From Gardnerella vaginalis (GTDB taxonomy: Bacteria; Actinomycetota; Actinomycetes; Actinomycetales; Bifidobacteriaceae): DNA of 64,000 bases. Shown here one piece after another: positions 1 through 64,000 of the stretch; positions within the stretch are counted from its first letter, which is position 1, and each line of letters opens with the position of its first letter. The stretch is from the NCBI RefSeq assembly GCF_001546485.1, contig NZ_KQ956830.1, positions 1-64,000 of the forward strand. The letters run 5' to 3'. The position numbers were made by a program, and so were the translations under genes. The notes below the pieces were generated by a model. The model did not search any database. It was not told where the DNA came from and saw only the letters and a list, made by a program, of their open reading frames with translations.

Positions 1-513
<513 letters not shown>

Positions 514-608
514 TTAATCCCCATTAATTATTTTTATAATCTATTTTTTATTATCTATAATTTATTATTCCATATTTCAGCTATCTTTGGATTATTAGAC
601 GTCTCTTT

Positions 609-920
609 TCACGGACCATTGAGGTAATCCATCATATCGGAAGCAGTATGTGATTCATGAGTAAATTCGTGATTTTGAACCTGTTTACGAGCTTCCTCGT
701 TTTTATTTTCAATGGCTTCTTTAATATACTTTTGAAGTTGTTCCTCAAGTGATTGGTAATGCTCAAAATCTTCGCGATTAATAATGAAGTACATTGGTTG
801 ATTGTTTTTTAAAACCGTCACTGGCATTCCAGCACTCACTTTTGCAAAAGCCTGCGCAGATTTACCATTACCAAAAGCGCTAATAGGAACCATAGTACTT
901 ATTGGAGCGACTGTAGACAT
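609..920 (-). CDS. Phd/YefM-like antitoxin, apparently without partner toxin
   Basis: A 103-residue protein. Its N-terminal half reads as a Phd/YefM-type DNA-binding antitoxin: start MSTVAPISTMVPISAF, then the typical VTVLKNNQPMYFIINREDFEHY strand-helix pattern in which a short basic NNQP turn is followed by a hydrophobic strand. The C-terminal half is charged and helical, as expected of a toxin-wrapping tail. In the family this dimer represses its own promoter and neutralises a RelE/Doc-type toxin. No toxin-sized gene follows: the next gene downstream on this strand is the GH13 enzyme 96 bases away. It is therefore either an orphan antitoxin or a free-standing regulator. A palindrome ATACATGTAT at 966-975, about 45 bases upstream, could be its operator. 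Confidence 0.7.
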   Translation of the reverse strand: MSTVAPISTMVPISAFGNGKSAQAFAKVSAGMPVTVLKNNQPMYFIINREDFEHYQSLEEQLQKYIKEAIENKNEEARKQVQNHEFTHESHTASDMMDYLNGP

Positions 921-965
921 GAGAATTACCTTAACTTTTCTACAGACAATCCATGCGCATACTTA

Positions 966-975
966 ATACATGTAT
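966..975. promoter_or_regulatory. Short palindrome upstream of the antitoxin gene
   Basis: ATACATGTAT is a perfect 10-base palindrome in an AT-rich stretch upstream of the Phd-like gene at 920. Antitoxins of this family autoregulate through such short palindromes. That is the only reason to list it; a 10-mer of this composition can occur by chance. Confidence 0.25.
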
Positions 976-1042
976 ATTTACTATACTTTTTACAAGCATA
1001 TATAAAAGTTATCATACTGGTAAATATTATAGTTAAAGGCTA

Positions 1043-1075
1043 CAAAAAGCGGCTCGCAGTAAAAAACCGCGAGCC
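1043..1075 (-). terminator. Intrinsic terminator after the surface-protein gene
   Basis: On the minus strand the stem GGCTCGC (1075-1069) pairs with GCGAGCC (1057-1051) and is followed by GCTTTTT. It lies 210 bases past the stop codon of the surface protein, with no other gene between. Confidence 0.7.
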
Positions 1076-1123
1076 ACTACTCCGTCTCATTCATTGCACA
1101 TTTTGCAAATCATTAAATCCTCT

Positions 1124-1193
1124 CATACAAAAGCACTTTCACAGAAAGCTTATTGTTACAACAATAAACAATCTGCGAAAGTGCTTGTATGAA
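1124..1193. repeat. Nested inverted repeat in a gene-free stretch
   Basis: The 364 bases between the antitoxin and the surface-protein gene hold the terminator at 1043-1075 and this element. The outer arms CATACAA..GCACTTTC and GAAAGTGCTTGTATG are complementary apart from a two-base AA insertion in the left arm. Inside is a second perfect hairpin, TTATTGTT (1150-1157) and AACAATAA (1160-1167), with a two-base loop. No U-run follows on either strand, so it is not a classical terminator. No reading frame is seen here. Confidence 0.5.
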
Positions 1194-1284
1194 GGCTCGC
1201 TACCGTTGTATGTTTAAGTTTTTATGCTTAAAACTTGAGAGGCAACTACCTTCGTGTACTACTTAGCTGCACTACACAATGGTA

Positions 1285-4038
1285 TTATTCGCGCTTTTTT
1301 ACGTAAGAACGCAGCAAAGTTGCAGCCAGTAGTAGAAGCACAGCAGCGGAAGCAATCAAACTTACAGAAGATCCTGTGTTTGTGAGTTCTTTTGCACGCT
1401 TCACTTTTTCATGCTTTACTTTAGCTTCATTTTTATTTTCAGCAGTATCGGCAGCACTGTTGTCAGCATTCTTTTCATCCTGAGACTGCTGCGTAGAGTT
1501 CTGCTGATCGTGTTGCGTAAAGCTTGAACTACCGGTGTTAATATCATGATGATGTTTGTCTGGTTCTGGCTGTGCGCCGTGCTCGCCAGCTACAACTGTA
1601 ATAGTTGCAGAAACTGAAATCTTGCCAGATGTTGCAGTTACTTTATGCTTACCTGGGGCAAGCGTGCTAGGAATAGCTAGCTCATCTACAACAATCATTC
1701 CTTCAGGCACCTTGTAATCCTGAATCTTTTTGTCGTCAATAGATAATTGCACTTGATCACCTTTTGCAAAAAGACCCGTAGCGAATTTGACTTTTTCACC
1801 TGGCTTTACTGTGTCTTTAGCGAGTTTAATATCTTGCTGACCAGCTGCTGGTTTGCCGTCAACCATATTTATGCCAAATAGCTTTTCAAAGCCTGGTGTT
1901 GGGTCACATTCATCGCCAATACCATCACCATCAGTATCTGTTTGCGTTGGGTTAGCAACCGTCGGGCAGTTGTCGTGAGCATCATCAACAGTGTCACCAT
2001 CTTTCGTGATATCAACATGCGTTGAACCGAGAGCGCTTACCCCCTTGCTATCAGTAACACGGACTACCACATTACCGCTGTAAACATCGTTAAACAGATG
2101 TTCTATTGTAGGTACGGTAGTTGTGGCATCATACTTACCATCATCGTTGAAATCCCACTCATACTTGGCAATTTTTCCTTGCATAGCGTAGGAACCAGAA
2201 GCGTTTAACTTCAAAGTAGTGCCAGTCTTAGCAACGTACGGACCGTACAGCCAACCAAATGGTTTCTTAGCAGACGTATGCAAAGCTCCTGAAATAGCCT
2301 TCACAATCTCTGCTTCATCCTTTGCTTTGTAGATTGCACCACCAGTATCTTTGGAAATCTTTTCAAAAATTCCGCCGTCATCAGTAAGCTCATCTGAATC
2401 TATGCCATAAATTTCAACAGGATCAATATCTTTGGACATTTTAATAATTTTTTGTGCTGTTAAGCCACTTACTGGTTCAGGATCCTCTGCAGGCTCATCA
2501 CCGAATACAAGAGCAATCTTTTTAACACCATCTCGCCACTTTAACTTCAAAGCCTCTTTAATGCCACTGTATACAGATTCATTCTTGGGACCTGTACCTT
2601 CATCAGCGTTCACATCAGCCAATTTAAAAGCTATAGCAATTGGATTGTCAGTAAAATCTTGATTAACCTTCGCAGTAAAACTACTACCGTGATCCCTGTA
2701 GGTTATTAGTGCAAAACGTACATCGGAAGAATACGTTTTTATATCAGTAAGGAGTTTATTAATATTTTGCTTCACTACAGCAATATCATCCCACATTGAT
2801 CCAGTAGCATCTACTACGAACGCAATGTCAATCGGATTTCCTTTGTATACAGTTCTAGCAATTTTTGACAAGTCGAGACTGTTCACAAGGTTTTCTGCCA
2901 TTTTTTGGTGACCTGTAATGTTAGGATGATACCATTCCATCATAGTTTTCGATTTATATGACACTACGTCAGAATTACCCTTTTGAACGCCCGCTGTTTC
3001 TAGGAACCAATTAATCCAACGCTTTGGATTATTCTTTATGCCTTTAGCTTGTTCAGTTTTACGATTCAATGGATCTTCTCTACCAACGGATTCACGCTGT
3101 AGGACTCCCAGAACGTCTCTCCATGTCAATCCTAGCGGATTGGGGATCGGCTCATGCTGAGTATCACCTTCATCAAACGAAGCTATATTATTCACAAATG
3201 ATACTTTAAGAGAAGATCCTTGAGCATTCCATTGTCTAACGAGTTCTTCCTGTAAATCAGCAGCCTTGATACCTAAAAGACGTACCTTCTTGGCGGCATT
3301 ATCAGGACCAGATAATTTTCGATAGTTGAATTTATTACTTAACAGAGGGTACCCCATAAGAACAGCATGTGCTGTGCGACCATTAGCAATGCGATTTTGT
3401 ATAGCGCTTAATAAATCCCATGTATCGCTAATTACTTTTTTAAGCTTTGACGTAGCATTATTGATTCTTGCCGTACATTGATTATAACTATTTCCATGCT
3501 CATGATTATTCTCACGCTTATAATCTTCATAAGAATAAGAAGAGACTACGATACAATCCATAATAATGTTACCGAAATCTACATCATTACCGCCGGCAGT
3601 AAAAGCAACCAAATCAGTATCTTCAGGAAGCGATTGGACTTGTTTCTTGATGTCATCGATAACAGCGCCGCTCTCAGCAAAATTCTTATAAATTACATGA
3701 AAACCTCTATCGTTCATAAGATTAGCTGCAACTTGGCCATAATTATATGGGCTTCTTAACGAAGGACCCTCATAATTTCCAAGATAATTTGGATTCCCAA
3801 TAGTGCCATTACCAGCAGTATAAGAATCACCAATTACGTAAAATTTCAAAGCATTTTGAATACCTGGGTCGTTCTTATCATGTTCCTTATACATATCATG
3901 AGTAATATTATCGTGTGTTCTACTAACCTCAGAAACATGAACTTCAGCGTGTGCCGCTGGAATAGATACTGCAAGCCCCATAGCTGCGCTTACAACGCAA
4001 ACTAGAAGAGCATACAGTACTCTCGTAATTTTCTTCAT
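1285..4038 (-). CDS. Sortase-anchored multidomain surface protein: SGNH hydrolase, vWA, PKD, TSP3 repeat
   Basis: A 917-residue protein. A signal peptide ends near AAHA (residues 1-31). An SGNH/GDSL esterase domain follows, with block I FYVIGDSYTAGNG near residue 70 and block III AGGNDVDF. A von Willebrand A domain starts near residue 405, with the MIDAS-like IAFVVDATGSM. A PKD fold spans about 600-676 (YEWDFNDDGKYD). A thrombospondin type 3 calcium repeat is at about 685-710 (DTDGDGIGDECD). A Ser/Asn/Lys-rich linker then leads to a C-terminal sorting signal LTNTG, a hydrophobic helix and a KKRE tail. The ATG at 4038 (MKKITRV) is preferred over an upstream GTG at 4056 because AGAGAAAGAG sits in front of it. 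It probably acts at the cell surface as a lipid or glycan esterase or an adhesin; the substrate is unknown. A terminator follows at 1043-1075. Confidence 0.85.
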   Translation of the reverse strand: MKKITRVLYALLVCVVSAAMGLAVSIPAAHAEVHVSEVSRTHDNITHDMYKEHDKNDPGIQNALKFYVIGDSYTAGNGTIGNPNYLGNYEGPSLRSPYNYGQVAANLMNDRGFHVIYKNFAESGAVIDDIKKQVQSLPEDTDLVAFTAGGNDVDFGNIIMDCIVVSSYSYEDYKRENNHEHGNSYNQCTARINNATSKLKKVISDTWDLLSAIQNRIANGRTAHAVLMGYPLLSNKFNYRKLSGPDNAAKKVRLLGIKAADLQEELVRQWNAQGSSLKVSFVNNIASFDEGDTQHEPIPNPLGLTWRDVLGVLQRESVGREDPLNRKTEQAKGIKNNPKRWINWFLETAGVQKGNSDVVSYKSKTMMEWYHPNITGHQKMAENLVNSLDLSKIARTVYKGNPIDIAFVVDATGSMWDDIAVVKQNINKLLTDIKTYSSDVRFALITYRDHGSSFTAKVNQDFTDNPIAIAFKLADVNADEGTGPKNESVYSGIKEALKLKWRDGVKKIALVFGDEPAEDPEPVSGLTAQKIIKMSKDIDPVEIYGIDSDELTDDGGIFEKISKDTGGAIYKAKDEAEIVKAISGALHTSAKKPFGWLYGPYVAKTGTTLKLNASGSYAMQGKIAKYEWDFNDDGKYDATTTVPTIEHLFNDVYSGNVVVRVTDSKGVSALGSTHVDITKDGDTVDDAHDNCPTVANPTQTDTDGDGIGDECDPTPGFEKLFGINMVDGKPAAGQQDIKLAKDTVKPGEKVKFATGLFAKGDQVQLSIDDKKIQDYKVPEGMIVVDELAIPSTLAPGKHKVTATSGKISVSATITVVAGEHGAQPEPDKHHHDINTGSSSFTQHDQQNSTQQSQDEKNADNSAADTAENKNEAKVKHEKVKRAKELTNTGSSVSLIASAAVLLLLAATLLRSYVKKRE

Positions 4039-4090
4039 TTTTACTCTTTCTCTCACTTTGAGGCATTAACCACAATGTTGAAAATAGCTA

Positions 4091-4112
4091 CTTTGAATCA
4101 AAATATTCAAAG
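4091..4112. repeat. Small hairpin in the leader of the surface-protein gene
   Basis: CTTTGAAT and ATTCAAAG form a perfect 8-bp stem with a six-base loop, about 55 bases upstream of the surface-protein start. The 463-base gap 4039-4501 otherwise holds only the terminator at 4341-4378 and a short direct repeat (CAGCTACCTCAAT) near 4425-4450. I see no convincing gene in it. Confidence 0.35.
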
Positions 4113-4340
4113 AATAAACAGCACTGATTTTCCTTATACAAAACCAATACTGACTTAAATTTATCACCTCTTACTCAATAAAATCAATATAGAAGTACCA
4201 TGCAATATGCTTTCCTATCTTTGTATCTTTTGATTCATAACTACTTGTCAGCATCACCGTTTCATTGCGCACTAACCAATAATCCGCATCAGCTACCAGC
4301 GCCACTGTTTATCAATGTGAAAAATAGCGCAAATAACATA

Positions 4341-4378
4341 ATAAAAAAGCGACTCGCTGCAACTATGCAACGAGCCGC
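4341..4378 (-). terminator. Intrinsic terminator after the ketopantoate-reductase-like gene
   Basis: Read on the minus strand, GCGGCTCGTTGC (4378-4367) pairs with GCAGCGAGTCGC (4360-4349), with a G:U and a mismatch, followed at once by TTTTTTAT. Confidence 0.75.
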
Positions 4379-4501
4379 CACCTTCTTCTTTACTCTGGCA
4401 AAGAGTGTAATAATATACCCGATTCAGCTACCTCAATCAGCTACCTCAATCAGCTCCTGACTTCAGCCAGCCAAATCAGCTCTTTACATCAATGCTCTCA
4501 A

Positions 4502-5470
4502 TCACTGCTGATGATGCAGCTTGAACGCAAGCTCAGCTAAGTGCACGCCGTGAGTCAAGAACTCGTGAGTGCGGCACACGTAATCGTTTTCGCGACCAAG
4601 CTTTGCAATATATCCGTTGATGTAATCAACTTCTGTCTTTCGTCCACGACTCATATCTTGGTACATAGAAGGATAGTGCAAAGGATTTGCCACACGACTT
4701 ACGTAATCGATAGCTTCCAGCTCCTGCTGACGCGTATTAACCATACGAATTCCGGCGCGATCGCACACGTCGTATGCTTCGTTAATAAGCTGTCGAGCCA
4801 TGTCCATTGCACCAGGGTACGAAATAAACTGACCCATTTGAATCTGGTACATAGTGCATAAGGTGTTAACTACAGAGTTGAAAACGACTTTAGCCATGCA
4901 AGTACCCTTAAAATCTTCCGTAATAGTAGGATTCAAGCCTGCAGCTTTAAAGTCATCTCGCATAGCAAGCTCAACATCGCTCACCTGCTCGTTCAACGCA
5001 CACATGTTCATGGTGCCAACGCCAACTTTACCAATAAAATCAACGTCGCCCGGACCGTTCAAAACGGTTGCAATCATGGCAGTTCCGCCATAAATATGGT
5101 CATCCGGGAAATATTGCTGCAACTTTTCAAAATGACCCCAACCATTCATAGCAGCAAACACAACCTGATGCTCTTTAAACAAATGCTTGCAACGTTCCAA
5201 CATCTCCGCAAGCTGCATTTGCTTCATAAACACAATCCACACATCTGGATCGCCGTCATAATCTTCAGGCGTATACATATTAATCGGCACTAAATGGCGG
5301 TTTTCATGGTCTCGACTCACCATCACACCGCCTTGTTCGCGAACCTTGTTCACATTCTCATCCCAGGCGTCAATGAAATCAACATGAATGCCAGCCGTTT
5401 CCTGCAACAAAACGCCATAGCGATATCCCATAGCTCCCGAACCGATCATTGCATATTTCATGCCACTCAT
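4502..5470 (-). CDS. Ketopantoate reductase-family (PanE/ApbA) oxidoreductase
   Basis: A 322-residue cytoplasmic enzyme. It starts MSGMKYAMIGSGAMGYRYG, the Rossmann glycine motif GxGAMG (residues 10-15) for NADP(H), and continues with the PanE N-terminal pattern (strand DVWIVFMKQMQ, then the AAMNGWGHFEKL helix). The C-terminal helical domain contains KVVFNSVVNTLCTMYQ, the equivalent of the family's conserved K..N.....L segment. PanE reduces 2-dehydropantoate to pantoate for coenzyme A, but the family is broad and there is no panB or panC neighbour here. The exact substrate is therefore open. The start is firm: AAAAGGAGGTGTCACT precedes the ATG. It lies alone between two terminators. Confidence 0.8.
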   Translation of the reverse strand: MSGMKYAMIGSGAMGYRYGVLLQETAGIHVDFIDAWDENVNKVREQGGVMVSRDHENRHLVPINMYTPEDYDGDPDVWIVFMKQMQLAEMLERCKHLFKEHQVVFAAMNGWGHFEKLQQYFPDDHIYGGTAMIATVLNGPGDVDFIGKVGVGTMNMCALNEQVSDVELAMRDDFKAAGLNPTITEDFKGTCMAKVVFNSVVNTLCTMYQIQMGQFISYPGAMDMARQLINEAYDVCDRAGIRMVNTRQQELEAIDYVSRVANPLHYPSMYQDMSRGRKTEVDYINGYIAKLGRENDYVCRTHEFLTHGVHLAELAFKLHHQQ

Positions 5471-5554
5471 AGTGACACCTCCTTTTAGGTAAAAATGTGC
5501 TTAGGCGAAATTCGTGCATACATGGAAATTCGTCGAAGCGACTGCAAATATAGT

Positions 5555-5605
5555 AAAAAGCAGTAAGGCTGATTGTAGTGACTAAAATCAGCCAACTGCT
5601 TTTTG
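5555..5605 (-). terminator. Terminator of the ribose operon
   Basis: The arms AAAAAGCAGT..GGCTGATT and AATCAGCC..ACTGCTTTTT form a long stem interrupted by AA on each side. On the minus strand it is followed by TTTTTAC. It lies about 110 bases past the ribokinase stop and separates the operon from the next gene. The A/T flanks would let it work in both directions. Confidence 0.75.
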
Positions 5606-5713
5606 GTTTTTACAGCATATTACACAGTTTTTAGAGAATGTCAAAATTTTTCATATTGGCAAGGTGCAATCATCAACTGACTATGCGCACCATTCACACA
5701 TACATCACATCAC

Positions 5714-6775
5714 CTATGCATGAAAAAATTGACGAATCTGCGCAACAGTACCGTAAGAAGCTTGCGCTCCAAATCCAGTAGCAGCATATGCAGATACATA
5801 AGAAGCCAACGAAGCTGCATCAACCAGTCGCATATCTGCAGACAAACATGCGAGCACAGTACCCATAAAAGCATCGCCACAACCAGTGGTATCAACAGCA
5901 TCAACACGCTGAGGCATAATTCGATGCACCGAATTATCACCATAATCCAACACTACAGACCCCTTTGAGCCAAGTGTGACTATCGCTTCATTAAAGCCAA
6001 ACTCATGCATTGCATGAAGTGCATGCCGCCAATCAAACGAATCCCAATCACCATTATCAGGTTCTGAAATATGCAACAACTGCGCCATTTCATGTTCATT
6101 AACCAGTAATATATCCGCAGCGCATATAAGCTCTTGCGGTAATGTATCCGAAAAAGGAGAATCGTTAAGCAAAACTTTTACGCCATGCTCATGCGCTAAG
6201 CGAGCGCACATCGTAACCGATTCCAATGGACTTTCTAAACAAAGTCCTAATACTTTTGCATGAGTAATGGCAGCTTGCACGGATGGCGACTGAATATAAT
6301 CAACATCAACTTGCGAGTTAGATCCAGGCGCGTAAACAATAGTATTTTCGCCACTTTGCGCATCTACTGTAATAACGGTTGCACCACTATTGCAATTTGC
6401 TACATGACGCACATACGTCGTATCAACACCAGATTCATGTAAAGCGTTAATAAGAAAATCAGCGTTAGCGTCATCGCCTACAGCACCAAACATACATACA
6501 TGCGCACCAAGTTTGGCAGCAGATACTGCTTGATTGCCTGATTTACCTCCAGGTAATATGCGTATTTCGTTACCGTTAATAGTTTCACCAGGAAGAGGAA
6601 GACGATGAGCAACAATCGTATAATCCGCATTCATGGAACCAACTATTGCGATAGTAGGCTGATTGATATTCTGCTGTGCAAGCAATGTTTCATGTAGCAC
6701 ACCAGCCTCAGTAGACTGAACGGACCTAATTTTTTCTAAACTCTCCAACGAGTCGAGCATATGATAACGACACAT
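5714..6775 (-). CDS. rbsK: Ribokinase
   Basis: A 353-residue PfkB-family sugar kinase; it phosphorylates D-ribose to ribose 5-phosphate with ATP. Visible family landmarks are the N-terminal strand IAIVGSMNADYTIVAHRLP, the di-Gly ribose-binding segment LPGGKSGNQAVSAAKLGA, and near the C terminus VDTTGCGDAFMG with the catalytic Asp of the PfkB signature. The protein carries about 40 residues in front of the usual start. I place the start at 6775 (MCRYHML) because TTAGGAGAATT precedes that ATG; a longer frame would begin at 6802, just past the rbsD stop, without such a site. It is the last gene of the rbsACBDK order and is followed by a terminator. Confidence 0.9.
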   Translation of the reverse strand: MCRYHMLDSLESLEKIRSVQSTEAGVLHETLLAQQNINQPTIAIVGSMNADYTIVAHRLPLPGETINGNEIRILPGGKSGNQAVSAAKLGAHVCMFGAVGDDANADFLINALHESGVDTTYVRHVANCNSGATVITVDAQSGENTIVYAPGSNSQVDVDYIQSPSVQAAITHAKVLGLCLESPLESVTMCARLAHEHGVKVLLNDSPFSDTLPQELICAADILLVNEHEMAQLLHISEPDNGDWDSFDWRHALHAMHEFGFNEAIVTLGSKGSVVLDYGDNSVHRIMPQRVDAVDTTGCGDAFMGTVLACLSADMRLVDAASLASYVSAYAATGFGAQASYGTVAQIRQFFHA

Positions 6776-6805
6776 AATTCTCCTAAATATTGTGCAAAAC
6801 AACGC

Positions 6806-7201
6806 TTAGAATGGGACACCACAACGCAACAACACGTTAGAATATGGCGTAGTTTCACCTGTGCGAATCACGAATTTAGCTTGTGAAACAAGAGCTTTAA
6901 AACCTTGTTCGCCATCGTGTGGCACATAAGTCAGCGGCACTCCGAGTAGATCTTTAACCCACGTTTCTGGAGTATCACCGCAAGCTTCTTTCGCCATAAT
7001 GCCAGACTCAAGAACAAGATCATTGTTGATTGCTGCAAGCACATCAGGAAATCGCGGTATTCCAAAAACCAAAGCTAAATCAATAACTTCTACGCCAGAT
7101 GGAACGGGCAAACCACAGTCAGAAATAACAAATTGATCCTTATGCCTCAATCTAGCAATAGCAGCTGCTAATTGTGCGTTCAAAATACCATGAGTTAACA
7201 T
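6806..7201 (-). CDS. rbsD: D-ribose pyranase
   Basis: A 131-residue protein matching RbsD over its full length. RbsD interconverts the pyranose and furanose forms of ribose so that ribokinase can use it. The catalytic His20 seen in characterised homologues is present in RLRHKD, followed by the family segment FVISDCGLPVPSG. The C-terminal end ETTPYSNVLLRCGVPF matches the conserved tail that closes the decamer active site. The start has a GAGGTGAATT site. The stop is followed within about 30 bases by the ribokinase start, so the two are surely cotranscribed. It is separated from rbsB by a 318-base structured gap. Confidence 0.95.
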   Translation of the reverse strand: MLTHGILNAQLAAAIARLRHKDQFVISDCGLPVPSGVEVIDLALVFGIPRFPDVLAAINNDLVLESGIMAKEACGDTPETWVKDLLGVPLTYVPHDGEQGFKALVSQAKFVIRTGETTPYSNVLLRCGVPF

Positions 7202-7214
7202 AATTCACCTCATA

Positions 7215-7278
7215 TCGTGGCTCATAAAAGTGAGATCAACGATGATTATCACCCTTCATAACAAGTGAGACGCCACGA
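7215..7278 (-). repeat. Stem in the leader just upstream of rbsD
   Basis: TCGTGGC (7215-7221) is complementary to GCCACGA (7272-7278). In the minus-strand transcript this would fold just before the rbsD ribosome site and might modulate its access. It is short and unproven. Confidence 0.35.
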
Positions 7279-7309
7279 ACATATACGATAAAAATCTTAT
7301 AAGAAAGCA

Positions 7310-7422
7310 ATGGCGTTGAGAACGCTAAAATCACGCAACTTTCGTAGCTTTTACTGTTGCGAATCTTTCACAACTGTTATGAGATTCTTTCATAAAATCA
7401 TCATGAACGATCTCAACGCCAT
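7310..7422 (-). ncRNA. Multibranched structured element between rbsB and rbsD
   Basis: A perfect 12-bp outer stem (ATGGCGTTGAGA at 7310-7321 with TCTCAACGCCAT at 7411-7422) encloses about 90 bases. These contain two further stems: CGCAAC/GTTGCG (7334-7339 and 7356-7361) and GAATCT/AGATTC (7361-7366 and 7382-7387). No U-run follows. The position inside the operon suggests an mRNA element that separates the fate of the rbsACB part from rbsDK. No named riboswitch family is recognised. Confidence 0.45.
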
Positions 7423-7519
7423 ATAATATATAATTTTGTATGAATTGTATTGATTGATACCATTCATTGATATAAACTTTGCTGTTTATATACACCTTAC
7501 ATAGTTACACAAATATGCA

Positions 7520-8458
7520 CTACTCGAAATCACCTACATTCTTTGCTGTTACTGTTTTCACAGTGATTGGCTCAGTCTTTGGAACACTTTGCCCCTTAAT
7601 AGCTTTTACAGCAGCAGCAACAGCAGAACGACCAAGTTCTTTTGGCTGCTGAGCAATAGTGCCAGCCATTGCGCCAGATTTAATAGCTTTCATACCGTCA
7701 GCAGTGCCATCAAAACCAACTACCTTAACTTCTTTACCAGCTTTAGCACCTAACGCTTGAATTGCACCTAATGCCATCTCATCATTTTCAGCATAAATGC
7801 CGGTTGCATTCGGGTGCGATTGCAACAAATTAGTAGCTACATTTAATGCTTCAGCACGGTCAAAGTTAGCAGTCTGTTCTGCTACAACTTTGATATTTGA
7901 ATATTTCTTAATACGATCTTTGAATCCTTTGCCACGATCGCGAGTAGAAGCTGCGCCAGGAATACCTTGCAAAATCAAAACTTCGCCCTTCTCTCCCATG
8001 CTTTTAGCAAGCGCATCAGCAGCCTGAGCACCACCAGCAACATTATCGGAAGCAATATGCGAAGTAACTTTTTCACCAGTTACAGAACGATCAACAGAAA
8101 TCACAGGCATATTTGCGCTTAACAGTGGAGCAACTGCAGGGCCTGCAGCATCGGAATCTACAGGGTTAATAATAACAGCCTTTGCACCTTGAGACTGAGC
8201 ATTCTGCGCTTGATCCTGCTGCTTTGCGGAATCATTCTGAGCATCGGAAACTTGCAAATCAACACCAAGTTTCTTTGCTTCTGCCTGGGCACCATCACGT
8301 AAATCTACAAAGAACGGGTTGTTCAGCGTAGAAACAAGCAATGCGACTTTATCACTGGCATTAGCACTACCACATGCACTCATGCTGACAATAAGTGCAG
8401 ACGCTGCAGCAACTGCGCAGGCAAGCTTCATGCCACGACGCATAATTGGATAATTCAT
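7520..8458 (-). CDS. rbsB: Ribose ABC transporter substrate-binding lipoprotein
   Basis: A 312-residue periplasmic-binding-protein type 1 receptor. A lipoprotein signal ends at SMSAC, so it is probably tethered outside the membrane by the lipidated Cys. After it the family strand VALLVSTLNNPFFVDLRDGA is plain, followed by INPVDSDA, the hinge region DRSVTGEKVTSHIASDN and VVGFDGTADG. It captures ribose and delivers it to RbsC/RbsA. Two ATGs are adjacent; I take the one at 8458 because AAAGGAG then has normal spacing, whereas the ATG at 8461 is only two bases from GGAG. It is third of the transport genes, after rbsA and rbsC. Confidence 0.92.
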   Translation of the reverse strand: MNYPIMRRGMKLACAVAAASALIVSMSACGSANASDKVALLVSTLNNPFFVDLRDGAQAEAKKLGVDLQVSDAQNDSAKQQDQAQNAQSQGAKAVIINPVDSDAAGPAVAPLLSANMPVISVDRSVTGEKVTSHIASDNVAGGAQAADALAKSMGEKGEVLILQGIPGAASTRDRGKGFKDRIKKYSNIKVVAEQTANFDRAEALNVATNLLQSHPNATGIYAENDEMALGAIQALGAKAGKEVKVVGFDGTADGMKAIKSGAMAGTIAQQPKELGRSAVAAAVKAIKGQSVPKTEPITVKTVTAKNVGDFE

Positions 8459-8581
8459 CATATCTCCTTTGATTCTTGCCCTATGTCGCCGCAGGTTTGA
8501 GCTCAATATATGCGCACTATTGCAGTGGCATAAGGCTGATGTTTCACCATCTCTTTACCTTATTGTTAAGTCGTTTTGAAT

Positions 8582-8611
8582 TATAAAGTTCAGTTATAAA
8601 GTTCAGTTATA
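8582..8611. repeat. Tandem repeat of TTATAAAGTTCAG
   Basis: Two adjacent copies of TTATAAAGTTCAG plus a partial third lie between rbsC and rbsB. No function is evident. Confidence 0.4.
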
Positions 8612-8630
8612 TATTCAAATTTGCTTCAAT

Positions 8631-8681
8631 TTTTGCTGGGGATATTGATTACTCACCACTTACGAATCAATATCGGCAAAA
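8631..8681 (-). repeat. Intercistronic stem between rbsC and rbsB
   Basis: GATATTGATT (8641-8650) pairs perfectly with AATCAATATC (8665-8674), extended by TTTTGC with GCAAAA after a small bulge. No U-tract follows on the minus strand, so it looks more like an mRNA 3'-end protector or processing site than a terminator. Confidence 0.5.
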
Positions 8682-8732
8682 TCCACCTCCTTCCCGCAAG
8701 AAGGTCAAGTTTATAGAAGTACTAACTTGCTG

Positions 8733-9734
8733 TCAGTGCGTATCTTCCTTACGACGCAAAGTATCAAGGCTTACAGCGAATGCAATAACCAAACCGATGA
8801 CTACTTGCTGCCAGAAGGAGGACACATTCAAAATATTCAAGCCGTTACGAATTACAGCCAACAAAATTGCTCCTACGAAAGTTCCGGAAATCTTACCTTT
8901 GCCGCCAGAAAGTGAAGCACCACCGATAACAACGGAAGCAATCGCATCCATTTCGTAGCCAGTAGCTGCCTGAGGCTGAGCGGAATGTAAACGACCAGCA
9001 ATAACTAAACCGGCAACAGCAGCAAAAATACCCGAAAGAACAAACACCATAATTTGTGTTTTATGGATATTGATGCCAGAAAGGCGCGAAGCTTCCATAT
9101 TGCCGCCAACAGCGTACATAGAACGACCAGTAGTAGTGAAGTTCAATATTACTGCAGAAATAACGCCCATAATAATCATCATCACAATTGGCATTGGAAT
9201 ACCCAAAATGTTGGCGCCAAAGAAATTCACCATGCCGGATGTAGAAATAGGACGACCATCTGAAACGACAAGGGTAAGACCGCGTGCTACAGACATCATT
9301 GCTAATGTGGCAATAAACGATGGCAACTTAAGGAAAGCGTTAGCTACACCAGAAATAAGCCCAAAAAGTGCACCGGTTGCTATACCGACCACAACAGTCA
9401 ACACCGGCGGCAAACCCATGGAAACACCTGTATACGCAACCAGCATGCTAGAAATTGCAGCCACAGCACCTACAGACAAATCAATACCAGCAGACACAAT
9501 AACAAAGGTCTGACCGAATGCCAAAATAGCAACAGTCGCAGCCTGAATACCCACATTGAGAATATTCACACTTGTCAAAAATGCTGGCGTAGCGCACGCA
9601 AGCGCAGCACACAAAATAACCAAGCCAATAAGAGCACCATTGCGAGATGCAAACTTTTTCGCTGCAGGCAAAAATCCTTTATCAACCGCGCCGTAGCCTA
9701 AATGCTCAGATTTTGCACCACTCGTAGCAGCCAT
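8733..9734 (-). CDS. rbsC: Ribose ABC transporter permease
   Basis: A 333-residue integral membrane protein of the RbsC/BPD_transp_2 family, with about eight to ten hydrophobic segments beginning GALIGLVILCAALACATPAF. The signature stretch of the family is present: GQTFVIVSAGIDLSVGAVAAIS. So are the later AIASVVIGGASLSGGKGKISGT, which contacts the ATPase, and the C-terminal VIGLVIAFAVSLDTLRRK. It forms the ribose channel in the cytoplasmic membrane with RbsA as motor. It sits 172 bases after rbsA and 275 bases before rbsB, both gaps holding strong stems. An upstream AAAGGAG-like site (AGGAGTATGAGTT) precedes its ATG. Confidence 0.95.
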   Translation of the reverse strand: MAATSGAKSEHLGYGAVDKGFLPAAKKFASRNGALIGLVILCAALACATPAFLTSVNILNVGIQAATVAILAFGQTFVIVSAGIDLSVGAVAAISSMLVAYTGVSMGLPPVLTVVVGIATGALFGLISGVANAFLKLPSFIATLAMMSVARGLTLVVSDGRPISTSGMVNFFGANILGIPMPIVMMIIMGVISAVILNFTTTGRSMYAVGGNMEASRLSGINIHKTQIMVFVLSGIFAAVAGLVIAGRLHSAQPQAATGYEMDAIASVVIGGASLSGGKGKISGTFVGAILLAVIRNGLNILNVSSFWQQVVIGLVIAFAVSLDTLRRKEDTH

Positions 9735-9840
9735 AACTCATACTCCTTTAACAAATTTTGCTACAATCCACTGCACTGCAGTGTGCAATAAATTGTTGTA
9801 CGCAAGTTTCACGTTTAATTGGTAACTTTAATTTTTTAGC

Positions 9841-9879
9841 CTTTCAATATGTCTCATATTGTTCATTCCATATTGAAAG
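9841..9879 (-). repeat. Intercistronic stem between rbsA and rbsC
   Basis: CTTTCAATATG (9841-9851) is perfectly complementary to CATATTGAAAG (9869-9879). It lies just downstream of the rbsA stop in transcription order. Confidence 0.5.
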
Positions 9880-9906
9880 CAGTAAGGTTTTACAGTTTTT
9901 CTATGC

Positions 9907-11400
9907 TCAACTACCCGATGTATTAAGATGCGTCACTGCAAGTTCCATCACACTTTCTTGAGTAGCCTCACTTGCCGATAATTCACCGCTGATTCTGCCG
10001 TTTGACATCACCAATACGCGATCTGACATGCCAAGTACTTCAGGCAAATCCGAAGATGCCATCAATACTGCACCACCATTTTCTACGATATTGTTAATCA
10101 GCTCGTAAATCTCTACACGCGCACCAACATCAACGCCACGAGTAGGTTCATCTAGCAATAGCACTTTCACTTTTGCCATAGACCACTTGCCAAACACAAT
10201 CTTTTGCTGATTACCACCAGAAAGAGAACCAGCTAGTTGATCAATATTTGCCATACGAATACGCAATTTCTTTGCAGTTTCTTCTTCTCGAGTACGTTGC
10301 CCCTTCAAATCTGCAAAGCCGGCGTGTGCTGTAGGAACTAATGTAGAAATTCCCAAATTTTCTGCAACGGATGCCTCAAGAATCAATCCTTGTACTCGAC
10401 GATCTTCTGGGACTAAGCCAAGACCAGCTGCAATGCTTCCTGCAATATTCGCTTTTGCAATCGGCTTACCATCAACAGTTATTGTGCCTGAATCATAGCT
10501 ATCTGCACCAAATATTGCACGAAGAACTTCAGTACGACCAGCACCTACCAAACCTGCAAGCCCCACAACTTCGCCAGCATGAACGCTAAAGGACACATTC
10601 TCTATGGCACCTTTTCGCGTTAAACCTTCTACTTTCAGCAACTCTTTGCCTTGGCTACGATGTCCGTGAGGGAATTGATTTGTAATATCACGACCTACCA
10701 TGAGCTTTACAAGTTCCTTCTCAGGAACTTTCGCATCAACAGTATCGACATATTTACCATCTCGAAGCACAGTTACAACATCACCAACGCGCGCAATCTC
10801 ATCCAAATGGTGAGAAATAAACACCATGCCAACATTCTTGGATTTTAAATCTTCCATAATGCTGAATAATTGTTCACATTCGCGCTTTGTTAAAGCTGCT
10901 GTTGGTTCGTCAAGAATAAGAATAGAGGCATGCTGCATAAGCGCTTTAGCAATTTCTACCATTTGTTGACGAGCTACGCCAAGTTCTCCCATTGGCTTAT
11001 TAACGTCTTCATCTAAACCGATAACTTGCAACGCAGCTTTCGCACGAGTACGCATCGTCGCACGATCAATAAAACCAGCCTTAGTAGGAAGCATACCAAG
11101 GAACAAATTTTCCATAATAGAAAGTTCTGGCACCAAATTTAACTCTTGGTGAATCACAGCAATACCCAATTTGCGAGCAGCATCCACATTAGGAATTCGC
11201 ACTGTTTCACCATTGATTTCAATATGGCCTTTATCTGGTTGATAAATACCGCTCATCATCTTAATAACCGTTGACTTGCCCGCACCATTTTCACCGAGGA
11301 GAACATGAACTTCACCTGGTTTTACTGTTACAGACACATTGTCAACTACCGTAGAATTACCGAATATTTTCGATACTCCTACTAGCGATAGTTCCGTCAT
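9907..11400 (-). CDS. rbsA: Ribose ABC transporter ATPase (two ATPase domains)
   Basis: A 497-residue cytoplasmic ATPase with two ABC domains in tandem, the layout of RbsA/XylG/MglA carbohydrate importers. Domain 1 has Walker A GENGAGKST (residues 36-44), a Q-loop in VIHQELNLVPELS and Walker B ILILDEPTAAL. Domain 2 has a degenerate Walker A, GLVGAGRTE, as is normal for the group, with signature LSGGNQQK and Walker B LLLDEPTRGVD. It powers uptake through RbsC of ribose delivered by RbsB. It starts the transport part of the operon, about 215 bases after the LacI-type regulator. That gap shows no obvious terminator, so cotranscription with the regulator is possible. Confidence 0.95.
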   Translation of the reverse strand: MTELSLVGVSKIFGNSTVVDNVSVTVKPGEVHVLLGENGAGKSTVIKMMSGIYQPDKGHIEINGETVRIPNVDAARKLGIAVIHQELNLVPELSIMENLFLGMLPTKAGFIDRATMRTRAKAALQVIGLDEDVNKPMGELGVARQQMVEIAKALMQHASILILDEPTAALTKRECEQLFSIMEDLKSKNVGMVFISHHLDEIARVGDVVTVLRDGKYVDTVDAKVPEKELVKLMVGRDITNQFPHGHRSQGKELLKVEGLTRKGAIENVSFSVHAGEVVGLAGLVGAGRTEVLRAIFGADSYDSGTITVDGKPIAKANIAGSIAAGLGLVPEDRRVQGLILEASVAENLGISTLVPTAHAGFADLKGQRTREEETAKKLRIRMANIDQLAGSLSGGNQQKIVFGKWSMAKVKVLLLDEPTRGVDVGARVEIYELINNIVENGGAVLMASSDLPEVLGMSDRVLVMSNGRISGELSASEATQESVMELAVTHLNTSGS

Positions 11401-11615
11401 GTCTTACCTCTTTCTTCGCTACAGCACCACTGCTTTGCGAAAATGCCATCAATTACGCTACATTACGTTTGTGCTTTGGTGAGACACGTGCAGCAACGTA
11501 CACGCGAAAACGCAACAACAACGGTGCGCTCAAGCAATTGCCGCACATACTACAAAGTCACAGCACATGAATCAATTGAAAATAGTGTCAAGCTACAAAA
11601 TAACAGCTTTACAAG

Positions 11616-12626
11616 CTACGCATTCCCTAGCGATTCACGCGGAATATACACAGTTTCTACTCGCTGCGATTGAACATCAGCATTATGTTCTAGCATATCC
11701 AAAAACAGTGCCGCACTGGTACGACCAATACGCTGGACTTGTTGCGAAATAGTAGAAATACGCGGCGTTGCTAAGCGGAATATTTCAACATCATCAAATG
11801 AGATAAGTGAAATATCACTGCCTATCACTAATCCTTCGCAAGCCATTACGTCCATCACTCGCAGCGCATCCGGCGAATAACCAACAATAAGCGCTTTTAC
11901 GCCAACGTTCATCATGCGATGCAACACACTGGCACATGAGGATTGCTCAAATCCTGTAGATTCTACAAACACATGTTCTTCGCCAAATATTTCCGACGCC
12001 ACCGTGCGGAATACTTGTTCGCGCTCTTGCAATGACGGCGAAGCAATAATTGGACCCGACACATAGCCAACTGAGCAAAAACCATGCTGCTTAACATCTA
12101 ATAATGCGTCACGAATACCTTGCTCTGGATCCGAATCCACAACTGGCACATGCGCCAAACCATCAGTTTGAGGCTCCACGTGGCGATCCATAAACATAAG
12201 TGGAAGATGCTGCTCAAGCAACATTCCCATAGCATCAGTCTCCTCACCTTGAGGCACAATAATTGCACCATCAATGCGTTGAGAAAGAATACTCGTAATG
12301 AATGCATCTTGACGAGCTGCACTTTCAGAAGATGTTCCGATAAACGCACAATAACCAGCATCAAACAAGGAGTCTTGCACAGTATACGCTAGTTCAGCAA
12401 AATATGCATTGCGAATATCTGGCACAAGCAACCCAACTGTTTTAGTACGAGACGACCGCATCGCTTGGGCGCGAGAATCTGGTATATAACCTAATTCTGC
12501 AACCGCACGCTCAACTTTTGCCTTGGTGTTTGCCGATATACGACCCGTATTATTCAATGCGCGCGAAACAGTTGACACTGATATACCAGCACGTTGTGCA
12601 ACATCGCGAATCGTAATGTACGACAT
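11616..12626 (-). CDS. LacI-family regulator of the ribose operon
   Basis: A 336-residue repressor. The N terminus is a LacI helix-turn-helix plus hinge helix (TIRDVAQRAGISVSTVSRAL, residues 4-23, then KVERAVAELGYIPDSRAQAM). It is followed by a periplasmic-binding-protein-like effector domain (TVGLLVPDIRNAYFAEL, then the IGSDISLISFDD strand near the end). GGAGGTGTC gives the start. Its place directly before rbsACBDK makes it the likely ribose-responsive repressor (RbsR-like); the effector is inferred, not seen. A perfect 18-base palindrome with the central ACGT typical of LacI-family sites lies at 12883-12900, just downstream of a promoter. This implies autoregulation and, if there is read-through, control of the whole operon. 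Confidence 0.9.
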   Translation of the reverse strand: MSYITIRDVAQRAGISVSTVSRALNNTGRISANTKAKVERAVAELGYIPDSRAQAMRSSRTKTVGLLVPDIRNAYFAELAYTVQDSLFDAGYCAFIGTSSESAARQDAFITSILSQRIDGAIIVPQGEETDAMGMLLEQHLPLMFMDRHVEPQTDGLAHVPVVDSDPEQGIRDALLDVKQHGFCSVGYVSGPIIASPSLQEREQVFRTVASEIFGEEHVFVESTGFEQSSCASVLHRMMNVGVKALIVGYSPDALRVMDVMACEGLVIGSDISLISFDDVEIFRLATPRISTISQQVQRIGRTSAALFLDMLEHNADVQSQRVETVYIPRESLGNA

Positions 12627-12882
12627 GACACCTCCAGCTCATCTCTTAGGCTCAATTAGTATAGTTTTACACTGTTATTGGTATGTTTTGATTCTAGCTT
12701 GTATTCCATGTTTTGTACTACGTTTTTCCATATACTCCTCTCGTTGGAGAAAAGCACCTATGCAACTGTGCATAAGAGCCGCTATATAGTCTTATTCTCA
12801 ATGAGCAGTTTCATCAGCGCTGACTAGAAGCTACAAACTGAGATAACGTTCCCACAATTGCCAGATTCCTCAACCAGCCCCG

Positions 12883-12900
12883 TGCGGTAACGTTACCGCA
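12883..12900. promoter_or_regulatory. LacI-family operator
   Basis: TGCGGTAACGTTACCGCA is a perfect 18-base palindrome centred on CG, the classic LacI/PurR-type site. It begins directly next to the -10 box of the promoter at 12901-12929, so it would cover the transcription start. A weaker half-like copy (GATAACGTTCCC) lies near 12842-12853, within the leader. Confidence 0.8.
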
Positions 12901-12929
12901 ACTATAACATTTTGACACCCTGAACACAA
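12901..12929 (-). promoter_or_regulatory. Promoter of the regulator and possibly the ribose operon
   Basis: On the minus strand TTGTGT (12929-12924) is separated by exactly 17 bases from TATAGT (12906-12901). The start would be about 265 bases before the regulator's ATG, leaving a long leader in 12627-12895. That leader holds no frame or RNA family I recognise. Confidence 0.55.
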
Positions 12930-13018
12930 GGGAAACACGCTAAAATTTACATTTTCCACACGATGTATGTATTCCACTATGAAATTACTTGCAAAGTTAC
13001 CAACAATGCCACACTTTT

Positions 13019-13483
13019 CTAACGTTGACATACAAAAAAGTCACGCAGCACTTGCGCACACTCCTCTTCACACAGCGAACCAATAACCTCCGGGTGAGCG
13101 CCAACATGCGGATCTCGCAAAATATCCCACACAGATCCGCAAGCACCCAACTTGGCATCCCAAGCACCAAAAATGACGCGACGAAGTCTGGTTTGCAAAA
13201 TCGCACCAGCACACATAGGGCAAGGCTCAAGCGTAACCACTAAAGTACAATCAGATAAATTCCAAGATTTACGCACCGATGCAGCATCTTTCATAGCAAG
13301 CACTTCAGCATGTGCCAAGGGGTCGGCGTCACGCTCGCGCAAGTTTGCGCCACGACCAATAATATTGCCACCGTTGTCGAGTACAACAGCACCAACTGGA
13401 ACCTCTCCAACCTCAGCAGCTTCGCGCGCCAATAGCAGCGCTTCCTTCATTGCGCGAGTAATAACATCATCGTACTTGTTCAT
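13019..13483 (-). CDS. tadA: tRNA-specific adenosine deaminase
   Basis: A 154-residue zinc deaminase that converts A34 to inosine in the tRNA-Arg(ACG) wobble position. The zinc and proton-shuttle motifs are intact: HAE at residues 58-60 and PCPMC at 87-91 with Cys88 and Cys91. The TadA-specific stretch LRRVIFGAWDAKLGACGS follows. Length is normal for the family. There is no strong ribosome site in front of the ATG at 13483; a GGTGAACTGATTTC stretch is the best candidate. It is separated by about 65 bases from the esterase gene upstream and is probably cotranscribed with it. Confidence 0.93.
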   Translation of the reverse strand: MNKYDDVITRAMKEALLLAREAAEVGEVPVGAVVLDNGGNIIGRGANLRERDADPLAHAEVLAMKDAASVRKSWNLSDCTLVVTLEPCPMCAGAILQTRLRRVIFGAWDAKLGACGSVWDILRDPHVGAHPEVIGSLCEEECAQVLRDFFVCQR

Positions 13484-13547
13484 GAAATCAGTTCACCAAA
13501 TCAGCTTTGGAATCAAATTCACCAAATCATTCCACAAACTTCAGCTA

Positions 13548-14318
13548 CTAAAGAAGACCAGACGCAATATCGTGGGTCACAAACCATTTACGAATATCGC
13601 CAAGTTCCTCCATATGCACAGCATGATCAAGACCGCGATACCGCTTCTCCTCAAGCCACGTGTGTTCCTCAAGCCACGCAGACGCAGCAGAAAACTCATA
13701 AGGAGGAATTACATCGTCCGCTAAGCCGTAGCCAAAAAATACGGGAGTATTACGTTCTGCTAAATCATCATCGTGCAGCATAATTTCCGCAGCAGAAGCA
13801 GGAACGTTAGGAGCTAAGAACCCGGAAAGCGCAACGGATGCGCGATAACGGGCAGGATGTAGACGCAAAACATGGACCGCTAAAGCAGCACCTTGCGAAA
13901 ATCCAAATGGCACAATATCACGATTCGCTGGAATGTTTTCACGCACCCACTCGTCTATTGCTGCTGCAGCAGCATACATATCATAATCCAAATCTTCACG
14001 CTGTGGCACAGCGTCATGGAACCAACTGTATGCACCTTCAGCAAGTTTAAGCGGAGCACGTAATGAAATAGCATCGTTATATGGCGCCACGATTCGCAAT
14101 AAATCTAGTAAATCTTCTTCATTAGAACCCCAGCCATGCAACAACAGTAGCAACGGATGCGTTGGATGTGCAGCAGCATTCCCTTGTGAATATTGTGCCT
14201 GCGTTACTTTAAGTGGTTCACCAAAACGACCTGACACAACGTGAGATTCGCGACCGATATGCGGTTCGTAAGAATTACCTTCTACATTATTGCGATTTAG
14301 TTCATCGTTAGTGTTCAT
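13548..14318 (-). CDS. Phospholipase/carboxylesterase-type alpha/beta hydrolase
   Basis: A 256-residue cytoplasmic serine hydrolase of the Abhydrolase_2 (acyl-protein-thioesterase-like) group. It shows the oxyanion strand LLLLLHGWGSNEEDLLDL, the nucleophile elbow GFSQG near residue 140, the acid in YGLADDVIPPYEF and the catalytic His in GLDHAVHMEE. The order and spacing fit a working triad. Natural substrates of such enzymes (short acyl esters, acyl proteins, lysophospholipids) vary and cannot be fixed from sequence. I take the ATG at 14318 (MNTNDELN), since residues upstream of it are rich in Cys and unlike the family. The site GGTGATGCA in front is only fair. It is followed closely by tadA. 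Confidence 0.85.
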   Translation of the reverse strand: MNTNDELNRNNVEGNSYEPHIGRESHVVSGRFGEPLKVTQAQYSQGNAAAHPTHPLLLLLHGWGSNEEDLLDLLRIVAPYNDAISLRAPLKLAEGAYSWFHDAVPQREDLDYDMYAAAAAIDEWVRENIPANRDIVPFGFSQGAALAVHVLRLHPARYRASVALSGFLAPNVPASAAEIMLHDDDLAERNTPVFFGYGLADDVIPPYEFSAASAWLEEHTWLEEKRYRGLDHAVHMEELGDIRKWFVTHDIASGLL

Positions 14319-14417
14319 TGCATCACCGCCGCTTGTAACACATAAAATTTTGTAAATACTTAAGCATTTACAAAAATGCTCACACAAAACTTGCTTATAT
14401 TTACATTATATTTGCAC

Positions 14418-14465
14418 AAAAGGCCAGAATCGTAAGAAGCAAAACCCTTGCAATTCCAGCCTTTT
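14418..14465 (-). terminator. Terminator of the tRNA-Leu transcript
   Basis: AAAAGGCCAGAAT (14418-14430) and ATTCCAGCCTTTT (14453-14465) pair with two mismatches. On the minus strand the hairpin ends in CCTTTTGTG, a few bases after the tRNA 3' end. Confidence 0.6.
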
Positions 14466-14472
14466 TGACAAG

Positions 14473-14555
14473 TGCGAACGGCGGGACTTGAACCCGCACG
14501 AGCATACGCTCACTGCCACCTGAAGACAGCGCGTCTACCATTCCGCCACGTTCGC
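14473..14555 (-). tRNA. tRNA-Leu (anticodon CAG)
   Basis: An 83-base class II tRNA. The acceptor stem is GCGAACG/CGTTCGC, the D-arm GGCGGAATGGTAGAC, and the anticodon stem CTGTC/GGCAG encloses loop TTCAGGT, giving CAG. A long variable arm GTGAGCGTATGCTCGT and T-arm GCGGGTTCAAGTCCCGC follow. The CCA end is not encoded. Confidence 0.97.
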
Positions 14556-14674
14556 ATACAAAGTGCAAGGCTATCATATTTACTATAAATTCGCAATATT
14601 CAGCCTAACGTTTTTCGTTTTTCAACAACTAACACTTTGTAGATTATGGTACTGTTGCGCTCTGCTATAAAAGC

Positions 14675-15976
14675 TCAGCCTTTGGAACCGTTTTCGTAAT
14701 AATGCGCAAGAGTTTCATCACGAAACTCCTCAAAATACCCGCCGTCAAGAGAAGCTCGAATATCATCAAGTAATTTCACAAAGAAACGTTCATTATGAAT
14801 CGTCGCAAGCGTAAAACCGTTCATTTCGCGAGCGCGCAACAAATGATCTACGTACATTCGAGAATAGTGTGTGCAAGTATAGCAATCACATCCTTCTTCA
14901 AGAGGACGCTGGTCGTGCTTAAATTCAGCGCGCTTTACATTGTAACGACCATGACGAGTAAAAATTGCGCCATTTCGACCGCAACGAGCTGGAGCCACAC
15001 AATCGAAAGTATCTCCACCGTTTTCTACGCACGCAAAAATATCGTCAACTGCAGCAATACCAAGCACGTGACGAGGCCGATTTTCCGGCATAGCGTCGCA
15101 AATCCATGCACACGTATCTCCAATAATTCGCTTTTCAATAGCGCCACCAATGCCAACGCCATCAAAATCTAAAGAGGCGATCTGTTCGGCTGCATGTCTA
15201 CGCAGATCCTCATAATTCGCGCCCTGCACAACGCCATACAAAGCTTGATACGGCTTGCCGACGCGCTCCTCAGTCAACCGCTGGTGCTCAACAACGCACC
15301 GCTTAGCCCACCGGAAAGTACGTTCCACAGATTCTTCTTGGTAACGACGAGTATTCATTAAAGTCGTAAGCTCGTCGAAAGCAAACATAATATCCGCACC
15401 AAGTTTGTGCTGAATTCCCATAGAAATTTCTGCACTAAAGCGGTGCTTGGCTCCGTTAAGAGGGGACTTAAAAGTTACGCCGTCCTCGTCAACAAAAGCC
15501 ATACGCTCCTTACCGGCTGCAATAACATCATCAGATTTCATGCCAGTAATATCCATTGCAAGCGTTTTCTTAAAACCAGCACCCAAAGAAAGCACCTGAA
15601 AACCGCCCGAATCAGTAAAGGTTGGCCTATCCCAATTCATAAACTTTCCCAAACCGCCAGCTTCGTTAAGCACATCTGCACCCGGTCGCTCATACAAGTG
15701 GAACGCGTTTGAAAGCATGCATTGTGCACCTAAATCCTTCATAGTTTCAGGCAATACGGCCTTCATTGCAGCCTGAGTGGCAACTGGCACAAAAGCTGGA
15801 GTTTGAATATCGCCGTGAGGAGTGTGGATTACGCCCGTACGACCATAGCGAGCACCGTCACGCCCCTTGCCTTCAGCAGTGCTAGAAAGTCGCGTTTTAG
15901 TTGTAAACGAAAATTCTTTGCGGTCGCCCGGCTTTCCCGATTCGGCTCCGCGTGGATGTTCAAGAAGATTTGTCAT
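14675..15976 (-). CDS. tgt: tRNA-guanine transglycosylase
   Basis: A 433-residue TIM-barrel enzyme that exchanges G34 of GUN-anticodon tRNAs for a queuosine precursor. The catalytic Asp region TDSGGFQVLSLG is seen, as is the base-binding segment GVVQGANYEDLR. The zinc site near the C terminus is CDCYTCTHYSRMYVDHL followed by a conserved His. An N-terminal stretch of about 45 residues, rich in charged residues, precedes the usual start and resembles the extended N termini of some actinobacterial proteins. The ATG at 15976 has only a modest AAAG site. No queuosine-biosynthesis genes are nearby, so precursor salvage is likely, but that is inference. Confidence 0.95.
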   Translation of the reverse strand: MTNLLEHPRGAESGKPGDRKEFSFTTKTRLSSTAEGKGRDGARYGRTGVIHTPHGDIQTPAFVPVATQAAMKAVLPETMKDLGAQCMLSNAFHLYERPGADVLNEAGGLGKFMNWDRPTFTDSGGFQVLSLGAGFKKTLAMDITGMKSDDVIAAGKERMAFVDEDGVTFKSPLNGAKHRFSAEISMGIQHKLGADIMFAFDELTTLMNTRRYQEESVERTFRWAKRCVVEHQRLTEERVGKPYQALYGVVQGANYEDLRRHAAEQIASLDFDGVGIGGAIEKRIIGDTCAWICDAMPENRPRHVLGIAAVDDIFACVENGGDTFDCVAPARCGRNGAIFTRHGRYNVKRAEFKHDQRPLEEGCDCYTCTHYSRMYVDHLLRAREMNGFTLATIHNERFFVKLLDDIRASLDGGYFEEFRDETLAHYYENGSKG

Positions 15977-16231
15977 AATCTTTACTTTATTAGGAGGTAT
16001 GACGAGTAAAACAAAACTTACCTCTAATAAACTTACCTCTAATATTGAAATCTACTAAGACATATCCTCATAACCCACATTGCTGCACGTTTTCTCTACA
16101 AACAACTAGCTAATTCACAGTATTTATACAGCTCAGTATTCAGAAAATCGTAAGAGCAAACAGCTTAACTCTTACATAGATAACAGCATGGTTTATGATG
16201 GTGTGTTAAGAATCTTTTGTAAGGAGGATGA

Positions 16232-17932
16232 ATGGCTGACGATATGTATGGTGCAAATCAGCAAGAATCCAATAAAATCACTGATAATACATACAACGCG
16301 CAAGAACAAGCACAGGCAGTTCAATCGGAACAGCCTACACAAGAAGTGCAAGCGTATAGCCCTGCTCCTGAATTTGGAGCATATGGTCCTATTAGCAATG
16401 AAAGCAGCGAAAATAATAACAATACGACTGGCTCGTTGAACGCAGCAAATAGTGCGCCGATAAATCAGAATAATCTCGGCAATATAAGCGATAACACTGC
16501 ACCTACAACACATATTGAATTGCAGAATCCTTATGAGAACAATACTGATTCTTCTCAAGGCTTCGGCAATCCATACCAAACTAACGCGAATGCCAATTCT
16601 TACATCGGCGGCGGAATAAGCAATAGCACTAGTGGCAATAACTTTGAGAAAAATCACAGTACAAACCATGCAGTATCTCCTATTTTTGTCGCTATTGCCT
16701 CTGCCGCAGTTTCTGCAGTAGTATGCGTTGTTCTTATAGCGTTTGCAATTTCGCAAGGTCTTATTGCTCTACCACAAAGCGGATCCTTGGCAAGTGTTGG
16801 AACAAACACATCCGGTCCAGGTACTGCAACAGTAAAAGGCGGCCAAGCTCCAGATTGGCGTGGTGTCGCTCGCCAAGTTTCTGGTGCTGTCGTATCTATT
16901 CAAACTCGCACAGACAAAGGTATGGCAAAAGGTTCAGGCGCAATAATTGATGCTAAAGGTTATGTTGTAACAAATAACCATGTAATTTCAGGAGCTAAGC
17001 AAATTCAAGTCACGCTTTCTAATGGTCAAATGTATTCAGCTACACTAGTCGGTGCCGATAAAACAACTGACTTGGCTGTACTCAAGCTTGACAATGCTCC
17101 AAACAATTTGAAAACCGCAGGATTTGCCAACTCGGACGCATTAGCTGTGGGCGAACCAGTTATGGCCATTGGAAATCCTCTTGGATACGACGATACTGCT
17201 ACTACAGGCATTGTTTCCGCATTAAACCGACCAGTATCAGTAATGGATGATCAAAGTCGTTCAGAAATTGTAACCAATGCTGTACAAATTGACGCTGCTA
17301 TTAATCCAGGCAATTCTGGCGGACCAACATTTAATGCAGCAGGTCAAATTATTGGCATTAATTCTTCTATTGCTGCAACATCTGCTCAAGGCGGTACCGC
17401 TGGATCAATTGGTATCGGCTTCGCTATACCGGCAAATCTCGTGAAACGCGTAGTTTCTGAAATTATTAAAAATGGTTCCGTAAAACACGTAGCATTAGGA
17501 ATCATGATTAAGAACGTAGCTGTTGAATCGAATGGCATCACTCGCGGAGGAGCTCAAATTGTTTCAGTCAATCAGGGTACACCTGGCGCTAAAGCTGGGT
17601 TAAAAGCCGGCGATACTATTGTGGCTTTTAACGACAAACCTGTGACTAACAACTATGCGCTGCTTGGCTATGTTCGAGCAACAGCATTCAAAAATAAGGC
17701 TACGCTCACAGTAGTGCGCGGTAACAGTACACTAAAATTGCCAGTAGTTTTTGATCAAGAAGAAGCTGCAGTCAATGGCATGAATCGTCAAGAAAAGCAG
17801 TCAAGAAAAGGGCAAAAACAGCGCCTGCGCAAACGTGGAAATGATTCAGATGACGATGATGATGATATGCAACAGCACGACGACGGCGATGGTGACGATG
17901 GCGGCATTTTTGATCCATTCGGCTTCTGGTAA
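16232..17932 (+). CDS. Membrane-anchored HtrA/DegP-like serine protease with PDZ domain
   Basis: A 566-residue protein. It has a long hydrophilic Asn/Gln/Ser-rich N-terminal region (about 1-150, presumed cytoplasmic and disordered) and a single transmembrane helix at about 150-177 (PIFVAIASAAVSAVVCVVLI). A trypsin-like protease domain follows with the full triad: His in TNNHVISG near 250, Asp in TTDLAVLKLD near 279, Ser in NPGNSGGP near 362. One PDZ domain follows (GAKAGLKAGDTIVAFNDKPV). The tail is unusual: basic (KQRLRKRG), then a run of Asp/Gly ending DPFGFW. It probably degrades misfolded extracytoplasmic proteins. AAGGAGGATGA gives the start. A strong hairpin follows the stop. Confidence 0.93.
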   Translation: MADDMYGANQQESNKITDNTYNAQEQAQAVQSEQPTQEVQAYSPAPEFGAYGPISNESSENNNNTTGSLNAANSAPINQNNLGNISDNTAPTTHIELQNPYENNTDSSQGFGNPYQTNANANSYIGGGISNSTSGNNFEKNHSTNHAVSPIFVAIASAAVSAVVCVVLIAFAISQGLIALPQSGSLASVGTNTSGPGTATVKGGQAPDWRGVARQVSGAVVSIQTRTDKGMAKGSGAIIDAKGYVVTNNHVISGAKQIQVTLSNGQMYSATLVGADKTTDLAVLKLDNAPNNLKTAGFANSDALAVGEPVMAIGNPLGYDDTATTGIVSALNRPVSVMDDQSRSEIVTNAVQIDAAINPGNSGGPTFNAAGQIIGINSSIAATSAQGGTAGSIGIGFAIPANLVKRVVSEIIKNGSVKHVALGIMIKNVAVESNGITRGGAQIVSVNQGTPGAKAGLKAGDTIVAFNDKPVTNNYALLGYVRATAFKNKATLTVVRGNSTLKLPVVFDQEEAAVNGMNRQEKQSRKGQKQRLRKRGNDSDDDDDDMQQHDDGDGDDGGIFDPFGFW

Positions 17933-17990
17933 ATCGAAAATCAAAAAATAGCGCAGTTTGTAACTCAACAACTATAAACCGCTAAGACAT

Positions 17991-18036
17991 AAACGCCCCG
18001 AAAGTAAGCTAGTGAAAACTTACAATCGGGGCGTTT
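17991..18036 (+). terminator. Hairpin terminator after the HtrA-like gene
   Basis: AAACGCCCCGA (17991-18001) pairs perfectly with TCGGGGCGTTT (18026-18036), with an inner stem GTAAG/CTTAC. The U-run is short (TTTGCTAATAAAT). A 15-base tandem duplication CGTTTGCTAATAAAT (18032-18046 and 18048-18062) overlaps its end. The rest of the gap 17933-18231 shows nothing else. Confidence 0.65.
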
Positions 18037-18231
18037 GCTAATAAATACGTTTGCTAATAAATCATATTAACTATTTTTGCAATACGCTGAAACTATGACG
18101 TATACAGGCTTTGCAAAACTCGTATTAACTCAATATTTTGCACGTAATGCAATACACGCCGTAATTTTGAAGCCTGTAGAGCACCTGCAAATAACTTTCG
18201 TGCGAATCATCCGGAAATTGAATTACTGTAA

Positions 18232-19926
18232 CTATTTAACATTACTTTTACGCTCATAAACAGTAACTGTGTTTTCAAAAGTTGTAGCTTTCCAAGATGC
18301 TTGAGTATGAGCAACAACATGCTGCCTATAATGATCAATATTGTAATCCAATGCAACAAAGTAGTACCACGGCTCATTCGATTCAGTAACGAAAAACTGT
18401 GGCTCCTTTTTTGCTTTACAAGTAGATAATTCGGCATAAATTTGATTATCTGTTGACTGCTCATTAGTAATAAATGAACTATTTTTATAACTACAGTCAA
18501 TAAGATTCTTTGCAAAATAAGGATTCGCAGTGATAAGCTGCCAAGAATATTGGTGCACATCCTCAAATTCTGGAGAAATAACTTTACCAGATTTGTCAGT
18601 TTTTTCATCTTGATGCAGCCAAGAAGTTACGAAACGCTTATTTTCTGCATGATTTTGTCGAATAAATTGCGCAAGCGCACGCGATCCCGAATAATCAAAT
18701 TTAATATCGTGCACGCAGGCAAACAGATTCCAAATCAAACTTGGTGCTAGCAAAATAATAATAAGGGCATAAATTAGGGTTCGCTTATTGACAAACTTAT
18801 TGGTAAACTTAATTTTCTTTGAAAAATATTGGAGCAATCTACGAATAATTGTTGGAATATCTTCAAAATTAAGTTGACGCTGATCGATGCACATCCACAG
18901 TTGAGAAATAAAGAATGCGAATACGATTCCTGCATGATGCAAAGTAAAATATTGCGTTGCAATAATAGCAAAAGTCAAACAAGGAAGAATAAGAGATACC
19001 AACATTTTCCTACGTTTTGCAATACAAATAGCGAAAGCCCAAATCAGTATTGAAATAAGAACGCAAATAATAATTGGCACTATTCCCAAAGACATTCTTC
19101 GCAAGGAAACGTCTCCAGCGAATGCTGTAAACATGCTCTCCGATGGCATTATAAAAATAAAGGACAAAAATTGCAGCAACGGTGAATTGCCATCGAAAGT
19201 TTTGCGAGAACCAAATGCGTTAGCAGCAGGCCAAATACAAGCAATACTTGCAAAACCAACGAAAGCTAGCAAAATCCAGCCCAGCAAACGATTTATGTTA
19301 GAAAATACTGCACTAACAGCATGCCTCATTCCAGCTAGCTGTACTGTTCGCAGCACCCAAGCCAAAGCAAAACCTGCAGCAATCGCAATTCCGTAGGCAC
19401 TTATAGCGCACATAAGTACAAGACTTAGCACGAGTTTCCAAGTGTTAGAAGGCTTAGAATCCGCTTCTTTCCAGTAGTATGCAGTCATGAACAAAGCAGC
19501 ACACAGCAACGCATATGGGCGCGAAGTAACACCATATTGGAAGCAAAGGAAATAAGTGAATGGAAGTAGCACAATTACAAGACGATTGAAAGGAGAGCGA
19601 AATATCAACCATCCGCCTAGAAGAGCAGCGCACAAAAACTGCACACCTTTAAGACCAATTTCGTACGGAACCCCGGTTTTTGCAGGAATGGAAAGAAGAA
19701 GCGTCCACAACGGCGGATGCCCTTCGTAATGCGGACGAAGAGTTAACAAATCAGCAAACGAAGAATCACGCGCAATAAGCCAACTTTGTGCTTCGTCAAA
19801 CCAAGGCTCATGGAATAACATGACAACAATAATCACAACAAGATATGCAATAAAAGTAAGTATGCGAGCATACTTTCGCAACCATATATTTTGCGAGGGT
19901 TGATCTGTAACAGTATTCTCATTCAT
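18232..19926 (-). CDS. Polytopic membrane protein, GT-C glycosyltransferase-like
   Basis: A 564-residue protein with about ten hydrophobic helices in the first 400 residues and a hydrophilic C-terminal domain of about 150 residues with several Cys. In the first extracellular loop, after helix 1, it reads PWFDEAQSWLIARDSSF and then HYEGHPPLWTLLL. This acidic DE plus GHPPLW layout is that of lipid-linked-sugar glycosyltransferases (PMT/ArnT/GT39-like). Transfer of a sugar from a polyprenyl carrier to the cell envelope is the reasonable guess; donor and acceptor are unknown. The ATG at 19926 is chosen because AAAGGTAATT precedes it. It follows rlmB with a terminator between them. Confidence 0.7.
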   Translation of the reverse strand: MNENTVTDQPSQNIWLRKYARILTFIAYLVVIIVVMLFHEPWFDEAQSWLIARDSSFADLLTLRPHYEGHPPLWTLLLSIPAKTGVPYEIGLKGVQFLCAALLGGWLIFRSPFNRLVIVLLPFTYFLCFQYGVTSRPYALLCAALFMTAYYWKEADSKPSNTWKLVLSLVLMCAISAYGIAIAAGFALAWVLRTVQLAGMRHAVSAVFSNINRLLGWILLAFVGFASIACIWPAANAFGSRKTFDGNSPLLQFLSFIFIMPSESMFTAFAGDVSLRRMSLGIVPIIICVLISILIWAFAICIAKRRKMLVSLILPCLTFAIIATQYFTLHHAGIVFAFFISQLWMCIDQRQLNFEDIPTIIRRLLQYFSKKIKFTNKFVNKRTLIYALIIILLAPSLIWNLFACVHDIKFDYSGSRALAQFIRQNHAENKRFVTSWLHQDEKTDKSGKVISPEFEDVHQYSWQLITANPYFAKNLIDCSYKNSSFITNEQSTDNQIYAELSTCKAKKEPQFFVTESNEPWYYFVALDYNIDHYRQHVVAHTQASWKATTFENTVTVYERKSNVK

Positions 19927-19980
19927 AATTACCTTTATCTCATTCATTGTGTGCGGTTTCTGTTATTAATCATACAAAGA

Positions 19981-20010
19981 AAATCACGCCCGCACTTTAG
20001 CGAGCGTGAT
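19981..20010 (-). terminator. Terminator after rlmB
   Basis: On the minus strand ATCACGC(TCGC) pairs with (GCG)GGCGTGAT and is followed by TTTTCTTTG. The stem lies 25-55 bases past the stop codon. Confidence 0.75.
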
Positions 20011-20034
20011 CTTAGCAAATTTAAAAAATTTATC

Positions 20035-21024
20035 CTACTGCAACGCAGCCAAACGACGAGCGTTAGCAACAGCATATAAACTGATTCCAGCTGCAACCGA
20101 AGCATTAAGTGACTCAACTGCGTTAGAGATTGGGATTCCAGCAATAGCATCACAAACTTCACGAGTTAGTCGGCTCATGCCCTTACCTTCGGAGCCAAGA
20201 ACCACAACCAGCGGATCAGTTTCAAAACCAGTTTCACCAACGAGCTTATCGCCGCCACCGTCAAGACCAATCGCATACCAACCGCGCTCACGCAAACCCT
20301 GAATCGCCTTATTCAAATTCACAACTCGAGCCACTGGCAAGTGCGCTGCAGCCCCAGCTGAAACCTTCCACGCTGCTGCGGTTACGGAAGCACTTCTACG
20401 CTCCGGCAAAATCACACCGTTAGCTCCAAATGCTGCTGCAGAACGAATAACAGCACCAAGATTTTGCGGATCCGTCACACCATCCAAAGCAATAAACAAC
20501 GGTCGGGCATTAATACGAGCTGCCAAAGAATCAGCGGCTTCCATTGCACGAGACTTCTTTTCTGCACGCTCAACCAATTCCTGCAAAGAGTAATACTGGT
20601 AAGGCTGCACTTTCAAAATAATGCCTTGATGGTTGCTAGAATGCGCGATACGATCCATTTCTAAGCGATCCGCTTCCAGCAAACGTAAACCTTGCATACC
20701 AGCGAGTTTTACAATTTCACGCGTACGATCGTCATGCTCAATACGATTAGCAACATATAATTGAGTGCTTGGTACACCAACTCGCAACGCCTCTAAAGCA
20801 GCATTGCGACCAATAACCAACTCATCGGAATCTACACCTAACTTGTCAACTCTACGTCTTGCAGCCAATCGCGGATCTGCAAAAGTACGTTTTATAGCTG
20901 CTTTTTTAGCGAAATATGCCTTGTGATATACGCGATCTTCAGCCTTTGGCGTAGGGCCTTTGCCGCGCAATGCATTGCGATGCTTTCCACCCGACCCCTT
21001 GGTCGGTCCTTTTTTCGTAGTCAT
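20035..21024 (-). CDS. rlmB: SpoU/TrmH-family 23S rRNA 2'-O-methyltransferase
   Basis: A 329-residue enzyme of the RlmB group, which methylates the 2'-hydroxyl of a guanosine in 23S rRNA. A basic, disordered N-terminal 70 residues (KKGPTKGSGGKHRNALRGKG) is followed by a substrate-binding domain beginning DELVIGRNAALEALR. The SPOUT knot domain then shows motif 1 DGVTDPQNLGAVIRSAAAFGANG, motif 2 VVVLGSEGKGMSRL and motif 3 IPISNAVESLNASVAAGI. I use the ATG at 21024 (MTTKKG); frames upstream of it do not look like protein. The site in front (AGAAGT) is weak. A tRNA target cannot be wholly excluded. Confidence 0.9.
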   Translation of the reverse strand: MTTKKGPTKGSGGKHRNALRGKGPTPKAEDRVYHKAYFAKKAAIKRTFADPRLAARRRVDKLGVDSDELVIGRNAALEALRVGVPSTQLYVANRIEHDDRTREIVKLAGMQGLRLLEADRLEMDRIAHSSNHQGIILKVQPYQYYSLQELVERAEKKSRAMEAADSLAARINARPLFIALDGVTDPQNLGAVIRSAAAFGANGVILPERRSASVTAAAWKVSAGAAAHLPVARVVNLNKAIQGLRERGWYAIGLDGGGDKLVGETGFETDPLVVVLGSEGKGMSRLTREVCDAIAGIPISNAVESLNASVAAGISLYAVANARRLAALQ

Positions 21025-21273
21025 ACTTCTATTCTCACATGCCCCCGAGGCATTGAGTTTGCGCCAAGTTTCATCACTGTAAAGGCTACTTTTGCAATCA
21101 AAATACTTAAGCAAATATTCCGGCACGTTATGTGACATAATAGAACAGTACTCAACTGTTGCAAAACTATTGCAATAATCCACAACCGCGCAATAGTTAC
21201 GATAATAAGCAGCTCATAATGGCGCTGTTACCGCAATTATTGACTACTCCGCGGCGCTCCCAAGGGGGAAAAT

Positions 21274-24261
21274 ATGGTTGATCACACTATTGATCAATCC
21301 GAAACTAAAGTAATTGACTCTCCAAGTCAAGATCCATCACTACAAGGCATTCAGCAAGTTGCCGAAGCTCTACACGTAGATGTAACTCGTGGCTTAAGCT
21401 CCGAAGAAGCATCTCACAGACTTACACAATTTGGCCCGAACGCACTTGCGGCAGCTGAAAAAACGCCAGCATGGAAGCGATTCCTTGAGCAGTTCAAAGA
21501 TCCGCTCGTTTACTTGCTGATTGCCGCTACTATTATCTCTGCAATAGCATGGTTCGTAGAGCGAGCACAACACAAAGGAAACAGCGGAGGCGAAATACTA
21601 CCGTTTGATTCTATAGTTATTATCATAATTTTAATTGCTAATGCTGTACTCGGCTACATTCAAGAGTCACGTGCAGAGGAGGCAGTTGAAGCTTTGGCTA
21701 GAATGAGCGCGCCACAAACTTCAGTTTTACGAGACGGTCATGTAATACGCATTGATACTACTGAAGTGGTTCCGGGCGATATTCTTGTTCTTGGTGAAGG
21801 TGATGCAGTTTCTGCAGATGGTCGTTTAATTGCCGCAGCATCGTTGCGCATTGCGGAAGCAAGTCTTACGGGCGAATCGGTTGCTGTAAGCAAGCGTCCA
21901 GATACATTGCAATCCGCAAAAGCTTTAGGCGATCGCACCAATATGGTATTTAATGGCACTGCTGTAACACAAGGCACTGGTCGCGCTATTGTAACTTCAA
22001 CCGGCATGCGCACGCAAGTTGGCAAAATTGCAGATATGCTTTCCAAGTCAGACGAAGAATCTACTCCGCTTGAGCGCGAAATGGTGCGTGTTTCCAAGGT
22101 TCTTGGCATTGCAGTGTGTATTATTGCAGCTGTTGTTCTCGCTTCCATGTGGCTAATTGAAGGCTTCCACAGTATTCAAGATATTATTGATTCACTGCTA
22201 CTTTCTGTTTCCCTCGCCGTTGCCGCGGTTCCAGAAGGCTTGGCTGCTATTTTGACGGTAGTTCTTGCGCTTGGCGTACAACGAATGGTGAAGCACCATG
22301 CGGTTGTAAAAAAACTTTCTTCCGTAGAAACACTTGGTTCTGCTTCCGTTATCTGTTCTGATAAAACAGGCACGCTTACTCGCAATGAAATGACCGTCGA
22401 ACGCGTAATTACTCCTAGTGGCGAAGTGCAGCTTACCGGTAGCGGCTATAAGCCAGAAGGTCGCATGGTATTACTCGATTCTGCGGATGCGGATCTTGCA
22501 GTTCCACAAAATCTTGCCACAGAAGTATTAGGCGCATTAGGTTCTGGCTGTTTAGCCAATGACGGCGATCTGCACTACGACGAAACTACTAAAAGTTGGC
22601 AACCTGTGGGCGACCCTACAGAAGTTTCGCTAATAGTAGCAGCACGTAAAACAAAGGCAGATAAGCGTTACGCTCACTTAACTCGCGTTGCTGAAGTACC
22701 ATTTACTTCCGAACGCAAACGCATGTCTGTGGTTGTAAAAGATGGTTCAGATTCTGGAAATCTTATTGTTTGCGCTAAAGGTGCTCCGGATGTGCTTCTT
22801 TCTTACTGCACTCGAATTGCAGTAGCTGGTGCCGTGCGTCCACTTACTGATGGCGATCGTGAAGATATTTTGGCTACTGTTGAGCGCCTTTCTGGGGAAG
22901 CTTACCGCACTCTTGGTATGGCGTACCGTCCGCTTGGCGTTGATAGTTTGACGAAAGTTGACGGCATGGTTTCTAATGCTGCCGGTCAGATCGCTGACGT
23001 CGCTGAGCAGAGCGACGTTTTGGAATCTGATTTAATTTGGAACGGCATGGTTGGTATTATTGACCCGCCTCGCATTGAAGTTCGAGATAGCGTAGCTCAA
23101 GCTCACCGTGCTGGAATTCGCACTGTTATGATTACAGGCGACCATCCGCTTACTGCCACTCGTATTGCTAGAGATCTTGGCATTGTTGGCAAAGGCGAAC
23201 ATGCTCTTACAGGTGATGATCTTGACGAACTGCTTTCTCGAGACGATGACAATATTGCTTTTGATGAAGCAATAAACAAAACTAGCGTGTATGCTCGAGT
23301 TGCGCCTGAGCATAAGCTCGCTATTGTTTCTTCATTACAACGTCAAGGCAACATTGTTGCTATGACAGGCGACGGTGTGAACGATGCTCCAGCCGTAAAG
23401 TCTGCTGATATTGGTGTTGCCATGGGCATTACCGGCACAGAAGTTACGAAAGAATCTGCCAAGATGATTCTTGCAGACGATAACTTCTCTACAATTGTTG
23501 CAGCTGTGCGCGAAGGCCGTGGAATTTTCGACAATATTCGTAAATTCTTACGCTACCTGCTCAGCTCCAATGTTGGTGAAGTTTGCACCGTTTTCGGTGG
23601 CGTTGTTTTCGCTGGAGCGCTCGGCATCACGCAGCCTAATTCCGTAGGCGTTACGCTTCCACTTCTTGCCACACAGCTTTTGTGGATTAATTTGCTTACG
23701 GATGCCGCTCCTGCCCTTGCTATGGGAGTTGATCCTCAAACTGACGACGTAATGGATAGAAAGCCTCGAAAACTTACCGATAGCGTTATTGATCGACGAA
23801 TGTGGGGAGATATTGTATTTATCGGCATAATTATGGCTGCTATTACATTAATTGGAATGGATATGCATTTGGCAGGCGGATTATTTACTGACCGTTCTGT
23901 TGGAATTATGAGCCACGCTGCACAAATGACGCATGCTCGCACAATGGGCTTCACCATTCTTGTGTTTGCGCAAATGCTGAATGCGTTAGCATCCCGTTCC
24001 GATTCGCAAAGCGTATTTGTAGGTTTGTTTGCAAATCGTTGGCTTTGGGGTGCTATTGCAGTTTCTGTGCTTCTACAGCTGGCTGTAATTTACATACCAT
24101 TCTTGAATGAGCCATTTGGAACTGTTCCTTTGAGCGTAACTGAATGGTTTGAGTGCCTCGGTCTTTCTATGGTGGTGTTAGTAGCTTCCGAATTGCGCAA
24201 GTGCGTGCTTCGCTTCATTGCAAAACATAAAGCAGCAAACACCTTAACTATTGCAGCTTAA
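21274..24261 (+). CDS. P2A-type calcium-translocating ATPase
   Basis: A 995-residue cation pump. The actuator TGES motif is in ASLTGESVAV. The phosphorylated Asp is in CSDKTGTLTRNE near residue 363. Nucleotide-binding segments and the hinge TGDGVNDAPAVKSADIGVAMG are complete. Residues that bind calcium in SERCA-type pumps are also present: VAAVPEGL in helix 4, SSNVGEV in helix 5 (Asn and Glu), and NLLTDAAPALAMG in helix 6 (Asp). This supports calcium over sodium or proton export. It should export calcium from the cytoplasm. AAGGGGGAAAAT gives the start. It is a single-gene unit with a strong terminator after it. Confidence 0.92.
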   Translation: MVDHTIDQSETKVIDSPSQDPSLQGIQQVAEALHVDVTRGLSSEEASHRLTQFGPNALAAAEKTPAWKRFLEQFKDPLVYLLIAATIISAIAWFVERAQHKGNSGGEILPFDSIVIIIILIANAVLGYIQESRAEEAVEALARMSAPQTSVLRDGHVIRIDTTEVVPGDILVLGEGDAVSADGRLIAAASLRIAEASLTGESVAVSKRPDTLQSAKALGDRTNMVFNGTAVTQGTGRAIVTSTGMRTQVGKIADMLSKSDEESTPLEREMVRVSKVLGIAVCIIAAVVLASMWLIEGFHSIQDIIDSLLLSVSLAVAAVPEGLAAILTVVLALGVQRMVKHHAVVKKLSSVETLGSASVICSDKTGTLTRNEMTVERVITPSGEVQLTGSGYKPEGRMVLLDSADADLAVPQNLATEVLGALGSGCLANDGDLHYDETTKSWQPVGDPTEVSLIVAARKTKADKRYAHLTRVAEVPFTSERKRMSVVVKDGSDSGNLIVCAKGAPDVLLSYCTRIAVAGAVRPLTDGDREDILATVERLSGEAYRTLGMAYRPLGVDSLTKVDGMVSNAAGQIADVAEQSDVLESDLIWNGMVGIIDPPRIEVRDSVAQAHRAGIRTVMITGDHPLTATRIARDLGIVGKGEHALTGDDLDELLSRDDDNIAFDEAINKTSVYARVAPEHKLAIVSSLQRQGNIVAMTGDGVNDAPAVKSADIGVAMGITGTEVTKESAKMILADDNFSTIVAAVREGRGIFDNIRKFLRYLLSSNVGEVCTVFGGVVFAGALGITQPNSVGVTLPLLATQLLWINLLTDAAPALAMGVDPQTDDVMDRKPRKLTDSVIDRRMWGDIVFIGIIMAAITLIGMDMHLAGGLFTDRSVGIMSHAAQMTHARTMGFTILVFAQMLNALASRSDSQSVFVGLFANRWLWGAIAVSVLLQLAVIYIPFLNEPFGTVPLSVTEWFECLGLSMVVLVASELRKCVLRFIAKHKAANTLTIAA

Positions 24262-24291
24262 TAAATAAATTATTAAACTGCCTTGCGAATA

Positions 24292-24345
24292 CGCGGCACA
24301 GTACGTAGTTTTCTTATATTACCTACGGTTCTGTGCCGCGTTTTG
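24292..24345 (+). terminator. Terminator after the calcium ATPase
   Basis: CGCGGCACAG (24292-24301) pairs perfectly with CTGTGCCGCG (24331-24340), with an inner CGTAG/CTACG, followed by TTTTGTGTTTTC. Confidence 0.9.
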
Positions 24346-24544
24346 TGTTTTCTTTTCTATAAAATTTTTGCTTATTGCTCATGAATACTTATTTGTTTTC
24401 AGGAAATAGCTTGCATCATACTGACAGACCGCGGCACGCGCTACAATTGTGCGTATTGTAATTTTCGCGCAAAATAGCAGTAAATATTTCGTGCGAACAA
24501 TGAAGTTGCTTATGCGTTTACACATTACAAGGAGATTTGACGCT

Positions 24545-25126
24545 ATGCTGTTGTCTGATCACGACATTCTCAAAGCTCATGATGAGGGTCACATCGATTT
24601 AACCCCGTGGACCCCGGAAATGGTACAGCCTGCGTCGATTGACGTGCGTCTCGATCGTTATTTCCGCTTATTTAACAACCACGCTTACACGTATGTAGAC
24701 CCTGCAGAAAATCAAGGTGAGCTTACTGAACAGTTTGAAGTGGCTCCGGACGAACCGTGGATTTTACATCCTGGTGAGTTTGCACTTGGTGCTACTTGGG
24801 AGTATGTAAAACTTGATGCAACTATTGCAGCACGCTTGGAAGGCAAGAGCTCACTTGGTCGTCTTGGTATTTTAACTCATTCAACGGCTGGTTTCATTGA
24901 TCCTGGTTTTGAAGGTCATATTACTTTGGAACTTTCTAATGTAAGTACTTTGCCAGTCAAGCTCTGGCCTGGCATGAAAATCGGTCAAATGTGCTTCTTC
25001 CAGTTGAGTTCCCCATGCGAAAATCCGTATGGTTCTGCTGTTAATGGTTCACACTATCAAGGTCAGCGCGGTCCAACTCCGTCGCGCTCATACGAACATT
25101 TTTACCGTGCTGATTTAAGTGAATAG
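24545..25126 (+). CDS. dcd: dCTP deaminase
   Basis: A 193-residue trimeric enzyme of the Dcd/dUTPase superfamily, making dUTP from dCTP (some actinobacterial forms go directly to dUMP). The start [16 protein letters not shown], the PASIDVRLD strand, the substrate loop [13 protein letters not shown] and the catalytic segment [21 protein letters not shown] are all intact. Length equals the family norm. The ATG at 24545 follows AAGGAGATTTGACGCT; earlier in-frame starts would add an unlike basic stretch. It begins its own transcript downstream of the ATPase terminator. Confidence 0.95.
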
Positions 25127-25237
25127 TATTTGCAATGATTTTTTATTGCTAAAAAACCACCAAATTCAGGAGAAAAGTATATATTTTTTAGAAAATTCTC
25201 AGGTAATACTCCTATACCGTACAGACTGATATGGTTT

Positions 25238-25340
25238 TATAATAGTGTCGCAAAAAACGGCAGGTGTAAAGCACTAAAACTAAAACTTATTCTTTTCTTC
25301 TCTCCTTTTTATTTCCCCGGCGCATACACGCCGGGGTTTA
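25238..25340 (+). ncRNA. Candidate small RNA between dcd and the trp leader
   Basis: A consensus -10 TATAAT sits at 25238-25243. About 70 bases later comes a strong GC hairpin CCCCGGCG/CGCCGGGG (25315-25322 and 25329-25336) followed by TTTAATTTTT. The dcd stop is 110 bases before the -10 box, so this hairpin is not placed like an ordinary dcd terminator. The enclosed transcript would be about 90 bases and contains an unbroken pyrimidine tract (near 25289-25313) with TCTCC, complementary to ribosome binding sites. No -35 box is clear. It could equally be a long dcd 3' region. Confidence 0.35.
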
Positions 25341-25377
25341 ATTTTTCCGCGCGAAACGCCGAATCAATACTAAAAGA

Positions 25378-25405
25378 TTGACATTGTCACAAGTCAGGCT
25401 AAACT
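25378..25405 (+). promoter_or_regulatory. Promoter of trpB and its leader
   Basis: TTGACA (25378-25383), a 16-base spacer and TAAACT (25400-25405) lie just upstream of the leader peptide. Confidence 0.6.
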
Positions 25406-25433
25406 TGAGCAACAAGATTGGAGGTTGATGAAC

Positions 25434-25469
25434 ATGAATACTCGTTTCTGGCGCAGCTGGCGTAGTTAA
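25434..25469 (+). CDS. trpL: Trp leader peptide
   Basis: MNTRFWRSWRS followed by TAA: eleven residues with two Trp codons at 25449-25451 and 25458-25460. TGGAGG lies nine bases upstream of this ATG; another in-frame ATG at 25428 would add Met-Asn but is too close to the site. The second Trp codon lies inside the first strand of the attenuator stem, so stalling there would mask it. This is the standard sensing logic of a ribosome-mediated attenuator. Confidence 0.85.
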   Translation: MNTRFWRSWRS

Positions 25470-25587
25470 AAGCGAGTTCACATATCGGTGTGGGCTTGCT
25501 GATTTTAAACAATCAACGGGGCTATGCCGGATTCATCATCAACATTATTTGAGCTGAATGGCATATAAGCTGCCATCCAGCTTTTTT
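25457..25587 (+). promoter_or_regulatory. Trp attenuator (alternative RNA folds upstream of trpB)
   Basis: Strand 1, CTGGCGTAG (25457-25465), pairs with strand 2, CTATGCCGG (25522-25530), with two G:U pairs. Strand 2, TATGCC plus ATTCA, can instead pair with strand 3, TGAAT plus GGCATA (25555-25565). Strand 3 otherwise forms the terminator AGCTGAATGGCA/TGCCATCCAGCT (25552-25563 and 25571-25582) followed by TTTTTT. Ribosome stalling on the Trp codons would free strand 2, form the 2:3 antiterminator and allow trpB transcription. The sequence shows all pairings; the function follows from known attenuators. Confidence 0.85.
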
Positions 25588-25692
25588 GTTATCTGAGCAC
25601 ATGCCCTTCAAATTTACAAAATAATCAACACAAAAAGAATAAAGAACAAACCGAATGCCGATTTTCTCGGCACGCACAAGAAGGGCAAAATT

Positions 25693-26886
25693 ATGGTAAA
25701 CGCAGTTGAACAAAACATGTATTACGGCGAATTTGGCGGACAGTACGTACCAGATATGATTCGTCCAGCACTCGATGCAGTAGCAGCAGCTTATCTACAG
25801 TACAAAGACGATCCAGAATTCCGCAATGAATTAACTGGACTATTAAAGGATTACGACGGCCGCGAAACACCTTTATACTATGCTGAATCTTTCACAAAAT
25901 ATTTAGGCGGCGCAAAAGTGTATTTAAAGCGCGAAGATTTAAACCATCTCGGCGCTCACAAAATGAATAATGTTCTCGGACAAATTTTACTCGCTCAGCG
26001 CATGGGTAAAAAGCGCATTATTGCTGAAACTGGAGCCGGTCAGCATGGTGTTGCCACTGCTGCTGCAGCTGCACGATTCGGCATGGAATGCGAAATTTTT
26101 ATGGGTGCACTTGATTGTGAACGCCAAAAACTTAATGTTTTTAGAATGACTTTGCTCGGCGCAAAAGTTCATGCTGTTCAAGAAGGCACAAAAACTTTAA
26201 AAGATGCTGTAACTGCCGCATTTATGGATTATGCTCAGCACTTGGACGATACCTTCTACATCGTTGGCTCCGCAGTGGGACCTTACCCTTATCCACAAAT
26301 GGTTCGCGATTTTCAAAGCGTTATTAGCAAGGAGTCAAGAAAGCAGATCCTAGAAAAAGAAGGCAGATTACCAAATGCTGTAATTGCTTGCATTGGTGGC
26401 GGTTCTAATGCAATTGGTTCTTTTGCAGCCTACATTGATGATCCTTCTGTACGATTGATTGGTGCTGAAGGCGCAGGTAAAGGCGCTAATACTCCTCAAA
26501 ATGCTGCTACTATGACGAACGGAAAAATTGGCATTACGGATGGCATGAAAACTTATGTTCTTATGGATGATGATGGGAATGAGCTTCCAGCCTACTCTAT
26601 TTCTGCAGGCCTGGATTACCCTGGAGTTGGCCCAGAACATTCATATTTAAAGGATTCTGGTCGCGCAGAATACTACGCAATCACTGATGATGAAGCAGTC
26701 CAAGCTTTCCGCGCACTTTCTAGAATAGAAGGAATCATCCCAGCTTTGGAAAGCTCACATGCAATAGCACAAGCTATGAAGATGGTTCCAAAGATGAGTA
26801 AGGATGACATTGTTTTAGTAACAGTTTCCGGCCGTGGAGATAAGGATGTAAATCAGGTAGCACGCTATCTTGGAATTGAATTATAA
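25693..26886 (+). CDS. trpB: Tryptophan synthase beta chain, standing alone
   Basis: A 397-residue PLP enzyme that joins indole and serine to make tryptophan. The PLP lysine is in [13 protein letters not shown], the phosphate loop in [12 protein letters not shown], and the C-terminal SGRGDKD matches the TrpB1 class. Other marks are [14 protein letters not shown] and a normal N-terminal [14 protein letters not shown]. The ATG follows AAGAAGGGCAAAATT. No trpA or any other trp biosynthetic gene lies next to it, unlike the usual trpBA pair. It may therefore use free indole, or trpA may lie elsewhere. It is controlled by the Trp attenuator directly upstream and is followed by a terminator. Confidence 0.95.
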
Positions 26887-26985
26887 ATCATTAATTTAGC
26901 AACAAATAAAACATAGTAAATAAAACGAGGCAGATAATTCCCAGAATAAAGTGAGAATAAAAGAAAAGTAAGAGAAGAAGAACAT

Positions 26986-27027
26986 GGCACTTCTGTAGCT
27001 AACTTAGCAAACAGAAGTGCCTATTTT
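26986..27027. terminator. Shared terminator between trpB and oxyR
   Basis: GGCACTTCTGT (26986-26996) pairs perfectly with ACAGAAGTGCC (27011-27021), followed by TATTTTTA on the plus strand. It lies between two convergent genes and likely serves both. Confidence 0.8.
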
Positions 27028-27044
27028 TAAGCAGAATATTCTAT

Positions 27045-27947
27045 TTATTTTTTATGCAAATCAGCGCATGTAGAACTAATTATTTTACATAATCCTTCCA
27101 TAATTTTGTCTACTGGAGAAGCTGCACGCCAATTTAAATATAATGAGCGATAAGGTCTAGGATTCTTAAACTCGCGCAACATTAAACCTGCTGGCTGCAC
27201 AATAGGTGGAACTGTTGCTAACCGTGGCAACAATGTCACATCACGACTGCCAATAATCATGTAACGTAATGTTTCTAACGATGTTGCTCTAAATTCTGAT
27301 TGTTTCGCGCCTACTTTTTGACATACATCAATCATGTTTCTACACATACAATGACCGTCTTCTAACAAAAGTACGCGCTGCGTCGATAAATCTGAAAGCT
27401 CAATCGGCTTACTTTCGTGACCAAGCGAAGAATTTTTAGAAGCTGCTAACAAAAAATCTTCATCAAAAAGGTGGCATATTTTTACTGAAGGAACATTCAA
27501 ACTTTCACTTAATATAGCGGCATCAATCTGACCACTATCAAGTAATTCTATAAGTTTTGCTGACTTTTCTTCCACAAAACGAATAGTGAGATTTGGTTTT
27601 AAATGTCGTAACACTGGCATAAGACGCGGCAATAAATATGGTCCTAATGTTGGAAACACGCCTAATACTACTGTTGATGCCCACGGATCTTCTGAGCGTC
27701 TTGCAGCTTGGCGAATACGCGACATGTCTGCCTGAATTCGTTTTGCATAATATACAACTTCTCGCCCGGCAGGTGTCAAAATCTGTTTACCAGGAATACG
27801 CTCAATAAGCTCTACACCCAAAGTTTCTTCGAGCTTTTTAATTTGTGTCGAAAGCGTCGGCTGAGAAACGCACATGCGAATAGCGGCCTTAGTAAAACTT
27901 TCTTCTTGTGCAAAAGCTATAAGATATTCCAATGCTCTGATATTCAT
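27045..27947 (-). CDS. oxyR: Peroxide-sensing LysR-type regulator (OxyR)
   Basis: A 300-residue LysR-family protein. The N-terminal winged helix (MNIRALEYLIAFAQEESFTK, then RMCVSQPTLSTQIKKLEETLG) is typical. In the effector domain the OxyR redox centre is present: EDGHC, followed nine residues later by DVC, matching Cys199 and Cys208 of the E. coli protein. This makes a hydrogen-peroxide sensor by disulfide formation the best reading. The ATG at 27947 follows GGGAGGCGTACT. It is the last gene of the ahpC-ahpF-oxyR order and likely regulates that operon through the sites at 30439-30484. Confidence 0.93.
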   Translation of the reverse strand: MNIRALEYLIAFAQEESFTKAAIRMCVSQPTLSTQIKKLEETLGVELIERIPGKQILTPAGREVVYYAKRIQADMSRIRQAARRSEDPWASTVVLGVFPTLGPYLLPRLMPVLRHLKPNLTIRFVEEKSAKLIELLDSGQIDAAILSESLNVPSVKICHLFDEDFLLAASKNSSLGHESKPIELSDLSTQRVLLLEDGHCMCRNMIDVCQKVGAKQSEFRATSLETLRYMIIGSRDVTLLPRLATVPPIVQPAGLMLREFKNPRPYRSLYLNWRAASPVDKIMEGLCKIISSTCADLHKK

Positions 27948-28025
27948 AGTACGCCTCCCATTATCGATACTATGCATAAAAATTAACACAAATAATATTG
28001 CTATGCTTGTTCTGCCTTACGTAAT

Positions 28026-29717
28026 TTATTTATTTTGCGGACTACGAATAATGTAATCAAACGCAGACAAAGCTGCGTTGGCACCAGATCCGTACGCAGT
28101 AACTATTTGCTTGTACGGCTCGTCTGAGCAATCTCCAGCAGCAAAAATGCCGGGAACTTTTGTACAGCCTGCTCGATCTGTAATAATTTCTCCACGCTTA
28201 TTCAGCGGCAACTGATTTTCTAACCAAAGAGTATTTGGAGCTAAACCAATTTGCACAAATACGCCGTCCGCTTCAATAATATGCTCTTGTGTTTCAGAAT
28301 CAATGCTACTGCGATCCCGGTAATATATTGCTGTTACTTTACTACCATTTCCTTCAACTTTGCTTACAGCAGCGCTAGTAATAATGCTAGTATTAGGCAA
28401 ATTATGCAAAGCCTCCAGCAGCACTTTGTCAGCTTTGAGTGTATCCATAAATTCGACTACTGTCACATGTTTTGCTACACCAGCTAAATCAATAGCAGCT
28501 TCTACTCCGGAATTTCCACCGCCAACAACAACTACTCTCTTATCTTTGAACAGTGGGCCATCACAATGTGGGCAGAAAGACACACCTTTATTACGATACT
28601 CCTCCTCTCCTGGCACACCAAGTGTACGCCACGTTGCACCAGTTGCAACAATCACAGCACGAGCTTTCAGTACACCACCGGAACGAGCGTGAATAGTGTG
28701 TAAGCCGTAAGGTTCTTCGGCTATATCAAGTGAATCTGCCCAATCTGGTGTAAATACATCAATATCGTATTGCGAAATATGCTGTGTTAAATCCGCAGCA
28801 AGCTGAGCACCTGTAGTATGCGTTTGTGAAATATGATTTTCAATACTTTCCGTTTCTACTATTTGCCCACCACGGTGATCCATAATCATAGCTGTACGTA
28901 AACCTTTGCGTGCAGTATAAATTGCAGCAGCTGAAGCAGCAGGGCCTCCTCCAACAAGAACAATATCATAAGGAGATTGCTTATTCATTTTTTCTGCAAG
29001 CGCAGCAGCTGCAGGAGAAACAACAGAAGCATCAGAATTACATTCTTGAGTATTGCTATTTCCACTTTGTGTAATAACGTTTTCGTTAGATGCAAGTATT
29101 GCTATGAGTTCATCAATTCCTGTACGACCTGAAGCAATAAGTTTACCGTTTTCAAACACTGCTGGCACGCTCATTACACCGAGTTTGTCTACTTCTTCTC
29201 GAAAAGCGCTACCTTCTACAGTAGTATGCTGAACTTTAGGGTTGATTATTGAGATAGTATTAAGCGATTGCACAACTTCTGGGCAATTCAAGCAGGTAAC
29301 TGACATATATGTCGTTACGTTATGTGATCCAAGCTTTAGTATTTCTTTGCGTTGCTCATCACTAATTTTTGGCGCATATCCACTCACTTGTAAAAGTGCC
29401 AATACTAAAGAACTAAATTCGTGTCCAAGAGGTATTCCTGCAAAAGTTACTGCTACCTCACTTGGTTTGTTACTATTATTCTGCGATTCTGCGCGTCGGA
29501 TTATAAAGCTTGGAACGCGTACACTGTTCGTTCTATTGTTGTTGCTGCTTTCAATAATATTAATTTTGTTGCTTTGCTGAGATACTTCTTTTAATAGTGC
29601 ATTAACTTTTTGAGACGTATCCGAATCATCCAGATACGATACAAGTTCAACAGGCAAAACCATTTTTTTCAACAATTCAGACAGTTGAGCAGTTAATGAT
29701 GTATTCAGCAAAGACAT
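28026..29717 (-). CDS. ahpF: Alkyl hydroperoxide reductase flavoprotein subunit
   Basis: A 563-residue enzyme with the AhpF layout. It has an N-terminal double-thioredoxin-fold domain carrying the redox pair in [12 protein letters not shown], then a Ser/Asn-rich linker. A thioredoxin-reductase-like domain follows with FAD site [20 protein letters not shown] site [19 protein letters not shown] and disulfide CPHCDGPLF. It moves electrons from NADH via FAD and two disulfides to AhpC. The linker ([14 protein letters not shown]) is somewhat longer than usual. I place the start at MSLLNTSL (29717), after GAAAGAAGTGTCT. It lies 98 bases after ahpC, with an intervening hairpin, and 78 bases before oxyR. 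Confidence 0.95.
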
Positions 29718-29760
29718 AGACACTTCTTTCAATAATTTTCTATAACATGTTTTGATACTA

Positions 29761-29806
29761 AAAATTAAGCGCGTAAGAAACTGCAACTGCCGCTTCCCAC
29801 GCGCTT
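29761..29806 (-). terminator. Intercistronic hairpin between ahpC and ahpF
   Basis: On the minus strand AAGCGCGT (29806-29799) pairs with ACGCGCTT (29774-29767) and is followed by AATTTTTAG. As a partial terminator it would make ahpC transcript more abundant than ahpF. Confidence 0.55.
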
Positions 29807-29815
29807 TTATAAAGA

Positions 29816-30379
29816 TCAGATTTTGCCAACTAAATCAATAGAAGGCTCTAAGGTCTCTTCTCCCTGCTCCCATTTGGCTGGGCAGACTTCACCCGGATGA
29901 GCGGCAATATACTGGGCTGCTTTGACTTTACGAAGCAGTTCATCAGCGTTACGACCAATACCATCTGCTGTCATCTCAAAGAACTGAATCATACCTTGTG
30001 GATCGACTAAGAACGTAGCACGATGAGCTAAACCAGACTCTTCATTCCATGCATCAAAGTTACGAGAAAGCGCTCCGGAAGGATCACCCAACATAGTGTA
30101 CTTTACTTTTGCAATAGCTTCAGAATTGTCATGCCATGCTTTGTGCACGAAATGCGTGTCAGTTGATACGGAGTAAACTTCTACACCTAACTTTTGCAAC
30201 TCTTCATAATGATGAGCAAGATCTTCCAGCTCAGTTGGGCACACGAAAGAGAAATCCGCTGGGTAGAAGAAGAAAATAGCCCACTTGCCGAGTACGTCTG
30301 CATCGGTTACTTCAATAAATTCGCCATCTTTATATGCACTCACCTTAAATGGGAGAATATGCGTATTCATTAAACTCAT
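29816..30379 (-). CDS. ahpC: Alkyl hydroperoxide reductase peroxiredoxin subunit
   Basis: A 187-residue typical two-Cys peroxiredoxin. The peroxidatic Cys is in [14 protein letters not shown] near residue 47 and the resolving Cys in [13 protein letters not shown] near residue 166. The [14 protein letters not shown] and [10 protein letters not shown] segments match AhpC closely. It reduces hydrogen peroxide and organic hydroperoxides and is recharged by the AhpF encoded just downstream. GAGGAGCAAGCT precedes the ATG. The upstream gap carries two OxyR-type boxes and a plausible promoter. An anaerobe or facultative anaerobe exposed to lactobacillus-made peroxide would need it, which is ecological inference. 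Confidence 0.97.
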
Positions 30380-30438
30380 AGCTTGCTCCTCGATTGTTTA
30401 TCGCGCGCTATCGTTGCGCATAACTTTCATTATTAAGA

Positions 30439-30484
30439 ATAGATAATTGCTATCAATAATTCTAGTTACATAGATATTTTCTAT
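30439..30484 (-). promoter_or_regulatory. Two OxyR-type boxes and promoter of ahpC
   Basis: Two 15-base elements fit ATAGnTnnnnnCTAT: ATAGATAATTGCTAT (30439-30453) and ATAGATATTTTCTAT (30470-30484), 31 bases centre to centre, about three helical turns. On the minus strand TTGATA (30456-30451), 17 bases and ATAATG form a promoter that overlaps the nearer box. The remaining gap to the lipase gene (30485-30729) is AT-rich; it holds GTATA...TATAC at 30541-30562 and nothing else that I can name. Confidence 0.65.
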
Positions 30485-30729
30485 ACGATTGATACATTAC
30501 ATCAATGTATTTATCACCAAAGACCAACTTTTGTTTATTGGTATAGATTTTTGTTTATATACGGATTAAAGTTTAACAGTGTAAGATATGAATAGCAGTG
30601 ACGCAAACTAGTAACTGATATATCTCACACAAATAACCACGTAGTGTATTACGAACAAATAGCGCAATAGAAGACGATTTGGGAGTATCTTTCACTACCG
30701 CAAATAACATAAAACATGGGAGAGCTACT

Positions 30730-31920
30730 ATGAAACGAAGTACTATCGCAGCAGGATGCCTCACAAGCCTCTGTATGGCATTAAGCTTATTTACCTTCTC
30801 TACGCCAGCAATCGCAGCAACAAACACAAATAATTCTTCGGTCGCACATACTCCACTTACTGTAGAAACCGCTCAACGCATCGCAGACGGAACGATAGGA
30901 CTTGAGCAAAAAGGCGCTCTTGATATGTCGTTATTCCACAAGAAGCCACTCGATCCACAAGCCGATTTAGACGGAGACGGATTAACGAATAGCCAAGAGA
31001 TTTATACATACAACAAAGATGGAAAAACATACTACGGATATAATTCTCACCCAATGATGAATGACACAGATGGGGATGGTATTCCAGATAATCAAGACGC
31101 CCATCCTCGCCGTTGGGATATTAGCGCACGCGACATGACCTTATTCTCAGAACTTTCTTATCGCGACGATAACTACATTAATAAGGTACTCGATTACACA
31201 AGACCACTGCATGATATTTATAAGAATCGCAACGAGTACCACCTTATGCATAATGAAATTGCTCCATTCTGGAAAGTGAAAGAAACCTATCACCATAGAG
31301 GTGGATTTGACGCTGTTTTATTTGAAAATGTGAGCCCTTACCCATTCCTAGAACAGGGAACTGTACAAGTACTCGCCATTCGAGGAACTTCACAATTTAA
31401 TGATTACGATGACGATTTAGCTATAGCCGTAGGTCGCAATCCTGACCAAGCGTACGATGTAGAACAACTTATCGAACGATACGGTCGCGAACAGACCGTG
31501 AATAACTTATATATTACAGGACACTCTCTCGGTGGATATTTAGCACAGCGAGCTCTGATTCGCGCTGACGGCAAAGGCTACACTTGGCTTAAGAAGATTT
31601 ATACCTTTAATGCTCCACAAATTTGGGGAAACATATTCAACCGATGGCTTCGCACTGCAGCAAATGCTGGCAATCGTTTAACTCGCGAAGGCTACGCAGT
31701 GCATTACAAGGTTGATAACGACAAAGTAATCCATTCTGTAGGCAATTTCGCAGGAGCCATTAGCGTCGGTAATTCTGCCGAAGGTCATGGCTCTCGCAGC
31801 TATTTCGAGCCAAGAATGAACAATTTTGCAGGATTTACCGTAGGAAGTAGAGGAAATATTGCTGGTACCGGACGTTGGATGCCAGAACTTAATAACTTCT
31901 ATGACGTTCGTACATTCTAA
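30730..31920 (+). CDS. Secreted class 3-type lipase with calcium-binding repeats
   Basis: A 396-residue protein. A signal peptide (MKRSTIAAGCLTSLCMALSL, cleavage near AIAA) is followed by two Asp-rich calcium loops, DLDGDGLTNSQE and DTDGDGIPDNQD. An alpha/beta lipase domain then has the nucleophile elbow TGHSLGGYLAQRA and a conserved strand TFNAPQIWGN. The late His that completes the triad is probably in SVGNSAEGHGSRSYF. No sorting signal follows, so it is probably released. It resembles Fungal lipase-like (class 3) proteins and might act on triglycerides or phospholipids of the host, as an inference. The ATG at 30730 is chosen over one at 30679 for the GGGAGAG site and the signal sequence. 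Confidence 0.85.
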   Translation: MKRSTIAAGCLTSLCMALSLFTFSTPAIAATNTNNSSVAHTPLTVETAQRIADGTIGLEQKGALDMSLFHKKPLDPQADLDGDGLTNSQEIYTYNKDGKTYYGYNSHPMMNDTDGDGIPDNQDAHPRRWDISARDMTLFSELSYRDDNYINKVLDYTRPLHDIYKNRNEYHLMHNEIAPFWKVKETYHHRGGFDAVLFENVSPYPFLEQGTVQVLAIRGTSQFNDYDDDLAIAVGRNPDQAYDVEQLIERYGREQTVNNLYITGHSLGGYLAQRALIRADGKGYTWLKKIYTFNAPQIWGNIFNRWLRTAANAGNRLTREGYAVHYKVDNDKVIHSVGNFAGAISVGNSAEGHGSRSYFEPRMNNFAGFTVGSRGNIAGTGRWMPELNNFYDVRTF

Positions 31921-31966
31921 ATCTTGATTACACGTTCTACACAATTTAATTAGGCATAAAATAAAC

Positions 31967-32012
31967 GCTGACTTACCTAATGCAACAATTCTATTAAGTA
32001 AGTCAGCATTTT
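31967..32012. terminator. Terminator after the lipase gene
   Basis: GCTGACTTAC (31967-31976) and GTAAGTCAGC (31998-32007) pair perfectly, followed by ATTTTTATA. Upstream A-rich sequence means it can also stop the opposing tRNA transcript. Confidence 0.85.
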
Positions 32013-32101
32013 TATAGAATTTTGCAAATCATTTGCACATTTAACCTATTTTTAAGCCGTAAAAACAAGCCACAAACATTGATATACCAACGTTTTCCGA
32101 G

Positions 32102-32175
32102 TGGAGCGGACAACGGGAATCGAACCCGCCTCTGAAGCTTGGGAAGCTTCCATTCTACCGATGAACTATGTCCGC
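32102..32175 (-). tRNA. tRNA-Gly (anticodon CCC), CCA encoded
   Basis: Acceptor GCGGACA/TGTCCGC, D-arm AGTTCATCGGTAGAAT, anticodon stem GAAGC/GCTTC around loop TTCCCAA (CCC), and T-arm GGCGGGTTCGATTCCCGTT. The discriminator U and CCA are encoded at 32105-32102. Of the four tRNAs here, this is the only one with a CCA in the DNA. Confidence 0.95.
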
Positions 32176-32311
32176 ATGCGCTGCAACAAATTACAAAACA
32201 GCAACCACTCAAGAATATCATGCAGCACTTACTGCTTCAACACAGCAAATACATTACACCGCGCATATATACAATACAGGCACACTAAAGTTATGAACCT
32301 GCACATCAACA

Positions 32312-33193
32312 CTACGCAGCCATGCGCATAAGACGACCAATACGCTCCTGCACAGGAGGATGGTTTGCACACAATCTTACTAATATTGAAGCACGCTCAT
32401 CCCATGGTTGAATAATCATTAACGAAGCAACTGCTTGCAAGCCGGCAGTAGATTTCATCTCATGCATCTGCATGCCATATGTAATTTTGTTCAACGCGGA
32501 CGCGAGCGCAGCTGAATCTCCAGTAATTTCACTTCCAGCTTTATCAGCATCAAATTCTCTAGACGCAGGAATTGTTACATTCATAATAAGAGCCGCAACG
32601 GGTGCAAAAAGCGTATTCAAGCCTTTACCTACGAACTTGCAATATTTACGCACATCATGCTGGTGGGCATTACCTATACACATTAATAATGAACCAACAT
32701 ACGTCAACACTGTTGCTGTAGCAGTAGCTAACGCAGAAACAAGAATATCGTGATTATAAATATGCGTAAGCTCGTGGCTAACAACACCTCGAAGCTCGCG
32801 CTCATTAAGAATATTCAACAATCCACGAGTACAGCAAATTGACGCATGACGCTCACTTCTACCCGCAGCAAATGCATTAGGACTCTCGCAAGGCGATACC
32901 ATGACACGTGGCATAGGCTTACCAATACGAGCAGAAAGTTCTCGCACAATGCCATAAAGTATTGGTTCTTCATCTTCAGTAACTTCAACAGCACGCATAG
33001 CGAAAATAATAAGCTTGCTGGAGCACCAGTAAGCACTTGCACTTACAACAAACCCCAGCAAGACAAACCAAATTAATGAGGTAAAAGAAGCACCCGTGAG
33101 AACCCAGCATAACGCAAGAAAAAGCCATAAAATGCCAAAAAATAGCACTGCCTTCAAAGTGTTATACTGATATGCTCTTACGCCCTTCAACAT
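32312..33193 (-). CDS. htpX: HtpX-like membrane zinc metalloprotease
   Basis: A 293-residue M48 peptidase. Two hydrophobic helices occupy about residues 12-55 (VLFFGILWLFLALCWVL and SLIWFVLLGFVVSASAYW). The zinc motif VVSHELTHIYNHD (HExxH) is near 145 and is followed by two further helices. The third zinc ligand is in SREFDADKAGSEITGD. In characterised bacteria HtpX degrades misfolded membrane proteins with FtsH. Length and order are standard. No ribosome site is obvious before the ATG at 33193. It is a single gene between the tRNA-Gly and the ferredoxin-NADP reductase. Confidence 0.93.
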   Translation of the reverse strand: MLKGVRAYQYNTLKAVLFFGILWLFLALCWVLTGASFTSLIWFVLLGFVVSASAYWCSSKLIIFAMRAVEVTEDEEPILYGIVRELSARIGKPMPRVMVSPCESPNAFAAGRSERHASICCTRGLLNILNERELRGVVSHELTHIYNHDILVSALATATATVLTYVGSLLMCIGNAHQHDVRKYCKFVGKGLNTLFAPVAALIMNVTIPASREFDADKAGSEITGDSAALASALNKITYGMQMHEMKSTAGLQAVASLMIIQPWDERASILVRLCANHPPVQERIGRLMRMAA

Positions 33194-33274
33194 GTGAGTC
33201 AGTTTAATAAAGTGAACTTAAATTTTTCTGAATATATACTGCGTATTTACTCACTACAAACTGTTATTCGAATG

Positions 33275-34744
33275 TTACTCACAGCCTAAGGCAATAGCTA
33301 TAAGCTCCGCAGATGATACTACTTTCTTTCGAGCGCGCTGCTCTTTAGCACCAGCTTCACGCTCATACTCATCTACGCGCTTCCAACCGGCATAATCAAT
33401 GGCTTTCACACCGCGCGATTCAAGCAATTCATTTATAGACTTTTCGCTACGATCTTCTGCAATAAGCCCAGATTGTGCTAAATCTTCGAGCATGCGGTCA
33501 ACAATAAGAAGAGCGTCAGATTTTGTGGAGCCAATTAAACCAACAGGTCCTCTTTTAGCCCAGCCGGTAGCATACAAACGTTCACGAACTTCGCCGCTTT
33601 CGGCGGAAGTTACGATTCGGCCGTCATCATTCGCAAGCAACGTGCGCTTTTCGTCGTAAGCAATGCCTGCAACTTCTGCAGGATGATAGCCAATCGCATG
33701 GTAAACAGCTTGCACAGGGTATTCTTCAAATTCACCTGTGCGAGTCATTGTGCCGTCCGCGCTTGTAACAGTTTTCTCAACACGAATCGCTTTTACTTTC
33801 CCATCCTCGCCAAGAATTTCAACCGGAGCCGAATTGAAATGAATAACGTAACGCCGGTTGGCAGGATTGCCCTCAAAATCAACGTTACCGCCGTCTTCCA
33901 TATCTTCTGCCATATCTCGAATCGCAAAAAGTTCCTCAACCATTTGACGCGTGAGCTTATCGTTACCAGCAACTTCTATCGTTTCATCGTCGAGCTCAAA
34001 ATCATCCTCGTTAATAATTATTTGCACTCCGGATAACTTTTCCATTTCACGCAATTCTTGCACTGAGAATTTCGCTTGAGCTACACCTCGTCGAATAAAC
34101 AAATGCAAAGTTTGAGTACGATTTTGCTGTAATCCTTCGTACACATCGTCTGGAATATCCGTATGTGCGCGCAAATAATCCGGGTCGCGCAAAAGCTCAC
34201 GAGCAACATCCATTGCCACGTTTCCGCCACCAATAACAGCTACTTCCTTTGCTTCGAGCGGCCATGTGCGCTTGCTGGTTGGGTAGCCGTCATACCATTC
34301 TACGAATTTTGCAGCTCCGTATACTCCGTCTAAATCAGCACCCGGCACACCTCGCAATGGCCTATCTTCCACAGCTCCTGTAGCAAATAACACTGCATCA
34401 TAGCGTTGAAGCAAATCTTCAAGCGTAATATCTTTACCAAATTCAACATTCGCATAAAGATGAATATTTGGATTATCAAGCGTTTTTTCAAGCGCATCGG
34501 CAATAAATTTAATACTTGGATGATCCGGAGCCACTCCATAACGCACTAAGCCGAAAGGCACAGGCAGTTTTTCAAAAAGATCAATGCGAGCGCTTGTGCC
34601 AAGACCTAATTCTTCGCCACGTTTAGCAAGTTGACGCAAGAAAATATCGGAAGAATATACTCCAGCAGGTCCCGCACCAATTACTGCAATACGCAATTGA
34701 GATGTTTCACATGAAACATTTTCTTTTACATTATTTTTTTTCAT
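33275..34744 (-). CDS. fprA: FprA-type ferredoxin-NADP reductase
   Basis: A 489-residue flavoenzyme of the adrenodoxin-reductase group common in actinobacteria. The FAD site is RIAVIGAGPAGVYSSDIF, followed by the signature KLPVPFGLVRYGVAPDHPSIK. The NADP site is KEVAVIGGGNVAMDVARELL and the C-terminal FAD contact is YATGWAKRGPVGLIGSTKSDA. It exchanges electrons between NADPH and ferredoxin in the cytoplasm. The C-terminal region (DYAGWKRVDEYEREAGAK) is also typical. I take the ATG at 34744 (MKKNNVKEN), since GGGGATAAT precedes it; the ATG at 34756 overlaps that site. No ferredoxin gene is adjacent. Confidence 0.93.
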   Translation of the reverse strand: MKKNNVKENVSCETSQLRIAVIGAGPAGVYSSDIFLRQLAKRGEELGLGTSARIDLFEKLPVPFGLVRYGVAPDHPSIKFIADALEKTLDNPNIHLYANVEFGKDITLEDLLQRYDAVLFATGAVEDRPLRGVPGADLDGVYGAAKFVEWYDGYPTSKRTWPLEAKEVAVIGGGNVAMDVARELLRDPDYLRAHTDIPDDVYEGLQQNRTQTLHLFIRRGVAQAKFSVQELREMEKLSGVQIIINEDDFELDDETIEVAGNDKLTRQMVEELFAIRDMAEDMEDGGNVDFEGNPANRRYVIHFNSAPVEILGEDGKVKAIRVEKTVTSADGTMTRTGEFEEYPVQAVYHAIGYHPAEVAGIAYDEKRTLLANDDGRIVTSAESGEVRERLYATGWAKRGPVGLIGSTKSDALLIVDRMLEDLAQSGLIAEDRSEKSINELLESRGVKAIDYAGWKRVDEYEREAGAKEQRARKKVVSSAELIAIALGCE

Positions 34745-34907
34745 TATTATCCCCATATTGAACTGTACAATACGACACTTTTGCCGTTTTTGCGCGCATT
34801 ATGCGCGGACTTCAAGCACAGATTTCCTTCACGTGCTTTCATACTTAGACTAGCGCATTGCTAAGTCTTACAAAATGCTTGCATTAAAAAGCTTGCATGA
34901 AAACGCT

Positions 34908-37184
34908 TTATCTCATCTTTTCACGCGAGCGCAAAGCAGTTAACGCCCAAGTAATTGAAATAACGTCAATAACTTCCTGCATCATGGCTCCAAGAACCGC
35001 TGGAATGAAACCAAAAGCAGCCAGAATCATACTGATTATAGCCAAACCTATTCCAAGCAAAACTGATTGTATCATTACATGTTTTGTATGCTTCGCAACA
35101 CTTATAGCACTGGCAACCGCCGCAATATTGTTGTTCATAATAACTACTTGAGCGCACTCCGATGCTGCAGTATCCGTGCCATCCGTTACTGCTACGCCAA
35201 TATCGGCAGCTGCAAGCACAGGCGCATCATTTACTCCGTCACCAACCATCATGGTTACGGTTGAATCTTTCTTATTTTTGGCTGCATTGTAATTGTGCTT
35301 TTTTACATACGCTAATTTATCTTGCGGAAGCAAATCTGCATGCACAGAATCAATACCAACGCTTTTGCCAATGGTTGTTGCAGCTTGCAAACCGTCACCA
35401 GTAAGCATTGCTATTGTTCTCACACCCAAAGCACGCAACGAAGCAATAGTTGATTTCGCATTATCGCGCGGCACGTCTTTTAATACGATTCTTCCTACCA
35501 GCACGCCGTCAAAAGACACATAGGTTGCCATTTCGTCTGCAGCAAGAGATTTACCTATAGTTTGATTCGTGTTTTGCTCTGTAACGTACTTGTGTCTGCC
35601 TACACGCACTAAGATGCCGTCTACAACGCCCTGAATGCCTTGGCCTGCAGTTTCCTTAACACTGTGTACTACAGGGTATTCTCGTACGCTAGGAAGTTGC
35701 GGAACCGACGATGGGTGAGCATTTTCCCACAGCTTTGCTCCCGCTTTAGCAATACCGCCTGCAAGTATGTGCTGAGAATAAGTTTCTAGAACGCCCGCAA
35801 GCATAACTATGCGATCAGCCTTCTGCATAGAATCAACTACGTCAACTCTTGCAACTTGCGGCTGTTTAACCGTCAACGTGCCGGTTTTGTCAAAAAATAC
35901 GTCTGTTACACGACTTAATTGCTCAAGCACATCCTGACTTTTAACAACAATTCCAAGTTTTGCTAGACGCCCAGTGCCAGCCATGCAAGCAACTGGAACT
36001 GCAATAAGCAGAGGACATGGGGTTGCTAGAACCAATACTTGCGCAAATCGCAATGCGTCGCCAGAAAAGCCCCAAGCAAGACCTGCAATCGCAAAAGATA
36101 ATACTGTAAACGGCACAGATAGCATGTCTGCAAATCTAACTACTGCAGCTTTAGAAGACCTAGCAGACTCAACAAGCTGCATGATTTTCTGATACTGCGA
36201 GTTTTTAGACAGCTTGGTTACGCGCATAATAAGCACAACTCCACCGTTTACACAGCCTGAAAGCACTGCACCTCCCGCATAGACTTCTCTAGGAACAGAT
36301 TCTCCGTTAATAGCACTTGTGTCTAAAATTGCAGAACCGCTTAGTAATTCACCGTCAACTGGCACAGTTTCGCCAGGAAGCACAATAATTATGTTTCCAA
36401 CTTTTAAATCATCGACTGCAACTGTAGCGTAACGCTGCAAATTTGAGGTGATTTCGCCATCTGCAGATGCTTGCAAAAATGGGCAATTATTTCGTTTACA
36501 GTTGCAATTTTGCAAGTTATTATTTTCGCAATTACTTTCGCAATTTTGCTCGCTACTATTAGATTGCTTAGAATTAGCGGCATCTACTTTTCTAAATTCA
36601 GCATGCTGGCACAGAACACACGAGCTAGGCTTGCACTGATTTTCACTCAAACATGGCGGTTCGTAGGATTCATCATTTGCTTGATTATGATTCATTCCAT
36701 GCTCAATACCTGGCAAAGTCATAAGATGAGCAGTTTTTGGAGCTGCGCTTACTAAAAGAGATAGATTGCGCTGAGCTTTCATATGCGCAAAATCCTCAAT
36801 TGCCTCTCCCGTCCAAACCATTACAACAATCAAATAACTTGCCCAGAACTCACCAATAAAAAGCGTTGCAAGCAATGCAACAAAAGCTAGCAAATCAATA
36901 CCTAAAGTTCCGCGCAATAAATTTTTAATCATGTTACGCAAAGAAACAAGGCTGGTATATAAAACAAGAATAGCGATAATAGTTTTGCCAACACTAAGAC
37001 TTATTGCAATATCGTAATCAAGATTTAAAAAATCAAAAATTCGCTGCGAAAGATGAGAAATTTGCTCATTAAAAGTAGCCAATATAGGCAAATTGCATGA
37101 GTAAAAAGCCACAATAAAAGGAAAAGCAAGAATTACGACTGTTAATTGTGGTGCACGACGGCAATATGCTAAAAGTTTACGCAT
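34908..37184 (-). CDS. P1B-type heavy-metal ATPase with a Cys-rich insertion
   Basis: A 758-residue metal pump. There is no N-terminal HMA domain. Instead the cytoplasmic stretch between helix 4 and the actuator domain (about residues 160-240) carries nine Cys and several His: CLSENQCKPSSCVLCQHAEF, then an NCESNC/NCNCKRNNC segment. The actuator shows INGESVPREV and the intramembrane motif is TPCPLLIAVPVA rather than the usual CPC or SPC. The phosphorylation site is FFDKTGTLTVKQ and the hinge MVGDGVNDAPVLAAADIGV. Zinc, cadmium, cobalt or copper export is likely, but the TPC motif leaves the metal open. An extended -10 promoter with a perfect dyad lies upstream. The short gap after the gene holds only a repeated GCTTGCAT. 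Confidence 0.9.
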   Translation of the reverse strand: MRKLLAYCRRAPQLTVVILAFPFIVAFYSCNLPILATFNEQISHLSQRIFDFLNLDYDIAISLSVGKTIIAILVLYTSLVSLRNMIKNLLRGTLGIDLLAFVALLATLFIGEFWASYLIVVMVWTGEAIEDFAHMKAQRNLSLLVSAAPKTAHLMTLPGIEHGMNHNQANDESYEPPCLSENQCKPSSCVLCQHAEFRKVDAANSKQSNSSEQNCESNCENNNLQNCNCKRNNCPFLQASADGEITSNLQRYATVAVDDLKVGNIIIVLPGETVPVDGELLSGSAILDTSAINGESVPREVYAGGAVLSGCVNGGVVLIMRVTKLSKNSQYQKIMQLVESARSSKAAVVRFADMLSVPFTVLSFAIAGLAWGFSGDALRFAQVLVLATPCPLLIAVPVACMAGTGRLAKLGIVVKSQDVLEQLSRVTDVFFDKTGTLTVKQPQVARVDVVDSMQKADRIVMLAGVLETYSQHILAGGIAKAGAKLWENAHPSSVPQLPSVREYPVVHSVKETAGQGIQGVVDGILVRVGRHKYVTEQNTNQTIGKSLAADEMATYVSFDGVLVGRIVLKDVPRDNAKSTIASLRALGVRTIAMLTGDGLQAATTIGKSVGIDSVHADLLPQDKLAYVKKHNYNAAKNKKDSTVTMMVGDGVNDAPVLAAADIGVAVTDGTDTAASECAQVVIMNNNIAAVASAISVAKHTKHVMIQSVLLGIGLAIISMILAAFGFIPAVLGAMMQEVIDVISITWALTALRSREKMR

Positions 37185-37338
37185 ACACTTTCCTTACGCT
37201 GATCAGGTTAACCGCTTGAGACGTTTAACACACGATTTCACGCCTTGTTAACCCACTGAGCGCAACTTAAATAGCGCACTCAATACACGGCGTAAAGATT
37301 TATATTTAATTTATATTTGTATTTATTTATATTTAGCA

Positions 37339-37347
37339 ATCATACCA
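37339..37347 (-). promoter_or_regulatory. Extended -10 promoter of the metal ATPase
   Basis: On the minus strand TGG then TATGAT (37347-37339) is an extended -10 element (TGnTATnAT) about 150 bases before the ATPase start. There is no good -35 box, as is usual for this class. The A/T-rich leader between it and the gene shows no frame. Confidence 0.45.
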
Positions 37348-37358
37348 ATAGGCCTTGA

Positions 37359-37373
37359 TGAGAAACATTCTCA
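37359..37373. promoter_or_regulatory. Perfect 6-3-6 dyad, probable metalloregulator site
   Basis: TGAGAA-ACA-TTCTCA covers the -35 region of the putative metal-ATPase promoter. The geometry resembles the 15-base dyads of actinobacterial Zur sites, but the identity of the regulator is unknown and no regulator gene is adjacent. Confidence 0.5.
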
Positions 37374-37470
37374 AAAACACAAGTTAAAGCAAAATTAAGA
37401 ACACGCATTCAAGAAAGAAATTAATAAACAAAAAAAGTTCTGATTGAAAAATCAATCAGAACCCTATTTG

Positions 37471-37543
37471 TGGAGCTAAGGAGACTCGAACTCCTGACCC
37501 TCTGCTTGCAAAGCAGATGCGCTACCAGCTGCGCCATAGCCCC
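37471..37543 (-). tRNA. tRNA-Ala (anticodon TGC)
   Basis: Acceptor GGGGCTA/TAGCTCC, D-arm GCGCAGCTGGTAGCGC, anticodon stem TCTGC/GCAGA with loop TTTGCAA (TGC), and T-arm CAGGAGTTCGAGTCTCCT. CCA is not encoded. Confidence 0.97.
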
Positions 37544-37576
37544 AAAGGTAAAAGAATGAAGCTCATTCAATTTCCG

Positions 37577-37650
37577 TGGGCCCGGGAGGACTTGAACCTC
37601 CGACCTCATCCTTATCAGGGATGCGCTCTAACCACCTGAGCTACGGGCCC
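37577..37650 (-). tRNA. tRNA-Ile (anticodon GAT)
   Basis: Acceptor GGGCCCG/CGGGCCC, D-arm GCTCAGGTGGTTAGAGC, anticodon stem CATCC/GGATG with loop CTGATAA (GAT), and T-arm GGAGGTTCAAGTCCTCC. CCA is not encoded. It lies 33 bases before tRNA-Ala on the same strand, so the two are surely one transcript. Confidence 0.97.
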
Positions 37651-37705
37651 AACTTGTATGTCTAAAACATACAAGTAGTTACATTAGCACAGACGCAGAA
37701 AATGT

Positions 37706-37750
37706 CAAACCGCAACACGCCATAAAAAGAAAACAGCGTGTTGCGGTTTG
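37706..37750 (-). terminator. Hairpin after dps
   Basis: CAAACCGCAACACGC (37706-37720) and GCGTGTTGCGGTTTG (37736-37750) are perfectly complementary over 15 bases. It lies just past the dps stop on the minus strand. The following ACATTTTC is a weak U-tract. Confidence 0.65.
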
Positions 37751-37775
37751 AATCAAAAAATCAAACAGAGGTTAA

Positions 37776-38255
37776 TTAATCAAGATGGCTGCGCATAAAC
37801 CACTGGAACTTTTCCAGTTGCTGCACATGATCTTGGATAATATTAGAGCTCACAACATCAAGATTATCAAGTTCCGCAATAGCCTTGCGATCATCAGCAA
37901 TCATATCGTTGTAATACTCAATAAGAGCCTGCAAATATTCTTTAGTTGACTTACGACCAGTTAAAGCAAAACGCTTCCACGTACGTGCAGCAACAACATC
38001 ATCAGCACGACCAAGTGGCGAACCTCCCAAAGTTGCAATGCGCTCAGCAGTCTCATCTGCTTGTGCCAAAACTTCAGCAACCTGTGGATCAAGCATCTCA
38101 TGCACAGCAATAAAATCTGGGCCAGTAACATTCCAGTGAGCATGCTTCAAAACCAAAGCAGCCTCCTGCTCGTGGCTTAAACGATTCTGCAAAACTGCAA
38201 CAGCCTTTTCACTGGCCGCTTCGTCGAGACCCGGCAAAATATGCAATAAGGCCAT
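37776..38255 (-). CDS. dps: Dps/ferritin-like DNA-protection protein
   Basis: A 159-residue four-helix ferritin-like protein. The Dps ferroxidase residues that lie at the subunit interface are present: KHAHWNVTGPDFIAVHEMLD gives the two His and the Asp, and ETAERIATLGG gives the Glu. The later segment EYYNDMIADDRKAIAELD and the tail HVQQLEKFQWFMRSHLD also match. Known members form a 12-subunit shell that stores iron with hydrogen peroxide as oxidant, and many bind DNA. The lack of a long basic N-terminal tail means DNA binding is not assured. It fits functionally with ahpC and oxyR elsewhere in the window. GGATAAAAC precedes the ATG. Confidence 0.92.
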   Translation of the reverse strand: MALLHILPGLDEAASEKAVAVLQNRLSHEQEAALVLKHAHWNVTGPDFIAVHEMLDPQVAEVLAQADETAERIATLGGSPLGRADDVVAARTWKRFALTGRKSTKEYLQALIEYYNDMIADDRKAIAELDNLDVVSSNIIQDHVQQLEKFQWFMRSHLD

Positions 38256-38312
38256 GTTTTATCCTTCCGTAGGTTATATTATTACTATTTCATTCTACTG
38301 CTATGGCTTAAA

Positions 38313-39608
38313 TTACGCGCGACGACGCACTTCAAGCGTAGCAATACGTCGACCATCAACCGCGGTTACCGTCATATCATAACCGTCTGCATCATGCAAA
38401 ACTGCCCCAACGCTTCCCATCGAACCTGTATGCGCCAAAAAGTATCCTGCAACCGTCTCATAAGGGCCATCTTCAAGCTCAATGCCAGTAATATCAGCAA
38501 AATCTTCAATGGTCATACCACCATCAATTTTTGCAACACCGTTTACAAAAGCAGTTGTTTTATTCACATTATTTTGTTCAGATTCTTCAGGCAAATCGTA
38601 CTCGTCGCGAATATCTCCAACAAGCTCCTCGGTCATGTCTTCAAGCGTCACAATGCCGTCAGTTCCGCCGTATTCGTCAATAACGATAGCCAAATGGATT
38701 CCGCGTTTGCGAAGCAACTCTAGACTCGGCAAAAGCTTAGAAGTTCCAGGAAGACTAATTCCTTCACGGGTCACATCGGCGACAGTTTTTGCGTTAGGAT
38801 CACGCACATCCAACAAATCTCGCACATGCACAAAACCGATAACGTCGTCAAAATCCTTGCCAATAACAGGGTATCTGGAATACGGAAGCTCACGAATTTT
38901 CGCCGCAGCTTCTTCAAGACTTAACGAACCATCCAAAAATTCCACGTCAGCACGAGGACGCATCACTTCAGCAACAATAGTTTCAGACGCATCAAACACG
39001 TCATCCAAAATATTGCGCTCATCTTGACTTAAACGCTTATTGCTGTTAACAAGCACACGCAATTCTTCGTCAGAAACTTCGCTTTCTTTCTCATTCGGAT
39101 CAAATCCAAGCAAGCGCACAAAACCATTTGTATTCTTTCCAATAAGCCAAATAAGAGGCTTACAAATTTTTGAGAAAATATCCACCGCTGGCACAACCGC
39201 TCGTGCAATCTGCTCAGAACGCTGCATTGCAATACGCTTTGGCACAAGTTCGGAAATAACAATAGAACAATACGAAATAATAAGAGTTAAGAAGATTGTG
39301 GTAAGAGGGCCAGCAACATGAGCCGGCACTCCCCACGAACGCACAATCGGCACTACATATGGAGCTAAAGCAGATTCTCCAAAAGATGCAGAAAGAAAAC
39401 CAGAAAGCGTTACGCCAATTTGCAAGGCAGATAGAAAAGTATTAGGGTCGCGCGCAATTTTCGCAACTCTAGCTCCACGAGCATCCTGAAGCTCCATGCG
39501 ATCAATTTGCGAACTTCTTAAGCTCACTAAAGCCAACTCGGTTGCCGCAAATATGGACCCGAATAGTAGAAAAATTATAATGAGCAGAATATTAAAACCA
39601 ATCGCCAT
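38313..39608 (-). CDS. CorC/HlyC-type CNNM transporter-like protein with CBS pair
   Basis: A 431-residue membrane protein. A DUF21/CNNM transmembrane domain (about residues 1-185, starting with LLIIIFLLFGSIFAATELAL and containing FGESALAPYV and SELVPKRIAMQ) is followed by a CBS pair. CBS 1 begins at EVMRPRADVEFLD; CBS 2 holds LAIVIDEYGGTDGIVTLEDMTEELVGDI. A C-terminal CorC_HlyC domain (DGPYETVAGYFLAHTG) ends the protein. Homologues are linked to magnesium or cobalt efflux; despite the old haemolysin name, there is no evidence of a toxin. No strong ribosome site is seen. It lies 55 bases after the DUF1980 gene and could belong to the same transcript. Confidence 0.9.
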   Translation of the reverse strand: MAIGFNILLIIIFLLFGSIFAATELALVSLRSSQIDRMELQDARGARVAKIARDPNTFLSALQIGVTLSGFLSASFGESALAPYVVPIVRSWGVPAHVAGPLTTIFLTLIISYCSIVISELVPKRIAMQRSEQIARAVVPAVDIFSKICKPLIWLIGKNTNGFVRLLGFDPNEKESEVSDEELRVLVNSNKRLSQDERNILDDVFDASETIVAEVMRPRADVEFLDGSLSLEEAAAKIRELPYSRYPVIGKDFDDVIGFVHVRDLLDVRDPNAKTVADVTREGISLPGTSKLLPSLELLRKRGIHLAIVIDEYGGTDGIVTLEDMTEELVGDIRDEYDLPEESEQNNVNKTTAFVNGVAKIDGGMTIEDFADITGIELEDGPYETVAGYFLAHTGSMGSVGAVLHDADGYDMTVTAVDGRRIATLEVRRRA

Positions 39609-39663
39609 AATTGTTATCTTAGTTTACTTCTAAGCGATATCAACAATTCTTTAGTGAAAATTA

Positions 39664-40440
39664 TTACGGACGGTAAAAATATCCAGTTGGAGCTTTGGCA
39701 GATTTTAACGATATAACTTTTAGTATAACACCAGAACGTTGGTATCCTTTAACTCCTATGCTCCCCCGAGAAACGCGAGCGCGAAGCATAACCCACTCAT
39801 GTTCGTGGAGTTTGTTGGCGTTTTTATAGTTTGCAACTAAACCAAAAGGAGACATATCTAGAATGCAGCAAGACATAAGTTGACGAGATAAGCGAAACTG
39901 ACTTGCTCCTAAAGTAGTATCACGACTTACGAAACCTGTAATCGTAATCGTGTAGCCTTCATATTTTGAAATATTATGATCTATTTCGTCATACCATAAG
40001 CCGAAATCATCGTTTTTTACTTTTATTTCACGAGATTTTTCACTCAACCCAGAAAGTCTCGGATTGTGGCTTCGAATAGCAATAGCCCTTCCTCCTGCGT
40101 AACGATCAAAACCACCAGCGCTAAATCTTTGTGACGATTGCAGCGGAATAATAATTAGCAGAGCAGGAAGCACTAAAGAAACTAGTATTTTCCAAGAATC
40201 TCGTGCAGAAACATCAAACCATCCCAACGCGGCACAAGATGCTAAAACTAAAAGCAGAACTGCTGCAATTATCAAATACGCGAACGCTCGAGGAGTGGTA
40301 AAAAGCGTGTACTGTCCGCTTAAAGTTACTGTGGCAATAACTGCTGCTAAACATAGAAGCACGAAAGATTCCAATATTTTTGCAAAAGTAATACGATTAC
40401 ACTTTTTATTTTCTTCACTAACAGAACTTGTATTTTTCAT
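39664..40440 (-). CDS. YcgQ-like DUF1980 (TIGR03943 type) membrane protein
   Basis: A 258-residue protein with four hydrophobic helices in the N-terminal 115 residues (ILESFVLLCLAAVIATVTL onward) and a soluble C-terminal domain. That domain starts around GLWYDEIDHNISKYEGYTIT and contains SRQLMSCCILDMSPFGLV with a Cys pair. This is the layout of YcgQ-like proteins, which are always next to a DUF318 permease, and this holds here. Its ATG (40440) overlaps the stop of the permease gene in an ATGA junction, so translation is coupled. The job is not established; it is presumed to be a partner subunit of the permease. Confidence 0.8.
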   Translation of the reverse strand: MKNTSSVSEENKKCNRITFAKILESFVLLCLAAVIATVTLSGQYTLFTTPRAFAYLIIAAVLLLVLASCAALGWFDVSARDSWKILVSLVLPALLIIIPLQSSQRFSAGGFDRYAGGRAIAIRSHNPRLSGLSEKSREIKVKNDDFGLWYDEIDHNISKYEGYTITITGFVSRDTTLGASQFRLSRQLMSCCILDMSPFGLVANYKNANKLHEHEWVMLRARVSRGSIGVKGYQRSGVILKVISLKSAKAPTGYFYRP

Positions 40441-41546
40441 AGCATGAACCCCCAAGCCCAGTTAGAAAACAGTGAAGCTAGAAGGCAAACGCCTGCAATC
40501 GTTAGCGTTAAGCGCAATACGAATTTGCCTCTGCAATCAGAAACAAGCATAAGAGTATTTTTTAAATCAAGCATTGGGCCGAATAGCAAAAATACTAAAA
40601 CGGAAGACATTGGTAAAGAAGCAGCTAAACTTCTAGCAATTACAGCATCCGAACTTGAGCACAACGAGCTGAAATAGGCAATAGCCATCATTGCAGGTAT
40701 TGCAATCCAAATATTGTTAGCTTGTATTCTGGAAGCAGGATCCGCCCCTAACCAAGCTCGTATAACAGAAGCAACAATAGTTCCGCACACAATAATTGGT
40801 AAAAGTTTCAAAAGATCTTCATGAATATGCTTTATGTACAGCTTTATTTGCAAATAAATACTTGATTTTGTGCGATTTTGCGTCTTTAATTGTTCTGAAA
40901 AATTTTGATTTTCTTCATGATTGCAACCACAATTTAGTTCACAAGAACATTTTGATTTAAGATTATTTTTTAATAAATTTTCGTTACGCAAAACAAATGA
41001 TTTTGGCGGAAATATTGCAAAACTTAATCCAACTAATAACGCAATACCAACTCCTAAAGCAACGCGCATAACGGCTACAGCAGGCGCATCAGCAAAAGCG
41101 TACCAAGTCGCTAAAACAGACACAGGATTTACAACAGGAACAGCACAAAGGAAAGTTATTGCACAAGGAAGCGGCAATTTTTTTGCAACCAGTCTAGAAA
41201 ATGTTGGTACAACAACGCAGTCACACACCGGCACGCACACGCCTGCAAGTATTGCAGCCAAAAAGCCGTTTGCAGTAGATTTTGGAGCATGTTTTTCAAT
41301 AAAATCAGCTGTTACCCATGTTTCCACAGCAGCAGAAACAAGCACACCAATAAGAGTGAATGGAATCGCTTGTAAGAGTAGGCCAACAACACCTCGTACT
41401 GTTGTATCAATAAGAAACCATGGATAACGTGCTTGCAAAGCTGGAGCCATAGCAACCATAAGAGCTACGAAAGGCGCTCCTGCAATTAAGAACAAATAGT
41501 GCGCTGAAGCTGGTCGTTTTCGAGTATTATTACACAATTTTTTCAT
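40437..41546 (-). CDS. YcgR-like DUF318 permease with Cys-rich loop
   Basis: A 369-residue permease with about eight helices. The family motif GVCVPVCDCVVVPTFSRL appears after the second helix pair, and a mirrored one, AYFSSLCSSSDAVIARSL, in the second half. Between the halves, the cytoplasmic loop (about residues 193-215) reads KCSCELNCGCNHEENQ, four Cys plus a His that could bind metal. DUF318 permeases include ArsP-like exporters and metal-linked YcgR. Substrate is not known. It lies 30 bases after the beta-carbonic anhydrase and overlaps the DUF1980 gene, so the three form an operon. The loop echoes the Cys-rich insertion of the P1B ATPase 3 kb away. Confidence 0.82.
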   Translation of the reverse strand: MKKLCNNTRKRPASAHYLFLIAGAPFVALMVAMAPALQARYPWFLIDTTVRGVVGLLLQAIPFTLIGVLVSAAVETWVTADFIEKHAPKSTANGFLAAILAGVCVPVCDCVVVPTFSRLVAKKLPLPCAITFLCAVPVVNPVSVLATWYAFADAPAVAVMRVALGVGIALLVGLSFAIFPPKSFVLRNENLLKNNLKSKCSCELNCGCNHEENQNFSEQLKTQNRTKSSIYLQIKLYIKHIHEDLLKLLPIIVCGTIVASVIRAWLGADPASRIQANNIWIAIPAMMAIAYFSSLCSSSDAVIARSLAASLPMSSVLVFLLFGPMLDLKNTLMLVSDCRGKFVLRLTLTIAGVCLLASLFSNWAWGFML

Positions 41547-41576
41547 ATTTACGATTCTGCAATACAGTACAAATTA

Positions 41577-42236
41577 TCAACACGAAAGTACTTCTACGAA
41601 GCCGTCACTCATACGATACCTAGCACCAACCAACATCAATGCATCATTAAAAGTAGCTTCGCGAATTATTTGAGATTTATCGCAAATTTCAGCCAACATA
41701 TTAGATACGTGGATACGCTCAATATCGTCCGTATCTAAATCTTCTTCAACACCTGCGAGCGCAGCAGGTCCTAAAGAACGCAGCAATATTGACTCGCTAG
41801 ACTCAATTATTTCGCTTGTTTCATCTTCGCCGTATTTAGAAACCAGCTTTTGCACATTCGGCAAAACGGCTTGTACTGCACCGCAATGCTCATGACCTAG
41901 TACCACAAGCACTTTTACACCCAAATCGCTTACAGCGTACTCAAGCGATGCAATTACAGCATCATCAAGCACTTCACCGGCCGTACGAACAGAAAAAATA
42001 TCTCCCAAACCAGCGTCAAATATAAATTCCGGAGCAACTCTAGAATCTGCGCACGAAAGCACAACAGCTCCAGGATGCTGGCCGTCAATAAGTTTCATGC
42101 GCATTTCAGAATTTACACCTGCATGCGTTGAATTATTTTCTGCAAATTTACGATTCCCTGCAAGCATGGCGCTCCACACCGATGTAGCTAAAACTGAATC
42201 TTCATTAACAAAATCTTCGCTGACTTCTTCTTGCAT
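41577..42236 (-). CDS. Beta-class carbonic anhydrase
   Basis: A 219-residue zinc enzyme interconverting carbon dioxide and bicarbonate. The ligands are plain: SCADSRVAPEFIFD (Cys, and the Asp-Arg dyad) and LGHEHCGAVQAV (His and Cys). The strand between them, GDIFSVRTAGEV, is diagnostic of the family. It would supply bicarbonate to PEP carboxylase, encoded immediately upstream of it on the same strand, and to fatty-acid and nucleotide synthesis. AGGAGGTAATA gives the start. Two membrane-protein genes follow in the same operon, which is an unusual pairing. Confidence 0.95.
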   Translation of the reverse strand: MQEEVSEDFVNEDSVLATSVWSAMLAGNRKFAENNSTHAGVNSEMRMKLIDGQHPGAVVLSCADSRVAPEFIFDAGLGDIFSVRTAGEVLDDAVIASLEYAVSDLGVKVLVVLGHEHCGAVQAVLPNVQKLVSKYGEDETSEIIESSESILLRSLGPAALAGVEEDLDTDDIERIHVSNMLAEICDKSQIIREATFNDALMLVGARYRMSDGFVEVLSC

Positions 42237-42380
42237 TATTACCTCCTACATTGGCATTGGCAATATTCTTTATTTTCTTAAAGTTTAAAATTTTTACTTA
42301 CCGAATATATTGTATCTTTCGTAGTAAATAAGAATTTCTGTTTAAAAATATTTAAGTTTATTATCAAAGCTTATTATCAA

Positions 42381-42417
42381 AAAAGCTCCCGTATTGTAAT
42401 TCGCAAATACGAGAGCC
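42381..42417 (-). terminator. Terminator after ppc
   Basis: On the minus strand GCTCTCGTATT pairs with AATACGGGAGC (one G:U) and is followed by TTTTTTGAT. Confidence 0.8.
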
Positions 42418-42443
42418 TTCTTGATTTAGTAATTTATGAAAAA

Positions 42444-45200
42444 TCATCCAGTATTTTGCAAGCCTGCAGCAACACCGGAAACAGTGCAAAGAATAAGGTA
42501 GATGAACTCTGCCTGCTGGCTTTCGCTCAATTCTTCTTTGTCTACCTTGTTACGGAGCTTGTGCAATGCAAGAGATTGGATTACAGAAAGCGCGTCAACA
42601 TAAGGCGAGCGCACGCGGATTGCCTGACCTAGCACGTGACGATGCTGCAAAGGCCACTTGTCATCAACAATTTGCAAAACCCACTTGCGAGTAAGCTGCA
42701 TTTCCGAAAGCACCTTATCGCTCAAATCTTCACGATCTCCAAGGCTTAAGTACATGCGAGCAATACGCTCATCTGTTTTAGCCAAAGACATCTCAATATT
42801 GTCAATAAATGTGCTAAACAGAGGCCACTCTTCGTAAGCTCTGCGCAAAGTTTCCAAGTCGCCAAACTTTTCGCAAGCTGTACCCAAACCGTACCATGCT
42901 GCCAAGTTGATTCGAGCCTGAGCCCAAGAGAACACCCACGGGATTGTGCGCAAATCGTCCAACGACTTCGCACCCAAACCGCGCTTAGCTGGGCGAGAGC
43001 CGATTGGAAGCAAGCCAATCTCACTCAGCGGCGTAACCGTGGAGAACCATGGAGTGAAATCATCCGTTTGCAGCAAGTCAAGGAAGCGCTCATGGGCTGC
43101 AACATCAAGTTTTTCAGCCATATCCGCATACTTCTTCGTCATATCAGTATTGGTTTTCTCAACACTTGGCGAAGACTGAAGCAAAGTTGCGGAAGCAACG
43201 GATTCGACGTGACGAATAGCCAAAATAGGGTTACCGTAGCGAGCGAAAATAACCTCGCCCTGCTCAGTAAGCTTGAATCGACAGTTAACGGAGCCAACAG
43301 GCTGAGCAAGCACTGCACGGTTTGCAGGACCGCCGCCTCGACCAACAGCACCACCGCGGCCATGGAATAGTGTCAAATCAATATCATGCCTCTTAGCCCA
43401 TTGAGCAATACGCTCCTGAGCAGAATGCAAAGCAAGCGTTGCGGAAGTAGGGCCGGCATCCTTGGAAGAATCCGAGTAGCCAAGCATAACTTCCATCTTT
43501 CGGCCAGTAGCCTTAAGACGAGCTTGCACTTCAGGAATTTTAATAATCTCCTCAAGCACATTTACGGAATTTTGCAAATCTTCCAACTGCTCAAACAGCG
43601 GAATAACGTCGATTGTTGGCGCATCCTGTGGGTGAGCGAAAGCAAGACGATTCAACTCAAATACGTCACGAACATGCTGAGCAGATTTTGCGAAGGAAAT
43701 AATGTAGCGTCGAGCAGCACGCATGCCGTTACGCTTTTGAATTGCACCCAAAGCACGGAAGGTATCGAGCACTTCACGAGTCATTGGCTGAAGCGGACCG
43801 CGTTCGCCATGCAATCCGTGCTCGCGAATATCTTCCAAAGCACGAGAATGCACGAGAGAATGCTGGCGGAATTCCATCTCAACCATGTGGAACCCAAAGG
43901 TTTGCGCCTGCCAAATCAAGTCCTGCAAAGGACCATAAGCGGCTCGAGGATCGCCACCTTCAGCCAAAGAGCGCTGCACAATTTGCAAATCTTCAATAAA
44001 ATCTTCGCAAGAATGATACATCAAATCCGTATCGCGACTGATAGTACGATGCAAGCGGTCAGCCATCACAAGCATTACAGCACGATGCGGCTCGTTATTA
44101 GAAACATCTGAAGCGTTTTCCGTAAGCTGTTCGCTCATTTCGCGCTGACGATTCCACAACTCAATCAACTCCACGCTTGGAGGAGTTGTGCGAGTCTCCA
44201 TAGTTAAGCACTTGCCAACTTCGCGAGTGCGATTTTCCAAAGCCGCAAGCACGTGATCGCTAAACTTTCGAGCAACTTGACGGCTTACTTTAGCGGTAAC
44301 ATTTGGATTACCATCGCGATCTGAGCCAATCCAGCTTCCTGGGTGGAAGAAAGCAGGGCAGCGAGGCGGCACAAGACCAGCCTTCTTACCAAGCAGCCAA
44401 TCATCAAAACGACGATACACAACTGGGATCGTATCAAATAAAGTAGCGTCGAAAATGTCAAGAATAGTGTCAGCTTCTTCAACTGGAGTTGGCTTCTTTA
44501 AAGCAATAGGCGAAGTTCTAAGAAGCGCATCAATTTCGTTATAGAGACGACGATAATTTTCTCGCTTGTCAGATCCACCTAAACGGTGGTGTTCGCTTAA
44601 TAATTGCGAAATTCTGCGAATCTTTCCAGCCACAGCCTTACGACGGGCTTCAGTTGGGTGCGCAGTAAACACAGGATGGAACTCAAGTTTTGCAAGCAAT
44701 TCTTTAGCTTGAGCTGGACTCATTTCCGTCAATAATTTGTGATACGCGCAAGTAAGTTCGTTTACTGGGTCAACCGGCAACGAATCCTCAACTTCACATT
44801 CACGCTGATGAAGTACAGAAACACGATAATTCTCTTCGCACAAATTAGCGAGATGGAAATACGTTGCGAAAGCACGAGCTAGAAGCTGCATATCATGCAA
44901 GTTCATACCATTAATCTTGCTAACAGCCTTGCTTAAGCCATCATCGGCTGTTACTTTTGCGTCCACCATTTGTGCAAAATGCGCAGCACTAGCATCTACA
45001 GCATTAAGACGAACATCGTCAAATACTGCCAATAATTTTTCATCAAATTCACCAAGAACATCGCGGAGAATATGCAAGCACAAATCCATGTCTTGCTTAA
45101 GCGATGCTGGAAGGTCACGCTCCTCTGGGCCTTTTCGCCCTAAACCAGACGTAACAATAGTTGCGTCTGCTGGAGTAACCTGCTGATTTTCTTCTGTCAT
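42444..45200 (-). CDS. ppc: Phosphoenolpyruvate carboxylase
   Basis: A 918-residue enzyme that makes oxaloacetate from PEP and bicarbonate. Catalytic motifs are intact: VFTAHPTEARRKA near residue 180, and the mobile loop FHGRGGAVGRGGGPANRA near 613. The segment VMLGYSDSSKDAGPTSATLA and the tail SGVAAGLQNTG, which ends in the conserved Asn-Thr-Gly, are also clear. Length is normal. In bifidobacteria the enzyme feeds amino-acid synthesis, as there is no full TCA cycle. The beta-carbonic anhydrase operon downstream on the same strand probably provides bicarbonate. The stop is followed by a strong terminator. It is transcribed divergently from the ThrE-like gene. Confidence 0.97.
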   Translation of the reverse strand: MTEENQQVTPADATIVTSGLGRKGPEERDLPASLKQDMDLCLHILRDVLGEFDEKLLAVFDDVRLNAVDASAAHFAQMVDAKVTADDGLSKAVSKINGMNLHDMQLLARAFATYFHLANLCEENYRVSVLHQRECEVEDSLPVDPVNELTCAYHKLLTEMSPAQAKELLAKLEFHPVFTAHPTEARRKAVAGKIRRISQLLSEHHRLGGSDKRENYRRLYNEIDALLRTSPIALKKPTPVEEADTILDIFDATLFDTIPVVYRRFDDWLLGKKAGLVPPRCPAFFHPGSWIGSDRDGNPNVTAKVSRQVARKFSDHVLAALENRTREVGKCLTMETRTTPPSVELIELWNRQREMSEQLTENASDVSNNEPHRAVMLVMADRLHRTISRDTDLMYHSCEDFIEDLQIVQRSLAEGGDPRAAYGPLQDLIWQAQTFGFHMVEMEFRQHSLVHSRALEDIREHGLHGERGPLQPMTREVLDTFRALGAIQKRNGMRAARRYIISFAKSAQHVRDVFELNRLAFAHPQDAPTIDVIPLFEQLEDLQNSVNVLEEIIKIPEVQARLKATGRKMEVMLGYSDSSKDAGPTSATLALHSAQERIAQWAKRHDIDLTLFHGRGGAVGRGGGPANRAVLAQPVGSVNCRFKLTEQGEVIFARYGNPILAIRHVESVASATLLQSSPSVEKTNTDMTKKYADMAEKLDVAAHERFLDLLQTDDFTPWFSTVTPLSEIGLLPIGSRPAKRGLGAKSLDDLRTIPWVFSWAQARINLAAWYGLGTACEKFGDLETLRRAYEEWPLFSTFIDNIEMSLAKTDERIARMYLSLGDREDLSDKVLSEMQLTRKWVLQIVDDKWPLQHRHVLGQAIRVRSPYVDALSVIQSLALHKLRNKVDKEELSESQQAEFIYLILCTVSGVAAGLQNTG

Positions 45201-45243
45201 CAGACCTCCTTGCGCCAGACAAAGGTTGCTTGATCATCTGACT

Positions 45244-45262
45244 TCCGCGGCTCCTCCGCGGT
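45244..45262. repeat. GC-rich hairpin in the ppc leader
   Basis: CCGCGG and CCGCGG flank a short CTCCT loop in the divergent 205-base region between ppc and the ThrE-like gene. It would fold in either transcript; no known riboswitch fits. Confidence 0.35.
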
Positions 45263-45391
45263 TATGTAGGTCAAAAGTTGCAAGCCCACAGCCTTGTTTC
45301 CAGCGAGATACCAAGTTAATTGTGAAACTACCACCGGACGTAGCTCGAAGCGTATTTTATTTGTAAAAATCTGCTAGGCAAAGGGGGTGCG

Positions 45392-45397
45392 TATACT
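45392..45397 (+). promoter_or_regulatory. -10 box of the ThrE-like gene
   Basis: TATACT is followed by only eight bases before the GTG start at 45406, so the transcript should begin at or next to the start codon. No convincing -35 box is seen. Confidence 0.4.
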
Positions 45398-45405
45398 GAA
45401 AAAAT

Positions 45406-47154
45406 GTGAGTAGAGTAGATAATAATGCAAGCAGTAATGTAGATAGCAATACAGGCTGTAACGCTTGTAATACTGCGGATAATGACAGTTGTAGCAACAA
45501 ACCTGAAATTCTTCCAACTGGGCATATAGTTGGCAAACCTTCTGGCCGTTTTCACACGCATGCTATCCCGCTTGACATGGACGATGTTGAGCGTGATTGG
45601 GATAAGCCCGTTACTGAAGCGTGTATAGCTGCAAAATCAAGCATTATTATTCGCGTCGGCGCTCTTGGATTGGGAGCAGGAACTGGAAGCTACCGCGTTC
45701 GTGAGCTTATGCACCGAATTGGTGAACCAATGGGCGTTCACGTCCGAGCAGACGTAAATCTCACCGACATTGAAGCAACTTGCACCGATAAGCATGAGCG
45801 TATTACTGAAGTTGTTGACCTTCCAACTACTGGCGTCAACACTGAACGCATTTGGCTTTTGGAGCATTTTGCCGACTGGTTTAACGTTAAACTTGGAAAC
45901 GATTCCTTGTATCATTCAAAAGCGGCAGTTTCTAAGGAGTTAGTAGATACTCTTCAAGAAAGCGATGCAGAGCGCGATATTGTACAAACCGCTAAGCAAT
46001 CTGAGGAACATGCGGCAAAAGTTGCGGAAGAAAAAGCTTTACAAGAAGCTATAAGAAAAGAAAAGCCGCGCGGAATTTTTGCATTGCAGCCAGAAAGCGC
46101 TTATGCTGAACATTTTGCACACGTCAAACAAGCTCATAGTAGCGACGCAAATGAAAGCAATAACCATCCTCTCACAGTGAGAGAAGTACATGACCGTCTT
46201 GATTTGATTAAAAATCGTAAGCCTCTTTATAAGCCTTGGTTTGCAGGTCTTGCTTCTGCAGTCGCTTGTGCATCCTTCGCATTTTTGCTTGGCGGTGGTA
46301 TTTACGACATGATTGGCGCTTTTATTGGCGCTGGGATTGGACACTACATTCGTCGACGCATGTTTATGCATCACCTTAACCAATTTGTGGTTACATTCGT
46401 TGCTGTTGCAATCGGCGCACTTTCTTGCATCGGCTCACTGCGACTTATTGGCTACTTCGACCCAAGCGCGCTTAATCACACGACTGCGTATATTGGCTCG
46501 GTATTATTTGTTATTCCAGGCTTCCCGCTGATTACCGGTGGCTTGGATATTGCAAAAATAGATTTTCCGTCAGGCATTCAACGGTTGTGCTATACGCTGG
46601 CGATTATTTTGATGGGAACTCTTGCAGGTTGGACAGTTGCAAGCCTTGTGCAGCTTAACCCCCAAGGTTTCCCTCCGCTCGGATTGAACCCTTGGCTTAA
46701 CGCAGTTCTGCGACTTATTACAGCTTTTGCTGGCGTGTGGGGCTTCTCCGTGCTGTTTAATTCTCCACAACGTATGTGTTTAGTTGCTGGAATTATTGGT
46801 GCTATTACAGATACTTTGCGCTTAACTATGACGGATTTTGGTATCGCTGCCGAAATTGCTGCATTTAGTGGAGCGTTACTAGCTGGATTGCTGGCTTCGG
46901 CTTGGCGAGCTATTGTTCGTCATGGGCTTGCTCCTCAATACTTGGGGTATCCGCGAATAGGTCTTACTGTGCCGTCTATTGTGATTATGGTTCCGGGACT
47001 TTACATGTACCGCGCAATGTTCTACCTCGGTCAGTTCCATACTCTTCCGGCTTTAGATTGGACCTTCCGCGCATTTATGGTGATTATCTGCTTGCCTATT
47101 GGTCTTGCTGTAGCGCGAGTTATTACCGATAAAAGCTGGCGTTACGACGTGTGA
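45406..47154 (+). CDS. Threonine/serine exporter (ThrE) family protein
   Basis: A 582-residue protein. A cytoplasmic domain (about residues 75-185, SSIIIRVGALGLGAGTGSYR, the ThrE/DUF1212 pattern) and a charged helical spacer are followed by about ten hydrophobic segments in the C-terminal half (WFAGLASAVACASFAFLLGG onward). ThrE proteins export threonine and serine. The first 45 residues are rich in Asn, Asp and Cys and look like extra sequence. The start is probably the GTG at 45406: an in-frame stop lies at 45397-45399, and no ribosome site is correctly spaced. The -10 box directly upstream suggests a leaderless mRNA. It has a shared terminator with trpS. Confidence 0.83.
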   Translation: MSRVDNNASSNVDSNTGCNACNTADNDSCSNKPEILPTGHIVGKPSGRFHTHAIPLDMDDVERDWDKPVTEACIAAKSSIIIRVGALGLGAGTGSYRVRELMHRIGEPMGVHVRADVNLTDIEATCTDKHERITEVVDLPTTGVNTERIWLLEHFADWFNVKLGNDSLYHSKAAVSKELVDTLQESDAERDIVQTAKQSEEHAAKVAEEKALQEAIRKEKPRGIFALQPESAYAEHFAHVKQAHSSDANESNNHPLTVREVHDRLDLIKNRKPLYKPWFAGLASAVACASFAFLLGGGIYDMIGAFIGAGIGHYIRRRMFMHHLNQFVVTFVAVAIGALSCIGSLRLIGYFDPSALNHTTAYIGSVLFVIPGFPLITGGLDIAKIDFPSGIQRLCYTLAIILMGTLAGWTVASLVQLNPQGFPPLGLNPWLNAVLRLITAFAGVWGFSVLFNSPQRMCLVAGIIGAITDTLRLTMTDFGIAAEIAAFSGALLAGLLASAWRAIVRHGLAPQYLGYPRIGLTVPSIVIMVPGLYMYRAMFYLGQFHTLPALDWTFRAFMVIICLPIGLAVARVITDKSWRYDV

Positions 47155-47185
47155 TGTTCTAAATTGCAGTTCATCAATTTTAACA

Positions 47186-47228
47186 AAAAGCCGCTTACAA
47201 GTTTTCTTGCGAGCGGCTTTATTTTTTA
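47186..47228. terminator. Shared terminator between the ThrE-like gene and trpS
   Basis: AAAGCCGCT and AGCGGCTTT flank a loop ending 47220, followed by TATTTTTTA on the plus strand and preceded by A-rich sequence for the other direction. The genes are convergent. Confidence 0.8.
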
Positions 47229-47271
47229 CTAATTTGTTTATTAATTTGTTTGTTGAGAGTTAATTCATACT

Positions 47272-48363
47272 CTAGTACTTCATTCCCATGGCTTCGCGAA
47301 CTTGAGAAAGTGTTTCTTCAGCAATAGCGTTGGCACGTTTGTTTCCGTCGTGAAGAACATCTCGAATAGCATCCATATCTTTTGCTAATTCTGCACGACG
47401 CTCACGGTGAGGAGCTAGGAAGTTATTTACGTTTTCAATTACGTAAGCCTTGAGCGCACCGGCACCAGCGTTACCAATCTCATCTGCAATATCTTTAGGA
47501 TCCCTACCAGTAACCAGGCCAGCAGTAGTCAAAAGCGCAGAAACTTGCGGGCGAGCAACCGGATCGAAAGTAATCATTCTTTCAGAATCAGTTGGGCTCT
47601 TCTTTATTAATTTGGCTGTTTCTTCAGCAGTAGCTCCGAGCATAATCGAATTGCCGTAAGATTTGCTCATCTTACGACCGTCCAAACCTGGAATCTCTGG
47701 AGCATCAGAAAGAATTGCCGCCGGTTCTGGGAACACAGGATTCTTTTTTGCATATCGTTCATTAAAGCGACGTGCGATTGTTCGCGTAATCTCAACATGC
47801 GGTAAATTATCTTTGCCGATTGGAACAACGTTTGCTTTGCAGAACAAAATATCGCAAGCTTGGTGCACTGGATACGTAAGAAGCAATCCGGTTAAAGCAT
47901 GTCCAGAAGATTCCATTTCCGACTTTACGGTAGGATTCCTGTGTAATTCTGCTTCTGTAACTAGCGAAAGGAATGGCAACATAAGCTGATTCGCAGCAGG
48001 CACGGCAGAGTGCGTAAAAATCATCGTTTTTTCTGGATCAATCCCAGCTGCCATATAATCGAGAACTAAATTCAACACATTATCTTCAATATGTTCAGTT
48101 GTGTCGCGATCTGTAATAACTTGATAGTCGGCAATAATAATATTTGTTTTTACGCCACGCTTCTGCATAGCAACACGCTCACGAATAGAACCGAAGTAAT
48201 GTCCTAAGTGCAAACGACCTGTTGGACGATCACCAGTAAGCATAGTAAATGATGAAGGATTAGCTTCTAATTTTGCAAGTGTTGCATCTGAACGCTTACG
48301 AGCTGCTATAAAGCTCGCGCTCATCTCATTTCCTGCAGCTGTTAGCTGTGCTTCTTCTGGCAT
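47272..48363 (-). CDS. trpS: Tryptophanyl-tRNA synthetase
   Basis: A 363-residue class I synthetase. The HIGH-type motif is RLHLGHYFGS near residue 52 and the KMSKS motif is DGRKMSKSYGNSI near 238. Other marks are the Trp pocket DYQVITDRD and the LLLTYPVHQACDILFC stretch. It charges tRNA-Trp. The ATG at 48363 (MPEEAQ) is preferred because AAGGAG lies six bases before it; a TTG two codons upstream is not needed. It is functionally linked to trpB and its attenuator, which sense the charged tRNA-Trp it makes. Confidence 0.95.
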   Translation of the reverse strand: MPEEAQLTAAGNEMSASFIAARKRSDATLAKLEANPSSFTMLTGDRPTGRLHLGHYFGSIRERVAMQKRGVKTNIIIADYQVITDRDTTEHIEDNVLNLVLDYMAAGIDPEKTMIFTHSAVPAANQLMLPFLSLVTEAELHRNPTVKSEMESSGHALTGLLLTYPVHQACDILFCKANVVPIGKDNLPHVEITRTIARRFNERYAKKNPVFPEPAAILSDAPEIPGLDGRKMSKSYGNSIMLGATAEETAKLIKKSPTDSERMITFDPVARPQVSALLTTAGLVTGRDPKDIADEIGNAGAGALKAYVIENVNNFLAPHRERRAELAKDMDAIRDVLHDGNKRANAIAEETLSQVREAMGMKY

Positions 48364-48509
48364 TTCCAACTCCTTAACTACGCGTATTTTTACGCTGAAA
48401 ATATGGCTTTTATGGTAAAAGTTTACACAGACAATATACTCGGTTGCGGCACAGTGGTACGCTCTTATGTGATGAACTGATTGTTACGGTAATTTTTAGA
48501 GGGGGTCAG

Positions 48510-48887
48510 ATGGGCCGCGGACGACAGAAGGCAAAGCAACAGAAAATTGCCCGTAAGCTCAAATACCTGACGACCGATACGGATTATGACGAGCTTGCTA
48601 AGGAACTTAATTCCAGCGAACCCGGACAGGGATCCTTCGATCCATTTGCATCGAGCGAAGGTTATGAAGAAGACACATATCTTCAAGAAAAAGACGATAC
48701 TGCAGAAAGTATCGCCACTCATACTTCCAGCGATGACGATTTAGACGAGTATGCTAAATGGGCTGCAGAAGCAGCTGCCAAAGCTGTGAGTAGTGAAAAT
48801 TCCGCTGCGCATCCTGGAACACATGCTGGTGTACATCACCACATACCTATGCCGATGCCGAATTTCATACATAAGCATGATAAATAA
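48510..48887 (+). CDS. DUF3073 family protein
   Basis: A 125-residue protein typical of actinobacteria. The N-terminal 40 residues (MGRGRQKAKQQKIARKLKYL, then TTDTDYDELAKEL) are the conserved DUF3073 core, basic and likely nucleic-acid-facing. The remainder is an acidic, low-complexity region with a His-rich end (HAGVHHHIPMPMPNFIHKHDK). Its function is unknown. AGAGGGGGTCAG precedes the ATG at 48510, and upstream in-frame sequence does not look coding. It is a single-gene transcript with a perfect hairpin after it. Confidence 0.85.
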   Translation: MGRGRQKAKQQKIARKLKYLTTDTDYDELAKELNSSEPGQGSFDPFASSEGYEEDTYLQEKDDTAESIATHTSSDDDLDEYAKWAAEAAAKAVSSENSAAHPGTHAGVHHHIPMPMPNFIHKHDK

Positions 48888-48940
48888 AGCTCGTAATAGA
48901 TAAGATTTACTATAAAGCTTCATTTATCGATAATCACTTC

Positions 48941-48987
48941 GTAAATATCCTGGGTTAAATGAGAATATTTTGACCCAGGATATTTAC
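48941..48987. terminator. Hairpin between the convergent DUF3073 and SCP-like genes
   Basis: GTAAATATCCTGGGT (48941-48955) and ACCCAGGATATTTAC (48973-48987) are perfectly complementary over 15 bases. U-tracts are weak on both sides, so termination is likely but not certain. Confidence 0.6.
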
Positions 48988-49014
48988 GACTGTCATTTTA
49001 TGTAGGAAACATTC

Positions 49015-49431
49015 TTAGAGCGGTAGAACATCACTTAAGTCATCACGCTCACCAATTGCATCCATATAACCAGCTTGTTCTTCTTGTTGCCAATTCGTAA
49101 TACCACTTGCAAGACGCAGCCATACTGCTGGATCAAGTTCAATAACATCTGGCGGTGTAAGATTATGCGGATCGGAAGCTGGTCCATCCAAGATTTTTAT
49201 AGCTCCCCACGGTGATACTCTCACTTCTACACTGGCTCCGGGAACTTTGCATTCAAGAATATGCAAAGAATACCTCACTGCTAAAGCTTCATCACTACGC
49301 GAAATATGCAAAATATTACTATCTATTTGTAGTGGCAAAGTACCATTATCACATGCTTCTAGTGCAGCTTTACGCCAACGTTCCCACGAATATTGTCCTT
49401 GTTTTAAATCCCGTTCAAGTATCACACTCAT
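49015..49431 (-). CDS. Bacterial SCP (sterol-carrier-like) family protein
   Basis: A 138-residue soluble protein of the actinobacterial sterol-carrier-like family (SCP_3 type). The conserved core is a run of strands, RYSLHILECKVPGASVEVRV, then SPWGAIKILDGPASDPHN and TPPDVIELDPAVWLRLASG, which matches the WL.LA.G end of the family. The C terminus is acidic. A lipid-binding role is assumed from the fold only. The ATG lacks a strong ribosome site (GGCATGAGTG context). It is convergent with the DUF3073 gene. Confidence 0.75.
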   Translation of the reverse strand: MSVILERDLKQGQYSWERWRKAALEACDNGTLPLQIDSNILHISRSDEALAVRYSLHILECKVPGASVEVRVSPWGAIKILDGPASDPHNLTPPDVIELDPAVWLRLASGITNWQQEEQAGYMDAIGERDDLSDVLPL

Positions 49432-49667
49432 GCCTTTTATTATCTTCTACACAATCTACTTTGCATAAATATTCAGCATAAAACGTTATATACCAATAAA
49501 TAAAGGTACCGGGTAGTGGTACTATTAGGAACATCGTGTGCATTCACGTACCTTTTGTAGTTATCTGTTATAGTTACCTGCAATACGGTGGTGGTTTAAT
49601 TGCCTAAGCATAAAGTTTCAGGCTGCACACTTTAAGGAAATATATCAAACGGCACAAGGAGTCAAAT

Positions 49668-52151
49668 ATGACTAAACACGTCGCGCCGAAAGCCAAAACT
49701 ACTGCGACGGCATTTGCCAAAGAACTTCAAGAGCATCTCAAGTACACCCAAGGTGTAACGCCAGAGCAGGCCACTACGGCAGATGTGTATGTTGCCGCTG
49801 CTACCGCAGTTCGTCGTCACTTGATGGACTCTTGGATGCAGACACAGCATGACATGGTTAACGGCAATACTAAGGCTGTAGGCTATTTGAGCGCAGAGTT
49901 CTTGATGGGCAAGCAGCTTGAGAATGCTTTGTTGAACGCTGGTCTTACTGACCAGTTCAATAAGGCTGTTACTAAGCTTGGTTTTGATCCAAAGGCTGTT
50001 ATCGATGCTGAGTATGAGCCAGGTTTAGGTAACGGCGGTTTGGGTCGTCTCGCAGCCTGCTTTATCGACTCGCTCGCCTCTATTGGCGTGCCAGCATTCG
50101 GCTACGGCATCCAGTATCGTTACGGCATCTTCAAGCAGCGTTTTGATGAAGAAGGTAAGCAGGTAGAAACCCCTGATTACTGGCTAAGCAACGAAGAGCC
50201 ATGGGGTCACATTGATTACGGTCGTGACCAGCGCGTCAACTTCGGTGGTGAAGTTGTCGAAGAGAATGGTAAGCGCGTATGGAAACCAGCTTGGTCTGTT
50301 CGTGCAGTACCAGTTGATTACATGGTTCCAGGTTATAATTCTGGTCGAGTGAATACTCTTCGCTTGTGGACTGCTAAGTCTTACGATGAGTTTGATTTGC
50401 TCACTTTCAACAAGTCTGATTATTTGGACGCTGTGAAGCCGCAGGTTGCAGCGGAAAACATTTCTAAGATTCTTTACCCAGAAGATTCCACTCCAGAAGG
50501 TAAGGCTTTGCGTCTTGAACAGCAGTACTTCTTCGTAGCTGCTTCTATTCACGACGCTATCCGCGTATTCTATCCAGGTCAAGACAAGCCGGATCTCACT
50601 ACCTTCCCAAGCAAGATTAACTTCCAGTTGAACGATACTCACCCAGTTATCGGTATTCCAGAGCTTATGCGCGTTCTTATGGACGAGTACGGTTATGATT
50701 GGAACACCGCTTGGGGTATCACCACTAAGACATTCAACTACACTTGCCACACTCTGCTTCCAGAAGCTTTGGAAGTTTGGCCAGCAAAGCTTATTGGCGA
50801 ACTTTTGCCACGTCACCTTGAGATTATTCAGGGCATTAGCGAGCAGTTCCGCAACGAGCTTCGCGGTAAGGGCGTTGCTGAGGATCAGGTTGAGCGTATG
50901 CGCATCGCTACCGACGCCGATGAAAATGGCGAAGGTGCTGTAGTTCGTATGGCTTACTTGGCTACCTACGCCGGCTCTTACGTTAACGGTGTTGCTGAAC
51001 TTCACTCTGAGTTGTTGAAGGATGTCACTTTGAAAGACTTCTCCAGCGTTTACCCAGATAAGTTCAAGAACGTTACTAACGGCGTAACTCCTCGTCGCTT
51101 CGTACGTTTGAGCAACCCACGCATGTCTGCTCTTATTACTGAGGGCTTGGGTACAGACGCATGGCAGGGTGATTTGGAGCTTCTCGAAGGTTTGAAGCCA
51201 TTGGCTGATGACCCATCCTTCGTAAAGAAGTTCGCTAAAGTTAAGCACGAAAACAAACTTGCCTTCGTTGATTTCGCAAAGCAGAAGTACGGCTTTGAGA
51301 TCAACCCAGACACCATGTTCAACACCATCATTAAGCGTTTGCACGAGTACAAGCGTCAGTCCATGAAGATCCTTCAGGTTATCTCCATGTACGCTGGAAT
51401 TAAGAACGGCACAATCGACGTTGACAAGATGCTTCCACGCACCGTGTTCTTCGGCGCTAAGTCTGCTCCAGGCTATGCTATGGCAAAGCTCACCATTCAG
51501 CTCATTAACAATGTTGCTCGCGTGGTGAACAATGATCCAGCATGCAAGGGCAAGCTTGCAGTGTTCTTCCCACCAAACTACAACATCGAGTTGGCAATGA
51601 ACTTGATTCCTGCCACCGATTTGGACGAGCAGATTTCTCAGGCTGGTAAGGAAGCTTCCGGCACTGGTAACATGAAGTTCGCTTTGAATGGTGCTTTGAC
51701 TGTTGGTACTCTTGATGGTGCAAACGTTGAGATTCGCGAGCGCGTTGGCGCTGAGAACTTCTTCCTCTTCGGCATGACCGTTGACGAGGTTGAGAAGCTT
51801 TACGCTGAAGGCTACGATCACGGTGGCTCCCGTAAGTACTATGAATCTGATCCTCGCTTGAAGACCGCTGTGGATATGGTTGCTGACGGCACCTTCTCCA
51901 ATGGTGACAAGAGCGTGTATGAGCCACTCGTCAACGATTGGCTTACCCACGACTACTTCATGGCAATGGCTGATTTCAGCTCTTACATGGATATTCAGGC
52001 TCAGATTGAGGAAACTTACCGCGATCCAATGAAGTGGGCACGTATGGCTGTATTGAATGTTGCCAACTCCGGTTACTTCACTTCCGATCGTTCTATTCAG
52101 GATTACCTCGATCGCATTTGGCACACTGGTCCACTTCCAGTTGCTGAGTGA
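49668..52151 (+). CDS. glgP: Glycogen/maltodextrin phosphorylase
   Basis: An 827-residue PLP enzyme that releases glucose 1-phosphate from alpha-1,4-glucans. The PLP-lysine motif EASGTGNMKFALNGALTVGTL is near residue 665, and the N-terminal GNGGLGRLAACFIDSLA and the RIHEYKRQ-like RLHEYKRQSMK are standard. The codon choice is strikingly biased (CGT, AAG, CCA, TTG, GGT) compared with the neighbours, which points to high expression. The same bias leaves a long open frame on the other strand, which I take to be an artefact. GGAGTCAAAT precedes the ATG. A perfect 25-base inverted repeat after the stop ends the transcript. It lies upstream of the Hsp70 cluster but is not part of it. Confidence 0.97.
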   Translation: MTKHVAPKAKTTATAFAKELQEHLKYTQGVTPEQATTADVYVAAATAVRRHLMDSWMQTQHDMVNGNTKAVGYLSAEFLMGKQLENALLNAGLTDQFNKAVTKLGFDPKAVIDAEYEPGLGNGGLGRLAACFIDSLASIGVPAFGYGIQYRYGIFKQRFDEEGKQVETPDYWLSNEEPWGHIDYGRDQRVNFGGEVVEENGKRVWKPAWSVRAVPVDYMVPGYNSGRVNTLRLWTAKSYDEFDLLTFNKSDYLDAVKPQVAAENISKILYPEDSTPEGKALRLEQQYFFVAASIHDAIRVFYPGQDKPDLTTFPSKINFQLNDTHPVIGIPELMRVLMDEYGYDWNTAWGITTKTFNYTCHTLLPEALEVWPAKLIGELLPRHLEIIQGISEQFRNELRGKGVAEDQVERMRIATDADENGEGAVVRMAYLATYAGSYVNGVAELHSELLKDVTLKDFSSVYPDKFKNVTNGVTPRRFVRLSNPRMSALITEGLGTDAWQGDLELLEGLKPLADDPSFVKKFAKVKHENKLAFVDFAKQKYGFEINPDTMFNTIIKRLHEYKRQSMKILQVISMYAGIKNGTIDVDKMLPRTVFFGAKSAPGYAMAKLTIQLINNVARVVNNDPACKGKLAVFFPPNYNIELAMNLIPATDLDEQISQAGKEASGTGNMKFALNGALTVGTLDGANVEIRERVGAENFFLFGMTVDEVEKLYAEGYDHGGSRKYYESDPRLKTAVDMVADGTFSNGDKSVYEPLVNDWLTHDYFMAMADFSSYMDIQAQIEETYRDPMKWARMAVLNVANSGYFTSDRSIQDYLDRIWHTGPLPVAE

Positions 52152-52193
52152 GTACGTATAACATATAACTCACACTTTAGAGCTAATAAGTAA

Positions 52194-52260
52194 AAAAGAT
52201 AAATAAAAAGGAGCAACGGAATAATGTTCTCGTTGCTCCTTTTTATTTATCTTTTAGTCT
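52194..52260. terminator. Perfect 25-bp inverted repeat after glgP
   Basis: The bases 52194-52218 are exactly complementary to 52231-52255. The core is GGAGCAACG/CGTTGCTCC, flanked by AAATAAAAA and TTTTTATTT. It is a very strong terminator that insulates the next cluster. Confidence 0.9.
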
Positions 52261-52352
52261 ACCAATAACATTACTGCCGATAATGATATAAAAAGTAAAA
52301 CTGTTAGTAAACCAATTTTAGGTAAGATAGTAGGATTATTTGCACACACACG

Positions 52353-52358
52353 TATAAT
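52353..52358 (+). promoter_or_regulatory. -10 box of the NERD/Hsp70 cluster
   Basis: TATAAT lies 33 bases before the ATG of the first cluster gene. The -35 region (GTAGGA at 17 bases) is poor, so an activator or alternative sigma factor may be needed. Confidence 0.45.
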
Positions 52359-52390
52359 CAAGAACAAAATGCGACTCGAGCGAGGTTTGT

Positions 52391-54334
52391 ATGAGTTTTA
52401 TTGATATGCTTAATCAGCTGGGAAATCAACGAGGAAATTACAGCGCACATTTTACCCAAAATACCGCATCCACACTATCAGATACTGATTTTTTTAATTC
52501 AGTTCAAAAACCTACTGATAAAGATCTTCGTGAAGCCTGGAGACAAGCGATACGAAAATATGGTTTACAATATGATACACCTGATGTGCCCGTTATTGAC
52601 GATACCTTGGTGCCAAAGGAAACTGCCGAATCAAAAAGAGCATACGACGAAATCAATAATCACGCTATTTATGGTGCTCGCATATATGGAAATCCTGGTT
52701 CCGGTCTTAATGACAGTTCTTTTGGTGAAAGACAAATTAAAACTGGCATAAAAGGCGAATCTGTTTTCGCAAAATTATTATCTTGGGACAATATATTGAA
52801 CCATTGTGTTTCTTTCTGGTCCGTTTACAAACCAGATGCAGCGGGAAATCGCAATGCTATGGGTGCCGATATTGATTGCATACTAAAATTTGGAAATCAT
52901 ATACTTATGGTGGATGTAAAAAACTATCGTTCAGGATTGGATTATCATACACTTATTCCCAATAAAGCTATGTTTTGTACCTACAAAAAGGCACGAGTAG
53001 TAGCTCACGATGAATATATTTTCAGTGCAAATATGGCATTTGCTCAACGCGATATGACGAATTATCTCCAAGAAAATCACAGCCATTGTACAGTTGAGTC
53101 ATTTGTAGTATTAGTCCCAAGCTCAGTTGGTCAAGCAACGTTAGATTCTGACATTTGCTGGCCCACAGGCATACCAGCTATGTCATATTCATCATTTATT
53201 GACATGCTGAAGGAACGAGCTCTTCATGATAACTCCTACCTTAATTTTGATTCAACGCAAACTCCTGAAGAAGGATTTCTGGCTTCTTTAGTAAAAAGCT
53301 ACGGCGATATTCCTATCAACACTCTGAACAAGAACATGAGTAGTTTTTCTTGGCCTGAACCTACTTATGATGAGTTACGTGGCATTAAACCGAAACAACC
53401 ACAAAAATCACAAAAAAACTGGCAAAAGTATCATAGCAATAAGCGATATACCACACAATCAGACAACGCAATGACTGATACATGCTCATCCAACACAAAT
53501 ACGCAAACGCAACAGCAATATGTTAATCAGCAGAAAACACAGCAACCTTGTCAGGAGTATACTAAACCCGTAACAATGGGACGTGACTGTTCTTTACAAC
53601 TGTTAAAAGATGAACATAACAACTCAGATGTGCTCTCTTTTGCTCACGTTTCTGGATTTTTAGCTGCCGGATGGCAAGGATCAGGAATGGTGTTTGCCAT
53701 GTCATCAATTATAGGAACGTTAGTACGAATACCCAATATAAATGTCCATATTATAGACTGTAATAGTTCATCTTGCTTTGAACAGTACGAGGATGAAGCC
53801 GCTTCATATACTAGGCTTATGGACGGTAGCGATTTAGTGAGCGGATGCATTCAAAGTATGTATACATCGCTTATATCGAGAGAATTATCTCGCCGCAAAC
53901 ATGGCATAGGTTTTTGGGATACACAAGATCATCAAGGACTCAAACTCGAAATTTTATATATTAATGAATGCTCGTACTTATTCAACCCAAAACTGAAAAC
54001 AAAACGTTTATCCAATGATGACGAGCAAAACATCAGTGATTCACTGCGGTACATGCGTCATATTCTTACCAAAGGGGTTGAAAACGGCATGTGTATTATG
54101 ATGGCAACCCAAAAACCATCATTCGCATCGTTACCAGCAACGTTAGTTGACTCATGTCAGATCCGCGCTTGTTTCAAGGTACCTTCACAAACACTAGCAA
54201 AAACTGTTTTGAGAGATGCTTATACTGATAGGCTCATTCCCGTCGAAACATTGCGAATAGGTGAGAGCTTACTGCATACTCCACAACATTCATTGCAACG
54301 CGTTACTTTTAATCTACCAACACGAAATTCTTAA
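52391..54334 (+). CDS. NERD domain fused to a degenerate FtsK/TraG-like P-loop domain
   Basis: A 647-residue protein with no clear transmembrane helix. About residues 115-270 form a NERD (nuclease-related) domain: TGIKGESVFAKLLS, then GADIDCILKFGNHILMVDVK with an Asp/Lys pattern typical of the PD-(D/E)xK fold. A Gln/Thr-rich linker (NTNTQTQQQYVNQQKTQQP) follows. The C-terminal 240 residues follow the FtsK/HerA plan, but the Walker A position reads GWQGSGMVFAMSS, with no Lys-Ser/Thr, and the Walker B position is LEILYINECSYLF. The arginine-finger-like TQKPSFASLPATLVDSCQIR remains. ATP hydrolysis is therefore doubtful. It is the first gene of the cluster and starts after GAGCGAGG. Confidence 0.75.
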   Translation: MSFIDMLNQLGNQRGNYSAHFTQNTASTLSDTDFFNSVQKPTDKDLREAWRQAIRKYGLQYDTPDVPVIDDTLVPKETAESKRAYDEINNHAIYGARIYGNPGSGLNDSSFGERQIKTGIKGESVFAKLLSWDNILNHCVSFWSVYKPDAAGNRNAMGADIDCILKFGNHILMVDVKNYRSGLDYHTLIPNKAMFCTYKKARVVAHDEYIFSANMAFAQRDMTNYLQENHSHCTVESFVVLVPSSVGQATLDSDICWPTGIPAMSYSSFIDMLKERALHDNSYLNFDSTQTPEEGFLASLVKSYGDIPINTLNKNMSSFSWPEPTYDELRGIKPKQPQKSQKNWQKYHSNKRYTTQSDNAMTDTCSSNTNTQTQQQYVNQQKTQQPCQEYTKPVTMGRDCSLQLLKDEHNNSDVLSFAHVSGFLAAGWQGSGMVFAMSSIIGTLVRIPNINVHIIDCNSSSCFEQYEDEAASYTRLMDGSDLVSGCIQSMYTSLISRELSRRKHGIGFWDTQDHQGLKLEILYINECSYLFNPKLKTKRLSNDDEQNISDSLRYMRHILTKGVENGMCIMMATQKPSFASLPATLVDSCQIRACFKVPSQTLAKTVLRDAYTDRLIPVETLRIGESLLHTPQHSLQRVTFNLPTRNS

Positions 54335-54464
54335 TATAGAAACATATACATTTGCAAGGTGAGAGACAATCCCTTATCTGCAGATAGTACAGACAAACAT
54401 TGAAAAAGAGCTCTACACAGTTATATAATACCAACAGTAACATTGGGAGAAAGAAGATTCAACT

Positions 54465-54815
54465 ATGGATGAACTGCTCATTGCTATCGTAGTCATTTGT
54501 GTGGTTGTATGGGTTATTATACAAGTTGTCAATTGGATTATACATTTTTTAAGTCAAAACCCTGTTATTGGACAAACTACAAGTTTAATCATAGAAATCG
54601 CTATTTTATGCGCACTGTTGATAGGATTTGTCATAGGTGTAATAGGTGCACTAAAGAGCTACTATAAGGCTTTAATTGATGTATACGGCAAAAATAGTGG
54701 CATACTCATTAGCACCATTTCAACCATTTTCTGGGCTGCATGCGTGCTGTTTATCACAAATCCAATCTTGCAATCACTGTTTACGGCAATAAAATTATTA
54801 CTTCATCACGAGTAG
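54465..54815 (+). CDS. Small three-helix membrane protein
   Basis: A 116-residue protein made almost wholly of three hydrophobic helices (about residues 3-28, 46-68 and 84-110). Short polar turns separate them, with SYYKALIDVYGKNSG between helix 2 and 3. I do not recognise a family. It lies 130 bases after the NERD gene and 49 bases before the zinc-ribbon GTPase, on the same strand. The likely role is a membrane subunit of the system. AGAAAGAAGATTCAACT precedes the ATG, a fair site. Confidence 0.75.
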   Translation: MDELLIAIVVICVVVWVIIQVVNWIIHFLSQNPVIGQTTSLIIEIAILCALLIGFVIGVIGALKSYYKALIDVYGKNSGILISTISTIFWAACVLFITNPILQSLFTAIKLLLHHE

Positions 54816-54864
54816 TTCATAATTACATAGCAATAGTGAATTAAGCTGTTGTAAAGGGAGTATT

Positions 54865-56415
54865 ATGGCAAAGGTAAAGATATCTGATCCAGCAGAAATT
54901 TCCTATTTTTATCGACAAAATTGGATTGACATTAAGGAAATTATCCACAAATTTTTACTTAACACAAGAGAATCACTGAATGATTCAACAAAAGGGATTA
55001 ACGATACTTACTGGACTTCGAGTTTCTTGTCAGTCTTGAAAACAGTGTTTGCGTACATCTGTTGGCTGTCTTCTGCTTTTATTCAGCTTGTAGTTGCTAT
55101 TTCACTCTTCTTCTTCATGGTGTTTCCGCATATTGTGATTGCAACATTAATTGACATAGTAGCCATAACTATTATAAAAATATTGGCGTTTATCGATTTC
55201 TTAGTCATTCATGTTGGTCGTATCTCTTACGTTTGCGATTTCTGCCACGAACGTTACAACAACCCCATTTATATTTGTCCAACATGTAATGAAAAGCATT
55301 TTGCACTGAAACCAAATCGTTATGGCGGCTTGCATCATAAGTGTACTTGTGGTCAAATATTATCCTCAAGTTTATTGTGCCATAAGAATCCTCGCTACGC
55401 TTTGCAAAGCATTTGCCCATGCTGCTGGAAATCAGGCCGTGAAACTTTTGTCGAAAGCACTAACAGTCGTACCATACTTATTCCTATCGTTGGCGGCGAG
55501 TCAACAGGTAAGACTGCAATTATCACGGCCTACGTAAAGGATTTTGTGTCCACTAGAACAGCGCAACATGGTTTATCTGTCGAATTTTATAATGACGATA
55601 AACAATCAATGTTTACTAACATGGATACAGATTATCAGCGCGGAACAGTACAAAAAACTGCTACTATTACTGATACCACTGCTTCTAGTATTCTTGCCAT
55701 GAGTTTTTACATACATGGTAAGAATCTCAATCCAAAACGACTAATCCAGCTATATGACATTGCTGGAGAGACCTTTGTTTCGCAGCAAGAGCATGAGAAG
55801 CAAAATCAATATGCGCGTTGCGATGGCATCGTGTTAGTCATTGATCCTATGTCATTACCACAAGTGAAAGCTATGTGGTCTGGAGATCTTGCTGCTGGCG
55901 ATTTGGGTACTATCAGTTCCGCAAATCTTGAAGATGTAATGAGTGCACTCAATAATAATCTTCGCGCAACCACTAATATCGACCGCAAAAATAAGCTATC
56001 AACTCCTATCGCTGTAGTCATCAACAAAATCGATGAGTCAGAAGAGTTGCAAAATCATATTGGAGATAAAGCTATTGCTAAACTTCGAGCATCAGATCCT
56101 GAAAAATGGAATGATGAGTTTGACACCATGGACTTCTTGTGCCGACAATTCCTTATAGACATGGATATGCCAGAAGTTGTCGATCTCATTGCTCAGAATT
56201 TCAAAACTTCACGATTTTTTGCTATAAGCGCAATAGGTCACACAGCCGGCACTGGCAAAGCTTTCACACCAAAGAATGTAAATGCAGCAATCGATTGGAT
56301 TATACGACAGAGCGATCCAACGTTAGCGAATGCTTTACAAGCAGTAACATTTTCCAAGAACGTACTACCTATTGAACAGCCTGCAATAGGTATGGCAGAC
56401 CAGTTTTTGAATTAA
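54865..56415 (+). CDS. Membrane-anchored zinc-ribbon GTPase
   Basis: A 516-residue protein. Two long hydrophobic helices at about residues 55-112 are followed by a Cys-rich segment at about 122-195. This holds CDFCHERYNN and YICPTCNEKH, then CTCGQILSSSLLC and CPCCWKSGRE, like double zinc ribbons. A GTPase domain follows with P-loop GGESTGKTAI (about 210), G3 DIAGETF (about 297) and G4 INKIDES (about 386). The GE after DIA replaces the usual GQ/GT. The general look is of TRAFAC-type GTPases such as the double-GTPase groups found in conflict systems, as an inference. GGGAGTATT precedes the ATG. Confidence 0.78.
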   Translation: MAKVKISDPAEISYFYRQNWIDIKEIIHKFLLNTRESLNDSTKGINDTYWTSSFLSVLKTVFAYICWLSSAFIQLVVAISLFFFMVFPHIVIATLIDIVAITIIKILAFIDFLVIHVGRISYVCDFCHERYNNPIYICPTCNEKHFALKPNRYGGLHHKCTCGQILSSSLLCHKNPRYALQSICPCCWKSGRETFVESTNSRTILIPIVGGESTGKTAIITAYVKDFVSTRTAQHGLSVEFYNDDKQSMFTNMDTDYQRGTVQKTATITDTTASSILAMSFYIHGKNLNPKRLIQLYDIAGETFVSQQEHEKQNQYARCDGIVLVIDPMSLPQVKAMWSGDLAAGDLGTISSANLEDVMSALNNNLRATTNIDRKNKLSTPIAVVINKIDESEELQNHIGDKAIAKLRASDPEKWNDEFDTMDFLCRQFLIDMDMPEVVDLIAQNFKTSRFFAISAIGHTAGTGKAFTPKNVNAAIDWIIRQSDPTLANALQAVTFSKNVLPIEQPAIGMADQFLN

Positions 56416-56441
56416 TTTTTTAGAGTAGAAAGGAACAAGAG

Positions 56442-57350
56442 ATGGATGATGCAAATCTTCTTAAAGAAAGTTACCAAACTGAAGGTTGCGTAGACACAGA
56501 AGAACTGCAACCTTCTCACGTAGATCATAAACCAGTACTCTCTAAAACTTTTACTGTAGACGAAAATACTGCTGATGCAGTTCCACAAAGGTATGCCACC
56601 AATGAATCCAACCAAGAAGCAATCATGGCAGAAACTCCAGTGGAAGACTCATCAGTTACACCTAAAAAATCTCAATGCGAAGATTCTTACAAAGAAGCAC
56701 TCAATAATTTACAATCATCTATCATTGATAATCTCCAAGAGCATCACGAAACATTACACAATGACCTCAATGAGGTTTCATCTGTATTAGCAATGCTTAA
56801 TAAACAGTTCACTCAAAGATTGCAATACGACAAAGTAAAAGAGACAGTCATTGACCGTCAACATAAAGAACTTGAAGAGTTCCGCGAAGGTCTCAACCAC
56901 AATTTACAGCGCCCTTTGTTATACGATATCGCAGAGACTTTGGACGATATCCGCAAAACTAAACTTTTCTACGCTAAAAAGGAGAATAGCGAACTTGCTA
57001 TAAAAGCACTAGAAGGCGTAGAGGATTCACTCAATTACATCTTAGAAAAGAACAATGTTGAATGTGCCAGTAGCTCTGAAGGCGATCCGTTTACTGGAAC
57101 ATGTCAGCGAATGATTAAAAGCATTCCTACTTCTGATATTTCTAAACAAAGAACAATCGCCGAGTCCGTCGCTCCAGGATATATTTTTGACAAAGAAACA
57201 CTTTTTAAAGAAAAAGTAATCGTATACAAGTATGTGCCCGATTACACAGAGACGGGACAACAAGTTCAGCCAGCTGAGATAATCTCAACACCTACACCAG
57301 ATAATGAAGAAACTGCAGAATTTAACACTTTTGAAAACACTAACAAGTAA
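56442..57350 (+). CDS. GrpE-like nucleotide exchange factor
   Basis: A 302-residue protein. The N-terminal 110 residues are acidic and poorly conserved. About residues 115-200 form long helices (KETVIDRQHKELEEFREGLN, then RPLLYDIAETLDDIRKT), as in the GrpE dimer. About 213-270 match the GrpE beta domain: GDPFTGTCQRMIKSIPTSD, then TIAESVAPGYIFDKETLFKE and KVIVYKY. It would speed ADP release from the two Hsp70s encoded next. It is much larger and more divergent than the housekeeping GrpE, which should be elsewhere, so this copy is probably private to the cluster. AAAGGAACAAGAG precedes the ATG, 26 bases after the GTPase gene. Confidence 0.8.
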   Translation: MDDANLLKESYQTEGCVDTEELQPSHVDHKPVLSKTFTVDENTADAVPQRYATNESNQEAIMAETPVEDSSVTPKKSQCEDSYKEALNNLQSSIIDNLQEHHETLHNDLNEVSSVLAMLNKQFTQRLQYDKVKETVIDRQHKELEEFREGLNHNLQRPLLYDIAETLDDIRKTKLFYAKKENSELAIKALEGVEDSLNYILEKNNVECASSSEGDPFTGTCQRMIKSIPTSDISKQRTIAESVAPGYIFDKETLFKEKVIVYKYVPDYTETGQQVQPAEIISTPTPDNEETAEFNTFENTNK

Positions 57351-57458
57351 TACAATAAAAAAGAAATTAATAAATATAACGTGCAGTTAATTAGGTTACT
57401 GCAACCTACAACATTTTGTCATGGAATAAATCCTGATAAATCAAAGAAAGGAACATCA

Positions 57459-59132
57459 ATGTCAAAATACGTTTACGGAATTGACTTAGGAACCACTTAC
57501 TCATGCATTGCTTATCAAAGTGAAGATGGCCGTCCAACAGTTATCAAGAATGTGGATACTAATTCAGACACAACGCCTTCAGTAGTTCAATGGGATGAAG
57601 AAGGAACCGTAGTTGTAGGACAAGAGGCAAAAGATTCCGGAGTTTTGCTACCAGATCGCACTATTGCTTTCGTTAAGAGATTGATGGGTAAAAGCAATAT
57701 TGCTATTACTATTGATGGCCGAGACGTCTCACCAACTGAAGTAAGCTCATACATTCTTAAAGAATTAGCAAAACAAGCTAGTCAGCAACTTGATGATGAA
57801 GTCAAGGATGTTATTATTACATGCCCAGCTTACTTTGGTGAAGCAGAACGCACTGCAACAAAGCAGGCAGGTGAAATTGCCGGTCTTAATGTTTTATCTG
57901 TTATTGAGGAACCAACCGCTGCCGCTATATGTTACGGAGTAACGCGCGCAACAGAGAATAAAAATGTTATGATTTATGATCTCGGCGGCGGAACATTTGA
58001 TATTACTATTATGCAAATTGCTAATGGTACTATTCGCGTTGTTACTACTGAGGGTGATCATGAACTTGGTGGCAAAGATTGGGATACTGTAGTTAGCCGT
58101 ATGCTTGTCGACAAGTTTATGGAGGCAACAGGAAGCGATACAAATCCGCTTGATGAAGAAGATAGCGAAGAATTCCAACAAGACCTTGCTATTAAGGCTG
58201 AAAAGCTGAAGCAAGCTCTTTCTAATAAGCAAACAGCCAAGCAGGTTCTCAACTTTAACGGCGAACGCGCGCAGGTAGAAGTTTCACGTGAAGAATTTGA
58301 TGAAGCTACTAAGAATCTGGTTGTACGCGCATTACAGCTGGCAGATAAAGCTGTTGAAACCGCAAAATCTCAGAATATTACAATCGATGATATTCTCCTG
58401 GTTGGTGGTTCTACTAAAATGCCACAGATTCAGGAGAGCGTAAAAGAGCACTTTGGTATGGATCCAAAAATCTTTGAACCAGATGAGGCAGTGGCAAAAG
58501 GTGCTGCAATTTACGCAATTATGCAGGCTGATGAACAATCTAAGCTTCGTGAAGACGAAGTCAAGGAAACCGATGACAACGGCAACGAGGTTGCTGTTAA
58601 TCAAACTACTGGCGAAAAGCGTGTGCTTCCAACATTATCAGGCGGCGGTTCCGCACTGCCAACAATCGGTGGAAGCGCAGCAAGCGTCAAAGTTATTTCC
58701 GTATCAACTAAGAGTTTTGGTGTTAAAGCTACCGACATTTCAGATGGAAATGAAAAAATATTTAATTTGATTCTAAAGGATGATCCAATCCCAGCATCTA
58801 TAACTAAATCATTTGCAACACAAGAAGATAATCAGCTGGGCGTAGAACTACGCATTTATCAGAATTCTGATCGTGTTGAAACATATGATGTTGATGAAGA
58901 CTTCTTCTTGGGCACTGCTGAACTTTCTTTGGCTCCTAACACTCCAAAAAATTCTGAGATTCAAATTACACTCGATTTGACTGAAGATGGTACCGTAAAA
59001 ATGCACGCCATGGATATCACATCTGGCAATGTAGTTGATGCTCACTGGAAACCAGAAAATGTCATGAGCGATAAAGAACTTGAAGAAGCTAAAGCTCGTG
59101 TTAGCGAATCCAAGAGCATCAGCATAATGTAG
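57459..59132 (+). CDS. DnaK-like Hsp70 chaperone, cluster-specific
   Basis: A 557-residue Hsp70. The nucleotide-binding domain is complete: GIDLGTTYSCIAYQS, RLMGKSNI, EEPTAAAICYGV, IYDLGGGTFDITIM and DDILLVGGSTKMPQIQ. After about residue 370 a Gly/Ser linker (LPTLSGGGSALPTIGGSA) leads to a substrate-binding beta domain (IPASITKSFATQEDNQLGVE). The C-terminal helical lid is almost missing; the protein stops at ARVSESKSISIM. It is thus a shortened DnaK. AAAGAAAGGAACATCA precedes the ATG at 57459. It sits between the GrpE homologue and an Hsp70-vWA fusion, so the three surely work together. The client is unknown. Confidence 0.9.
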   Translation: MSKYVYGIDLGTTYSCIAYQSEDGRPTVIKNVDTNSDTTPSVVQWDEEGTVVVGQEAKDSGVLLPDRTIAFVKRLMGKSNIAITIDGRDVSPTEVSSYILKELAKQASQQLDDEVKDVIITCPAYFGEAERTATKQAGEIAGLNVLSVIEEPTAAAICYGVTRATENKNVMIYDLGGGTFDITIMQIANGTIRVVTTEGDHELGGKDWDTVVSRMLVDKFMEATGSDTNPLDEEDSEEFQQDLAIKAEKLKQALSNKQTAKQVLNFNGERAQVEVSREEFDEATKNLVVRALQLADKAVETAKSQNITIDDILLVGGSTKMPQIQESVKEHFGMDPKIFEPDEAVAKGAAIYAIMQADEQSKLREDEVKETDDNGNEVAVNQTTGEKRVLPTLSGGGSALPTIGGSAASVKVISVSTKSFGVKATDISDGNEKIFNLILKDDPIPASITKSFATQEDNQLGVELRIYQNSDRVETYDVDEDFFLGTAELSLAPNTPKNSEIQITLDLTEDGTVKMHAMDITSGNVVDAHWKPENVMSDKELEEAKARVSESKSISIM

Positions 59133-59172
59133 CTCATGTAGAAAAAGCATAAAAACGAAGATATTCCTTTCA

Positions 59173-59212
59173 GTTGTGTCAACGGAGTATGGCTACGCGC
59201 CGTTGACACAAC
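59173..59212. promoter_or_regulatory. Inverted repeat between the two Hsp70 genes
   Basis: GTTGTGTCAACGG (59173-59185) and CCGTTGACACAAC (59200-59212) pair perfectly over 13 bases around a 14-base loop. There is no U-run. The right arm contains the TTGACA of a promoter, so the element may be an operator, a partial terminator, or both. Confidence 0.55.
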
Positions 59213-59232
59213 ATTGATACGAAATTTATAAA
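59203..59232 (+). promoter_or_regulatory. Internal promoter for the Hsp70-vWA gene
   Basis: TTGACA (59203-59208) is followed after 18 bases by TATAAA (59227-59232), or after 17 by TTATAA. It stands 86 bases before the Hsp70-vWA start. Confidence 0.5.
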
Positions 59233-59317
59233 TAAAAAATTCTTGTTATGTTGCGAACAACATAGATTTCTTAACGCGTAATAGCATACATAACAGCAAT
59301 ATTGAGGGAGAAGAGCT

Positions 59318-61417
59318 ATGGGTATTTCTGTAGGAATTGACTTAGGAACCACATATTCCGCAGTTGCAATGATTGATAAGAATACTGGACGAGCTCGTAT
59401 AATCCCTAATAAGGACGGTAATTCAGTAACTCCATCTGTAGTTTACGTTGGAGATGATGATTCAATACTAATAGGTCAAGAAGCGAAAGATCAGCAAGAA
59501 TTCGGCTCTGAAAATACAGCAGCATTCTTTAAGAGATCTATGGGCGATCCAATGTTTCATATCAACCTACACGGCCACGATTGCACTGCTGTTACTTTAT
59601 CTGCAATGATGCTCAAAGGATTAGTAGAACAAGCTGAAGAAGTTTCTGGCGAACACATCGATTCGGCATATATTACTGTTCCTGCCTATTTTAAGAATTC
59701 CGAACGTGAAGCAACTCTTGCTGCAGCAAAACGAGCTAAGCTCAATGTATTGGGTCTTCTTAACGAACCAACTGCTGCTGCATTTGCTTACGGTCTTAAC
59801 GGTAAAGGCGTTCATCAAACTGTACTCATTTACGATCTCGGCGGCGGTACGTTCGACGTTACACTTGCAAAAATTGACGAAGATGAAATTCGTATTCTTG
59901 GCTCTGACGGCGATCATAAGTTAGGCGGAAAAGATTGGGATACTGCCGTAACTCAGTGGATTATTGAACAATTCCAGCAGGAGTTCGATGTTGATATTTC
60001 TGAAGATACAAACGAACTTTCTCAAATTGCAGTTCTAGCTGAGCGAGCAAAAAAACGTCTTTCTCAAGCTGCACATGCTGACATTACTGTTAGCTATAAC
60101 GGAGACCATGGAAAATACCGTATTACCAGAGAAATTTTTGACGATATCACCAACTACCGTTTGAAATCTACTAGTGATATCGTAGACAGATTATTTGCGA
60201 GTGTTACGCCACGCATAACTTGGCAAGACATTGATGGAGTAGTACTTGTTGGAGGATCTACTCGCATGGCGCAAGTACATGATTATGTTGAGCGCATGAG
60301 TGGAAAGCCACCATTAGGAGGCATCAATGTAGACGAAGCAGTAGCACTTGGCGCAGCAATACGAGCTAACCAAAACAGCAATGGAATTTCCTCATTACCA
60401 ATGTTAGGAGGGTCCACTAGCTCAAAGAAAGCACCGCTACCAGTTATTGGTAGTAAAAAAATCACAGATGCTACAGCACACGCTTTAGGCATGATTTCCG
60501 AAAGTAAGGACGGAAGAGAATATTTTAATAATATTCTTATACCAAAGAATTCACCTATTCCAGCTCATAACACCAAACAAGTTGAATTAAGAATCCCGTC
60601 TCAAGGCGGAACTATGGAGGTGTATTTGTTGCAAGGTGGAGAGCATGCTCCGCTTGACAACGAAGTCGCAGGAAAATATGTGTTTACAAATATTGAAAAT
60701 GTAAACAATAGCAGACTTGCACATATGGATGTCACGTATAGTTATGACGATAATGGTGTAATTCAGATTTCTGCAATACAGAAAGAGACTGGCAGATCGC
60801 TTGTTATGCACAGAGAACCAGTACCAGAAGATATGGATTGGGTGTATAAGAGTCCAAACGAAATAGCAAAAGAAGCTAAGAAAAATGCTGTTAGTGGAGA
60901 AGTATATTTGTTCATTGACATGTCTGGCAGTATGTCTGGAGATCCTATAAAGCAAACCATTGTTGCAGCGAACGATTTTATTAAACAAATAGATGTAACA
61001 TCTTTGCATGTAGGTTTAGTAGGTTTTGGCGATAGATCAATAGGATATCTAAAAGCTTCTAACGATTTGCAAAAAATACGTTATCACATTAATAAAATTA
61101 AGCAGTACTTTGACGAAGGTAAATGTGGATACGGAAATGAAAATAATCCTCTATCAATTTTACCAGATTTGTATAGCAATAATTCACAAATCAAACTTGC
61201 TATTATTCTCACTGACGGAGTGTGGGATTATGAAAATCAAGCAATATATAGTGCAGAAAGAGCTTGGAGTATCAATTCCGATACGGTTGGAATTGGTATA
61301 GGCAGCGCCAATGAAGACTTCTTGCAAAAGATATCCTCAATGAGAGAATTGAGTCAGTTAACTGATCTTAGTGGATTATCTGAAAGTTTCTCCAATATTG
61401 CACGAGCTATTAGCTAA
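59318..61417 (+). CDS. Hsp70 fused to a von Willebrand A domain
   Basis: A 699-residue fusion. Residues 1 to about 365 are an Hsp70 nucleotide-binding domain: GIDLGTTYSAVAMID, FKRSMGDP, NEPTAAAFAYGLNG, IYDLGGGTFDVTLAK and VVLVGGSTRMAQVHDY. About 370-510 are a substrate-binding-like beta domain (IPAHNTKQVELRIPSQGG). From about 527 a vWA domain begins, with MIDAS DMSGSMSGDPIK and ILTDGVWDYENQ. There is no helical lid; the vWA domain takes its place. So ATP-driven chaperone action would be linked to a metal-dependent binding module. GGGAGAAGAGCT gives the start. The upstream gap has its own promoter, so it can be expressed apart from the first Hsp70. Confidence 0.9.
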   Translation: MGISVGIDLGTTYSAVAMIDKNTGRARIIPNKDGNSVTPSVVYVGDDDSILIGQEAKDQQEFGSENTAAFFKRSMGDPMFHINLHGHDCTAVTLSAMMLKGLVEQAEEVSGEHIDSAYITVPAYFKNSEREATLAAAKRAKLNVLGLLNEPTAAAFAYGLNGKGVHQTVLIYDLGGGTFDVTLAKIDEDEIRILGSDGDHKLGGKDWDTAVTQWIIEQFQQEFDVDISEDTNELSQIAVLAERAKKRLSQAAHADITVSYNGDHGKYRITREIFDDITNYRLKSTSDIVDRLFASVTPRITWQDIDGVVLVGGSTRMAQVHDYVERMSGKPPLGGINVDEAVALGAAIRANQNSNGISSLPMLGGSTSSKKAPLPVIGSKKITDATAHALGMISESKDGREYFNNILIPKNSPIPAHNTKQVELRIPSQGGTMEVYLLQGGEHAPLDNEVAGKYVFTNIENVNNSRLAHMDVTYSYDDNGVIQISAIQKETGRSLVMHREPVPEDMDWVYKSPNEIAKEAKKNAVSGEVYLFIDMSGSMSGDPIKQTIVAANDFIKQIDVTSLHVGLVGFGDRSIGYLKASNDLQKIRYHINKIKQYFDEGKCGYGNENNPLSILPDLYSNNSQIKLAIILTDGVWDYENQAIYSAERAWSINSDTVGIGIGSANEDFLQKISSMRELSQLTDLSGLSESFSNIARAIS

Positions 61418-61476
61418 TTTAATTGCTTTCAACTAAATAATTGCGTGAGTGAACTAAAACAAAGGTCAGGATAATT

Positions 61477-64000
61477 ATGAGCACCACTAATATGTACCTA
61501 TTGTTAGACATCTTTAAGTTTGACAATAATCTTGTTGGGAATAGTGATAACGATCAAGCAGTAATCGCCGTTATTCAATCAGCTCTAAAAGCTAAGGAAG
61601 CACAGTGGTCCAAAGAATCTAATACAGCTTCTTCAAAGGCTGAAGTTGCAAAAATCAACATGGAGAGAAGTAAAAACGCTCTCAAAAACTTGAGCACGCA
61701 GGCAGATAGAAAAGCCTGTTGGGAAGAAGCAAAACAGCTTGTAGAAACTGAAATTAATAAGACTCTAAAAATTTTCTTAATAAGAGGCTATCTTGTAGAC
61801 AGTAATTTTGACGCTATCATCAAAAAAATTAAGGATACTTTAGGAGTAACACTCGAGAGAAAAGACATTGAGCTTTTCACTAAGAATGTGGAAGTTCGTA
61901 AAGCAAGCAAAACAAATGTACCTTCTGGTAAAGAGTTAAAACCAGAAGGCATAAATGAAACAAAATATAAGAATAATAATGGCAAACTCCAAACATTAGG
62001 TTACAGCTCTCTTTATGATTTGCTGGCCAAAAAGCGAAAAGTAACAAAAATAAAGAGCACTCCTACTGACATGTGGAAACAATGGGCAGATGAGGACAAT
62101 AAAGCTCTACCTAATAAATCATCCGAAGAAGTAAGCTTCCAGCATGATTTGCTTAACTTCTGCATAACAAGTGTCTTCGATTCTGAAAAATCACGTCAAG
62201 ATTATGACAACTACTTAGCATATAAGGACTTAAAATCTAAACTTGATGACATTAAATTAGCTTATGCTTCAGATAAAAATTCACCTCAGCCACTTGATAA
62301 CGCTAGCGCAAATCAATTTATTAAGGAAATGCTACAAATAGCTTCCCAGCATAATATGCAGCTCACAAGAAAAGATATGGTGGAATATATTCTATTCATG
62401 TGCGCTAAGGCTAAGATTCCGTATAATCCTCCTGAATTAAGCCAAAGCGAAGAAAAAAGCGTCGCATATTACTATTGCCCTTGGTGCGGTGTTGTTATCA
62501 ACGAAAATGATGTAGCTTGCGCATCCTGTGGAGGAAAAATAAAGGTTACATGCGTAAAGTGCGGTGCAAGCAACAGAGCAGATGATAAGTTCTGTTCTAA
62601 TTGCGGCAAAAACTATGCAGATTTGCAGAAAGCTACTGCTCTTTGTGCCGCGGCAGAAAACGAACTTAGCTATCTTCGATTTGATAAAGTTGAGTTGCTT
62701 CTTGATACCGCTCAGTCACTGTGGAAAGATCTTGAAGATATTGATAAAACTCGAATTGAATTGCACAGGCAACAAAAACTCATTGGCACACAAATAAATG
62801 AGCTTAATGATGCGATTAAGAAAAAACAATTCATGAGAGCACAACGTACATATGTTGACATTCGTAAGCAATATGCACAATATAATGACGCTGAAATAGA
62901 AGAAAAAATTAAGGACAGCATTTCTCAAGCTCAAGCAATTCTCGGCTCAAATGGCGGACTAAACAATTTAACTACTGCTTTAAGAGCATACGAAGTTTGC
63001 TCTGATTATACAGGTCTTGCTACAGCTTTTGCGAAAAACACTCCTCAAGCAACAGGGACAATATCCGTAATTTCAAATACACTTACTCGTGAAAACAACA
63101 TAACATGGCAACCTTCACGAACTACACCTGTCATATACGTACTTGTAAAGAAAAAAGGATCTGCTCCTATCAGTATTGATGATGGAGACATTATCGCTCG
63201 CACAAGCGGCACATCATTTACAGATACTAATGTTGAAAGCGCAAGTGAATATTATTATGCTGTTGCTGCAACATGTGGCCCTATGTCATCTTCTTTAATT
63301 GTTTCTAAGAGAATTGTCAATTATTTTGATGTTACCAGCCCTAGAGTTTCACCTTCAAATGAGTCATTACAGATAACTTGGTCTAAACAACCTGCAAATT
63401 CTTCTATAGAGGTGTGGCGTAATGAAAATCATACGCCACAAAGCCCAGGTGACGGCATTAAGGTAGCAAATGTTGTAAATGGCGGATTGCTTGATTCAAA
63501 TCTTCTAAACAATACCACGTACTATTACACAATTTACGCTGTCTATCAAGCATCGGATGGAACTACAAAATACTCTCGTGGCATATCGTGCAGCGGCACT
63601 CCAATTACGCCACCAGAGCCAATTGATTTCATGATTCCTCAACTACAGAAGGATAGAAGTTTTACACTCCAATGGAATAAACCAAGTACAGGCGAAAGTA
63701 AGTTCTACTACACAAACACTGCACCAAAATTTAGCATGGAAGATTCTATACCTGAATCAGAGCTATCCGCAAAAGCCATGCCGTTATCTGTTAAAGTAAC
63801 TGGAGACGGAAAGGGTACATTCACTCTCCCAGACGATAATGTTTATTATATTATCGCGGCAACTGTAAAAAATGGTACTGCACTAATTGGCACTACCGCA
63901 ACAGTATCAAGTAAAGAGGCAGTAACTATAAAAAAGATAACAGCATCTAACACTAATGCTTTTGTTATTTTTGATTGGCCGAACGGCAGCGAACATGTAG
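61477..64000 (+). CDS. Large zinc-ribbon protein with FN3-like repeats (cut by window edge)
   Basis: The frame is open for 841 codons to the window end. The protein starts MSTTNMYLLLDIFKFD after an AGGATAATT site. About residues 1-330 are helical and charged; the opening YLLLDI and the helix ending near NALKNLSTQADRKACW recall a J-domain arrangement, but no HPD is seen, so this is speculative. A double zinc ribbon follows at about 333-375 (CPWCG, CASCG, CVKCG, CSNCG), then a coiled-coil region (about 380-490). At least three fibronectin-III-like domains come next (NITWQPS, LQITWSKQP and FTLQWNKP strands). It looks like a large adaptor or scaffold. It belongs to the Hsp70 cluster by orientation and a gap of 59 bases. 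Confidence 0.75.
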   Translation, partial: MSTTNMYLLLDIFKFDNNLVGNSDNDQAVIAVIQSALKAKEAQWSKESNTASSKAEVAKINMERSKNALKNLSTQADRKACWEEAKQLVETEINKTLKIFLIRGYLVDSNFDAIIKKIKDTLGVTLERKDIELFTKNVEVRKASKTNVPSGKELKPEGINETKYKNNNGKLQTLGYSSLYDLLAKKRKVTKIKSTPTDMWKQWADEDNKALPNKSSEEVSFQHDLLNFCITSVFDSEKSRQDYDNYLAYKDLKSKLDDIKLAYASDKNSPQPLDNASANQFIKEMLQIASQHNMQLTRKDMVEYILFMCAKAKIPYNPPELSQSEEKSVAYYYCPWCGVVINENDVACASCGGKIKVTCVKCGASNRADDKFCSNCGKNYADLQKATALCAAAENELSYLRFDKVELLLDTAQSLWKDLEDIDKTRIELHRQQKLIGTQINELNDAIKKKQFMRAQRTYVDIRKQYAQYNDAEIEEKIKDSISQAQAILGSNGGLNNLTTALRAYEVCSDYTGLATAFAKNTPQATGTISVISNTLTRENNITWQPSRTTPVIYVLVKKKGSAPISIDDGDIIARTSGTSFTDTNVESASEYYYAVAATCGPMSSSLIVSKRIVNYFDVTSPRVSPSNESLQITWSKQPANSSIEVWRNENHTPQSPGDGIKVANVVNGGLLDSNLLNNTTYYYTIYAVYQASDGTTKYSRGISCSGTPITPPEPIDFMIPQLQKDRSFTLQWNKPSTGESKFYYTNTAPKFSMEDSIPESELSAKAMPLSVKVTGDGKGTFTLPDDNVYYIIAATVKNGTALIGTTATVSSKEAVTIKKITASNTNAFVIFDWPNGSEHV

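Follow-up and report, generated by a model that had tools for sequence, protein, structure and literature searches.

Is the co-directional run of chaperone, GTPase and nuclease-like genes at the end of this DNA a system of a kind already described, and what might such a combination of proteins do? The window (the whole stretch of DNA analysed, 64,000 nucleotides) corresponds to positions 1-64000 of contig C5 of a 1.6 Mb bifidobacterium genome (code G000); contig and window coordinates are the same, and the locus continues past position 64000. From the seven genes within the window, the initial annotation had proposed what may be an undescribed system. That proposal is not upheld, because Kaur et al. 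(2020; PMC7159879), in predicting the GAP1-N2 GTPase-centric conflict systems, describe one theme in which DO-GTPases, GAP1-N2, FNIII, HSP70 and GrpE occur together; the diagnostic GAP1 gene lies past the end of the window and had therefore been missed. The locus is almost certainly a GAP1-N2 GTPase-centric system of the HSP70/GrpE theme, sporadic in distribution and ten genes long.

Organization of the locus

All seven open reading frames of the window are present, co-directional and separated by small gaps (Table 1), and the terminator in front of them is as strong as had been annotated: its hairpin folds at -37.1 kcal/mol (z -12.3), a value that none of 200 shuffles equalled. The expected continuation past the window end was found on reading the contig further (C5:60000-79999), where g7 (1021 aa) crosses the window end to stop at C5:64542 and is followed by g8 (a second DO-GTPase), g9 (GAP1-N2) and g10 (a membrane protein), so that the operon-like run amounts to ten genes (C5:52391-69379). 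The next Pfam-recognised genes after g10 encode a rhomboid, a PASTA protein and a THUMP-like protein. Within the ten genes Pfam lists no integrase or transposase, Rfam gave no match in the first 12000 nt of C5:60000-79999 that were scanned, and promoter and terminator scans did not rise above shuffles. The predicted tiny membrane protein is present as g2, of which weak relatives occupy the same position in B. criceti (G042) and B. stellenboschense (G100).

Table 1. Features of the locus, in coordinates of contig C5 (identical to those of the window up to 64000)
Feature	Position	Strand	Description	Basis
Hairpin terminator, strong	52194-52255	+	behind glycogen phosphorylase gene (glgP)	RNA fold
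g1	52391-54334	+	NERD nuclease-like domain (~119-241) and degenerate FtsK-type domain (~395-640)	
g2	54465-54815	+	small membrane protein, three hydrophobic segments	Kyte-Doolittle scan
g3	54865-56415	+	membrane-anchored DO-GTPase with CxxC pairs	PF19993
g4	56442-57350	+	GrpE	PF01025
g5	57381-59132	+	Hsp70, NBD and SBD-beta, without lid, altered linker	PF00012
g6	59318-61417	+	Hsp70 (NBD and SBD-beta) fused to vWA	PF00012, VWA
g7	61477-64542	+	HPD-less J-fold, second J-like segment, double zinc ribbon, helical part, FN3-like repeats	
g8	64544-65737		second DO-GTPase with cysteine pairs	PF19993
g9	65821-68565		GAP1-N2/GAP1-M protein, 914 aa	PF20013, PF20014
g10	68597-69379		membrane protein with Gly/Ser repeat	

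An inserted island of sporadic distribution

Eleven genomes of the genus carry a glgP match of at least 96%, and all eleven of these near-relative sites (L095-L105) were compared; every one is without the island. Alignment to the empty sites stops at C5:52129-52161, just before the hairpin, and restarts at 70321-70381, the flanks being separated by 0.2-0.35 kb in nine genomes and, in the remaining two, by other DNA of about 1.4 kb. One of the eleven (L104) has glgP in inverted orientation with respect to the rhomboid gene, and in another (L105) the rhomboid gene is broken. Thus, a unit of approximately 18.2 kb is present in G000 alone among these twelve genomes, and the alignments identify the locus as an inserted island. 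Its GC content is approximately 38%; the 12 kb upstream of it lie mostly at 42-50%, and the downstream DNA at 35-43%. The flanking glgP and rhomboid genes are found in 96 and 110 of 112 genomes, respectively.

An orthologue of the Hsp70-vWA protein with more than 50% identity is encoded by three of 101 genomes of the genus (G000, B. criceti and B. stellenboschense) and a GAP1-N2 protein by four (the same three and B. jacchi, G005); in a sample of 296 genomes of the phylum, GAP1-N2 is likewise found in four, G000 included. These counts rule out a core housekeeping locus, in agreement with the earlier view of the set. B. criceti has g1 to g9 in the same order as G000; B. stellenboschense has g2 to g9, and a full-length g1 was not found in it; in B. 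jacchi the set is diverged, g3 lies behind GAP1, and a g1 is found on a separate 3.9-kb contig. Recurrence of the same neighbours with variable ends, which the initial annotation had named as support, is therefore seen in the first two of these species and in 33 of the 49 loci described below. Identities to the B. criceti proteins are 69% for the Hsp70, 64% for g8, 55% for the Hsp70-vWA protein, 47% for g3, 44% for GrpE, 40% for g1 and g7, and 38% for GAP1, by which measure one Hsp70 and one GTPase are the slowly changing parts and GAP1, the scaffold g7 and g1 the fast ones.

A known PADLOC system was considered for g1 to g7 and rejected, the matches being weak and partial (best E 0.00097) and including MTase_II, JetC, PDC-M62A, DinG and HerA. 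A phage or plasmid origin also found no support: the GTPase had no match among phage records and two among plasmids (25-26% identity), and g1 matched 12 plasmid records that covered at most 35% of it.

The Hsp70 pair and GrpE

The HSP70 profile (PF00012, cut-off 20.6) matches g5 and g6 with 347.8 and 331.2 bits, respectively (E = 1.2e-103 for g5), and the GrpE profile (PF01025, cut-off 25.8) matches g4 with 29 bits. The genome's own dnaK, grpE and dnaJ are on contig C4, separate from the island set, and the description of the Hsp70 and GrpE as private is therefore apt. The start of g5 seems likelier to be the ATG at 57459 than that at 57381.

The fusion of an Hsp70 to a vWA domain was also correctly recognised, both domains of g6 being above their Pfam cut-offs: residues 5-495 align to positions 2-492 of PF00012, and residues 529-677 to VWA (36 bits, cut-off 23.8). 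As the HSP70 match covers profile positions 2-492, the alignment indicates that g6 keeps the substrate-binding beta-domain and that the vWA domain, which follows it, stands where DnaK has its lid. In 26 of 26 vWA domains compared, D534, S536, S538 and D633 (the DxSxS motif and an aspartate) are conserved; conservation of the MIDAS threonine was not seen in these 26.

Both Hsp70 types are without the DnaK lid and differ in the linker. After the linker block there are 124 residues in g5 versus 239 in the host DnaK, and 121-127 in 38 of 39 plain Hsp70s, the other copy (L156) having 321. The canonical DnaK equivalog (TIGR02350, cut-off 822.55) scores 332.7 and 322.9 bits, below its cut-off for both proteins, and of the canonical features the VLLL-type linker is altered and the length for a helical lid is missing in both. 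The GIDLGTT sequence, the EP-AA motif, the DLGGGTFD sequence and the lysine of the K70 region are kept nearly throughout 63 aligned relatives of both types. By these profile matches, the HSP70 and GrpE genes and the second Hsp70 gene that belong to the HSP70 theme are all identified here.

The DO-GTPases and the GAP1 protein

Two copies of the DO-GTPase, as are often found in GAP1-N2 systems, are present here: g3 matches PF19993 (cut-off 27) with 45.8 bits and g8 with 27.7 bits, and the Walker A motif is present in 98 of 99 GTPase matches. The annotation of g3 as a membrane zinc-ribbon GTPase stands as far as the GTPase domain and the membrane are concerned, with hydrophobic stretches at residues 54-73 and 75-121; the zinc ribbon, which GAP1-N2 systems have at the N-terminus of the GTPase, is a putative one suggested by CxxC pairs in the sequence, and the sole zinc-ribbon family that Pfam lists for g3 or g8 is Prok-RING_4, with 11 bits. 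In g8, C7, C10, C23, C68, C71, C80 and C83 are invariant in four of four relatives.

The g9 protein matches GAP1-N2 (PF20013) with 50.3 bits and GAP1-M (PF20014) with 23.7 bits, the latter just under its cut-off (both cut-offs 24). A model of the B. criceti GAP1 protein (pLDDT 88.6) shows an N-terminal domain of mixed structure, followed by an extended alpha-solenoid such as many scaffold proteins have. In Foldseek and VIA comparisons, in which mainly the solenoid part was compared, this model matched generic alpha-solenoids (best Foldseek E 1.3e-3; VIA Z at most 10.2, rmsd 11.1), with no specific match by which a family could be named.

A candidate NERD protein with a degenerate FtsK-type domain

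The residue pattern PD-(D/E)xK is a nuclease motif, and the lysine of Walker A and the acids of Walker B are motifs of pumping ATPases. The residues of g1 were compared among six members including the G000 copy, one of them cut at its start. Full-length g1 is found in five of 112 genomes of the genus (G000, B. criceti, B. jacchi, G039 and G065), and the sixth member is from Pseudoscardovia radai (L113); outside the genus, the FtsK half alone was matched in 14 other genomes of a 296-genome class sample. E123, D160, D162, D175 and K177 are invariant in all six, by which g1 keeps its nuclease residues (E123, D160/D162 and the DxK at 175-177). The Walker A lysine of the FtsK-type domain is lost in all six, where M, M, E, E, E and S are found, and the Walker B motif has N or H followed by E (five members) or G (one), the aspartate being lost in every case. 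By these replacements the FtsK-type domain is degenerate and without the motifs of an FtsK/HerA pumping ATPase. The reading of g1 as NERD with a dead-looking FtsK-type domain thus holds for the lost Walker A lysine, and the NERD assignment is borderline: PF08378 (cut-off 22.1) gives 18 bits for g1, 22.4 for its B. criceti counterpart and 13.8-21.8 for four others. Pfam lists no FtsK domain for g1 of the window, and FtsK_SpoIIIE reaches 23.7 bits, just under its cut-off of 24, in B. criceti.

In G039 and G065 the g1 homologue stands tail to tail with a different accessory cluster, in which an Hsp70 and an FtsK ATPase are encoded together with a J-TPR protein that has no HPD. Thus, g1 accompanies private Hsp70s in two types of cluster. 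In four Clostridia loci, an HerA-type ATPase of approximately 1050 aa with intact Walker motifs is encoded directly behind GAP1, and together with the pseudo-FtsK domain of g1 this indicates that FtsK/HerA-type partners are recurrent, dead and joined to a nuclease in G000 and seemingly alive in Clostridia. We infer that the two may play one role.

The scaffold protein

The description of g7 as a zinc-ribbon/FN3 scaffold is secure for the zinc ribbons, which are above the Pfam cut-off and of which eight cysteines are invariant in 36 members; the fn3 matches score 16.2-18.7 bits, under the cut-off of 25, and reach 24.5 in B. criceti. An AlphaFold2 model of residues 1-380 built from the 36 sequences has a pLDDT of 89.6. 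For residues 1-89, VIA ranked the J-domain of CbpA first (Z 6.7, rmsd 3.6, 73 residues aligned), and HscB gave Z 5.9 (rmsd 4.0, 76 aligned), Z values of a size that by itself can arise by chance for helical folds. In hhalign against four J-domains, residues 1-100 scored 97.0% and two control segments 0.4% and 0.8%; a second J-like segment (168-262) is weak at 66%. Foldseek gave no match at E of 0.001 or less for the N-terminal model, two of the 36 members matched the Pfam DnaJ profile when E values as high as 1 were accepted, and the HPD motif is present in none of the 36. Taken with the topology of the model, the VIA and hhalign results indicate that g7 opens with a J-fold without HPD, which corresponds to the DnaJ-type domain that the FNIII protein of the theme carries.

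Gene order across phyla

A contig search with four aligned g8 sequences as the sole query yielded 49 loci, in which genes were recognised by iterated HMMs built from the proteins of this system. Because only the second GTPase was used in the search, the association with chaperones was not built in; the search favours close kin of the bifidobacterial form, so the 49 loci represent this clade and not all GAP1-N2 systems. According to record titles, with the binning of metagenome-assembled genomes unchecked, they are from Bifidobacteriaceae, Sphaerisporangium, many Clostridia, Treponema, Desulfobacterales, Thiotrichaceae, Acidobacteria, Bacteroidota, Planctomycetales and one archaeal MAG, among others. 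The order GrpE-Hsp70-(Hsp70-vWA)-FN3-GTPase-GAP1 is found in 33 loci from several phyla, 19 of them with the Hsp70-vWA fusion. The 16 loci without the full order comprise 11 in which a contig end truncates the upstream part (three of which, L115, L129 and L135, are also without a recognised GAP1 downstream), four that differ in content or order (L138, L146, L147 and L153) and L151, in which GrpE was not recognised. Where 7 kb or more of upstream sequence is available (37 loci), GAP1-N is recognised in 37, FN3 in 36, Hsp70 in 35, the g7 N-terminus in 34, GrpE in 33, vWA in 22 (in L139 not on an Hsp70) and NERD in one. This retention of gene order points to the set being a core engine of the clade, and the nuclease, with NERD in one of 49 loci, is not general to the class.

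Possible functions

By sequence and comparison, the two DO-GTPases, the GAP1-N2/M protein, the FN3/zinc-ribbon scaffold, the Hsp70, the Hsp70-vWA protein and GrpE constitute one conserved gene set with intact ATP and GTP motifs; in G000 this set is joined by the NERD/pseudo-FtsK protein and by two membrane proteins. In the mechanism that we propose, two GTPases at the membrane would form a switch that is read by GAP1, the larger C-terminal part of which is modelled as an alpha-solenoid. The scaffold g7, with its J-like fold, zinc ribbons and fast-changing FN3 repeats, would capture a foreign or abnormal protein assembly and recruit the Hsp70 pair, and the private GrpE would recharge the Hsp70s. 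Since the J-like fold has no HPD, it probably places the Hsp70 rather than firing its ATPase, and the GTPase side may supply the trigger instead. In the position of the lid, the vWA domain may hold a metal-dependent ligand and make loading switchable; the loaded complex would then release or assemble an effector, either the NERD nuclease or the membrane proteins or both, with the pseudo-FtsK domain as an adaptor or decoy for the nuclease. The most likely biological role would be defence against invading DNA or phage, a plausible prediction. The sporadic presence of a whole unit fits a conflict system, as do a nuclease whose ATPase partner is dead and the fast change of the scaffold and of GAP1. 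The mechanism as a whole has an even chance of being correct: NERD is found in one of the 49 loci, conservation of the MIDAS threonine was not seen, and no experimental work on such a system was found in the open-licence literature searched. The role itself is opposed by the retention of the core chaperone set across phyla, which is more like machinery than like an arms-race effector, and by the tie of GAP1-N2 systems to a multicellular habit (PMC7159879), which is not obvious in this organism.

Defence genes in the neighbourhood were surveyed with PADLOC. Of 157 ORFs of other genomes that lie near the core and in its direction without belonging to it, 141 were at least 110 aa and 101 were retained by hand; as the control, 101 were drawn at random from 130 contig-start ORFs of 19 of the genomes, and one of 2,959 aa was left out. 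The 101 core-adjacent genes matched 114 families versus 62 for the 100 controls, a noisy comparison. Among the best 25 families of each set, mad8 has eight members near the core versus four in the control; HerA has seven members near the core and is not among the best 25 of the 62 control families. A defence neighbourhood is too noisy to claim from these data, perhaps with the exception of HerA.

The retention of the GTPase/GAP1/Hsp70/GrpE core across phyla, together with the rarity of NERD, could instead be that of an envelope or proteostasis stress machine, in which a membrane-tethered, GTP-gated Hsp70 system would extract or refold certain membrane-associated proteins and NERD would be a later passenger. 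A GTPase and two further proteins in the membrane, and a member of the DO-GTPase family in psp operons with a predicted role in membrane stress (PMC11237479), are consistent with such a machine. Occurrence in four of 101 genomes of the genus, and as a whole unit at a site that is empty in 11 of 11 near relatives, would be unusual for housekeeping proteostasis, and we consider this reading clearly less probable than defence. Recurrent FtsK/HerA partners (HerA in Clostridia, pseudo-FtsK here) and the NERD/pseudo-FtsK gene beside the Hsp70, J-TPR and FtsK ATPase cluster of G039 and G065 could also belong to a machine that assembles a structure for the cell surface or for secretion, in which the Hsp70 pair, GTPases and FtsK/HerA partners build or power a membrane complex; this is unlikely, as the FtsK domain here is degenerate and no secreted substrate, pilin or WXG100-type protein is among the best 25 of 100 Pfam families in the 101 neighbours. 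That the island is selfish cargo of a mobile element from which the host gains nothing is very unlikely: the unit is at one site, and the same junction holds other DNA of about 1.4 kb in two relatives, but the ten genes have no Pfam-listed integrase or transposase and the active-site motifs of the core are kept.

Apart from the defence reading, it is conceivable, although well short of probable, that an Hsp70 of a design not recognised before, with vWA in place of its lid, an HPD-less J scaffold and a private GrpE make up a GTP-gated loader by which a membrane-linked effector (in G000 the nuclease with its pseudo-FtsK domain) is assembled or armed, a conserved machine across many phyla in which the chaperones are core rather than swappable effectors. 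If these three are the core engine, as the cross-phylum order suggests, Hsp70s would also serve, in a second role, as GTP-gated devices for signalling or for loading. With genes, active sites and domain borders now mapped, the prediction is directly testable, and because the site is empty in close relatives, a clean presence/absence test can be designed.

Comparison with known systems

For a class predicted in 2020, the locus is a compact and complete example in a small genome. According to Kaur et al. (PMC7159879), whose assignment of GAP1-N2 systems to conflict is also a prediction, the HSP70/GrpE theme makes up approximately 14% of GAP1-N2 neighbourhoods, predominantly in actinobacteria and firmicutes; HSP70 is treated both as a lineage-specific theme and among the likely multimer-forming effectors; a second Hsp70 is present in a subset; the FNIII protein is fused to DnaJ or TPR; and GAP1-N2 systems are tied to multicellular habit (601 of 904 organisms). 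The locus resembles this theme in its DO-GTPases with N-terminal cysteine pairs, one of them with an N-terminal transmembrane segment, in its GAP1-N2, HSP70, GrpE and second Hsp70 genes, and in the DnaJ-type domain on g7, a putative FNIII-type protein. It differs in that the second Hsp70 is described there as "sans its peptide-binding domain", whereas g6 has SBD-beta and a vWA domain, of which section 29 of PMC7159879 makes no mention; in that the J-fold of g7 has no HPD; in the added NERD/pseudo-FtsK gene, the word NERD being absent from the main text of PMC7159879; and in that loci of this clade are also found outside actinobacteria and firmicutes. In the open-licence literature on DO-GTPases, only Kaur et al. 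and the psp paper (PMC11237479), which cites the YcjX crystal structure beside the DO-GTPase family, were judged relevant.

The ternary VMAP (MoxR-vWA) systems, for which Kaur et al. (PMC7159879) list predicted-inactive FtsK domains among the effectors, are similar in combining vWA with an NTPase chaperone and in having such FtsK domains; their chaperone is MoxR, whereas that of this locus is Hsp70, and Pfam lists no VMAP domain in the ten proteins. CoCoNuT systems (PMC11090510) likewise have Hsp70-like, vWA and FtsK/EssC-type ATPase components with a GTPase in defence operons, but their core consists of the McrB GTPase and McrC, and the Hsp70-like domains of CnuD are described as degenerate, whereas the ATPase motifs of the Hsp70s encoded here are intact.

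Genes flanking the core and a second Hsp70 cluster

A set of 101 genes that lie beside the core in other genomes, on the flanks of the 49 loci found with the second GTPase (L111-L159), includes six for transglutaminase-core proteins and four for Sel1 proteins, with a CHAT-TPR neighbour at one locus (L130) and a DEAD-helicase neighbour at another (L126). The HerA-type ATPase of approximately 1050 amino acids that immediately follows GAP1 in four Clostridia loci has intact Walker motifs and an N-terminal half without a domain assignment. B. stellenboschense (G100) has, downstream of its cluster, a second N-terminus like that of the scaffold protein g7, fused to Sel1 repeats (L043:4232-6088).

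Five other bifidobacteria possess a second accessory Hsp70 cluster that consists of an Hsp70, a J-TPR protein and an FtsK/SpoIIIE ATPase; HPD is absent from the J-TPR protein in all three sequences inspected from these five loci. A NERD/pseudo-FtsK gene stands tail to tail with this cluster in G039 and G065, and in G039 the cluster adjoins an ORF that by eye resembles an ISL3-type transposase.

Possible sites of variation

At the glgP/rhomboid junction, where the island is located, two relatives without the island have approximately 1.4 kb of other DNA, which in L101 contains an ORF for what looks by eye like a membrane/coiled-coil protein. Insertions may favour this junction as a hotspot. Within the island, the last gene, g10 (C5:68597-69379; L002:8598-9380), has a (Gly-Ser)n tract encoded by a tandem repeat of the GGCTCT/GGCTCC type, which is possibly a length-variable site.

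Coordinates of accessory features in other genomes
Feature	Locus	Position	FtsK/SpoIIIE ATPase identified by
HerA-type ATPase behind GAP1	L117	14106-17255	
HerA-type ATPase behind GAP1	L122	13890-17039	
HerA-type ATPase behind GAP1	L125	13396-16545	
HerA-type ATPase behind GAP1	L120	15407-18541	
Second Hsp70 cluster	L046 (G039:C252:98000-117999)	9563-20000	Pfam
Second Hsp70 cluster	L048 (G065:C1)		tblastn
Second Hsp70 cluster	L047 (G040)		tblastn
Second Hsp70 cluster	L045 (G035)		tblastn
Second Hsp70 cluster	L049 (G080)		tblastn
Other DNA at glgP/rhomboid junction	L101	2966-4375	
Other DNA at glgP/rhomboid junction	L102	3010-4431
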